A stretch of DNA of 33,461 bases, from positions 1 through 33,461 of the forward strand of contig CAMKGX010000017.1 in NCBI GenBank assembly GCA_946412355.1, read 5' to 3'. Positions 1-33,461 of this stretch are shown piece after piece. Both the position numbers and the translations under genes were made by a program. Each line of letters begins with the position of its first letter. The stretch's first letter is position 1. The notes below the pieces were generated by a model. It had not been told where the DNA came from. It saw only the letters and a list, made by a program, of their open reading frames with translations, and did not search any database. This stretch comes from an uncultured Clostridia bacterium. Its GTDB lineage: Bacteria > Bacillota > Clostridia > Oscillospirales > Oscillospiraceae.

Positions 1-1603
1 CGTCGATCTCGGCGTTGACCACGTCCTTTTCCAGGCGGAAGTTGGGGATGCCGGTAACCATCATACCGCCGGGGACAGCGTCCTTTTCAAACACCACGGG
101 GGAATAGCCCTCGATGGCCAGGAAGTAGGCGCAGGAGAGGCCGGCGGGGCCGGAGCCGATGATGGCAATCTTCTGGTCAAACTTCTCGCGGGTGGAGGAG
201 TTCATGGGCGGGACATAGTGGTGCTCCGCCTTCAAATCCTGGGCGGCGATGAACTGCTTGATATCGTCGATGGCCAGGGCCTCGTCCACGGTGCCCCGGG
301 TACACTCGTCCTCGCAGTACTTGCGGCAGATGGCGCCGCAGACGGCGGGGAAGGGATTGTCCTTCTTGATGAGCTCCAACGCCTCCCGGTACTTGCCCTC
401 GCCGGCCAGCTTGATATAGCCCTGGATGCCGATGTGCAGGGGGCAGGCGGCCTTGCAGGGGGCGGTGCCGGTGGGCCAGGTCTGGATGACGCCGTTCTCG
501 TTCTTATAATTCCAGTTCCACTTGTCCTCGCCCCAGACGTTGTTGTCGGGCAGGGGCTGCTTGGGATACTCCATCTCGCCGTGGCTGGTGCACAGCTTCT
601 GGCCCAGGCGGACGGCGCCGGCGGGACATACCTCCACGCACTTGCCGCAGGCCACGCAGTTCTCCGTGGTGACCTGGGCGGTGTAGGCGGAGCGGGACAT
701 ATTGGGGGTGTTGAAAAGCTGGGAGGTGCGCAGGGCGTTGCACACGCCCACGGCGCAGTTGCACAGGCCGAAAATCTTATTCTCGCCGTCGATGTTGGTA
801 ATCTGGTGGACGTAGCCACGCTCCTCGGCCTTGTGGAGAATCTCCATGGCCTCATCATAGGTGATGTCGTGGCCCATGCCGGTCTCGCGGCAGTAGTCGG
901 CAAAGTCGCCCACGCCGATGCACCAATACTGCTCGATGTCGCCGGAGCCCTCGCCGCGGATGCGCTGCTGCTTGCGGCAGGAGCAGATGCCCACGCCGAT
1001 GTGGCCCTCGTACTTCTTCAGCCAGTGGCTCAAATGCTCCACGGGCAGGGACTCACAGTTGGCGGGAATGGCCTGCTCCACGGGGATGACGTGCATGCCG
1101 ATGCCGGCGCCGCCGGGAGGCACCATCTGGGTGATGCCCGCCAGGGGCAGGTAGGTCATGCGCTCGAAGAAGTCGGCCACCTGGGGGGTGACGGGGGAGA
1201 TCTCCGGCCGCATGGTCATGATCTCGGCGCTACCGGGCACGAACATATCCAGCACCCAGCGCTTCTCATGGTTGGGGTTCTTGCCGTCCAGATTTTCGAA
1301 ATGCCACTCCACCAGACTGGCCTGGCACAGGGCCTCCAGCACCAGCGCAAGGCGCTCGTCATCCAGACCGGACAGGGCCTTCAACTGGGCGAAGGTCTTG
1401 GGCTTGCGCTTGCCCATTTGCAGGGCCACGTCCAGACAGTCGTCGGCCACGTCCTTGCCGTAGCGGCGCTCGGCGTACTGGAGGCCGCAGTCGATGCCCC
1501 AATACTCGGGGGACTCGGTGGACATCTTCTCCAGGCCAAGGAGGATCTCCTTGCGGTCGGTGATGATTTTACCTAATTTGAAAATTTTTTCGTCGCGGGT
1601 CAT
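1..1603 (-). CDS. Large Fe-S/FAD oxidoreductase, GltD-like (copy 1, C-terminus cut by window edge)
   Basis: The first 534 codons are inside the window; the frame is open to base 1. The start at 1603 has a GAAAGGAG ribosome binding site. In order it shows an N-terminal helical region, a Cys-rich domain (CSCRKQQR, then a CNC...C group), a ferredoxin-type 4Fe-4S motif (CVACGKCVEVCP), a second Cys-rich domain typical of GltD and dihydropyrimidine dehydrogenase N-termini (CKAACP, CGAICRKYCEDEC), then an FAD-binding Rossmann motif (IIGSGPAGLSCAY) and the GltD-type GGMMVTGIPNFRLEK. The family passes electrons between NAD(P)H, FAD and Fe-S clusters in the cytoplasm; the partner here is unknown. It is a clear paralogue of the next gene, 45 bp away in the same direction, and shares long identical peptides with it. 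It is probably the last or next-to-last gene of the leftward operon from 7469. Family call is firm; substrate is not known. Confidence 0.88.
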   Translation of the reverse strand, partial: MTRDEKIFKLGKIITDRKEILLGLEKMSTESPEYWGIDCGLQYAERRYGKDVADDCLDVALQMGKRKPKTFAQLKALSGLDDERLALVLEALCQASLVEWHFENLDGKNPNHEKRWVLDMFVPGSAEIMTMRPEISPVTPQVADFFERMTYLPLAGITQMVPPGGAGIGMHVIPVEQAIPANCESLPVEHLSHWLKKYEGHIGVGICSCRKQQRIRGEGSGDIEQYWCIGVGDFADYCRETGMGHDITYDEAMEILHKAEERGYVHQITNIDGENKIFGLCNCAVGVCNALRTSQLFNTPNMSRSAYTAQVTTENCVACGKCVEVCPAGAVRLGQKLCTSHGEMEYPKQPLPDNNVWGEDKWNWNYKNENGVIQTWPTGTAPCKAACPLHIGIQGYIKLAGEGKYREALELIKKDNPFPAVCGAICRKYCEDECTRGTVDEALAIDDIKQFIAAQDLKAEHHYVPPMNSSTREKFDQKIAIIGSGPAGLSCAYFLAIEGYSPVVFEKDAVPGGMMVTGIPNFRLEKDVVNAEID

Positions 1604-1648
1604 TTGGTGCTCTCCTTTCAAAATGGGGAAATTTGGCTCGGGAAAAAA

Positions 1649-4462
1649 TTACTGCTCCGTGGGATAATCGGACTTGCCGGTGATCTTTTTCTTGAGAATC
1701 TTCATGCCGCGTTTCAGGGCGTAGGGGCCCACCACCTTCATCATCTCCTCGGCGGTGTGCATGTCGCTGGCGGCAGGCAGGTCGCGGGTAAGGTGGATGG
1801 CGTCGAACTGGCAGCGGGTGGTACACAGGCCGCAGCCGATGCACTGGTTCAAATCCACGGTGGTGGCGCCGCACTTGAGGCACCGCCCCGCCTCCCGCTT
1901 CACCTGCTCCTCGGTGAGGGGCAGGCGCAGGTCGTCGAAGGTGGCGGTGGCGTCGCCGGGGCGCAGGCCGGGCATCTGGCGCTGGGCGTTGTCGTAGCTC
2001 TCCACCTTGATGTCGTCACGATCCAGCTCGATGAAGGTGCGCAGGTCGCGGCCGATGGTCAGGCTCTGGCCGGGGTGGACGTAGCGGTTGATGGACACGG
2101 CGGCCTCACGGCCGGCGGCGATGGCGTCGATGACGAACTTCTGCCCCGTGTACACGTCGCCGCCCACGAAAATATCGCTCTCGCCGGTTTGCAGCGTGAC
2201 GGGGTCGGCCTGGATGGTGCCGTTTAAGCGGTAGGCCACCTTGGTGCCCTTCAAAAGGTCGCCATGGTCGGGGCGCTGGCCGATGCAGTAGAGCACCGTA
2301 TCACAGGGCTGGGAAAGGGTGTCGTTATCGTCAAACTTGGGGTCAAAGCGGCCCTCCGCGTTCTTCACGCTGAGGCAGCGGCGGAAGTGGATGGCGGACG
2401 CCTTGCCGTCCTCGGTGTCGATGGCGGTCTGGCCCCAGCCGGCGTGGATGGTGATGCCGTCGCGCTCCACGTCCTCCCGGTCCTCGGGGCCCATGGGCAT
2501 GTGGTCGTAGTCCTCCAGGCAGTAGAGGTCCACCTTGGCGGCGCCGGCCCGGACGGCGGTGCGGGCGATATCGGCCGCGATGTTGCCGCCGCCGATGACC
2601 ACCACGTTGCCGCTCAGGCGCGCCGTGCTGTCCTGGTTGACGCGGCGGGCAAATTCGATGCCGGGGAGGACGCCCTGGGCGTCGTCGCCGGGGATGCCCA
2701 GCTTGCCGCCGCTCTGGAGGCCGGTGGCGATGAAGAACGCCTTATAGCCCTGGGCGCGAAGCTGGTCAAGGGTGACGTCACGGCCCACGTCCACGCCGCA
2801 GCGAATCTCGGCGCCCATGCGGCGGATGATGTCGATCTCCGCCTCGATGACCTTTTTCTCCAAACGGAAGTTGGGGATGCCGTTCATCAGCATGCCGCCG
2901 GGGCGCTGCTCCCGGTCAAACACGGTGACGGGGTAGCCCTCCTGGCGGAGATAGTAGGCGCAGCTCAGGCCCGCCGGGCCAGCGCCGATGACGGCGATGG
3001 GGAAGTCGGTCCACTGCTGCCCCTCCATATTCTGGCACTTGGGGACGTAGTTCTCGGGATGCTGAAGCTCCCACTGGGCCAGGAACTTTTTAATCTCATC
3101 AATGGCCACAGGCTTATCGATGGTGCCCCGGGTGCAGCGGTCCTCGCAGCGGCGGTTGCACACCGCGCCGCAGACGGCGGGGAAGGGGTTATCCTGGCGG
3201 ATGAGGCGGATGGCCTCGTCATACCGGCCCTCGGCGGCCATGCGGATATAGCCCTGGACGGCCAGATGGGCGGGGCAGGCGGTCTTGCAGGGGGAGGTGC
3301 CGGAGTCGTAGCAGTTCAGCTTATTGTGGTCGCGGTAGTCCCGATCCCAGCGGTCGGGGCCCCACACGTTGTCGTCGGGCAGGTCGTGCATGGGGTACAT
3401 GACCTTGGAGCCGTCCTTGCGGCACAGCTTCTGGCCTAAGCGGGCGGCGCCGGCGGGACATACCTCCACGCACTTGCCGCAGGCCACGCACTTCTCCGCG
3501 TCCACATGGGCGCGGTAGGCGCTGCGGGACATATTGGGGGTGTTGAACAGCTGGGAGGTACGCAGGCCGTAGCAGCTGCCGGGGGAGCAGTTGCAGATGC
3601 CCACGATGCGGTCTGGGCCGTCCAGATTGGTGATCTGGTGGACGTAGCCCTTTTCCTCGGCACGCCGGATGATTTCCATGGCCTCTTCCCGGGTGATGTA
3701 ATGGGCGTCCTTGCCGGACTCCACCAGGAACTCGGCGATGTCGCCCAGGCCGATGCACATATAGCCCTCGATGTCGCCCACGCCCTCGCCCCGGACCCGC
3801 TGGGCCTTGCGGCAGGCGCAGACCATGGCGCAGAACTTGTCGTACTTTTGCAGCCAGTGGCTCAAATGCTCCACGCTTACCGAGGTGGAGGCGCCGTCGA
3901 TGGCCTGCTCCACGGGGATGACGTGCATGCCGATGCCGGCGCCGCCGGGGGGCACCAGCTTGGCCGCCAGCTCCAAGGGCTCCTGGGGGGCCAGGTTGAA
4001 CATGGTGGCCACCTCGGGGTTGGTGTCGGTGAGGGTGGGATGCTCCACCATGTACTCGCCGGAGCCCACCACCCATTTGGGAATCCAATACTGGATGTGC
4101 TGGTCGGGATTATCCCGGTTCTGCTCGATGATGCCGATCCACAGCAGGTGGTCGATGATCTTCTGGGCCTCCGGCTCGGTCATGTGGTTGGCCTGGGCCA
4201 GCCAGGCGGTGGTGCGGCCGGTGCGGCGCTTTTGGAAGCTGATCATGAACCTGACCTCATCCTTGGTCAGCAGCCGGTCCAGAATCCAGAAATCCATGTG
4301 GTTTTCCTTCATGCCGCCGGGGAGCTTGCGGGGGATGTTGTCGGTAATCATGCGGGAGAGCTTCAAAAGCAGCTTTTTCTTCTCGGGGTCGTCGCAGTGA
4401 TGGTCGGTAACGGGGTAGTCGCGCTCGTTGACGTGAATCATGGGGTTGACTTCTTTTACCAT
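1649..4462 (-). CDS. Large Fe-S/FAD oxidoreductase, GltD-like (copy 2, complete, 937 aa)
   Basis: I chose the start at 4462 (MVKEVNPM) because AGAGGAGAGAGGG precedes it; the frame could be read further upstream, but that would overlap hypB. Layout: residues about 60-150 a winged-helix-like region, 211-297 a Cys-rich domain (CAMVCACRK, YMC, CNC...C), 325-335 a 4Fe-4S motif (CVACGKCVEVCP), 392-445 a second Cys-rich Fe-S domain (CKTACP, CGAVCNRRCEDRC), 488-545 the first FAD Rossmann fold (VIGAGPAGLSCAY, GGMLMNGIPNFRLEK), about 635 the second NAD(P) Rossmann fold (VVIGGGNIAADIAR), and a C-terminal ferredoxin motif CIGCGLCTTRC. This is the NADPH-dependent glutamate synthase small-subunit fold enlarged with extra Fe-S domains, as seen in soluble or bifurcating anaerobic oxidoreductases. 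No glutamate synthase large subunit is nearby, so glutamate synthesis is unlikely. It sits 28 bp downstream of hypB. Electron donor and acceptor are unknown. Confidence 0.9.
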   Translation of the reverse strand: MVKEVNPMIHVNERDYPVTDHHCDDPEKKKLLLKLSRMITDNIPRKLPGGMKENHMDFWILDRLLTKDEVRFMISFQKRRTGRTTAWLAQANHMTEPEAQKIIDHLLWIGIIEQNRDNPDQHIQYWIPKWVVGSGEYMVEHPTLTDTNPEVATMFNLAPQEPLELAAKLVPPGGAGIGMHVIPVEQAIDGASTSVSVEHLSHWLQKYDKFCAMVCACRKAQRVRGEGVGDIEGYMCIGLGDIAEFLVESGKDAHYITREEAMEIIRRAEEKGYVHQITNLDGPDRIVGICNCSPGSCYGLRTSQLFNTPNMSRSAYRAHVDAEKCVACGKCVEVCPAGAARLGQKLCRKDGSKVMYPMHDLPDDNVWGPDRWDRDYRDHNKLNCYDSGTSPCKTACPAHLAVQGYIRMAAEGRYDEAIRLIRQDNPFPAVCGAVCNRRCEDRCTRGTIDKPVAIDEIKKFLAQWELQHPENYVPKCQNMEGQQWTDFPIAVIGAGPAGLSCAYYLRQEGYPVTVFDREQRPGGMLMNGIPNFRLEKKVIEAEIDIIRRMGAEIRCGVDVGRDVTLDQLRAQGYKAFFIATGLQSGGKLGIPGDDAQGVLPGIEFARRVNQDSTARLSGNVVVIGGGNIAADIARTAVRAGAAKVDLYCLEDYDHMPMGPEDREDVERDGITIHAGWGQTAIDTEDGKASAIHFRRCLSVKNAEGRFDPKFDDNDTLSQPCDTVLYCIGQRPDHGDLLKGTKVAYRLNGTIQADPVTLQTGESDIFVGGDVYTGQKFVIDAIAAGREAAVSINRYVHPGQSLTIGRDLRTFIELDRDDIKVESYDNAQRQMPGLRPGDATATFDDLRLPLTEEQVKREAGRCLKCGATTVDLNQCIGCGLCTTRCQFDAIHLTRDLPAASDMHTAEEMMKVVGPYALKRGMKILKKKITGKSDYPTEQ

Positions 4463-4490
4463 GGCCCTCTCTCCTCTCGCTGTGGGTGAT

Positions 4491-5159
4491 TTATTGTTTC
4501 CACTCCGCCACCTGGCGGCGCAGCCAGTCGGTCCAGGCGTCCATGCCCTCCCCGGTCTTGGCGGAGACGGGGAAAATGGGCAGACCGGGATGGCGCATGT
4601 GGGCGTACTCGGTGAGCTTATCCAAATCGAAATCAAAATAGGGCAGGACGTCGATTTTATTAACAATCAGCACGTCCGCCACCTCGAACATGAGGGGGTA
4701 TTTCAGGGGCTTGTCGTGGCCCTCGGGGACAGAGAGGATGACGGCGTTCTTCACGGCGCCGGTGTCGAACTCCGCGGGGCACACCAGGTTGCCCACATTC
4801 TCCAGCACCACCAGGTCCAAATCCTCGGTGCCGAACTCGGTGAGGCCCTGGCGGGTCATATCGGCGTCCAGATGGCACATGCCGCCGGTGTGGAGCTGGA
4901 TGGCGCGGGCGCCGGTGGCGGCGATGGCGGCGGCGTCCACGTCGGAGTCGATGTCCGCCTCCATGACGCCGATGGAAAGGTCGTCCTTCAGCGCGGCGAT
5001 GGTGCGCTTCAAGGTGCTGGTCTTGCCGGAACCGGGAGAGGACATGAGGTTCAGCAGGAAGGTGCCCTGCTGCTTGAGCTGCTGGCGCAGGCGGTCGGCG
5101 TCGGCGTTATTGTCGGCAAAGATGCTCTCTTTCAGCTCGATGATGCGGATGGATTCCAT
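4491..5159 (-). CDS. hypB: HypB, nickel-insertion GTPase
   Basis: 222 residues. HypB is a SIMIBI-class GTPase that delivers nickel to [NiFe]-hydrogenase precursors. The P-loop SPGSGKTS is at 41-48, the NKID guanine-specificity motif at 167-170, and the HypB signature ENVGNLVCPAEFD at 120-131. The G-domain metal site is present: Cys95-His96 in GGMCHLDAD and Cys127. The N-terminal CxxCGC motif and the His-rich stretch of some HypBs are absent. It lies 4 bp downstream of the acyl-ACP thioesterase and just upstream of the Fe-S flavoprotein genes, so it appears cotranscribed. No hydrogenase subunit, hypA or hypC is visible in the window. UreG is a relative, but the signature favours HypB. Confidence 0.92.
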   Translation of the reverse strand: MESIRIIELKESIFADNNADADRLRQQLKQQGTFLLNLMSSPGSGKTSTLKRTIAALKDDLSIGVMEADIDSDVDAAAIAATGARAIQLHTGGMCHLDADMTRQGLTEFGTEDLDLVVLENVGNLVCPAEFDTGAVKNAVILSVPEGHDKPLKYPLMFEVADVLIVNKIDVLPYFDFDLDKLTEYAHMRHPGLPIFPVSAKTGEGMDAWTDWLRRQVAEWKQ

Positions 5160-5163
5160 GGTA

Positions 5164-5877
5164 TTACTCCTTATTATTATACTGCAAACTCATGCGGAAG
5201 CAGGGGCGGTCCGTCTCCCCGGAGAGAAAGATGCGCTCCCCCTCCCTGCCCCACTGCACACGCAGCGTCTCGCCCCGGCGCACCTCGGAGAGGTACTCCA
5301 CCTGGATGGCCCGGGGGGCTGACTGGCAGGGCAGATTGTCCTCCACTACGTCAAAATAGCGGGTGTTGTTCATGTGGCCGTTGATGTCCACGTAGCTGTA
5401 AGGCACGGTGAAGGTGAAGGACTCCGTGGTGGGGATGGGGACGATCTTGGGCAGCAGGGGCAGCTCGCCGCCCCGCTTCACCCCTGGGATGGCCACGCCG
5501 TACTCCTCCGGGAAGGCCACCGACCGGCTCTCGCCGTCCATCAGCGTCCACACGGCGGAGGCGCGGAGCAGCGTGTTCCCCGCCTCGTCGGTGATTTCAT
5601 CGTACCGGGGGAACAGGACACGCAGGGTGTCGCCGGGCCAGGAGGTGTGGACGATGCGCTCATCATATACCGGCATCCGGGCAATCTCCACGTACTGGCG
5701 GCCCACCACCCACAAAAGGCCCCGATCCAGCGTCTTATCCCGGCCCATGCCCAGGGACTCGGTGTGGCGGATGGCGGCGTTTTGCAGCAGGGCGAAAAGG
5801 GTGGACGTGCGCAGCCGGCGGCAGCAGTCCACGTGCTGGCTGCCCAGCAGCAGCTCCCGGCGGTAGCAATCAGCCAT
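5164..5877 (-). CDS. Acyl-ACP thioesterase (FatA/FatB-type double hotdog)
   Basis: 237 residues, the usual size for bacterial acyl-ACP thioesterases, which hydrolyse the thioester of acyl-ACP to free fatty acid in the cytoplasm. Two hotdog halves are visible: residues about 1-125 (the TLFALLQNAAIRHTESLG helix, then DRGLLWVVGRQYVEI) and 150-237. The second half carries the catalytic Asn/His motif DINGHMNNTRY at 164-174 and the downstream acidic pattern VEYLSEVRRGE. It overlaps the upstream acyl carrier protein gene by 8 bases, which argues for translational coupling and for this carrier protein as its substrate. Acyl chain preference cannot be read from the sequence. Confidence 0.9.
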   Translation of the reverse strand: MADCYRRELLLGSQHVDCCRRLRTSTLFALLQNAAIRHTESLGMGRDKTLDRGLLWVVGRQYVEIARMPVYDERIVHTSWPGDTLRVLFPRYDEITDEAGNTLLRASAVWTLMDGESRSVAFPEEYGVAIPGVKRGGELPLLPKIVPIPTTESFTFTVPYSYVDINGHMNNTRYFDVVEDNLPCQSAPRAIQVEYLSEVRRGETLRVQWGREGERIFLSGETDRPCFRMSLQYNNKE

Positions 5878-6121
5878 TGGGCAGGCGCTTCTCGATGGCG
5901 TCGATGACCTGGCCCAGGGTGGACAGCTTGCTCCACTGGCGGTTGGGGATGCGGACGTCGAACTCCGCCTCCAGGCGGCAGATCACCAGAATGAAGTTCA
6001 TGGAGTCCATGCCCATGTCGGTGTTGACCACGGTGTCCTCCTGCAAGTCCACGCCCTCCAACTCGGGGACGCTGTCGTAAATCACCTTTTTGGTGCGCTC
6101 TAAAATCTCACTCCTGGTCAT
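5870..6121 (-). CDS. Acyl carrier protein (dedicated, not the housekeeping AcpP)
   Basis: 83 residues, the size and charge pattern of an acyl carrier protein. The phosphopantetheine attachment serine is Ser40 in MGMDSMNF, replacing the more common DSLD/DSLE. It carries an acyl chain as a thioester on a 4'-phosphopantetheine arm. It overlaps the acyl-AMP ligase gene upstream by 14 bases and the thioesterase downstream by 8 bases, so the three form a load-carry-release set. A housekeeping acpP would normally sit beside fabD, fabG or fabF, none of which are next to it. Which phosphopantetheinyl transferase activates it is not visible. Confidence 0.92.
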   Translation of the reverse strand: MTRSEILERTKKVIYDSVPELEGVDLQEDTVVNTDMGMDSMNFILVICRLEAEFDVRIPNRQWSKLSTLGQVIDAIEKRLPNG

Positions 6122-7469
6122 AGCCGATCCTTCCTTTCAATTCCCAGCGTTTTACCTTGCCGGTGGCGGTGCGGGGCAAGGGCTGCGTCTGACGCAAAAT
6201 GGCGGCAATCTGCTGGCCACGGGGCCGGGCGGCCTGGTAGGGGGCCAGGCACTGCCAAAGCTGCTCGTCGCTGCGCTGGTCGCCGTAGAGGGCCAGGGCC
6301 ACCCGGCCCCGGTGGAGCACCAGGGCAAAGTCGCCGCCCCCCAGGAGGGCGGCCAGCTCCCCCTCGCACTCCGGCAGGAACTGCTTGGTGCCGTCGGGGA
6401 GCACCAGCACGTCTTTTTTCCGGCCGATCACGTGCAAAAGGCCCTTGTCGTCCATGACACCCAGGTCGCCGGTGCGAAGCACGCCGGCCTGGATGGCGAT
6501 GTCGGTGTCGATGGGCCGCTTATAATAGCCCTGCATCAGGCAGGTGGGTGCGTAGACCAATATCTCCCCGTCCTCGGCCAGGGTGACGGTGTCGTCAGGG
6601 CAGACGGTCATGGCATAGGGCTCATCCCCCAGGGACAATGCCACGCCGGAGCTGGTCTCCGTAAGGCCGTAGCCGAAGCTGACCCGGACGCCGGTGGCCC
6701 GGGCGGCCTCCAACAGGGAGGCGGGGCAGTCCCCCGCGCCTACCAGCACCAGTTTAAGGCCGGGATTCAGCGCCTGCTGCCGCAGCAAAAAGCCCAGCAG
6801 CAGCGGCACCGCCGCCAGCGCCGTGGGGCGGAAGAAGGCGCAGTCGTCCAGATAGTGGCGCCGGCCCCGGCCCAGGGCCACGCAGGCGCCGCAGGAGAGG
6901 CCCCAGAGAAGGCCGCACACAAAGCCGAACACATGGCACAGCGGCAGCTGGCACAGCAGCACGTCGCCGCGCTCCAACGGCAGCAGGGCGCCGCCGTTAT
7001 AGGCGCTGGCGCAGAGGCTGCGCTCCGTCAGCACCACCGCCTTGGACTGGGAGGTGGTGCCGGAGGTGAAGAAGAGGAGCTTCCCCGCGCCGTCCTTCAC
7101 CCCGCCATGGAGAGTGGGGGTCAGGCTCTCCACCAAATCCACATCGCCCCAGAGCCGGTCTACGTCGGTATACTCCAGCAGGCCCGGCAGCTTTTCCTCG
7201 GGGGTGTCCTCGTCCAAAAGCACCACCTGAATACCTGAGAGCACAGCGCCGAAGATGGTGAGCACGCACTCCACGGTGCCGTCGGTGAACACGCCCAGGC
7301 AGGTGCAGCCGCTGCGGCGCAGCGCCTCCGAGCGGCGCTCCGCCGTGGTGAGCAGGGTGAGATAGTCCATGGTCTCCACCCGGCCGGCGCGCTCATACCG
7401 CAGGGCGGGGGCCTCCGGGGTGGTGCGGGCATAGTGGGTCAGCAGCTCGGCAAAGTCGAAAAAGCGCAT
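6108..7469 (-). CDS. Acyl-AMP ligase (acyl-ACP synthetase-like, ANL superfamily)
   Basis: 453 residues. Adenylate-forming enzymes activate a carboxylic acid with ATP to acyl-AMP, then pass it to CoA or a carrier protein. Visible core motifs: TSGTTSQSK at 135-143 (phosphate-binding loop), YGLTETSSG at 267-275, TGDLGVMDDKG at 333-343, the hinge GRKKD at 349-353, and the C-terminal catalytic lysine in RTATGKVKRWEL (about 433-444). It is shorter than typical acyl-CoA synthetases (about 500-550), in keeping with a ligase loading a carrier protein. The start is supported by GGGAGG upstream. It is the first gene after the promoter at 7545-7573 and overlaps the carrier protein gene, its likely acceptor. 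Fatty acid as substrate is inferred from the thioesterase and the divergent isomerase. Confidence 0.9.
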   Translation of the reverse strand: MRFFDFAELLTHYARTTPEAPALRYERAGRVETMDYLTLLTTAERRSEALRRSGCTCLGVFTDGTVECVLTIFGAVLSGIQVVLLDEDTPEEKLPGLLEYTDVDRLWGDVDLVESLTPTLHGGVKDGAGKLLFFTSGTTSQSKAVVLTERSLCASAYNGGALLPLERGDVLLCQLPLCHVFGFVCGLLWGLSCGACVALGRGRRHYLDDCAFFRPTALAAVPLLLGFLLRQQALNPGLKLVLVGAGDCPASLLEAARATGVRVSFGYGLTETSSGVALSLGDEPYAMTVCPDDTVTLAEDGEILVYAPTCLMQGYYKRPIDTDIAIQAGVLRTGDLGVMDDKGLLHVIGRKKDVLVLPDGTKQFLPECEGELAALLGGGDFALVLHRGRVALALYGDQRSDEQLWQCLAPYQAARPRGQQIAAILRQTQPLPRTATGKVKRWELKGRIGYDQE

Positions 7470-7544
7470 GAATACGGCCCTCCCGATGGTGTCTTTTGCC
7501 CCCGGCGTCCATTTGGGCGCAAGCGGGGAGTCTACTTAATAAAG

Positions 7545-7573
7545 AGTATAGCATATCCCGGCGGTAATGCAAA
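7545..7573 (-). promoter_or_regulatory. Sigma-A promoter for the leftward acyl/redox operon
   Basis: On the minus strand a -35 TTTGCA (7568-7573) is followed by 17 bp and a -10 TATACT (7545-7550) preceded by TGC, an extended -10. The expected start of transcription is near 7538, giving a leader of about 70 nt before the ligase gene. Confidence 0.7.
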
Positions 7574-7619
7574 GACAGATTTTCGCTTTTTTTACAAAAA
7601 ATGATGCAATTCGCATTTT

Positions 7620-7638
7620 GGTGTGATACAATTACACC
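7620..7638. promoter_or_regulatory. Imperfect palindrome over the -10: candidate operator 1
   Basis: GGTGT (7620-7624) and ACACC (7634-7638) form an inverted repeat with 9 bp between them, with extra symmetric AT positions inside. It covers the extended -10 completely, so a bound protein would block the rightward promoter. The regulator is not in the window. Confidence 0.45.
7624..7632 (+). promoter_or_regulatory. Extended -10 promoter for the isomerase gene
   Basis: TGATACAAT is an extended -10 element (TG-N-TACAAT). No good -35 is seen 17 bp upstream (ATGCAA), as is usual for extended -10 promoters. The transcript would start near 7639, leaving a leader of about 48 nt before the ATG at 7687. 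Confidence 0.6.
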
Positions 7639-7643
7639 AAGAG

Positions 7644-7663
7644 TTGTGAAGACGGCTTCACAA
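7644..7663. promoter_or_regulatory. Perfect 8-bp-arm palindrome: candidate operator 2
   Basis: TTGTGAAG (7644-7651) and CTTCACAA (7656-7663) are perfect inverted arms around ACGG. It lies just downstream of the predicted start of transcription for the isomerase gene. It resembles Rex and CRP sites in its arms, but the spacing is 2 bp longer than either. It could also fold as a hairpin in the leader RNA. Confidence 0.5.
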
Positions 7664-7686
7664 TAACACATGAGGAGGTTCTCAGC

Positions 7687-9078
7687 ATGGATAAGAATAT
7701 GCGCATCTGCATCATCGGCGGCGGCCCCGCCGGCCTTTCCGCCGGCATGTACCTGGAGAAGAAGGGGTACGAGAACTACACCATCCTGGAGAAGAACGAC
7801 CGGGTGGGCGGCAAGTGCTGGTCGCCCCACTACAACGGCCGGCGCTACGAGATGGGCGCCATCATGGGCGTGCCCTCTTACTACGCCGTGAAGGACGTGG
7901 AGGATTTCTGCGGCATCACCCACGACGGCCCCAAGCTGAACCGCAACTACAAGGACAAGACCGGCAAGGTCATCGAGCCCTTTGAGCCCAAGAAGAACAT
8001 TCTCAAGATTCCCCGGCTGCTGAAGATGAAGAATCAGCTGAAGGTGTTCGGCGAGCTGCTGGAGACCAAGTACAAGGGCTACGACGTCAACGGCCACCGG
8101 GGCGTGGCGGAGGGCCGGTACGACGGCTTCGCCGTGACGCCGGGCCGTGAGCCCGTCCAGGGCGAGAACCCCAACCTGAAGGATCTGTGCCTGCCTTTCA
8201 GCGAGTTCTGCCGCAAGAACGGCGTGGAGCTGGTGCAGGACATCTGGATCGGGCCCTACACCTCCTTCGGCTACGGCTATTTCGACGAGATTCCCGCTGC
8301 CTACGTGCTGAAATACCTGGACTTCCAGACCACCATGAACTTCGTGAAGGTGAACCTGTGGACCTGGAAGGAGGGCACCCAGTACATCTGGGAGCAGCTC
8401 AACGCCCATCTGAAGAACCCCGCCCGGTTGAACAGCGCCATCTCCGCCGTGGAGCGCCGGGACGGCAAGGTGTACGTCACCGTCAACGGCCAGGTGGAGG
8501 AGTATGACAAGATCATTGTCACCGCGCCGCTGTACGTGCCCAACAAGGAGAGCCGCAGCGACGGCCTGGTGGGCATGGTGGACTACTTCGACGCCCGGGA
8601 GGACGAGAAGGCCCTGTTCAGCAAGATCGACTACGAGCGCTACGACGTGCTGGCCGTGGAGACCAAGCCCGAGGATCACCCGGAGATCAGCTACTACGTG
8701 TTCGACAACATGGTGAAAGAGCGGCTGGGCCACCTGATGGTGTATTACCGCCGGTGGAAGGACACGGTGGACCAGGTCATCACCACCTACGCCCTGCGCA
8801 AGCACAAGGATATGGCGGAGGTGCCCTACGACAAGTGCCGCCAGATGGTGCTGGACGACCTGAAGACCATGCGCAACCCCGCCTCCAACGTGATCAACGA
8901 GTGGTCGGTGTACTACTTCCCCCACGTCTTCTCCGCCGACTATGCCGACGGCTGGTACGACAAGGTGGAGGCCATGCAGGGCAAATACGACACCTTCTAT
9001 GCCGGCGAGATCATGTCCTTCGGCGACATGGACGAGACGGCGGAGTACTCCCGCGAGCTGGTGGAGCGCTTCTTCTAA
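7687..9078 (+). CDS. Polyunsaturated fatty acid double-bond isomerase, PAI-like flavoprotein
   Basis: 463 residues, started by GAGGAGG before ATG 7687. The N-terminal FAD-binding motif IIGGGPAGLSAGMYLE (9-24) is followed by GGKCWSPHYNGRRYEMGAIM (41-60). From memory, the protein matches the P. acnes linoleate isomerase (PAI, about 424 aa) along its length: GRRYEMGAIMGVPSY, a KYKGYDVNGH region, FGYGYFDEIPAAYVLKYLDF, LWTWKEGTQ, CRQMVLDD, and the C-terminal TFYAGEIMSFGDMDE are all shared or nearly so. PAI moves a double bond of linoleic acid to give 10t,12c conjugated linoleic acid, using FAD without net redox. This protein is about 40 residues longer, with extra sequence around residues 98-120 and 137-160. 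It stands alone after a divergent promoter; a strong hairpin follows. The substrate is inferred by family; linoleic acid or a related plant fatty acid is most likely. Confidence 0.85.
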   Translation: MDKNMRICIIGGGPAGLSAGMYLEKKGYENYTILEKNDRVGGKCWSPHYNGRRYEMGAIMGVPSYYAVKDVEDFCGITHDGPKLNRNYKDKTGKVIEPFEPKKNILKIPRLLKMKNQLKVFGELLETKYKGYDVNGHRGVAEGRYDGFAVTPGREPVQGENPNLKDLCLPFSEFCRKNGVELVQDIWIGPYTSFGYGYFDEIPAAYVLKYLDFQTTMNFVKVNLWTWKEGTQYIWEQLNAHLKNPARLNSAISAVERRDGKVYVTVNGQVEEYDKIIVTAPLYVPNKESRSDGLVGMVDYFDAREDEKALFSKIDYERYDVLAVETKPEDHPEISYYVFDNMVKERLGHLMVYYRRWKDTVDQVITTYALRKHKDMAEVPYDKCRQMVLDDLKTMRNPASNVINEWSVYYFPHVFSADYADGWYDKVEAMQGKYDTFYAGEIMSFGDMDETAEYSRELVERFF

Positions 9079-9084
9079 GCTTAC

Positions 9085-9121
9085 TTATTTGAGGGGCGCG
9101 TAAATCGCGCCCCTCAAATAA
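9085..9121 (+). terminator. Strong hairpin after the isomerase gene
   Basis: TTATTTGAGGGGCGCG (9085-9100) pairs perfectly with CGCGCCCCTCAAATAA (9106-9121) across the loop TAAAT. The 16-bp stem begins 6 bases after the stop codon. There is no clear T run after it, so termination may be partial or the hairpin may protect the mRNA end. Confidence 0.65.
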
Positions 9122-9123
9122 CC

Positions 9124-9281
9124 TTCACATAAATGGCACAGCCATTTATGTGAAAATGGAATGGCAGCCCACTTCGCGCACTCGCTTCCGCTCGCACACT
9201 GCGTGGGCTGAGAAGTAAAATTTCTGACGCGCATGTCGTCAGAAATTTTATTTCACTGGTTCGCGCCTTGCGAGGCGCGAA
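9124..9281. repeat. Run of further hairpins in the 269-bp gap
   Basis: Four more inverted repeats follow one another: 9124-9137 with 9141-9154 (14 bp, loop ACA); 9165-9172 with 9203-9210 (CAGCCCAC/GTGGGCTG); 9216-9229 with 9237-9250 (14 bp, TAAAATTTCTGACG arm); and 9260-9267 with 9274-9281 (TTCGCGCC/GGCGCGAA). No coding capacity is seen here. Such runs resemble intergenic palindromic elements rather than a terminator alone. Confidence 0.75.
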
Positions 9282-9297
9282 ATCTGCGATGCTTTTT

Positions 9298-9303
9298 TAT
9301 AAT
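9298..9303 (+). promoter_or_regulatory. Possible -10 box before the saturase-like gene
   Basis: A perfect TATAAT lies 45 bp upstream of ATG 9348, but no -35 or TG extension accompanies it. It could give the gene its own promoter, or the gene may be read through from 7687. Confidence 0.35.
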
Positions 9304-9347
9304 GGAAGGGGTGCGTGCCACGCCCCCTTTTGAAAGAGGGAACGAAC

Positions 9348-10877
9348 ATGAAATTTTACCGAGACCACTATGACGTGATCGTCATCGGCGGGGCTCTGGC
9401 GGGCTTGAGCGCGGCGCTGATGCTGGCCGACAAGGGCAAGAGCGTGCTGGTGCTGGAGCGCCACAATCTGCCCGGCGGCCTGGCCACCAGCTACGTCCGG
9501 GGCGGCATCGAAATCGAGGCCACCCTCCACGAGATGATGTCCATCGGCGAGAAGAACCACCGGCTGAAGGTGGGCAAGTTCTTCGACGACATGGGCGTGG
9601 ACGTGGAATGGCTGAAAGTCCCCGAGGCCTATCACGCCTCCCTGCCGGGGCTGGAGGTGACGCTGCACCCGGGGCTGGAGACCTTCGCCCGGGAGGTGGA
9701 CGGCGCCGTGCCCGGCACCTACGACAAGGTGCTGGCGGTGCTGCAGCTGTGCGACCGGGTGTTCAACAGCGTGAATGAGTTGAGCATCCACCCCATGAGC
9801 AAGCCCCAGATGCTGTTGAAGCACCCCGACTTTGTGAAAACCGCCGGCTACTCCACCCAGGAGGTGCTGGACACCTTCGGCCTGCCCCAGAAGGCCCTTG
9901 ACCTGCTGGCCCCCTACTGGATTTACGTGGGCACCGGGTTCCGGGAGCTGCCGTTTACCATCTTCTCCGTGCTGATGGCGGACTACGTGGGCTACGGCTC
10001 CTACATCCCCAAGAAATTGAGCCACGAGATGAGCCTGAAAATGGCGGAGCGGGCGGAGGCCATGGGCGTGCAGATTGAGTACCGCCAGCACGTGGACAAG
10101 ATTCTGGTGAAGGACGGCCAGGCCTACGGCGTGCGCACCGCCCGGGGCGACGAGATTTACGGCGACTACGTCATCTCCTCCGCCTACCCCAACAGCGTGT
10201 ACACCCACATGGTCGAGCCGGCAGACGCCGTGCCCCCCGAGGCCATCAAGATGGTGAACGGGCGGCGGCTGAGCCTGACGGCCTTCTCGGTGGTGATGAT
10301 TCTGGACAGGCCCGCCGAAGAGCTGGGCATCAAGGATTACAGCGTATTCCGGGGCGACACCATGGACACCGACAAGCTGTATGGCGAGCTGAAGGGCCTG
10401 GGGCCCTACCGCTATCTCACCTGCATCTGCCACAACCTGGGCAACCCCGGCGTGACCCCCGAGGGCACCTGCTCCTACTCCATCACCACCCTGCCCCGGG
10501 TGGATGGTTGGAAAACCGTGTCCGCCGACGAGTACGACAGGGTGAAGCATGAGGTGGCCCGGCAGATGATTGACACCATGAGCGAATATCTGGGGGTCAA
10601 CCTGCTGGATCACATTCTGGAAATCGTCATTGAGACGCCCATGACCGTGGCCCACTACACCGGCATGTGGAACGGCTGCATCTACGGCTACGCCCACACC
10701 ATGGAGGACCACATCGTGGCCCGGCTGCAGACGGCGGAGGCGGAGCGGTTTATCCGGCATCTGGAATTCTCCGGCGCCCACCAGATCAGCGGCGACGGCA
10801 TGGGCCCCGCCGTGACCAACGGCCGCAAGGCGGCGAAAAATGTACTGGATACCATGGCAGAGGAGGCGGCGAAATGA
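9348..10877 (+). CDS. Phytoene desaturase/retinol saturase-like FAD oxidoreductase
   Basis: 509 residues from ATG 9348, which has AGAGGGA upstream; a GTG at 9315 in frame has no such site. The N-terminal dinucleotide-binding segment is DVIVIGGALAGLSAALMLAD (9-28), where the middle glycine of GxGxxG is alanine, then LERHNLPGGLATSY. The C-terminus has the family's FAD-closing segment (HQISGDGMGPAVTNGRKAA). CrtI/RetSat-family enzymes add or remove hydrogen across conjugated double bonds of long lipids. No carotenoid genes are nearby. Beside a PAI-like isomerase that makes conjugated dienes, and overlapping by 4 bases a reductase that could feed its FAD, a role as a conjugated fatty acid reductase is the best inference. 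The reaction direction cannot be read from the sequence. Confidence 0.8.
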   Translation: MKFYRDHYDVIVIGGALAGLSAALMLADKGKSVLVLERHNLPGGLATSYVRGGIEIEATLHEMMSIGEKNHRLKVGKFFDDMGVDVEWLKVPEAYHASLPGLEVTLHPGLETFAREVDGAVPGTYDKVLAVLQLCDRVFNSVNELSIHPMSKPQMLLKHPDFVKTAGYSTQEVLDTFGLPQKALDLLAPYWIYVGTGFRELPFTIFSVLMADYVGYGSYIPKKLSHEMSLKMAERAEAMGVQIEYRQHVDKILVKDGQAYGVRTARGDEIYGDYVISSAYPNSVYTHMVEPADAVPPEAIKMVNGRRLSLTAFSVVMILDRPAEELGIKDYSVFRGDTMDTDKLYGELKGLGPYRYLTCICHNLGNPGVTPEGTCSYSITTLPRVDGWKTVSADEYDRVKHEVARQMIDTMSEYLGVNLLDHILEIVIETPMTVAHYTGMWNGCIYGYAHTMEDHIVARLQTAEAERFIRHLEFSGAHQISGDGMGPAVTNGRKAAKNVLDTMAEEAAK

Positions 10878-12058
10878 AGGTAAAAGGCTTTTTGAAGGAC
10901 GTGGGCGGCGCGTCCCGGGTTACCAAGGCCCGGCTGGCGGCCTTTGCGCAGGCGTCCTCCACCCCGGTGCGGACCGACCCCATCGGCGACGTGGCCCGGG
11001 AGTGGCACCCCGGCAAGCTGGACATGGTGGTGACGGAGATTCGCGACGCCTCCAAGACCGCCAAGACGGTGCGGTTTGAAAAGGTGGGCGGCGGCAAGCT
11101 GCCTCCCTTCTACGCGGGCCAGTTCATGGTGGTGGACTTCCCCATGGGCGACAGCCTCATCTCCCGGCCCTACTCCATCTCCTCCGCCCCCTGGCAGGCA
11201 CGGCAGGAAAAGGGCTTTGTGGAGATTACCGTTCGCCGCTCCCGCGGCGACGGCTTTATCTGCGACCACATCAACGACAACGTGAAGGTGGGCGACACCT
11301 TCCGCTGCCTTATCGGCTGCGGCCAGTTCTACTATGAGCCCCTGCGGGACGCCAGGCACGTGGTGGCCCTGGCCGGCGGCGTGGGCATCACCCCCTTTGC
11401 CTCCATGGCCCGGGAGGTGGCCCACGGCACGCTGGATATGGATTTGACCATCCTCTACGGCTCTGTGGCCTCCGACGACATCACGCTCCGGGATGAATTG
11501 GCGGCGCTGGAGGGGGAGCACGTCCACATCGTCCATGTGCTGTCCGGCGACGAGCCGGACTGGCAGGGCGAGCGGGGCTTTTTGACGGCGGAGCTGATCC
11601 GCAAGTATTCCGCCCCCGACACCACCTATTTCATCTGCGGCCCCCAGGCGATGTACCGCTTCCTCCGGGAGGAGCTGAAGAAGCTGGACATCCCCCAGCG
11701 GCGGGTGCGGTTTGAGGTGTTCGGCCAGGCCAAGGATATCACCGTCTTCCCCGGCTATCCCCAGGAGTGCAAGGATAAGACGTATCAGCTCACCGTGCGG
11801 CGGGGCATCCACGAGGACGTGATTCCCGCCCGGGCCACGGAGAGCCTGGTGGTGGCCCTGGAGCGGGCGGGCATCCGCATTGAGACCGGGTGCCGCAGCG
11901 GCGAGTGCGGCTTCTGCCGCACCAAGGTGCTGTCGGGCAGCGTGTACATCTGCCCGGAGAACGACGGACGCCGGGCCGCCGACAAGGATTTCGGCTACGT
12001 CCACGCCTGCGCCGCCTATCCCACGTCGGACGTGGTGATTAAGATACCGATTGAATAA
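10874..12058 (+). CDS. FAD/NAD(P)H reductase with C-terminal 2Fe-2S ferredoxin domain
   Basis: 394 residues. The ATG at 10874 overlaps the stop of the preceding gene (ATGA) and follows AGAGGAGG. Layout: a 45-residue N-terminal extension unlike the family, a ferredoxin reductase-type FAD domain (RPYSISSAP at 98-106), an NAD(P) domain (GGVGITPF at 168-175, ICGP further on), and a plant-type 2Fe-2S domain with CRSGECGFC (Cys340, 345, 348) and Cys379. This is the phenol hydroxylase/oxygenase-reductase architecture, which moves electrons from NAD(P)H through FAD to 2Fe-2S and then to a partner. Oxygenases are not expected in an anaerobe and none is nearby; the translationally coupled saturase-like flavoprotein is the likely partner. 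Confidence 0.87.
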   Translation: MKVKGFLKDVGGASRVTKARLAAFAQASSTPVRTDPIGDVAREWHPGKLDMVVTEIRDASKTAKTVRFEKVGGGKLPPFYAGQFMVVDFPMGDSLISRPYSISSAPWQARQEKGFVEITVRRSRGDGFICDHINDNVKVGDTFRCLIGCGQFYYEPLRDARHVVALAGGVGITPFASMAREVAHGTLDMDLTILYGSVASDDITLRDELAALEGEHVHIVHVLSGDEPDWQGERGFLTAELIRKYSAPDTTYFICGPQAMYRFLREELKKLDIPQRRVRFEVFGQAKDITVFPGYPQECKDKTYQLTVRRGIHEDVIPARATESLVVALERAGIRIETGCRSGECGFCRTKVLSGSVYICPENDGRRAADKDFGYVHACAAYPTSDVVIKIPIE

Positions 12059-12062
12059 AATA

Positions 12063-12092
12063 TGCCCTGCGCCCCGAAAGGGGCGCAGGGCA
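12063..12092 (+). terminator. Hairpin after the reductase gene
   Basis: TGCCCTGCGCCCC (12063-12075) and GGGGCGCAGGGCA (12080-12092) form a perfect 13-bp stem with a GAAA tetraloop, 4 bases after the stop. A T run is missing, so it may act as a 3' stabiliser or weak terminator. Confidence 0.65.
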
Positions 12093-12097
12093 ATTCA

Positions 12098-12149
12098 TGG
12101 CGAAGCCAAATCATGCCGCGAAGCGGCAATTCACGACGGCACAGCCGTC
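12098..12149. repeat. Array of small hairpins with A/T-rich linkers
   Basis: Three consecutive stem-loops: TGGC-GAA-GCCA (12098-12108), TGCCGC-GAA-GCGGCA (12114-12128) and GACGGC-ACA-GCCGTC (12135-12149). They are separated by short linkers of the type AATTCA or AAATCA. The stems differ but the triloops (GAA or ACA) and linkers recur. Confidence 0.75.
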
Positions 12150-12605
12150 AAATCATGGGATTTGGGCAGGTTGCCCGTAAAGGGACACGATAATTTCGTA
12201 GGGCGGCACTACCCCAAGGGCGCTGGCTCCACATACCGCTCATGCTTCGCGGTGTGTCGCTGGCGCTGCTTTGCCCGTGCCCCGGCGGTCAGCGGAAAAG
12301 GGGCGGACAGAGTCGTCCGCCCCTACGGAGAGAATCGGCAGTTTTTTGACGCCAACGGGCGGGTTTGGTTATTGCCGCCGGGTTTTCGGGCGGAGCAAAG
12401 CCCCGCCCCTACACGCGGCTGCCGATACCATTCACCATCCACCCGCCCTGGGCGGGCATCGCCCCCTCATCCGTCAGCTTCGCTGACACCTTCCCCCCAG
12501 GGGGAAGGCGGGCCGCCGGACGCCAGTGACGGCCCGCGAGGTACGAGCGGCTGCCGGAACCAGTGCCCTTGGGGTAGGCGGCGGCCCCTACGACGCCATT
12601 GCACA
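12150..12605. repeat. Noncoding gap with interspersed palindromic repeats (cluster 1)
   Basis: No supported gene is present. It contains palindromes flanked by CCCTAC or GTAGGG: GGGGCGGAC (12300-12308) with GTCCGCCCC (12315-12323), and a GGGCGGAGC-AAA-GCCCCGCCC element (12388-12408). At 12458-12509 lies a composite unit: a 19-bp lead, a variable hairpin (GTCAGC-TTC-GCTGAC) and the palindrome CACCTTC...GAAGGC. The same composite unit recurs at 22410-22469. Confidence 0.75.
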
Positions 12606-12641
12606 AAAAGAGCACCGTGCCTGGCGGCACGGTGCTCTTTT
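12606..12641 (-). terminator. Terminator for ppdK
   Basis: AAAAGAGCACCGTGCC and GGCACGGTGCTCTTTT form a perfect 16-bp stem around a 4-base loop, ending in a T tract on either strand. It begins 33 bases after the ppdK stop codon. Confidence 0.88.
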
Positions 12642-12673
12642 CTTGCTTTATGGGGTGGGAGGGTTGCCAGCGA

Positions 12674-15550
12674 TTACTTGCTGTTCTTCTCCTCGCCGTA
12701 GGTCTTCTTGGCCTCGTTCCAGCCGGCCTTCAGGCTCTTGAAGCCGGCGGACAGCACGTCCATCAGCTCGTCGGCGGCCAGGTTGGCGCTGTTCTGCAGC
12801 TGGGAGGCGGCGTCCTTCAGCACGGCCTTGGCGGCGTTGATCTTCTCATTGACCTGATCGCCGTCCAGGTTCAGCTTGTCGGCCACGGCGTCGATGACCT
12901 CCTCCACCTTGGCGTCCTTGCTCTCGGCGGCCTTGATGGCAGCCTGGGCGGCAGCCAGACGGGCGATGGGCACGCGGAAGGGGCTGCAGGACACGTAGTC
13001 CAGGCCGGCGTTGTGGCAGAACTCCACGCTGGCGGGGTCGCCGCCCTGCTCGCCGCAGATGCCCAGGTGCAGGTCGGGGCGGGTCTGACGGCCCAGCTTG
13101 GCGGCCATCTTCACCAGCTTGCCCACGCCGTCCTGATCCAGCTTGGCGAAGGGATCGCTCTCGTAGATCTTGCGGTCGTAGTAGGCGCCCAGGAACTTGC
13201 CGGCGTCGTCACGGCTGAAGCCGAAGGTCATCTGGGTCAGATCGTTGGTGCCGAAGGAGAAGAACTGGGCCTCCTTGGCGATCTCGTCAGCGGTGAGGGC
13301 GGCACGGGGGATCTCGATCATGGTGCCCACCAGGTACTCCATCTTCACGCCGGCGGCGGCCAGCTCCTCATCGGCGGTCTTGCAGACCACGTCCTTGACG
13401 AACTTCAGCTCGCGGGCCTCGCCCACCAGGGGAATCATGATCTCGGGGACCATGTGCCAGTCGGGGTGGCGGTTCTGGACGTTGATGGCGGCGCGGATGA
13501 CGGCGCGGGTCTGCATCTCGGCGATCTCGGGATAGGTGACGGCCAGACGGCAGCCGCGGTGACCCATCATGGGGTTGAACTCGTGGAGGCCGGCGATGAT
13601 GGCCTTGATGTCGGCCACGCTCTTGCCCTGGGTCTGGGCCAGCAGCTCGATGTCACGCTCCTCGGTGGGCACGAACTCGTGCAGAGGAGGATCCAGGAAG
13701 CGGATGGTGACGGGGCAGCCCTCCATGGCCTCATAGATGCCCTCGAAGTCGCCCTGCTGCATGGGCATCAGCTTGGCCAGGGCGGCCTTGCGCTCTTCCA
13801 CGGTGTCGGAGCAGATCATCTCGCGGATGGCGGCGATGCGCTCGCCCTCGAAGAACATATGCTCGGTGCGGCACAGGCCGATGCCCTGGGCGCCCAGGGA
13901 GCGGGCGCGGGCGGCGTCGGCGGGCGTGTCGGCGTTGGTGCGGACCTGGAGGCGGCGATACTTGTCGGCCCAGTCCATCACGGTCTTGAAGTTGCCGGAA
14001 ACGGTGGCCTCCACGGTGGGCAGGGCGCCGTCATAGATATTGCCGGTGGAGCCGTCCAGGCTCAGCCAGTCGCCCTCGTGGTAGGTCTTGCCGGCCAGGG
14101 TGAACTGCTTATTGGCCTCGTCCATCACGATGGCGGAGCAGCCGGACACGCAGCACTTGCCCATGCCGCGGGCCACCACGGCGGCGTGAGAGGTCATGCC
14201 GCCGCGGACGGTCAGGATGCCCTGGGCGGCCTTCATGCCCTCGATGTCCTCGGGAGAGGTCTCCAGACGGACCAGCACCACCTTCTCGCCCCGCTCGGCC
14301 CAGGCCTTGGCGTCCTCGGCGGAGTAGACGATCTTGCCGCAAGCGGCGCCGGGGGAGGCGGGCAGCGCCTTGCCGATGGGGGTGGCCTCCTTCAGGGCCT
14401 TGGCGTCGAACTGGGGATGGAGCAGGGTGTCCAGGTTGCGGGGATCGATCATGGTCACGGCCTGCTGCTCGGTGATCATACCCTCGGCCACCAGGTCGCA
14501 GGCGATTTGCAGAGCGGCGGAAGCGGTGCGCTTACCGTTGCGGCACTGGAGCATATACAGCTTGCCGTGCTCCACGGTGAACTCCATGTCCTGCATGTCG
14601 CGGTAATGGTCTTCCAGAATGTGGCAGACCTTGACGAACTCCTCATAGGCCTCGGGGAACTTCTCGGCCATCTCGGAGATGGGCATGGGGGTGCGCACGC
14701 CGGCCACCACGTCCTCGCCCTGGGCGTTGGTCAGGAACTCGCCCATCAGCTTCTTCTCGCCGGTGGCGGGGTCACGGGTGAAGGCCACGCCGGTGCCGCA
14801 ATCGTCGCCCATGTTGCCGAAGGCCATGGACTGGACGTTGACGGCGGTGCCCCAGGAATAGGGGATGTCGTTATCCCGGCGATAGACGTTGGCGCGGGGG
14901 TTGTCCCAGGAACGGAACACGGCCTTGATGGCGCCCACCAGCTGCTCCTTGGGGTCGGTGGGGAAGTCGGAGCCGATCTTGGCCTTGTACTCGGCCTTGA
15001 ACTGCATGGCCAGCTCCTTCAGGTCCTCGGCGGTGAGCTCCACGTCCTGGGTGACGCCGCGCTCGGCCTTCATCTTGTCGATGAGCTGCTCGAAATACTT
15101 CTTGCCCACCTCCATGACCACGTCGGAGTACATCTGGATGAAACGGCGGTAGCAGTCCCAGGCCCAGCGGGGATTGTTGGACTTGCGGGCGATGACGTCC
15201 ACCACGTCCTCATTGAGGCCCAGGTTCAGGATGGTGTCCATCATGCCGGGCATGGAGGCCCGGGCGCCGGAGCGGACGGACACCAGCAGGGGATTCTCCA
15301 GATCGCCGAACTTCTTGCCGGTGATCTGCTCCATCTTCTCGATGTAGGTCATGATCTCGGCCATGATGCTGTCGTTGATCTGGCGGCCATCCTCGTAATA
15401 CTTGGTGCAGGCCTCGGTGGTGATGGTGAAGCCCTGGGGCACGGGCAGACCGATGTTGGTCATCTCCGCCAGGTTGGCACCCTTGCCGCCCAGCAGCTCA
15501 CGCATCTTGGCGTTGCCCTCGGTGAACAGATAGCAATACTTCTTGCTCAT
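12674..15550 (-). CDS. ppdK: Pyruvate, phosphate dikinase, with C-terminal extension
   Basis: 958 residues. It interconverts pyruvate, ATP and phosphate with phosphoenolpyruvate, AMP and pyrophosphate in central carbon metabolism. The N-terminal ATP-grasp domain begins with the KMRELLGGKGANLAEM segment. The phosphorylated His455 lies in GGMTSHAAVVARGMGK, the same number as in the studied Clostridium symbiosum enzyme. The C-terminal TIM barrel has the PEP-utilising motif LHLGICGEQGG and the active-site Cys855 in YVSCSPFRVPIARLAAAQ. Family members normally end about residue 875-880; here about 80 extra residues follow, rich in Ala, Lys, Asp and Glu and probably helical. The start has GGAGG 7 bases upstream and its own promoter and terminator, so it is monocistronic. 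Confidence 0.97.
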   Translation of the reverse strand: MSKKYCYLFTEGNAKMRELLGGKGANLAEMTNIGLPVPQGFTITTEACTKYYEDGRQINDSIMAEIMTYIEKMEQITGKKFGDLENPLLVSVRSGARASMPGMMDTILNLGLNEDVVDVIARKSNNPRWAWDCYRRFIQMYSDVVMEVGKKYFEQLIDKMKAERGVTQDVELTAEDLKELAMQFKAEYKAKIGSDFPTDPKEQLVGAIKAVFRSWDNPRANVYRRDNDIPYSWGTAVNVQSMAFGNMGDDCGTGVAFTRDPATGEKKLMGEFLTNAQGEDVVAGVRTPMPISEMAEKFPEAYEEFVKVCHILEDHYRDMQDMEFTVEHGKLYMLQCRNGKRTASAALQIACDLVAEGMITEQQAVTMIDPRNLDTLLHPQFDAKALKEATPIGKALPASPGAACGKIVYSAEDAKAWAERGEKVVLVRLETSPEDIEGMKAAQGILTVRGGMTSHAAVVARGMGKCCVSGCSAIVMDEANKQFTLAGKTYHEGDWLSLDGSTGNIYDGALPTVEATVSGNFKTVMDWADKYRRLQVRTNADTPADAARARSLGAQGIGLCRTEHMFFEGERIAAIREMICSDTVEERKAALAKLMPMQQGDFEGIYEAMEGCPVTIRFLDPPLHEFVPTEERDIELLAQTQGKSVADIKAIIAGLHEFNPMMGHRGCRLAVTYPEIAEMQTRAVIRAAINVQNRHPDWHMVPEIMIPLVGEARELKFVKDVVCKTADEELAAAGVKMEYLVGTMIEIPRAALTADEIAKEAQFFSFGTNDLTQMTFGFSRDDAGKFLGAYYDRKIYESDPFAKLDQDGVGKLVKMAAKLGRQTRPDLHLGICGEQGGDPASVEFCHNAGLDYVSCSPFRVPIARLAAAQAAIKAAESKDAKVEEVIDAVADKLNLDGDQVNEKINAAKAVLKDAASQLQNSANLAADELMDVLSAGFKSLKAGWNEAKKTYGEEKNSK

Positions 15551-15606
15551 TGGTTATCCTCCATCAAAAATAATTGTTCAGGAACCTTCTTTTATACAGC
15601 CCTAAT

Positions 15607-15635
15607 ATTATAAAGACTTTTACCGCCAAAGGCAA
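15607..15635 (-). promoter_or_regulatory. Sigma-A promoter of ppdK
   Basis: On the minus strand, -35 TTGCCT (15630-15635), 17 bp, -10 TATAAT (15607-15612). The start of transcription is expected near 15600, about 50 bases upstream of the ATG. Confidence 0.75.
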
Positions 15636-15710
15636 GGGGGATTTTTCGTTTTTCGCCCGGGTTTCGCCGGAATTTTTGGGTTTTGGAGGGCGAATGGACG
15701 GTTTTCCCTC

Positions 15711-15740
15711 TTGCGGCGGAGGACAAAATTGTGCTATACT
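15711..15740 (+). promoter_or_regulatory. Promoter of the holB-ricT-HAD operon
   Basis: -35 TTGCGG (15711-15716), 18 bp, -10 TATACT (15735-15740) preceded by TGC, an extended -10. It diverges from the ppdK promoter. Confidence 0.65.
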
Positions 15741-15789
15741 GCTTTTATTATATACTGGGAGGGGTATCGGAACCCCGCAGGAGGCAGGC

Positions 15790-16644
15790 ATGACCACCGC
15801 TGCACCGTTACAAGAGTCCTTCATCCGCCGGGTGCGCTCGGCGGCGGCGAGCCATACCCTGAGCCACGCCATCATCCTCACCGGCACCGGCGATCTGGCG
15901 GGGGCGGCCCGGTTTGTGGCAGCGGCACACCTGTGCCGGGAGGACGGCGCCCCCTGCCTTCGTTGCAACAGCTGCCGCAAGGTAATGGAGGGCATCCACC
16001 CGGACGTAATCACCGTGCAGGACACGGAGCACAAGGAGCTGACGGTGGAGGCGGTGCGGCAGCTGAAGCAGGACGTGTACGTGCAGCCCAACGAGGGGCA
16101 GCGGAAGGTATATCTCTTTGCCGACTGCCAGCAGCTCAACGAGCGGGACCAGAACGTGCTGCTGAAAATCGTGGAGGAGGGGCCGCCATACGCGGCGTTC
16201 CTGTTCTGCGCATCGTCGGCCCACGGGCTGCTGCCCACGGTGCGGTCACGGTGCGTGGAGCTGAAGCTGCGGGGCGACGAGGGGCCCGCCGACCTGGCGG
16301 AGGCGGCGGCGCTGTGCCGCGCCATCGCGGGGAAAAAAGCCACCGGCCTTGCCGAATACCTGTGCGATCTGGAAAACCGGCGCATCAAGCGGGAGGAGCT
16401 GCGGCCCCTCTTGCAGGGGGCGTGGCAGATTGCGGCGGAGGCCCTTTTGCAGCGGCGGGGCAAGGCGCCCGATGACGCCCTTGCGCCCTACACCCACACC
16501 CTCTCCCCTTTGACCGACACCGCGCTGCGGCGCACGGAGGACGTGCTGCGGCGCCTGGCGGCGGAATGTGAGACCAACGTAGGCCCCGGCCACGTGCTGG
16601 GGGCCCTATTGAGCCTTATGCAACAGGAGGTTTACCGAAGATGA
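15790..16644 (+). CDS. holB: DNA polymerase III delta' subunit
   Basis: 284 residues from ATG 15790, with GGAGG upstream; the frame is open further 5' but that stretch holds the promoter. Delta' is part of the clamp-loader complex that places the beta sliding clamp on DNA. The zinc module is visible as Cys49, Cys56, Cys59 and Cys62 (CREDGAPCLRCNSC). The AAA+ region includes DQNVLLKIVEEGP and the SRC-type segment LLPTVRSRCVEL. It overlaps ricT by 4 bases, the same order as holB-yaaT in Bacillus. The P-loop is degenerate, as is common in delta'. Confidence 0.93.
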   Translation: MTTAAPLQESFIRRVRSAAASHTLSHAIILTGTGDLAGAARFVAAAHLCREDGAPCLRCNSCRKVMEGIHPDVITVQDTEHKELTVEAVRQLKQDVYVQPNEGQRKVYLFADCQQLNERDQNVLLKIVEEGPPYAAFLFCASSAHGLLPTVRSRCVELKLRGDEGPADLAEAAALCRAIAGKKATGLAEYLCDLENRRIKREELRPLLQGAWQIAAEALLQRRGKAPDDALAPYTHTLSPLTDTALRRTEDVLRRLAAECETNVGPGHVLGALLSLMQQEVYRR

Positions 16645-17978
16645 CAACCGTGATTTCCGTGCGCTTTCGCAGCGGAACGAAGAACTATTATTTTGACCCC
16701 AAGGACCTGGTGATCGTCCCGGGCCAGGACGTGATCGTGGAGACGGCCCAGGGCGTGGAGATCGCCCAGTGCGTAGAGGGCAACCACGACGTCCGGGACG
16801 AGACGGTGGTGAAGCCCCTGCGGCAGGTGGTGCGCATTGCCACCGACAACGACCACCGCACCGCCGAGTACAACCGCAAGCGGGAGGAGGAGGCCTTCGC
16901 CGTATGCCAGAAGAAGATCGTCCAGCACGGCCTGGACATGAAGCTGGTGCGGGTGGAGTGCAGCTTTGACGGCAGCAAGATCCTCTTTTTCTTCACCGCC
17001 GACGGGCGGGTGGATTTCCGGGACCTGGTGAAGGACCTGGCCGGCGTGTTCCGCAGCCGCATCGAGCTGCGGCAGATCGGCGTGCGGGACGAGGCCAAGA
17101 TGCTGGGCGGCCTGGGCATCTGCGGCAGGCCCTTCTGCTGCAACGCCTATATGGACGACTTCGTGCCCGTGTCCATCAAGATGGCCAAGACCCAGAACCT
17201 GAGCCTGAACCCCACCAAGATCAGCGGCACCTGCGGCAGGCTGATGTGCTGCCTGAAATACGAGCAGGACGCCTATGAGGACGCCATCCGCCGGATGCCC
17301 AAAAACGAGTCCTTCGTGGTGACCCCCGACGGGCCGGGCAACGTGTCCGACGTGAACCTGCTGAAGGAGACGGTGAACGTCCGGCTGGACGGCCAGAGCG
17401 ACGCTCCCAAGTGCTACCACAACTGCGAGGTGTGCGTGCTGCGCAACGGCAAGGGCAGCCGGGACGGCATTGCCGTGCCGGACAAGTGGCCGGAGCGGTA
17501 CGTGGAACGGGACGACGAGGACGGGCAGGACGAGCTGGCCATCGCGCCGCTGTTCTCCGACATGACCGAGGCCGAGGAGCAGGCAGCCCGCTCCGCCCGG
17601 CGCCGCCGCAACCGGGGCGGCAAGGGCCGCAGCGGCGACAGCCGCGCCCCCCAGACCCCCGAAAAGCGGGAGGAGAAGCCCGCCGCCGAGAAGTCCGGCG
17701 ACGCCCCCCGGCAGGAGGGCGAGAAGGCCGAGGGAGGCCGCCGCCGGCGCAGCCGGGGCGGCAGAGGCCGGGGCGGCGAGGGCCGCCAGAACGAGCCGCG
17801 CGCCAACGCCACCCAGAATGGCGGCGAAAAGACAGCCGACAAGCCCCAGCGCCGTGAAGCCAGCCCGTCCCAGAACGGCGAGGGCGGAGAGGCCCGGCAG
17901 GGTGGCTCACGCCGCCGTCACCGTGGGCCCCGCCGCCGGGGCGGAAAGGGCGGCAGCGGTGCCGCCGCCGAGGAATAA
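16641..17978 (+). CDS. ricT: RicT (YaaT/PSP1-domain) with long Arg/Gly-rich tail
   Basis: 445 residues; AGGAGG precedes ATG 16641. The first 280 or so are the PSP1/RicT core, with cysteine groups GICGRPFCCN, GTCGRLMCCLKYEQ and CEVC that in RicT bind a 4Fe-4S cluster within the RicAFT complex, which aids RNase Y mRNA processing and other functions in Bacillus. After about residue 312 comes a disordered tail of some 130 residues with three basic blocks (RRRRNRGGKGRSG, RRRRSRGGRGRGG, RRRHRGPRRRGGKGG) separated by Glu/Lys/Pro/Gln-rich spacers. Such RGG-like blocks suggest RNA contact. RicT proteins usually end near 275-300 residues, so the tail is an addition, although the core is typical. Confidence 0.92.
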   Translation: MTTVISVRFRSGTKNYYFDPKDLVIVPGQDVIVETAQGVEIAQCVEGNHDVRDETVVKPLRQVVRIATDNDHRTAEYNRKREEEAFAVCQKKIVQHGLDMKLVRVECSFDGSKILFFFTADGRVDFRDLVKDLAGVFRSRIELRQIGVRDEAKMLGGLGICGRPFCCNAYMDDFVPVSIKMAKTQNLSLNPTKISGTCGRLMCCLKYEQDAYEDAIRRMPKNESFVVTPDGPGNVSDVNLLKETVNVRLDGQSDAPKCYHNCEVCVLRNGKGSRDGIAVPDKWPERYVERDDEDGQDELAIAPLFSDMTEAEEQAARSARRRRNRGGKGRSGDSRAPQTPEKREEKPAAEKSGDAPRQEGEKAEGGRRRRSRGGRGRGGEGRQNEPRANATQNGGEKTADKPQRREASPSQNGEGGEARQGGSRRRHRGPRRRGGKGGSGAAAEE

Positions 17979-17984
17979 GCGGAC

Positions 17985-18830
17985 ATGGGTAAGTTTTCCG
18001 GCGTACTTATCGCCAGCGATTTTGACAACACACTGGTCTACACCGAGGAGGCGCTGCGGCTGGGGCTGCCTACGCCGCCCATGAGCCGCGCCAACCGGCA
18101 GGCCATCGAGGACTTTATGGCCCAGGGCGGCATCTTTGCCATCGCCACGGGCCGGGCTTTGCCCGCCTTTGCCCCGGTGTGGCGGGACATCCCCATGAAC
18201 GGGCCCACGGTGCTGTTCAACGGCGCCGCCATCTACGATTTCCCCACGGCAACCTATCTATACAAAGCCTTTTTGCCGGAGGCGGTGCGGCCCTGCGTGC
18301 AGCAGGTGCTGGACGCCTTCCCCCAGGCGGCGGTGGAGATTTACCACGACGACAACAACATCCACGCCGTGCACCCCAACGCCCTGACGGAGCAGCACGT
18401 CCACCTGACCCACGCCCCCACCATGACGGCACCCAGCGTGGAGGACGTGCCCTCCCCGTTCAGCAAGGCGCTGTTCGAGGTGCCGCGGGAGGATTTGCAG
18501 GCGGTGCTGGACTACATCCGAAGCCAGCGCTGGAGCGAGGGGTACGAGGTGATCCCCAGCAGCGAACACCTGGTGGAGCTGACGGCCAAGGGAGCCAACA
18601 AGGGCGGCATGGTGCTGCGCCTGGCGGAAATGCTGGGCATCGACCGCCGCCACGTGTACTGCGCCGGCGACCACGCCAACGACGTGCCCATGCTGACGGC
18701 GGCGGCCCGGGGCTTTGCGCCGGTCAACGCCATCGAGGAGGTCAGGCGGCTTCCGGGCATCCATATTTTACCGGATGCAAGGCAGGACGCCGTGGCCGCC
18801 ATGATCGGGGAATTACATAAAATCTATTGA
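17985..18830 (+). CDS. Cof-type HAD-superfamily phosphatase
   Basis: 281 residues. The catalytic nucleophile and acid/base are Asp12 and Asp14 in ASDFDNTL, motif II is in IATGRA, motif III is the Lys in TAKGANKGGM, and motif IV is GDHANDVPML. The large cap between motifs II and III places it in the Cof/type IIB group, which dephosphorylates sugar phosphates, flavin or nucleotide phosphates in the cytoplasm. It begins 6 bases after ricT, so it is the third gene of that operon. The substrate is unknown. Confidence 0.9.
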   Translation: MGKFSGVLIASDFDNTLVYTEEALRLGLPTPPMSRANRQAIEDFMAQGGIFAIATGRALPAFAPVWRDIPMNGPTVLFNGAAIYDFPTATYLYKAFLPEAVRPCVQQVLDAFPQAAVEIYHDDNNIHAVHPNALTEQHVHLTHAPTMTAPSVEDVPSPFSKALFEVPREDLQAVLDYIRSQRWSEGYEVIPSSEHLVELTAKGANKGGMVLRLAEMLGIDRRHVYCAGDHANDVPMLTAAARGFAPVNAIEEVRRLPGIHILPDARQDAVAAMIGELHKIY

Positions 18831-18881
18831 TTGCCCGCCGCCATAAGGCCGTTTGGCCCAAGGCGTTCACAGTTTTTTAAC

Positions 18882-18910
18882 TTGACGCTCCCCTGCAAAG
18901 GCGCTAAGAT
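18882..18910 (+). promoter_or_regulatory. Promoter of the M23 peptidase gene
   Basis: -35 TTGACG (18882-18887), 17 bp, -10 TAAGAT (18905-18910). Transcription would start near 18917, about 35 bases before the ATG at 18952. Confidence 0.7.
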
Positions 18911-18951
18911 GACAGAAGTGATTTTTTACCATTTTAAGTGAGATTCTTACC

Positions 18952-20721
18952 ATGAAGCAAACTTCAGGACAGAATACAAAAGCATACGCGTCCCGCCAGA
19001 GCAAGCGCACCGTCCCGGGCAAGCGGGCCGCCCAGCCCCAGAAGGGCAAGGGCGTCAAGCGGCGCAAGCGGGGGCCCCTTTCCATCCTGACAGACAACCT
19101 GACGGAGTGGCTGAACTACCTGTTCCCCGCCAGAACGCGACGGGGCAAGAAGAACGCCCCCCTCACCCTGGGCGAGCGGTACCAGAAGCTGAAACGGGAC
19201 ATCCGCCACCAGGTGAAGGCCAACCCCCACCGGCACTTCCCGGAGTCGGACTACGCGGTGATTCAGATGGTGCTGTTTGTGGCGGGGTCGGTGCCCATGT
19301 GGGGCAGTCTGCTGAAGGAGAAGCTCCACTTCCGCCGCAAGCGGCGGATGCACCGCCACGGCACGGTGCAGGCCTGGGCGGAGCGGATGAAGTTCCATCC
19401 CGTGGCCTTCCTCACCGGGGCGCTGGCGGTGGCGGTGATCTGCGCGGCGCTGAGCCTGTACACCGTGGGCGTAAGCGTCAGCTACCAGGACTATTTCCTG
19501 GGCTACGCCTCCGGGGCCAAGGCGGTGAACGCTGTGGTGGCCGACATTGAGGCCGTTACCCGGGAGACCCTGGGCGACGAGAACTACACCGTGGACCGGA
19601 CGCTGTTGCAGATGGAGCAGAAGATCCTGCCCCGGCGCAGCATCACCGACCGGGAGCAGCTGCAGCAGGCCCTGACGGCCCAGCTGGGCCAGGTGACCTA
19701 CGCCAACGTGCTGTACGTCAACGACAGCCCCGTGGCGGCCTCGGCCCACGCCGGCGCCATTGAGGAGCTGCTGGAACAGCTGAAAATCGGCTACATCACC
19801 CCCGACACCGTGGACAGCTACTTTGTGGAGCGCACGGAGGTGCGGCAGGAATACGTGACCAACGACTACGTGATGAACCTGGGCTACATCGCCCAGCTTC
19901 TCAACGACACCAAGGAGGCGGAGGTCTCCTACACGGTGAAAAAGGGCGACTCCCCCCTGGGCATCTGCGCCGACCTGGGCATTGAGCTGAGCCAGCTCAA
20001 GGACATGAACCCCGGTTACGACTGGAGCGTGCTGCGGGTGGGCGACGAGCTGACGGTGTCCAACGCGGTGTCCTACCTGACGGTGGTGAACGTGGAGCGG
20101 CAGGACTACGTCACCGACGTGCCCTACGACGTGGAATACACCGACGACGACTCCATGTACCAGGGCGAATACAAGGTGATCTCCAAGGGCGTGTACGGCA
20201 AGGCCGACGTAAGCGCCAACGTGACCTATATCAACGGTCTGGAGACCGACCGGCAGATCGTGGCCACCGCCACGCTGCTCCAGCCCGTCACCGAGCATCA
20301 GCTCCGGGGCACCAAGGAGCGGCCCTCCTGGTTCCCCACCGGCAGCTTCGGCTGGCCCTGCAGCGGCGTCATCACCTCCCGCTTCGGCCCCCGCAACACC
20401 GGCATCAGGGGCGCCAGCACGTACCACGAGGGCATCGACATTGCCAACAGCTACGGCACACCCATCTACGCCTCCGACGGCGGCACCGTCACCCACTCCG
20501 GCTGGCTGGGCGGCTACGGCTACCTGGTGATCATCGACCACGGCAACGGCTACCAGACCTATTACGGCCACAACAGCTCTCTGCTGGTGAAGGTGGGCGA
20601 CCACGTGTACAAGGGCCAGCAGATTGCCCGCATGGGCTCCACAGGCGTGTCCAGCGGCAACCACTGCGACTTCCGCATCAAGCTCAACGGCACCTTCCTG
20701 AACCCCATGAATTTCCTGTAA
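18952..20721 (+). CDS. Membrane-anchored LysM/G5/M23 cell-wall endopeptidase-like protein
   Basis: 589 residues. A basic cytoplasmic N-terminus of about 145 residues leads to one membrane segment (about 148-172), so the rest faces outward. LysM follows at about 324-370 (YTVKKGDSPLGICADLG), then a G5-like domain at about 380-455, then an M23/LytM peptidase domain at 475-589. The first zinc ligands are present, His492 and Asp496 in YHEGIDIA, and the catalytic His540 is in YYGHNSS. The last motif, normally HxH in M23 enzymes, reads NHCDFRI here (His571, Asp573), so the third zinc ligand is Asp. The protein probably cuts or binds peptidoglycan crosslinks. The ribosome binding site is weak (AAGTGAG). 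The basic cytoplasmic region is unusually long. Confidence 0.9.
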   Translation: MKQTSGQNTKAYASRQSKRTVPGKRAAQPQKGKGVKRRKRGPLSILTDNLTEWLNYLFPARTRRGKKNAPLTLGERYQKLKRDIRHQVKANPHRHFPESDYAVIQMVLFVAGSVPMWGSLLKEKLHFRRKRRMHRHGTVQAWAERMKFHPVAFLTGALAVAVICAALSLYTVGVSVSYQDYFLGYASGAKAVNAVVADIEAVTRETLGDENYTVDRTLLQMEQKILPRRSITDREQLQQALTAQLGQVTYANVLYVNDSPVAASAHAGAIEELLEQLKIGYITPDTVDSYFVERTEVRQEYVTNDYVMNLGYIAQLLNDTKEAEVSYTVKKGDSPLGICADLGIELSQLKDMNPGYDWSVLRVGDELTVSNAVSYLTVVNVERQDYVTDVPYDVEYTDDDSMYQGEYKVISKGVYGKADVSANVTYINGLETDRQIVATATLLQPVTEHQLRGTKERPSWFPTGSFGWPCSGVITSRFGPRNTGIRGASTYHEGIDIANSYGTPIYASDGGTVTHSGWLGGYGYLVIIDHGNGYQTYYGHNSSLLVKVGDHVYKGQQIARMGSTGVSSGNHCDFRIKLNGTFLNPMNFL

Positions 20722-20724
20722 GGC

Positions 20725-20753
20725 TTGTTTTCGGGCGGAAAGTGTGGTATGCT
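20725..20753 (+). promoter_or_regulatory. Promoter of the 62-aa surface-signal gene
   Basis: -35 TTGTTT (20725-20730), 17 bp, -10 TATGCT (20748-20753) with a TGG extension. It begins 3 bases after the M23 gene stop, so the small gene can be expressed on its own. Confidence 0.6.
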
Positions 20754-20792
20754 TGTCCCCGGTAAAACAATGATTTTCGAGGTGGAAACCCT

Positions 20793-20981
20793 ATGAAACG
20801 AATGATTTCTCTTCTCTGCTGTGCGTTGCTGACGGCGGCGCTGACTGTGCCCGCTATGGCGGACAGCCCCCGGACCGGTGACAACGGCATCGGTATGTGG
20901 ATTGCGCTGCTGGTGGTGGTTCTCATCGTGCTGGTGGGCGTACTGGTGCTGCTGGTGAAGAAGAATAAAGGCGACAAATAA
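20793..20981 (+). CDS. 62-aa protein: signal peptide plus sortase-type sorting signal
   Basis: Start supported by GAGGTGG upstream, with its own promoter and a strong terminator. Residues 1-23 are a classic signal peptide ending PAMA. Residues 25-29 are SPRTG, an LPxTG-like sortase motif, then a hydrophobic segment (about 34-55), then the basic tail KKNKGDK. Almost nothing lies between the two signals: cleavage after Ala23 and after the Thr of SPRTG would leave only DSPRT. It may be a tiny surface protein, a peptide released or anchored by sortase, or simply a two-segment membrane protein. Similar short proteins occur in gut Clostridia but I know no function. Confidence 0.82.
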   Translation: MKRMISLLCCALLTAALTVPAMADSPRTGDNGIGMWIALLVVVLIVLVGVLVLLVKKNKGDK

Positions 20982-20996
20982 AATACTACAGCAAAG

Positions 20997-21032
20997 AAGC
21001 GCCGCAGCGGAGGTCCGCTGCGGCGCTTTTTT
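20997..21032 (+). terminator. Rho-independent terminator
   Basis: AAGCGCCGCAGCGGA (20997-21011) pairs perfectly with TCCGCTGCGGCGCTT (21014-21028) and is followed by TTTT. It ends the 62-aa gene and lies just past the stop of the convergent antitoxin gene. Confidence 0.92.
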
Positions 21033-21049
21033 ATGCGATTGCGGGGTCA

Positions 21050-21298
21050 TCAGCCCATCCGCCTCTCAATGGCGTCCACCACCTCCATCAGGTGGGTCGG
21101 CTCGGCGGGCATGTGAATCTGTACGGGGGGCTGCTCCTTCACCTTGCGGATGGAGAAGGGGATGCGCCCCTCCCGGACGGACTGCTTGAGGAAAATGGTG
21201 ATGGCGGTGGTCAAGTCCAGACCGAACTCGGCAAACAGGGCCTGGGCCTCCTTCTTCAAGTCCTCGTCAAGACTGATGTTGGTGCTAACCTTTGCCAT
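21050..21298 (-). CDS. RelB/DinJ-family antitoxin-like protein, no toxin beside it
   Basis: 82 residues from ATG 21298, preceded by AAGGAGG; the frame continues upstream through the promoter, so longer starts are rejected. The N-terminus VSTNISLDEDLKKEAQALF and the following GLDLTTAITIFLKQSV form the ribbon-helix-helix DNA-binding fold of RelB/DinJ, and the R-E-G-R-I-P-F segment is typical. Such proteins repress their own promoter and neutralise a RelE/YafQ toxin. Here no toxin gene follows: the next sequence is a terminator and a convergent gene. It could be an orphan antitoxin acting with a distant toxin, or a plain regulator. Confidence 0.87.
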   Translation of the reverse strand: MAKVSTNISLDEDLKKEAQALFAEFGLDLTTAITIFLKQSVREGRIPFSIRKVKEQPPVQIHMPAEPTHLMEVVDAIERRMG

Positions 21299-21358
21299 GA
21301 TGGCTGCCTCCTTACTGTTTGCGTAACCGCTGGTTTTGTGGTTCCTCTTTATGGCTTT

Positions 21359-21387
21359 AAAGTACCACAAGATTTCAGATTTGTCAA
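21359..21387 (-). promoter_or_regulatory. Promoter of the RelB-like gene, with adjacent palindrome
   Basis: On the minus strand, -35 TTGACA (21382-21387), 17 bp, -10 TACTTT (21359-21364). Just upstream of the -35 is the perfect palindrome TATGCGCATA (21393-21402), a plausible site for autorepression by the ribbon-helix-helix protein. Confidence 0.75.
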
Positions 21388-21473
21388 CATGATATGCGCA
21401 TAATACGCACATTTTCAGCGGATTGACGGGGGCATCTTGTGGAGATTGCCCAAAAGAATCACCCAGCGATACC

Positions 21474-21502
21474 TTGCCAAGGCATTGCCGCCGGATTATA
21501 AT
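21474..21502 (+). promoter_or_regulatory. Promoter of the methionine sulfoxide reductase gene
   Basis: -35 TTGCCA (21474-21479), 17 bp, -10 TATAAT (21497-21502), close to consensus and 30 bases upstream of the ATG. Confidence 0.82.
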
Positions 21503-21531
21503 GGGCAAAAAGGGAAAAGGAGCGTGGGAGC

Positions 21532-21984
21532 ATGACGGATTATACGCTTTTGGCCGGGCAAATCGCCGCCCTGGGGCAGCAGGAGGGGTGGTATGTGCCG
21601 CTGCTGGCCAACGCCTCTGCGGCGGTGTGGGAGGCCCTGCCGGATATCAACTGGGCGGGGTTTTACGTGATGCGTCGGGGGACACTGGTGCTGGGGCCGT
21701 TCCAGGGTAAGGTGGCCTGCCTCCATATCCAGCCGCCCAGGGGCGTGTGCGGCACTGCGGCGGCGAAGGACCGCACCGTGGTGGTGCCGGACGTCCACGC
21801 TTTCCCGGGCCACATCGCCTGCGACAGCGCCTCCCGGTCGGAGATCGTGGTGCCCATTCACCATGACGCGGCCGTGGCGGCGGTGTTGGACGTGGACAGC
21901 CCCCTGCCGGGGCGGTTTACTGCGGAGGATAAAGCCGGATTGGAGCAGGTGGTGCGGGAAATTGAAAAGGTAATTGTGTTTTGA
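21532..21984 (+). CDS. msrC: Free methionine-(R)-sulfoxide reductase (GAF domain)
   Basis: 150 residues, a single GAF domain, the full length of the fRMsr family. It reduces free methionine-R-sulfoxide, using thiols, in the cytoplasm. The three conserved cysteines are Cys63 (VACLHI), Cys73 (RGVCGTAA) and Cys97 (HIACDSASRSEIVVPI), followed by VLDVDSP. Start supported by AAAAGGAG. It is a single-gene unit with its own promoter and terminator. In an anaerobe it serves repair after oxygen exposure. Confidence 0.92.
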   Translation: MTDYTLLAGQIAALGQQEGWYVPLLANASAAVWEALPDINWAGFYVMRRGTLVLGPFQGKVACLHIQPPRGVCGTAAAKDRTVVVPDVHAFPGHIACDSASRSEIVVPIHHDAAVAAVLDVDSPLPGRFTAEDKAGLEQVVREIEKVIVF

Positions 21985-21988
21985 TAGG

Positions 21989-22016
21989 AAAAAGACGCCG
22001 TGCGGCGTCTTTTTTT
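21989..22016 (+). terminator. Rho-independent terminator of msrC
   Basis: AAAAAGACGCC (21989-21999) and GGCGTCTTTTT (22004-22014) form an 11-bp stem with a GTGC loop and a T run. Confidence 0.92.
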
Positions 22017-22045
22017 GCAAGATGGGGCGGTGTGGGGCGGCGCAG

Positions 22046-22470
22046 GGTGAATGGCAGGCGGCAACGATAACCGTTCGTAGGGGCCGACGACTCGGCGGCC
22101 CGTACCCAGGTAACGATACCCGCCAACGCCCGGGTGAATGGCAAAGGGGGCCGTCACCCGTCCGTAGGGGCGGGGCTCTGCTCCGCCCGACCCCGCCTCC
22201 ATCCACCACCCACGCCGGATGAATGGCAAACGGCATCGCCACCACCGGGCCGTGGATAATACCTGCCGCCGGGCAACGGGCGCTTCGTGAAGCGCCCCTA
22301 CGGATTTTGCTACCGCTGTCCGCAACCACCGGGGCGTGGATGATACCTGCCGCCGGGCAGCGGCGCGCCGGGTCGTCGCGCCCTACGGATTGTCGGCGGC
22401 CGGGTGGTTATCGCCCCCTCATCCGTCACGGCCCGATGGGCCGTGCCACCTTCTCCCCAAGGAGAAGGCT
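22046..22470. repeat. Noncoding gap with imperfect tandem and palindromic repeats (cluster 2)
   Basis: The gap from 22017 to 22513 holds no supported gene. GGTGAATGGCA-like starts recur at 22046, 22133 and 22217, about 85 bp apart. A 39-bp segment at 22241-22279 recurs at 22325-22363 with 3 differences. Palindromes include GGGCGGGGC-TCT-GCTCCGCCC (22168-22188) and GGGCGCTTC-GT-GAAGCGCCC (22278-22297). The unit at 22410-22469 is the same composite repeat as at 12458-12509, with another internal hairpin (CACGGCCC-GAT-GGGCCGTG). Confidence 0.75.
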
Positions 22471-22513
22471 ATCTTTCATCCGCCCCCGCAGCGGACACCT
22501 TTTCTCTCTTCTC

Positions 22514-23248
22514 TCAAAGAATAAACCCGCCGTCCACCGTCAGCACCTGGCCGGTGACGAAGGACGCGCCCGGGGAGGCCAGATAGGCCACCGCCTCGGC
22601 GATGTCCCCCGGCCGGCCCAGGCGGCCCAGGGGCGTCTCCTCCGCCAGCTGGGGCAGCACCTCCGGGGGCAGGGCGTCCAGCATATCCGTGCGGATGACG
22701 CCGGGGGCCACGCAGTTCACCCGGATGTGGGTGGGGGCCAGCTCCATGGCAAGGGAGCGGGTCAGGGCGATGAGGGCGCCCTTGGTGGCGGAGTAGGTCA
22801 CCTCGCAGCTGGCACCCCGCAGCCCCCACATGGAGGACACCGTGACAATGCAGCCCTCGTGGGCGTGGAGCATGGGGGGCAGCACCGCCTGGATGGTGTG
22901 GTACGCCCCGTCCACGTTTACGGCGAAATACCGGCGCCACATCTCCTCCCCCACGTCCTGAAACTGGGCCTGCCCCGCCACGCCGGCGTTGCTCACCAGC
23001 AGCGACACGGGGCCGAAGGCGTCCTCCACCCGGTGCACCATGTCCGCCACGGCGGCGCGCTCCGCCACGTCGGCCTGCACCGCCATGGCCCGGCCGCCGG
23101 CGGCGGCAATCTCTGCCACGATGCTCTCGGCGCAGTCACGGCGCACGTGGTAGTTCACCGCCACGGCGTAGCCCTCCCGGGCCAATCTTTCCGCCACGGC
23201 TCTGCCGATGCCACGGCTGCCGCCGGTGACCAATGCGATTTTCTCCAT
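22514..23248 (-). CDS. SDR-family 3-oxoacyl-ACP reductase-like enzyme (FabG-like)
   Basis: 244 residues from the ATG at 23248, which has GGGAGG 7 bases upstream; an ATG two codons earlier would sit too close to it. Classical short-chain dehydrogenase motifs: TGGSRGIG at 8-15 (NADP binding), NAG at 87-89, catalytic Ser139, Tyr152 and Lys156 (YSATK), and the C-terminal [11 protein letters not shown]. Members reduce a keto group with NADPH, most often 3-oxoacyl-ACP. It stands alone and not in a fab cluster, so a role outside fatty acid synthesis is possible. Substrate not determined. Confidence 0.88.
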
Positions 23249-23274
23249 TCCCATTCCTCCCTTTTGGAAAAGCG

Positions 23275-23306
23275 GCCCGGACACCGGTTTCACCCAGCGT
23301 CCGGGC
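23275..23306 (-). terminator. Possible terminator of the membrane protein gene
   Basis: GCCCGGAC (23275-23282) and GTCCGGGC (23299-23306) form an 8-bp stem with a 16-base loop, followed on the minus strand by CGCTTTT. It lies between the membrane protein stop and the SDR gene start. Confidence 0.5.
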
Positions 23307-23325
23307 TATTGGATGCAAAGATTTT

Positions 23326-24066
23326 TTACGCGGCGTCGTCCACGGTGTCGATGACCGCTTCCTCCACCCGGCCGTCGGTGACCACGTCGGTGATGTCGTC
23401 ACGGTTTGCGCAGAACTTGCACAGGCGGGTACGGCCAGCGGCGATGGCCTGGTCCACGCTGCCGTAGGTCAGCTCCTCGGTGCGGTTCAGGGCCTGGCAG
23501 TCGTCATGGGTGTGGTACACCTTGCCGAAGCGGGACCAGTAGACGGTGCCGTCGATGGCGTTGATGGCCGCAGTCTGCTCCTCCAGAGACACGGGGTTGA
23601 AGTCGTAGCTGGCCACGCCGCCGATGAGCAGGGCGATGATGGCCGCCACCACGGCGATGACCTTGGTCTTCTTGTCCAGGTCCTTGTTGGTGAGCATGAT
23701 GACAATGATGGGCACGAAGGCGATGCAGGCCACCACCACGCCCATGTTGTTCCACAGCCAAAAGGTGAAGGCGTTCTTACGGGAGGCGGGGCGGATGTGG
23801 TTGGCCTTCTTCCACAGCTGGGAGCCGATGATGACGCACACCAGGTCCAGGCCCAGGAACACCAGCAGCTGGGTCATCTGGGACATGAACTTCAAATCCA
23901 CCTTGCCCAGCACCACCAGCAGCGCCAGCACCTCAAAACCGATGGCCAGCAGCCACAGGATGATGGCGCCGGCCCGGAGGCCGCCGGCGTTGCCCACGGG
24001 CTTGGCGGGCTTCATGGGGGCCGCGCCCTCGGCGGCTACCAGTTTCTTTTTCTTCGTTTCAGCCAT
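23326..24066 (-). CDS. Four-helix membrane protein with C-terminal Cys/His motif
   Basis: 246 residues from the ATG at 24066, with AAGGAGA upstream. A basic N-terminus is followed by four likely membrane segments (about 33-54, 66-82, 105-126, 136-152). The C-terminal soluble part from 160 has YHTHDDC (His185, His187, Cys190) and LCKFC (Cys216, Cys219) around a GSVDQAIAAGR segment. This H-x-x-C...C-x-x-C pattern resembles short metal-binding modules found at the ends of nuclease and membrane proteins. The function is not recognised. It has its own promoter, divergent from the lar operon. Confidence 0.82.
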   Translation of the reverse strand: MAETKKKKLVAAEGAAPMKPAKPVGNAGGLRAGAIILWLLAIGFEVLALLVVLGKVDLKFMSQMTQLLVFLGLDLVCVIIGSQLWKKANHIRPASRKNAFTFWLWNNMGVVVACIAFVPIIVIMLTNKDLDKKTKVIAVVAAIIALLIGGVASYDFNPVSLEEQTAAINAIDGTVYWSRFGKVYHTHDDCQALNRTEELTYGSVDQAIAAGRTRLCKFCANRDDITDVVTDGRVEEAVIDTVDDAA

Positions 24067-24120
24067 AATCAATTCTCTCCTTTTTCCAAAACCCGGCTGG
24101 CCGGGTCGGTCTTCCCCTCC

Positions 24121-24149
24121 ATTATAGGCGATTTTCGCCTCCGGCACAA
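24121..24149 (-). promoter_or_regulatory. Promoter of the membrane protein gene
   Basis: On the minus strand, -35 TTGTGC (24144-24149), 17 bp, -10 TATAAT (24121-24126). The spacer holds the palindrome AGGCGA-TTT-TCGCCT (24126-24140), a possible operator. Confidence 0.6.
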
Positions 24150-24184
24150 GGCCATTTTGCGAAAAACGGCCCTCTTTTCCCGCC

Positions 24185-24213
24185 TTGACCTTTGGACAAA
24201 TGTTTTTTATAAT
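24185..24213 (+). promoter_or_regulatory. Promoter of the DUF937-larEBC operon
   Basis: -35 TTGACC (24185-24190), 17 bp, -10 TATAAT (24208-24213), near consensus. Transcription would start near 24220, 30 bases before the ATG. Confidence 0.85.
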
Positions 24214-24249
24214 GGCATTACTGAAAATTTACGTCAGGAGGCTATCAAA

Positions 24250-24867
24250 ATGGATCAGAAGACTTTGGTGAATACCCTCATGGGCGATCAAGCCCTGGAA
24301 AGCGTCAGCCGCATGTCCGGCGCGTCCACGCAGCAGGTGCAGCAGGTGCTGTCCGCCGCGCTGCCCTCCCTGCTCCAGGGGGCCCGGCAGCAGGTGGGCA
24401 ACAGCGGCTTTGCCGCCGCCCTGACCGACCACGCCAAGGACGACACCGCCGACCTGGGCGGCTTTTTCTCCCACGTGGACATGACCGACGGCGGCAAGAT
24501 CGTGGGCCACCTCCTGGGCGACCAGGCCGCGGACACCGCCGAGGAGGCGGCGGAGCGGGCCGGACTCTCCACCGCCCAGACGGCGAAAATCATCGCCCTG
24601 GCCGCTCCCCTGCTGATGAGCCTGCTGGGCCAGCAGTCCTCCCAGAGCAGCAGCGGCACCGCCGGCCTCACCTCCCTGCTGGGCGGCCTGCTGGGGGGCA
24701 GCTCCGGCAGCGGCAGCAACACCGCCGGCGCATTGGGCGGCGTGCTGCTGAACCTGCTGGGCAGCCAGACCCAGACCACCTCCACCGGCAAGAAAAAGAA
24801 GAAAAAGCCCACCCAGTCCAACCAGTCCGCCGACCTGCTGGGCAGCTTCCTGGATTTGCTGAAATGA
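24250..24867 (+). CDS. DUF937-domain protein
   Basis: 205 residues from ATG 24250, with GGAGG upstream; the frame is open much further 5' but crosses both promoters. Helical repeats typical of DUF937 are visible, with SLLQGARQQ early, a VGHLLGDQA segment and AAPLLMSLLGQQ near 125. A low-complexity Gly/Ser/Leu region follows, then a KKKKKK block and a C-terminal DLLGSFLDLLK. No catalytic motif is seen. It overlaps larE by 4 bases, so it is translated together with the lar genes, though no functional link to nickel is known to me. Confidence 0.87.
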   Translation: MDQKTLVNTLMGDQALESVSRMSGASTQQVQQVLSAALPSLLQGARQQVGNSGFAAALTDHAKDDTADLGGFFSHVDMTDGGKIVGHLLGDQAADTAEEAAERAGLSTAQTAKIIALAAPLLMSLLGQQSSQSSSGTAGLTSLLGGLLGGSSGSGSNTAGALGGVLLNLLGSQTQTTSTGKKKKKKPTQSNQSADLLGSFLDLLK

Positions 24868-25631
24868 CAGCGGCCCAAAAACAGCAGCGGCTGCTGGATT
24901 GGCTCCGGGCACAGGGCAAGGTGGCGGTGGCCTTCTCCGGCGGCGTGGACTCGGCGTATCTCCTGTGGGCGGCGGCGGAGAGCGGTGCCGACGCGGCGGC
25001 CTACTATGTGTCCACCGCCTTTCAGCCCGCCTTTGAGGGGGAGGACGCCCGCCGGCTGTGCGCAGATTTGGGCGTGACCCTCCGCACGGTGGAAGTGGAC
25101 GTGCTGGGCTGCGGCGACGTGACGGAAAACGGCCCCCGGCGGTGCTACTTCTGCAAGCAGAAGCTGTTCACCGCCATGCAATCCGCCGCGGCGGCGGACG
25201 GCTTTCCCCTGCTGTGCGACGGCACCAACGGTTCCGACGACGCTGCCGACCGCCCCGGCATGGCGGCCCTGCGGGAGCTGCACGTGGTCTCCCCTCTCCG
25301 GGAGGCGGGGCTCACCAAGGCGGAGATTCGGGAATTATCCCGGGCCGCGGGGCTCTTTACCTGGGACAAGCCCGCCTACGCCTGTCTTGCCACCCGCATC
25401 CCCACCGGCACCGCCATCACGGCGGAGGATTTGCAGCGGACGGAGCGGGCGGAGAACTATCTGGCGTCTCTGGGCTTCCGGGATTTCCGGGTGCGGCTTT
25501 TCGGCGGCGGGGCCCGGATTCAATTACGGGAAAACCAATTTCCCCTGTTTATGCAGCACCGCGAGGCCATTGTCACCACGCTGCGGCAGTGGTATGACGC
25601 AGTGCTGCTGGATGGAGAGGTACGACCATGA
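24864..25631 (+). CDS. larE: LarE, ATP-dependent sacrificial sulfur transferase
   Basis: 255 residues. LarE adenylates pyridinium-3,5-biscarboxylic acid mononucleotide and gives it sulfur, making the thiolated precursor of the nickel-pincer nucleotide. The PP-loop ATP site is SGGVDSA at 25-31. CYFCK (Cys94, Cys97) lies in the pyrophosphatase fold. Cys174 in YACLATRIPTG corresponds to the sacrificial cysteine of the Lactobacillus plantarum enzyme. It overlaps the DUF937 gene and larB by 4 bases each. Confidence 0.94.
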   Translation: MTAAQKQQRLLDWLRAQGKVAVAFSGGVDSAYLLWAAAESGADAAAYYVSTAFQPAFEGEDARRLCADLGVTLRTVEVDVLGCGDVTENGPRRCYFCKQKLFTAMQSAAAADGFPLLCDGTNGSDDAADRPGMAALRELHVVSPLREAGLTKAEIRELSRAAGLFTWDKPAYACLATRIPTGTAITAEDLQRTERAENYLASLGFRDFRVRLFGGGARIQLRENQFPLFMQHREAIVTTLRQWYDAVLLDGEVRP

Positions 25632-26383
25632 ATCGTGATTTAGTGCAGCTTTTGCAGCAGGTGCGCAGTGGCGCGGTGTCGGTGGAGGACGCGGCGCTGC
25701 AGCTGAAAAAAGAGCCCTTTGTGGACCTGGACTACGCCAAGGTGGATTTGCACCGAAAGGTGCGGCAGGGGGCGGCGGAGGTGATTTACGGCGCCGGGAA
25801 GACGGTGGAACAGATCGCCGGCATCGTGGCTGCCCTGCGCCAAAACGGCCAGAAAACCGTGCTGATTACCCGGCTGGATGAGGCCAAGGCCGATGCTCTG
25901 GCGGACGTGCCGGAGCTTGTCTACTACCCCGCGGCCCGCATTGCCGTGGTGGGCCCCATCCCCGCTCCCGACGGCGCGGGCAAGGTGGTCATCGCCACCG
26001 GCGGCACCAGCGATATTCCCGTGGCGGAGGAGGCGGCACTCACCGCCCAAGTGATGGGCAACGAGGTGGTGCGGCTGTACGACGTGGGCGTGGCGGGGAT
26101 GCACCGGCTGCTGCACCACGTGGACGAGATTATGTCCGCCCGGGCCATCGTGGCGGTGGCGGGCATGGAGGGCGCGCTGGCCAGCGTCATCGGCGGTCTG
26201 GCGGACTGCCCGGTGATCGCCGTCCCCACGTCGGTGGGCTACGGCGCCGCCTTCGGCGGGGTCACCGCCCTGCTGAGCATGCTCAACTCCTGCGCCAGCG
26301 GCGTCAGCGTGGTGAACATTGACAACGGCTTCGGCGCCGGGTATCTGGCGGGCATGATCAACCATCCGGAGGGAACGAAATGA
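25628..26383 (+). CDS. larB: LarB, pyridinium dicarboxylate mononucleotide synthase
   Basis: 251 residues. LarB carboxylates nicotinic acid adenine dinucleotide and splits it to form P2CMN, the first step of nickel-pincer nucleotide synthesis. The C-terminal two thirds match the PurE-like fold: IATGGTSDIPVAEEAA, RLYDVGVAGMHRLL, VAVAGMEGALASVIGGL and PTSVGYGAAFGG. It overlaps larE and larC by 4 bases. Confidence 0.94.
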   Translation: MNRDLVQLLQQVRSGAVSVEDAALQLKKEPFVDLDYAKVDLHRKVRQGAAEVIYGAGKTVEQIAGIVAALRQNGQKTVLITRLDEAKADALADVPELVYYPAARIAVVGPIPAPDGAGKVVIATGGTSDIPVAEEAALTAQVMGNEVVRLYDVGVAGMHRLLHHVDEIMSARAIVAVAGMEGALASVIGGLADCPVIAVPTSVGYGAAFGGVTALLSMLNSCASGVSVVNIDNGFGAGYLAGMINHPEGTK

Positions 26384-27603
26384 GAACGCTGTATCTGGAC
26401 TGCGCCATGGGCGCGGCGGGGGATATGCTGTGCGCTGCCCTGCTGGGCCTGCTGCCCGACCCCCAAAAGGCGGTGGCGGAGCTGAACGCCATCGGCATCC
26501 CCGGCGTCACCATGGCGCTGGAGGCGGCGGAAAAGTGCGGCATCCGGGGGCACCATTTCCGGGTGACGGTCCACGGTGAGGAGGAGGATGAACACCTCCA
26601 CGACCACCATGACCATGACCATGACCACGACCACGGCCATCACCACCACACCACTGTGGCGGATATTGAACATCTGGTGCGGCACCACATGACGCTGCCC
26701 CCGGCGGTGGCGGAGAACGTGCTGGCGGTGTTCGGCGCCATCGCGGCAGCCGAGAGCCGGGTACACGGGCGGCCCATCGACCAGGTGCATTTCCATGAGG
26801 TGGGCACCATGGACGCCCTGGCGGACGTGACGGCGGCGTGCTGGCTGCTGCACAAGCTGTCGCCTGACAAGGTGGCGGCCTCCCCTGTCCACGTGGGCAG
26901 CGGCACGGTGCGCTGCGCCCACGGGGTGCTGCCGGTGCCGGCTCCCGCCACGGCGGAGCTGCTGCGGGGCGTGCCCATCTACGGCGGCGCCATCGAAGGG
27001 GAGCTGTGCACCCCCACCGGGGCGGCGCTGCTGGCCAATTTCGTCACCGATTTTGGCCCCCTGCCGCCCATGACCATGGACGCCGTGGGCTACGGCATGG
27101 GCAAAAAGGACTTCCCCCAGGCCAACTGCCTCCGGGCCATCCTGGGGGAGAGCGGGGGGAGCGGCGACACCGTGACGGCCCTCAGCTGCAACCTGGACGA
27201 CATGACCGCCGAGGACGTGGCCTTTGCCATGGAGCGGCTTTACGACGCTGGGGCGGTGGAGGCGTACACCGTGGCGGCCACCATGAAAAAGGGCCGGCCC
27301 GGCCTGGTGCTTCACGCCCTGTGCCGGCCCAGCGATGAACAGGCGGTGGCTTCCGCCATGCTGCGCCACACAGCCACCATCGGCGTCCGGCGCCAGACCA
27401 TGCAGCGCTACACCTTGCAGCGGGAGACCGGGGCCGTGACCACCCCCTGGGGGGACGTGGGCTACAAGCGCAGCCACGGCTACGGCGCGGAAAAGCGGAA
27501 ATGGGAGCACGATGACCTGGCCGCCATCGCCCGCCGGGAGGGCATGACCCTAAACGAAGTCCGCGCCGCCGCGGAAAAGGCGGAGGAAAACGGAAGAGAA
27601 TAA
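26380..27603 (+). CDS. larC: LarC, CTP-dependent nickel insertase, single uninterrupted frame
   Basis: 407 residues. LarC inserts nickel into the thiolated precursor to make the nickel-pincer nucleotide. The N-terminal LYLDCAMGAAGDML (4-17) and the C-terminal KRSHGYGAEKRKWEHDDL are family hallmarks. Residues 72-90 form a dense His/Asp stretch (HDHDHDHDHGHHHH region), a likely nickel store. In Lactobacillus plantarum LarC is made by a programmed frameshift joining LarC1 and LarC2; here both parts are in one frame with no break. A terminator follows 7 bases after the stop. Confidence 0.95.
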   Translation: MRTLYLDCAMGAAGDMLCAALLGLLPDPQKAVAELNAIGIPGVTMALEAAEKCGIRGHHFRVTVHGEEEDEHLHDHHDHDHDHDHGHHHHTTVADIEHLVRHHMTLPPAVAENVLAVFGAIAAAESRVHGRPIDQVHFHEVGTMDALADVTAACWLLHKLSPDKVAASPVHVGSGTVRCAHGVLPVPAPATAELLRGVPIYGGAIEGELCTPTGAALLANFVTDFGPLPPMTMDAVGYGMGKKDFPQANCLRAILGESGGSGDTVTALSCNLDDMTAEDVAFAMERLYDAGAVEAYTVAATMKKGRPGLVLHALCRPSDEQAVASAMLRHTATIGVRRQTMQRYTLQRETGAVTTPWGDVGYKRSHGYGAEKRKWEHDDLAAIARREGMTLNEVRAAAEKAEENGRE

Positions 27604-27610
27604 CATACGA

Positions 27611-27647
27611 AAAGCACCGCCGCCGGGAATCCCGGCGGCGGTGCTTT
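27611..27647 (+). terminator. Terminator of the lar operon
   Basis: AAAGCACCGCCGCCGGG (27611-27627) and CCCGGCGGCGGTGCTTT (27631-27647) form a perfect 17-bp stem around AAT. The T tract is short (TTT), but on both strands the stem ends in T. Confidence 0.85.
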
Positions 27648-27652
27648 CAGAT

Positions 27653-27683
27653 TGTCAAAAAACGGCATAGCCGTTTTTTGACA
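27653..27683. terminator. Second hairpin between convergent genes
   Basis: TGTCAAAAAACGGC (27653-27666) and GCCGTTTTTTGACA (27670-27683) form a perfect 14-bp stem with the loop ATA. It lies 3 bases past the stop of the GH13 gene on the minus strand and contains T runs on both strands. It shares its GGC-AYA-GCC tip with the hairpins at 9124-9154 and 12135-12149. Confidence 0.75.
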
Positions 27684-27686
27684 GGC

Positions 27687-29342
27687 TCACCCTTCATTTC
27701 CCTGGCCCAGCACTACGCTGGTCTGGCCCTCCAGGGTGAGGGTGGTGCCCTCCAGGGTGGCGCTGCCCAGGCCCACCCGGGCCCGGATGTCCGTAAAGGC
27801 CAGGTCGGTGGCGGCGGAGAGGTCCACGGTGACGGGGCTGCCGGAGGTGTTGTGCAGCACGCAGACGGTGGTGCCGTCATAGGTGGCGGTGAAGCCCCCC
27901 AGCTTGGTGCCCTCGAAGGTGAGGGCGTGGTACTCGCCCCGGGCGATGGCGGGGTTGGCGGCCCGGATCATCAGCAGGCGCTTATAGTGACTATACAGGC
28001 TGGCGGCGTCGCCCTTCTGGTCCGCCGCCGTCTGCTCCACCTGGCCGCCGCCGTAGTTGGCCCCCTCCGGGTCGGCCACGGTGTCGCCGTCGCCCCACAG
28101 CATAGCCAGGCGGCGGTTGGCGTCGGTGGCGGCGCCGCCCCGGGAGCCCCGCATACCCAGCTCCTCGCCGTAGTAGATAAAGGGCGAGCCGGGGGACAGG
28201 AGATAGAGATTGGCGGCCATCTGCATCCGCCCGCTGGCCACGGTGAGGAAGCCGGCGGCACGATCCATATCGTGGTTGGTGAGGAAAAGCACCGGCACGG
28301 CGTCAGAGCGAATCTTCTCCAATCGGCCGATGTATTTTTCAATGTAGGAGGTGAAGCGGTTCACGTCGCCGGCCTGGGCCGTCTCGGCAATGATGCCGTC
28401 GGACTGGGCGGCGGCGAAGTTGAAGCAGTTGGTGGAGGTGGTGTAGAGATTGGCGATGCCCTCGCTGTCCCACACCTCGGCCACGGTGTAGATGTCCGGC
28501 TTGATGGCCCGGAGCTGGGCCAGATACCAGTCCCAGAATTCTGCGGACTTCACGTTGTCGCCGAAATAGATGTACTTGGCGGCGTCGAAGCGGAAGCCGT
28601 CCACGCCCCGGTCCAGCCAGTACTTCGCCACGTCCACCATGGCCTGGCGGACGTCGGGGTTGTCATAGTTCAGCTCGGGCATGCTGCCGGAGAAGTTGCA
28701 CTCGTAATAGTCCTGGGTGCCCATGAGCTGGGCGTAGCCGCCGGCGGGGACGGGGTCGCCCTTGGTGTAGAAGCTGTAGAAATCATAATAGGGGTCGTCG
28801 GTCTTGCCGCCGAAATGGGCCTCCTTGAATTTGCTGAACCACTGGTTGCGGTCGCCGGTATGGTTGATGACCAGGTCGATGATCAGCTTCACGTTCCGCT
28901 GGTGGCACAGCTCCGCCAGCTCCACCAGGTCCTCCTCGGTGCCGAAGGCGGGGTCGATGGTATAGTAGTCGGTGACGTCGTACTTGTGGTAGGAGGGGGA
29001 GGCGAAGACGGGGGTCAGCCAGATGCCCTCCACCCCCAGGCTCAGGCCGGAGTTGGGGTCGCCGTCATTGAGGTAGTCCATGCGGTTGATGATACCCCGC
29101 AGGTCGCCTACACCGTCGCCGTCGGAGTCGGAAAAGGAGCCGACGAAAATCTGATAGAACACCCGGTTCTGGTCGTCGGACACGAAGTCGGTGTGGAGCT
29201 CTTCATCATTGATGGTGGCCTCGCCGCCGGAGGACAGGGGGTAGGCGCCGGTGGCGTCCAGGGGGGCGGATTTGCCGCAGCCGGCCACCATCAGGGCGCA
29301 CAGCGCGGCGGCGATCAGGATACAAAAGCGTTTCATAAGCAT
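27687..29342 (-). CDS. GH13 alpha-amylase-family lipoprotein
   Basis: 551 residues from ATG 29342. A signal peptide ends with the lipobox MVAGC (lipidated Cys22), so the enzyme sits on the outer face of the membrane. The catalytic barrel begins near residue 60 (VFYQIFVGSFSDSDGDGVGD). GH13 conserved regions: DLVINH at 156-161, GFRFDAAKY with nucleophile Asp253, AEVWDS with acid/base Glu289, and TNHD with Asp358. A small beta domain ends the protein. Enzymes of this type cut alpha-1,4 or alpha-1,6 links of starch-like glucans; the exact specificity is not clear from the motifs. It is monocistronic, convergent with larC and divergent from the galactanase operon. A start 6 bases downstream (MKRF) is also possible. 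Confidence 0.93.
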   Translation of the reverse strand: MLMKRFCILIAAALCALMVAGCGKSAPLDATGAYPLSSGGEATINDEELHTDFVSDDQNRVFYQIFVGSFSDSDGDGVGDLRGIINRMDYLNDGDPNSGLSLGVEGIWLTPVFASPSYHKYDVTDYYTIDPAFGTEEDLVELAELCHQRNVKLIIDLVINHTGDRNQWFSKFKEAHFGGKTDDPYYDFYSFYTKGDPVPAGGYAQLMGTQDYYECNFSGSMPELNYDNPDVRQAMVDVAKYWLDRGVDGFRFDAAKYIYFGDNVKSAEFWDWYLAQLRAIKPDIYTVAEVWDSEGIANLYTTSTNCFNFAAAQSDGIIAETAQAGDVNRFTSYIEKYIGRLEKIRSDAVPVLFLTNHDMDRAAGFLTVASGRMQMAANLYLLSPGSPFIYYGEELGMRGSRGGAATDANRRLAMLWGDGDTVADPEGANYGGGQVEQTAADQKGDAASLYSHYKRLLMIRAANPAIARGEYHALTFEGTKLGGFTATYDGTTVCVLHNTSGSPVTVDLSAATDLAFTDIRARVGLGSATLEGTTLTLEGQTSVVLGQGNEG

Positions 29343-29368
29343 TGACCTGCCTTTCTCCCATTTTTTCC

Positions 29369-29398
29369 ATACTACCCCATTTTCCGTTTTATTGTCAA
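29369..29398 (-). promoter_or_regulatory. Promoter of the GH13 gene
   Basis: On the minus strand, -35 TTGACA (29393-29398), 18 bp, -10 TAGTAT (29369-29374). Confidence 0.72.
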
Positions 29399-29420
29399 GC
29401 GCCACGGCGCGGAAAAGGCG

Positions 29421-29450
29421 TTGCGCGGCGGCGGGGAGCTGTGCTATAAT
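29421..29450 (+). promoter_or_regulatory. Promoter of the galactanase operon, apparently leaderless
   Basis: -35 TTGCGC (29421-29426), 18 bp, -10 TATAAT (29445-29450) with a TGC extension. The ATG at 29457 is only 6 bases after the -10, at the expected start of transcription. Confidence 0.65.
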
Positions 29451-29456
29451 GCCGCC

Positions 29457-29954
29457 ATGAAGCTATTACCGCTGTACAGCGCCGACGACTTGCCCGCGCT
29501 GAAAAAGAAATACCGGCTTTGGGCCGCCGCTGCCGCCGCCGTGGCGCTGGCAGGGGTGGGCCTTTGTGTTGCCTTCTGCTGCCAGGTGACGCCCCGGAAC
29601 GCCAATTTGATGGAGCTGCGGTGCGTGCTGACCTTCGCCGCGGCGGGGTGGGTGGACATCTATCTGGCCGCCTTCCGCCTGGGGGCGCTGCGCCACCAGC
29701 AGGAGCACACGCAGCGCATCCTGGCCCTGCCCCGGGCCACGGTACGGGGCAGCGTGACGCTGGACAAGAAGGACAGGCGCATCCCCCACAGCATCACCGT
29801 GCGGGCCGTGACGGTGCGGCAGGGGGAGAGCGTACACCGGCTGTGGATAGACAGCACCCGGCTGGCCCCCTTGCAGCAGGCCCTGGCGGCGGGGGACGTG
29901 CTGACGCTGGAGACGGCGGGGGGCTACGTCACCGCCGTGGAGGTGGCGCCATGA
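29457..29954 (+). CDS. Small membrane protein of unknown function
   Basis: 165 residues from ATG 29457. Two membrane segments are likely (about 22-43 and 52-70), followed by a soluble domain of about 90 residues with alternating beta-strand character (RGSVTLDKKDRRI, ITVRAVTVRQGESVHRLWI). There is no ribosome binding site before the ATG, and the -10 box ends 6 bases upstream, pointing to a leaderless mRNA. It overlaps the next gene by 4 bases. The family was not recognised. Confidence 0.78.
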   Translation: MKLLPLYSADDLPALKKKYRLWAAAAAAVALAGVGLCVAFCCQVTPRNANLMELRCVLTFAAAGWVDIYLAAFRLGALRHQQEHTQRILALPRATVRGSVTLDKKDRRIPHSITVRAVTVRQGESVHRLWIDSTRLAPLQQALAAGDVLTLETAGGYVTAVEVAP

Positions 29955-30487
29955 GAATTGTGAAAAACATCCTGTCCCAGCTCCACCTGTATCTACTGTG
30001 GCTGCTGGCGGCGGCCCTCCTCTGGGGCCTGGTATTCACCCGCATCACCGACGCGCCCATCGAGCAGAAGGTGACGGTGTTCATCGACGCCCCCTGCGAG
30101 GATCTGGCCCTGCGGGAGGCGCTGGAGCAGCACCGCCCGGAGGGCATCCGGATGATCTTCGTCCACCCCTTTACCTACGCCATGTTTGACGAGAGCACGC
30201 TGCTGAACGCAGATATTTATATTGTACCCGCCTCCCGGGTGGCGGAATACCGGGACTCCTTTGCCCCCGCCCCGGCGGCGCTGGGCACCGTGGCGGAAAA
30301 CGGCGGCATCACCGTGTACCACGACGGCCACGGCATCGCCCAAAACCTCATCGGCTACGGCGCCGAGGGCACGGAGGAGGACTACTATCTTTTTATGGGC
30401 GTACATTCCCGCCATGCGCTGTCTGTGAACGGCGTCGGTGACGACGCGGCGCTGCAGGTGGCGGCGGACTTGTTAGAAATGGAATAG
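29951..30487 (+). CDS. Membrane-anchored protein of unknown function
   Basis: 178 residues. One N-terminal membrane segment (about 11-30) leads to an outward domain of about 145 residues. Segments such as VTVFIDAPCEDLALREALEQ, ADIYIVPASRVAEY and YYLFMGVHSRH recall the alpha/beta lobes of solute-binding proteins, but too little is present to assign a family. ATGA overlap with the gene before and a 12-bp gap to the galactanase gene place it in the same operon. Confidence 0.8.
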   Translation: MRIVKNILSQLHLYLLWLLAAALLWGLVFTRITDAPIEQKVTVFIDAPCEDLALREALEQHRPEGIRMIFVHPFTYAMFDESTLLNADIYIVPASRVAEYRDSFAPAPAALGTVAENGGITVYHDGHGIAQNLIGYGAEGTEEDYYLFMGVHSRHALSVNGVGDDAALQVAADLLEME

Positions 30488-32464
<1,977 letters not shown>

Positions 32465-32476
32465 GATTATGAAGCA

Positions 32477-32507
32477 GGGCGGGCCTCTTGAGGGGGCCCG
32501 CCCATTT
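32477..32507 (+). terminator. Terminator of the galactanase operon
   Basis: GGGCGGGCC (32477-32485) and GGCCCGCCC (32495-32503) form a 9-bp stem, followed by ATTTT. It begins 12 bases after the galactanase stop. Confidence 0.82.
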
Positions 32508-32583
32508 TCTGCGTATTATACAATACTTTATTCACAATTTTTGCCATTTTTTACAAAACAACGGAGCCTGAAAATAAAAGTGA

Positions 32584-32612
32584 TGGACAAATTGCGAAAA
32601 CAGCGCTATAAT
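32584..32612 (+). promoter_or_regulatory. Promoter of the sugar-binding protein gene
   Basis: -35 TGGACA (32584-32589), 17 bp, -10 TATAAT (32607-32612). The leader of about 75 bases holds a CCGGCG...CGCCGG inverted repeat. Confidence 0.8.
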
Positions 32613-32692
32613 ACCCATGTTCACTGGGGATATCGCCCCGGGAGCAATACCGGCGTCACACGGCGCCGGACAAATCTTTAGGAGGATTTAAG

Positions 32693-33461
32693 ATGAAAAA
32701 GATTCTGGCACTTGTGCTGGCGCTGGCCCTGGCTCTGTCCCTGGTGGCCTGCGGCGGCACCAAGCCCGCTGAGGAGACCAACTCCAGCGAGCTGGCGGGC
32801 ACCTACGACATCACCGTATGGTGCGCCGACGCTATCGTTGACCTGACCCAGCAGCAGATCGCTGCCTTCAACGAGAGCAATGAGGATGGCATCACCTTTA
32901 ACGCCACCGTTGAGGCGGTGGGCGAGGGCGACGCCGCTACCCAGATGATCACCGACGTGGAAGCCGGCGGCGACCTGTTCTGCTTCGCGCAGGACCAGTT
33001 TGCCCGTCTGGTGCAGGCCGGCGCTCTGAACAAGCTGGGCGTGCAGGCCTCCGAGGCTGTGTCCGCGGCTAACGACCCCGGCGTGGTGGCTGCTGCCTCC
33101 GTCAACGGTGAGCTGTATGCCTACCCCCTGACCTCCGATAACGGCTACTTCATGTACTATGATAAGTCCGTCATCCCCGAGGAGGACCTGGATTCCCTGG
33201 AGAAGCTGGTCGCCGACTGCGAGGCCGCCGGCAAGTACTTCTCCATGGAGACCGACACCTCCGCCTGGTACATCGCTTCCTTCTTCTTCGGCACCGGCTG
33301 CGAGTCCACCTGGGAGACCGACGCGGACGGCAAGTTCGTGTCCGTGAAGGATACCTTCAACAGCCCCAACGGCCTCATCGCCGCCAAGGGTATGAAGCAT
33401 CTGGTAGACTCCCCCATGTACCTCAGCTCCTCTGACGGCGCCGGCTTCGACAGCGGCTGCG
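32693..33461 (+). CDS. ABC transporter sugar-binding lipoprotein (3' end cut by window edge)
   Basis: 256 codons are inside the window, from ATG 32693 with AGGAGG upstream. The signal peptide ends with lipobox LVAC (Cys20). The mature part begins with the family 1 solute-binding pattern ITVWCADAIVDLTQQQIAAF, then MITDVEAGGDLFCFAQDQFARL and YAYPLTSDNGYFMYYD, as in MalE/GanS-type maltodextrin or galacto-oligosaccharide binders. It catches oligosaccharides at the outer membrane face for an ABC importer, whose permease genes would be expected beyond the right edge. The neighbouring GH53 and GH13 genes suggest galactan or starch oligomers; which one is open. Confidence 0.93.
   Translation, partial: MKKILALVLALALALSLVACGGTKPAEETNSSELAGTYDITVWCADAIVDLTQQQIAAFNESNEDGITFNATVEAVGEGDAATQMITDVEAGGDLFCFAQDQFARLVQAGALNKLGVQASEAVSAANDPGVVAAASVNGELYAYPLTSDNGYFMYYDKSVIPEEDLDSLEKLVADCEAAGKYFSMETDTSAWYIASFFFGTGCESTWETDADGKFVSVKDTFNSPNGLIAAKGMKHLVDSPMYLSSSDGAGFDSGC

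What the first reader, a model, noticed from the sequence alone, without database searches (positions are those of the whole stretch)
1..12058. Candidate anaerobic fatty acid isomerisation and reduction system built of two divergent operons
Seen: a PAI-like isomerase, a CrtI/RetSat-like flavoprotein and a coupled NAD(P)H/2Fe-2S reductase lie divergent from an acyl-AMP ligase, acyl carrier protein, acyl-ACP thioesterase, HypB and two large Fe-S flavoproteins. Known: PAI makes conjugated linoleic acid; RetSat-like enzymes saturate conjugated double bonds; the ligase, carrier protein and thioesterase form a load-carry-release cycle. Inference: the locus detoxifies or respires unsaturated fatty acids, using them as an electron sink. 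I know of no described pathway with this gene set.
Basis: partly seen in the sequence, partly recalled or inferred. Interest (0 to 1): 0.85.

Follow-up and report, generated by a model that had tools for sequence, protein, structure and literature searches.

The report
Candidate rumen fat-saturating gene cluster
A set of neighbouring bacterial genes, kept together in many genomes that come mainly from the digestive tracts of ruminants, may be part of the machinery that rearranges and saturates the unsaturated fats in feed, and it carries an unfamiliar iron-sulphur enzyme that may need nickel helpers.

Summary
The left arm runs on: contig C85 overlaps the window by 55 bp and adds the rest of the second Fe-S flavoprotein and HypA. 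In 80 loci of other genomes (the best of 313), the isomerase is followed by the CrtI-like gene in 78 of 78 testable loci and then by the reductase in 76 of 76; ligase-ACP-thioesterase lies divergently upstream in 67 of 70. Of 80 titles, 67 point to ruminants (37 by a label whose meaning I recall).

The Fe-S flavoprotein (FES) is in all 36 cassette genomes that could be judged, against 8 of 398 of the phylum, and near diverged isomerase homologues in other lineages. HypA/HypB often accompany it, in genomes mostly without detectable [NiFe]-hydrogenase.

Best reading: a rumen biohydrogenation locus. The isomerase makes a conjugated fatty acid, probably trans-10,cis-12 CLA; FES and/or the CrtI-like protein with its reductase reduce it; ligase, ACP and thioesterase load and release. 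No activity was tested. A Butyrivibrio CLA reductase sequence reported in 2007 was not compared.

The parts
7687..9078 (+). PAI: polyunsaturated fatty acid isomerase homologue (FAD, 463 aa)
   Evidence: phmmer to 2b9w E 5e-137; 54% identity, R88 and F168 equivalents kept in 82 of 82
9315..10877 (+). SAT: CrtI/CrtISO-like flavoprotein, candidate conjugated-diene reductase or second isomerase; conserved start probably ATG 9348
   Evidence: TIGR02730 110.6 bits and TIGR02734 84.3 bits, both below cut-off; downstream of PAI within about 0.8 kb in 78 of 78 testable loci
10874..12058 (+). FNR: FAD/NAD(P)H reductase with C-terminal 2Fe-2S domain, likely electron donor of SAT
   Evidence: PF00970, PF00175, PF00111; after SAT in 76 of 76 testable loci; distance correlation with SAT r 0.95
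6108..7469 (-). AMPL: acyl-AMP ligase
   Evidence: PF00501 2.6e-36; motif residues kept in 97% or more of 73 sequences
5870..6121 (-). ACP: dedicated acyl carrier protein, phosphopantetheine serine Ser40
   Evidence: PF00550; Ser40 at 97% or more of 73
5164..5877 (-). TE: acyl-ACP thioesterase (FatA/FatB type)
   Evidence: PF01643 66.3 bits over cut-off 23.7 and PF20791 over cut-off
4491..5159 (-). HypB-type GTPase with intact metal site Cys95, His96, Cys127
   Evidence: TIGR00073 244 bits, cut-off 121; site kept in 48 of 48
1649..4474 (-). FES-A: 941-aa Fe-S flavoprotein; from about residue 385 Nfn/StnB/GltD-like, residues 1 to about 315 a domain without convincing Pfam or PDB match
   Evidence: Cys219, 221, 240, 294, 296, 301 in 75-76 of 76
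1..1621 (-). FES-B: second Fe-S flavoprotein, cut by the contig end; the rest lies on contig C85 (L007), followed there by HypA at L007:2271-2645 minus
   Evidence: complete in L031
7470..7686 (.). Divergent promoter region with two inverted repeats, 7618-7640 and 7644-7663 (the latter with perfect 8-bp arms)
   Evidence: repeats of these sequences found in only 3 of 73 intergenic regions, so specific to the closest relatives

Best explanation
The locus is a rumen biohydrogenation system. Step 1 (supported by homology): the PAI-like flavoenzyme shifts a double bond of linoleic or linolenic acid to make a conjugated acid, most likely trans-10,cis-12 CLA as in C. acnes. Step 2 (inferred): the conjugated diene is reduced, by FES (NAD(P)H through an Nfn-like FAD and Fe-S chain into an N-terminal metal domain matured by HypA/HypB) and/or by SAT with its NAD(P)H/2Fe-2S reductase, giving a trans monoene and perhaps stearate. 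Step 3 (inferred): ligase and ACP capture the fatty acid as acyl-ACP, and the thioesterase releases the less toxic product. Biologically this detoxifies plant-derived polyunsaturated fat and spends reducing power.
For: PAI homology and substrate-site residues. Strong purifying selection on PAI: pairwise identity median 87%, minimum 81% among 81 sequences, while GC3 runs 0.51-0.96 and follows the locus GC, r 0.91. Conserved order. Modules co-vary: SAT-FNR r 0.95, AMPL-TE 0.75. FES in all 36 judged cassette genomes: 24 in the locus and 12 elsewhere, against 8 of 398. Diverged PAI homologues beside or within about 2 kb of FES in 7 of 12 FES loci of the phylum sample; PAI-like in 5 of 7 FES genomes against 1 of 73 others (80 genomes that I picked from that sample). 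Coriobacterial PAI beside FES in 6 of 16 fetched loci. Elsewhere FES with HypA/HypB shares a gene run with oleate hydratase or with a CrtISO-like plus reductase pair. Ruminant origin: 30 of 80 titles name a ruminant or its compartment, 37 more carry a RUG label (meaning of RUG recalled).
Against: No activity was measured. SAT is below the cut-offs of the families shown and could be an isomerase. Regiochemistry is inferred. In the order sample 7 of 9 FES genomes have no PAI at E 1e-10, so FES has other partners. Seven of 16 coriobacterial loci have PAI without any cassette neighbour. FES follows FNR in only 33 of 61, and HypB and HypA are near in only 14 and 15 of 36; the other genomes were not searched for them. 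The 80 loci are the best of 313, which cuts off low PAI identities, and no control scan for the ruminant bias was run. In one search only two candidates per genome were scored, and third FES copies in two genomes were missed there. MAG binning errors are possible for L106 and L107.
Confidence: 0.7

Rival explanations
1. Isomerase only: PAI, SAT and FNR act as successive isomerases (SAT as a CrtISO-type enzyme needing reduced FAD), and nothing is saturated. FES and HypA/HypB serve general redox balance.
For: The best NCBIfam match of SAT is carotenoid isomerase (110.6 bits). PAI stands alone in 7 of 16 coriobacterial loci.
Against: FES goes with PAI at three depths of PAI divergence, which is not expected of a general redox enzyme; the reductase FNR co-varies with SAT at r 0.95, though a reduced-FAD isomerase would need a donor too.
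Confidence: 0.15
2. A membrane-lipid remodelling pathway: the cell activates foreign polyunsaturated fatty acids to acyl-ACP, modifies them and uses the products for its own lipids; the thioesterase only edits the acyl-ACP pool.
For: Dedicated ligase and ACP that co-vary with the thioesterase (r 0.75 and 0.74).
Against: A dedicated thioesterase in 64 of 64 testable loci argues for release; outside the cassette no gene family recurs in more than 8 of 80 loci. Acyltransferases were not searched for by name.
Confidence: 0.1
3. The substrate is another polyene or isoprenoid of plant feed, for example carotenoid fragments, rather than a C18 fatty acid.
For: SAT is nearest to carotenoid enzymes.
Against: PAI is 54% identical to a fatty acid isomerase with the same recalled carboxylate-site residues; acyl-AMP ligase, ACP and acyl-ACP thioesterase are fatty acyl enzymes; elsewhere FES shares a gene run with oleate hydratase.
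Confidence: 0.05

Closest known systems
Cutibacterium acnes polyunsaturated fatty acid isomerase (PAI, PDB 2b9w)
   Same: Full-length homologue, 54% identity, Arg88 and Phe168 kept
   Different: Part of a conserved multi-gene cassette; a stand-alone PAI gene in C. acnes is recalled, not checked
Butyrivibrio fibrisolvens linoleate isomerase and CLA reductase
   Same: Same overall chemistry proposed: isomerise, then reduce with NADH; passages of PMC4478896
   Different: The Butyrivibrio route gives mainly cis-9,trans-11 CLA (PMC12254105, passages); [quoted passage not shown] A reductase sequence was reported by Fukuda et al. 2007 (seen only as a citation) and was not compared
Lactiplantibacillus plantarum CLA-HY/CLA-DH/CLA-DC pathway (abstract of PMC9241672 in the listing)
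   Same: Converts linoleic acid to CLA
   Different: Starts with an oleate-hydratase-type enzyme; no MCRA domain (PF06100) among the nine proteins scanned in this locus
CrtISO, CrtI and RetSat flavoproteins
   Same: Fold family and FAD motif; best matches of SAT; RetSat is recalled and was not compared
   Different: Below the curated cut-offs of CrtISO and CrtI models; follows PAI with its own reductase in 76 of 76 testable loci
NfnB, StnB and GltD flavoproteins
   Same: Profile positions 387-864 of the FES alignment match them
   Different: About 315 further N-terminal residues with six conserved cysteines and no convincing relative in Pfam or the PDB, and HypA/HypB partners
[NiFe]-hydrogenase maturation factors HypA and HypB
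   Same: HypB metal site 48 of 48; HypA His2 and four cysteines 34 of 34
   Different: [NiFe] large subunit not found in 8 of 9 (exception G052) and 22 of 22 genomes searched; HypD not over cut-off in 8 of 9

Membership tests
PAI-type polyunsaturated fatty acid isomerase | Full-length homology to the solved enzyme 2b9w | tested here: met
   E 5e-137, residues 2-463 on 4-423; 54% identity
PAI-type polyunsaturated fatty acid isomerase | Substrate-site residues Arg88 and Phe168 (roles recalled) | tested here: met
   82 of 82 sequences
PAI-type polyunsaturated fatty acid isomerase | Linoleate to trans-10,cis-12 CLA activity | not testable with these tools
   needs enzyme assay
Carotenoid isomerase / phytoene desaturase (SAT) | NCBIfam curated cut-off | tested here: not met
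   TIGR02730 110.6 against 586.9; TIGR02734 84.3 against 238.1
Retinol saturase (SAT) | Closer to RetSat than to other members of the family | not tested
   no RetSat sequence compared
HypB | TIGR00073 cut-off and metal-site Cys-His/Cys | tested here: met
   244 against 121 bits; 48 of 48
HypA | TIGR00100 cut-off | tested here: not met
   76.8 against 88.1 bits, although His2 and the four cysteines are kept in 34 of 34
[NiFe]-hydrogenase maturation set | Hydrogenase large subunit in the genome | tested here: not met
   not found in 8 of 9 (own genome included; G052 has one) and 22 of 22; control genomes rang
GltD / NfnB | Curated cut-off | tested here: not met
   gltA 273 against 471.75; PRK12771 429 against 516
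Acyl-ACP thioesterase | Pfam gathering score | tested here: met
   PF01643 66.3 against 23.7
Lactobacillus CLA-HY system | MCRA hydratase in the locus | tested here: not met
   no PF06100 match among the nine proteins; whole genome not searched for it
Butyrivibrio CLA reductase | Homology to the sequence of Fukuda et al. 2007 | not tested
   sequence not held

The most novel reading that the evidence does not exclude
FES is a new class of NAD(P)H-dependent reductase of conjugated fatty acids whose N-terminal metal site is filled by HypA/HypB, that is, a nickel-dependent C=C reductase outside any hydrogenase. PAI plus FES plus HypA/HypB is the minimal, ancient biohydrogenation unit of anaerobes (Bacillota, Coriobacteriaceae), and the ruminant lineages extended it with SAT-FNR and a load-and-release arm and exchanged it across phyla.
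Probability: 0.33. Interest if true: 0.93.

Novelty: new variant of a known kind. Interest (0 to 1): 0.82.

Why it matters
Saturation of dietary polyunsaturated fat in the rumen shapes the fat of milk and meat. Its bacteria and genes are poorly known. Bacteria making trans-10 intermediates are called unclear, with conflicting or old reports for some cultures (PMC7339423, abstract and passages). A 2024 paper isolates C. acnes AP1 as a t10,c12-CLA former and says that no rumen strain was available (PMC11770317, start of its summary and passages); its reference list names an earlier report for Megasphaera elsdenii. [quoted passage not shown] This cassette offers specific genes and host lineages, so who makes trans-10 fatty acids, and with which enzymes, becomes directly testable by expression, metatranscriptomics or qPCR. 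FES with HypA/HypB in genomes without a detectable [NiFe]-hydrogenase points to an unknown metalloenzyme whichever substrate proves right.

Tried and rejected
Tried without result. Plasmids holding the isomerase: none at E 1e-30. Rfam and tRNA scans of the window: nothing. A search for further genes recurring around the cassette: the largest cluster was the SAT gene itself (11 loci), the next an ABC transporter component in 8 of 80 loci; many loci have short flanks, and only 36 of 80 reach 9 kb on both sides. Conserved operator in the divergent promoter: each of the two inverted repeats occurs in only 3 of 73 regions.

Considered and rejected. HypB as hydrogenase maturation: no [NiFe] large subunit in 30 of the 31 genomes searched. 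Recent transfer as the sole reason for high PAI identity: GC3 follows the host locus. Shared ancestry of the region as the reason for the conserved order: the window's neighbour PPDK lies near in 1 of 36 loci. The first order-level hit G071 suggested that the arms were separate, because its two FES genes lie on other contigs, but its ligase arm is in place (L019).

A faulty pattern flagged HypB proteins as lacking Walker A. The alignment in the same call shows Gly43, Gly45, Lys46 and Thr47 in 48 of 48, so the flag was discarded. In one search loci too short for a test were left out of its denominator (for example 2 of 80 for SAT). For one search I picked 80 genomes of the phylum sample (7 with FES, 4 with DUF5692 only, 69 taken in handle order).
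Full report
What is there. On the plus strand: a PAI-like flavoprotein (PAI, 7687-9078), a CrtI/CrtISO-like flavoprotein (SAT, ORF 9315-10877) and a reductase with FAD, NAD and 2Fe-2S domains (FNR, 10874-12058). On the minus strand: acyl-AMP ligase (AMPL, 6108-7469), ACP (5870-6121), acyl-ACP thioesterase (TE, 5164-5877), HypB (4491-5159) and two Fe-S flavoproteins (FES-A 1649-4474, FES-B from 1621 leftward off the contig). The window is the whole contig C17 of a 2.06 Mb, 92-contig assembly. Contig C85 shares 55 bases exactly with its left end and carries the rest of FES-B and then HypA. Relative L031, 98% identical in PAI, has the same genes uninterrupted in the order HypA, FES-B, FES-A, HypB, TE, ACP, AMPL, then divergently PAI, SAT, FNR, and its FES-B matches both contig pieces at 99%.

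The isomerase. The best solved relative is C. acnes PAI (2b9w), E 5e-137; the next hit is at 2.7e-10. Identity is 228 of 420 aligned residues. Arg88 and Phe168, which I recall as substrate-site residues, are kept in 82 of 82 relatives. Conservation is extreme: among 81 sequences the pairwise identity has median 87% and minimum 81%, while the ligase (72 sequences) has median 55% and minimum 24% and the thioesterase (68) median 49%. Third-position GC nevertheless runs from 0.51 to 0.96 and follows the surrounding locus (r 0.91), so I read this as strong selection on an old resident gene rather than a very recent sweep. The lower bound is affected by the scan, which kept the best 80 of 313 loci.

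The cassette. In those 80 loci, SAT follows PAI in 78 of 78 testable, FNR follows SAT in 76 of 76, AMPL lies divergently within 1.7 kb in 67 of 70 (exceptions L044, L052, L109), ACP follows AMPL in 69 of 70 and TE in 64 of 64; FES comes soon after FNR in 33 of 61. Of 36 loci with 9 kb on both sides, FES is in 24, HypB in 14, HypA in 15, at least one of the three in 25. Outside the cassette the commonest other family is an ABC transporter component in 8 of 80 loci, and the window's neighbour PPDK is near in 1 of 36. So it is the cassette that is conserved rather than the region. Pairwise distances co-vary inside modules (SAT-FNR r 0.95; AMPL-ACP 0.70, AMPL-TE 0.75, ACP-TE 0.74) and less between them (0.26 to 0.64), each above the highest of 200 permutations. 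FNR is therefore likely the electron donor of SAT, and AMPL-ACP-TE a load-and-release unit. Motif residues recalled as catalytic are kept.

Where it lives. Of the 80 record titles as shown, some cut short, 30 name a ruminant animal or compartment, 37 carry the label RUG (recalled: rumen uncultured genomes) and 13 say neither; none shown names a human source. No control scan was run, so part of this may be the make-up of the collection. Titles include Oscillospiraceae, Lachnospiraceae, Mogibacterium, one Coriobacteriaceae (L106) and one Sphaerochaetaceae (L107). The L106 case is backed by three more genomes of its family with 77-85% PAI; two of their short contigs show cassette pieces (L179, L180), the third is too short (L178). 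In an even sample of the window's phylum the isomerase at E 1e-40 was found in 2 of 398 genomes, the own one and one at 34% identity; in the order, in 2 of 197 at E 1e-10, own included.

The Fe-S flavoprotein is the unexpected part. Profile positions 387-864 of FES match Nfn/StnB/GltD flavoproteins. Residues 1 to about 315 match no Pfam family at E 0.001 and nothing convincing in the PDB (best such hits are designed proteins at E 0.04 and 0.08 among the 60 of 110 rows shown), yet hold six cysteines, His279 and four glutamates that are kept in 75 or 76 of 76 sequences. FES is rare in the phylum (8 of 398 genomes at E 1e-130, own included; two candidates per genome were scored) but constant with the cassette: of the 36 loci above, 24 hold FES nearby, and all 12 others have it elsewhere in the genome (these 12 are part of 16 of 16). 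It also accompanies diverged isomerases. From the 7 other FES genomes of the phylum sample 12 FES loci were fetched; 7 have a PAI-like gene beside FES or within about 2 kb (L129-L133 at 21-31% identity to the window PAI, L151 and L152 at 26-27% to the L131 homologue), and the L131 one has PAI 2b9w as best PDB hit at 1e-54. In 80 genomes picked from that sample, PAI-like genes at E 1e-25 occur in 5 of 7 FES genomes and 1 of 73 others, Fisher p 5e-6, or 5e-4 if the three genomes of one family count once. In the family of the L106 genome, 22 of 140 genomes hold a PAI at E 1e-80; of 16 of these fetched, 6 have FES directly beside a 54-56% PAI, 2 show the ruminant-type cassette, 1 contig is too short, and 7 have PAI alone. 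Other FES loci share a gene run with oleate hydratase (L027, 939 bits, cut-off 567), with a distant SAT plus FNR pair (L025), or lie near an old-yellow-enzyme relative (L127; L128 by its like-looking ORF). Against this: in the order sample 7 of 9 FES genomes have no PAI at E 1e-10, so FES also serves elsewhere.

HypA and HypB. At least one of them is near FES in 9 of 10 FES loci fetched from the order sample (the tenth is a contig-end piece) and in 10 of 12 of the phylum sample (L124 and L130 not detected). HypB keeps its metal site in 48 of 48, HypA its His2 and four cysteines in 34 of 34, although the HypA of this locus falls below its curated cut-off. The [NiFe]-hydrogenase large subunit was not found in 8 of 9 order genomes with FES, the window's own included (the exception, G052, is 60% complete and also has HypD), nor in 22 of 22 cassette genomes with HypA or HypB in the fetched locus. 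HypD is not over cut-off in 8 of 9. The control genomes rang. I infer that HypA/HypB serve FES, perhaps delivering nickel to its N-terminal cysteines; no metal was shown.

Mechanism, with its steps marked. Supported by homology: isomerisation of a C18 polyunsaturated fatty acid to a conjugated acid, probably trans-10,cis-12 CLA. Inferred: reduction by FES and/or SAT-FNR; activation to acyl-ACP and release by TE; a benefit by detoxification. In Butyrivibrio, biohydrogenation has been argued to be a detoxification rather than a way to dispose of reducing power (passages of PMC2836310), and NADH oxidation to CLA reduction was reported as 1:1 (passage of PMC4478896). Which enzyme does which reduction is open.

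What is known. The same chemistry is established in Butyrivibrio. A CLA reductase sequence was reported in 2007 but was not found in common databases (PMC4478896, passage), and I could not compare it. [quoted passage not shown] Bacteria making trans-10 intermediates in the rumen are called unclear (PMC7339423, abstract). Ten searches of the held open-access library showed no paper on this gene set in their listings; most subscription papers are not held and bioRxiv is not. I therefore rate it a new variant of a known kind, biohydrogenation with an apparently undescribed gene set, and keep the nickel-dependent FES reductase as the bolder reading.

Noticed in passing
window 24864-27603: larE, larB and larC (nickel pincer cofactor synthesis), over their NCBIfam cut-offs, on the same contig as the HypB-containing arm; a second nickel-related locus, link unknown.
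   Followed up: partly
L027, L126, L129-L133, L151, L152 (beside FES); L134 (beside a PAI-like gene): DUF5692 (PF18948) recurs there; L149, L150 and L153 have it with neither. It is in 10 of 398 phylum genomes, 6 of them among the FES genomes. It was not detected in L030-L109.
   Followed up: partly
L129-L134, L151, L152: A transposase-like helix-turn-helix protein of about 350 aa (HTH_28/HTH_29, tested for the L131 copy only) lies directly beside the distant PAI-like genes; perhaps a domesticated regulator.
   Followed up: no
window 7618-7663: Two inverted repeats (TTGGTGT-N9-ACACCAA and TTGTGAAG-ACGG-CTTCACAA) in the divergent promoter, shared only with the closest relatives.
   Followed up: partly
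L127 11616-12599 and L128 3111-4103: An NADH:flavin oxidoreductase (old-yellow-enzyme family, tested for L127; L128 by eye) next to HypB near FES.
   Followed up: no
intergenic regions of 73 cassettes: TGTGA-N4..12-TCACA occurs in 10 of 73 divergent promoters against a mononucleotide-shuffle mean of 0.1; possible shared regulator.
   Followed up: no
L022, L024, L028, L038, L043, L056, L063 and others: Two tandem HypB-like genes near FES or the cassette in several genomes; why two is unclear.
   Followed up: no
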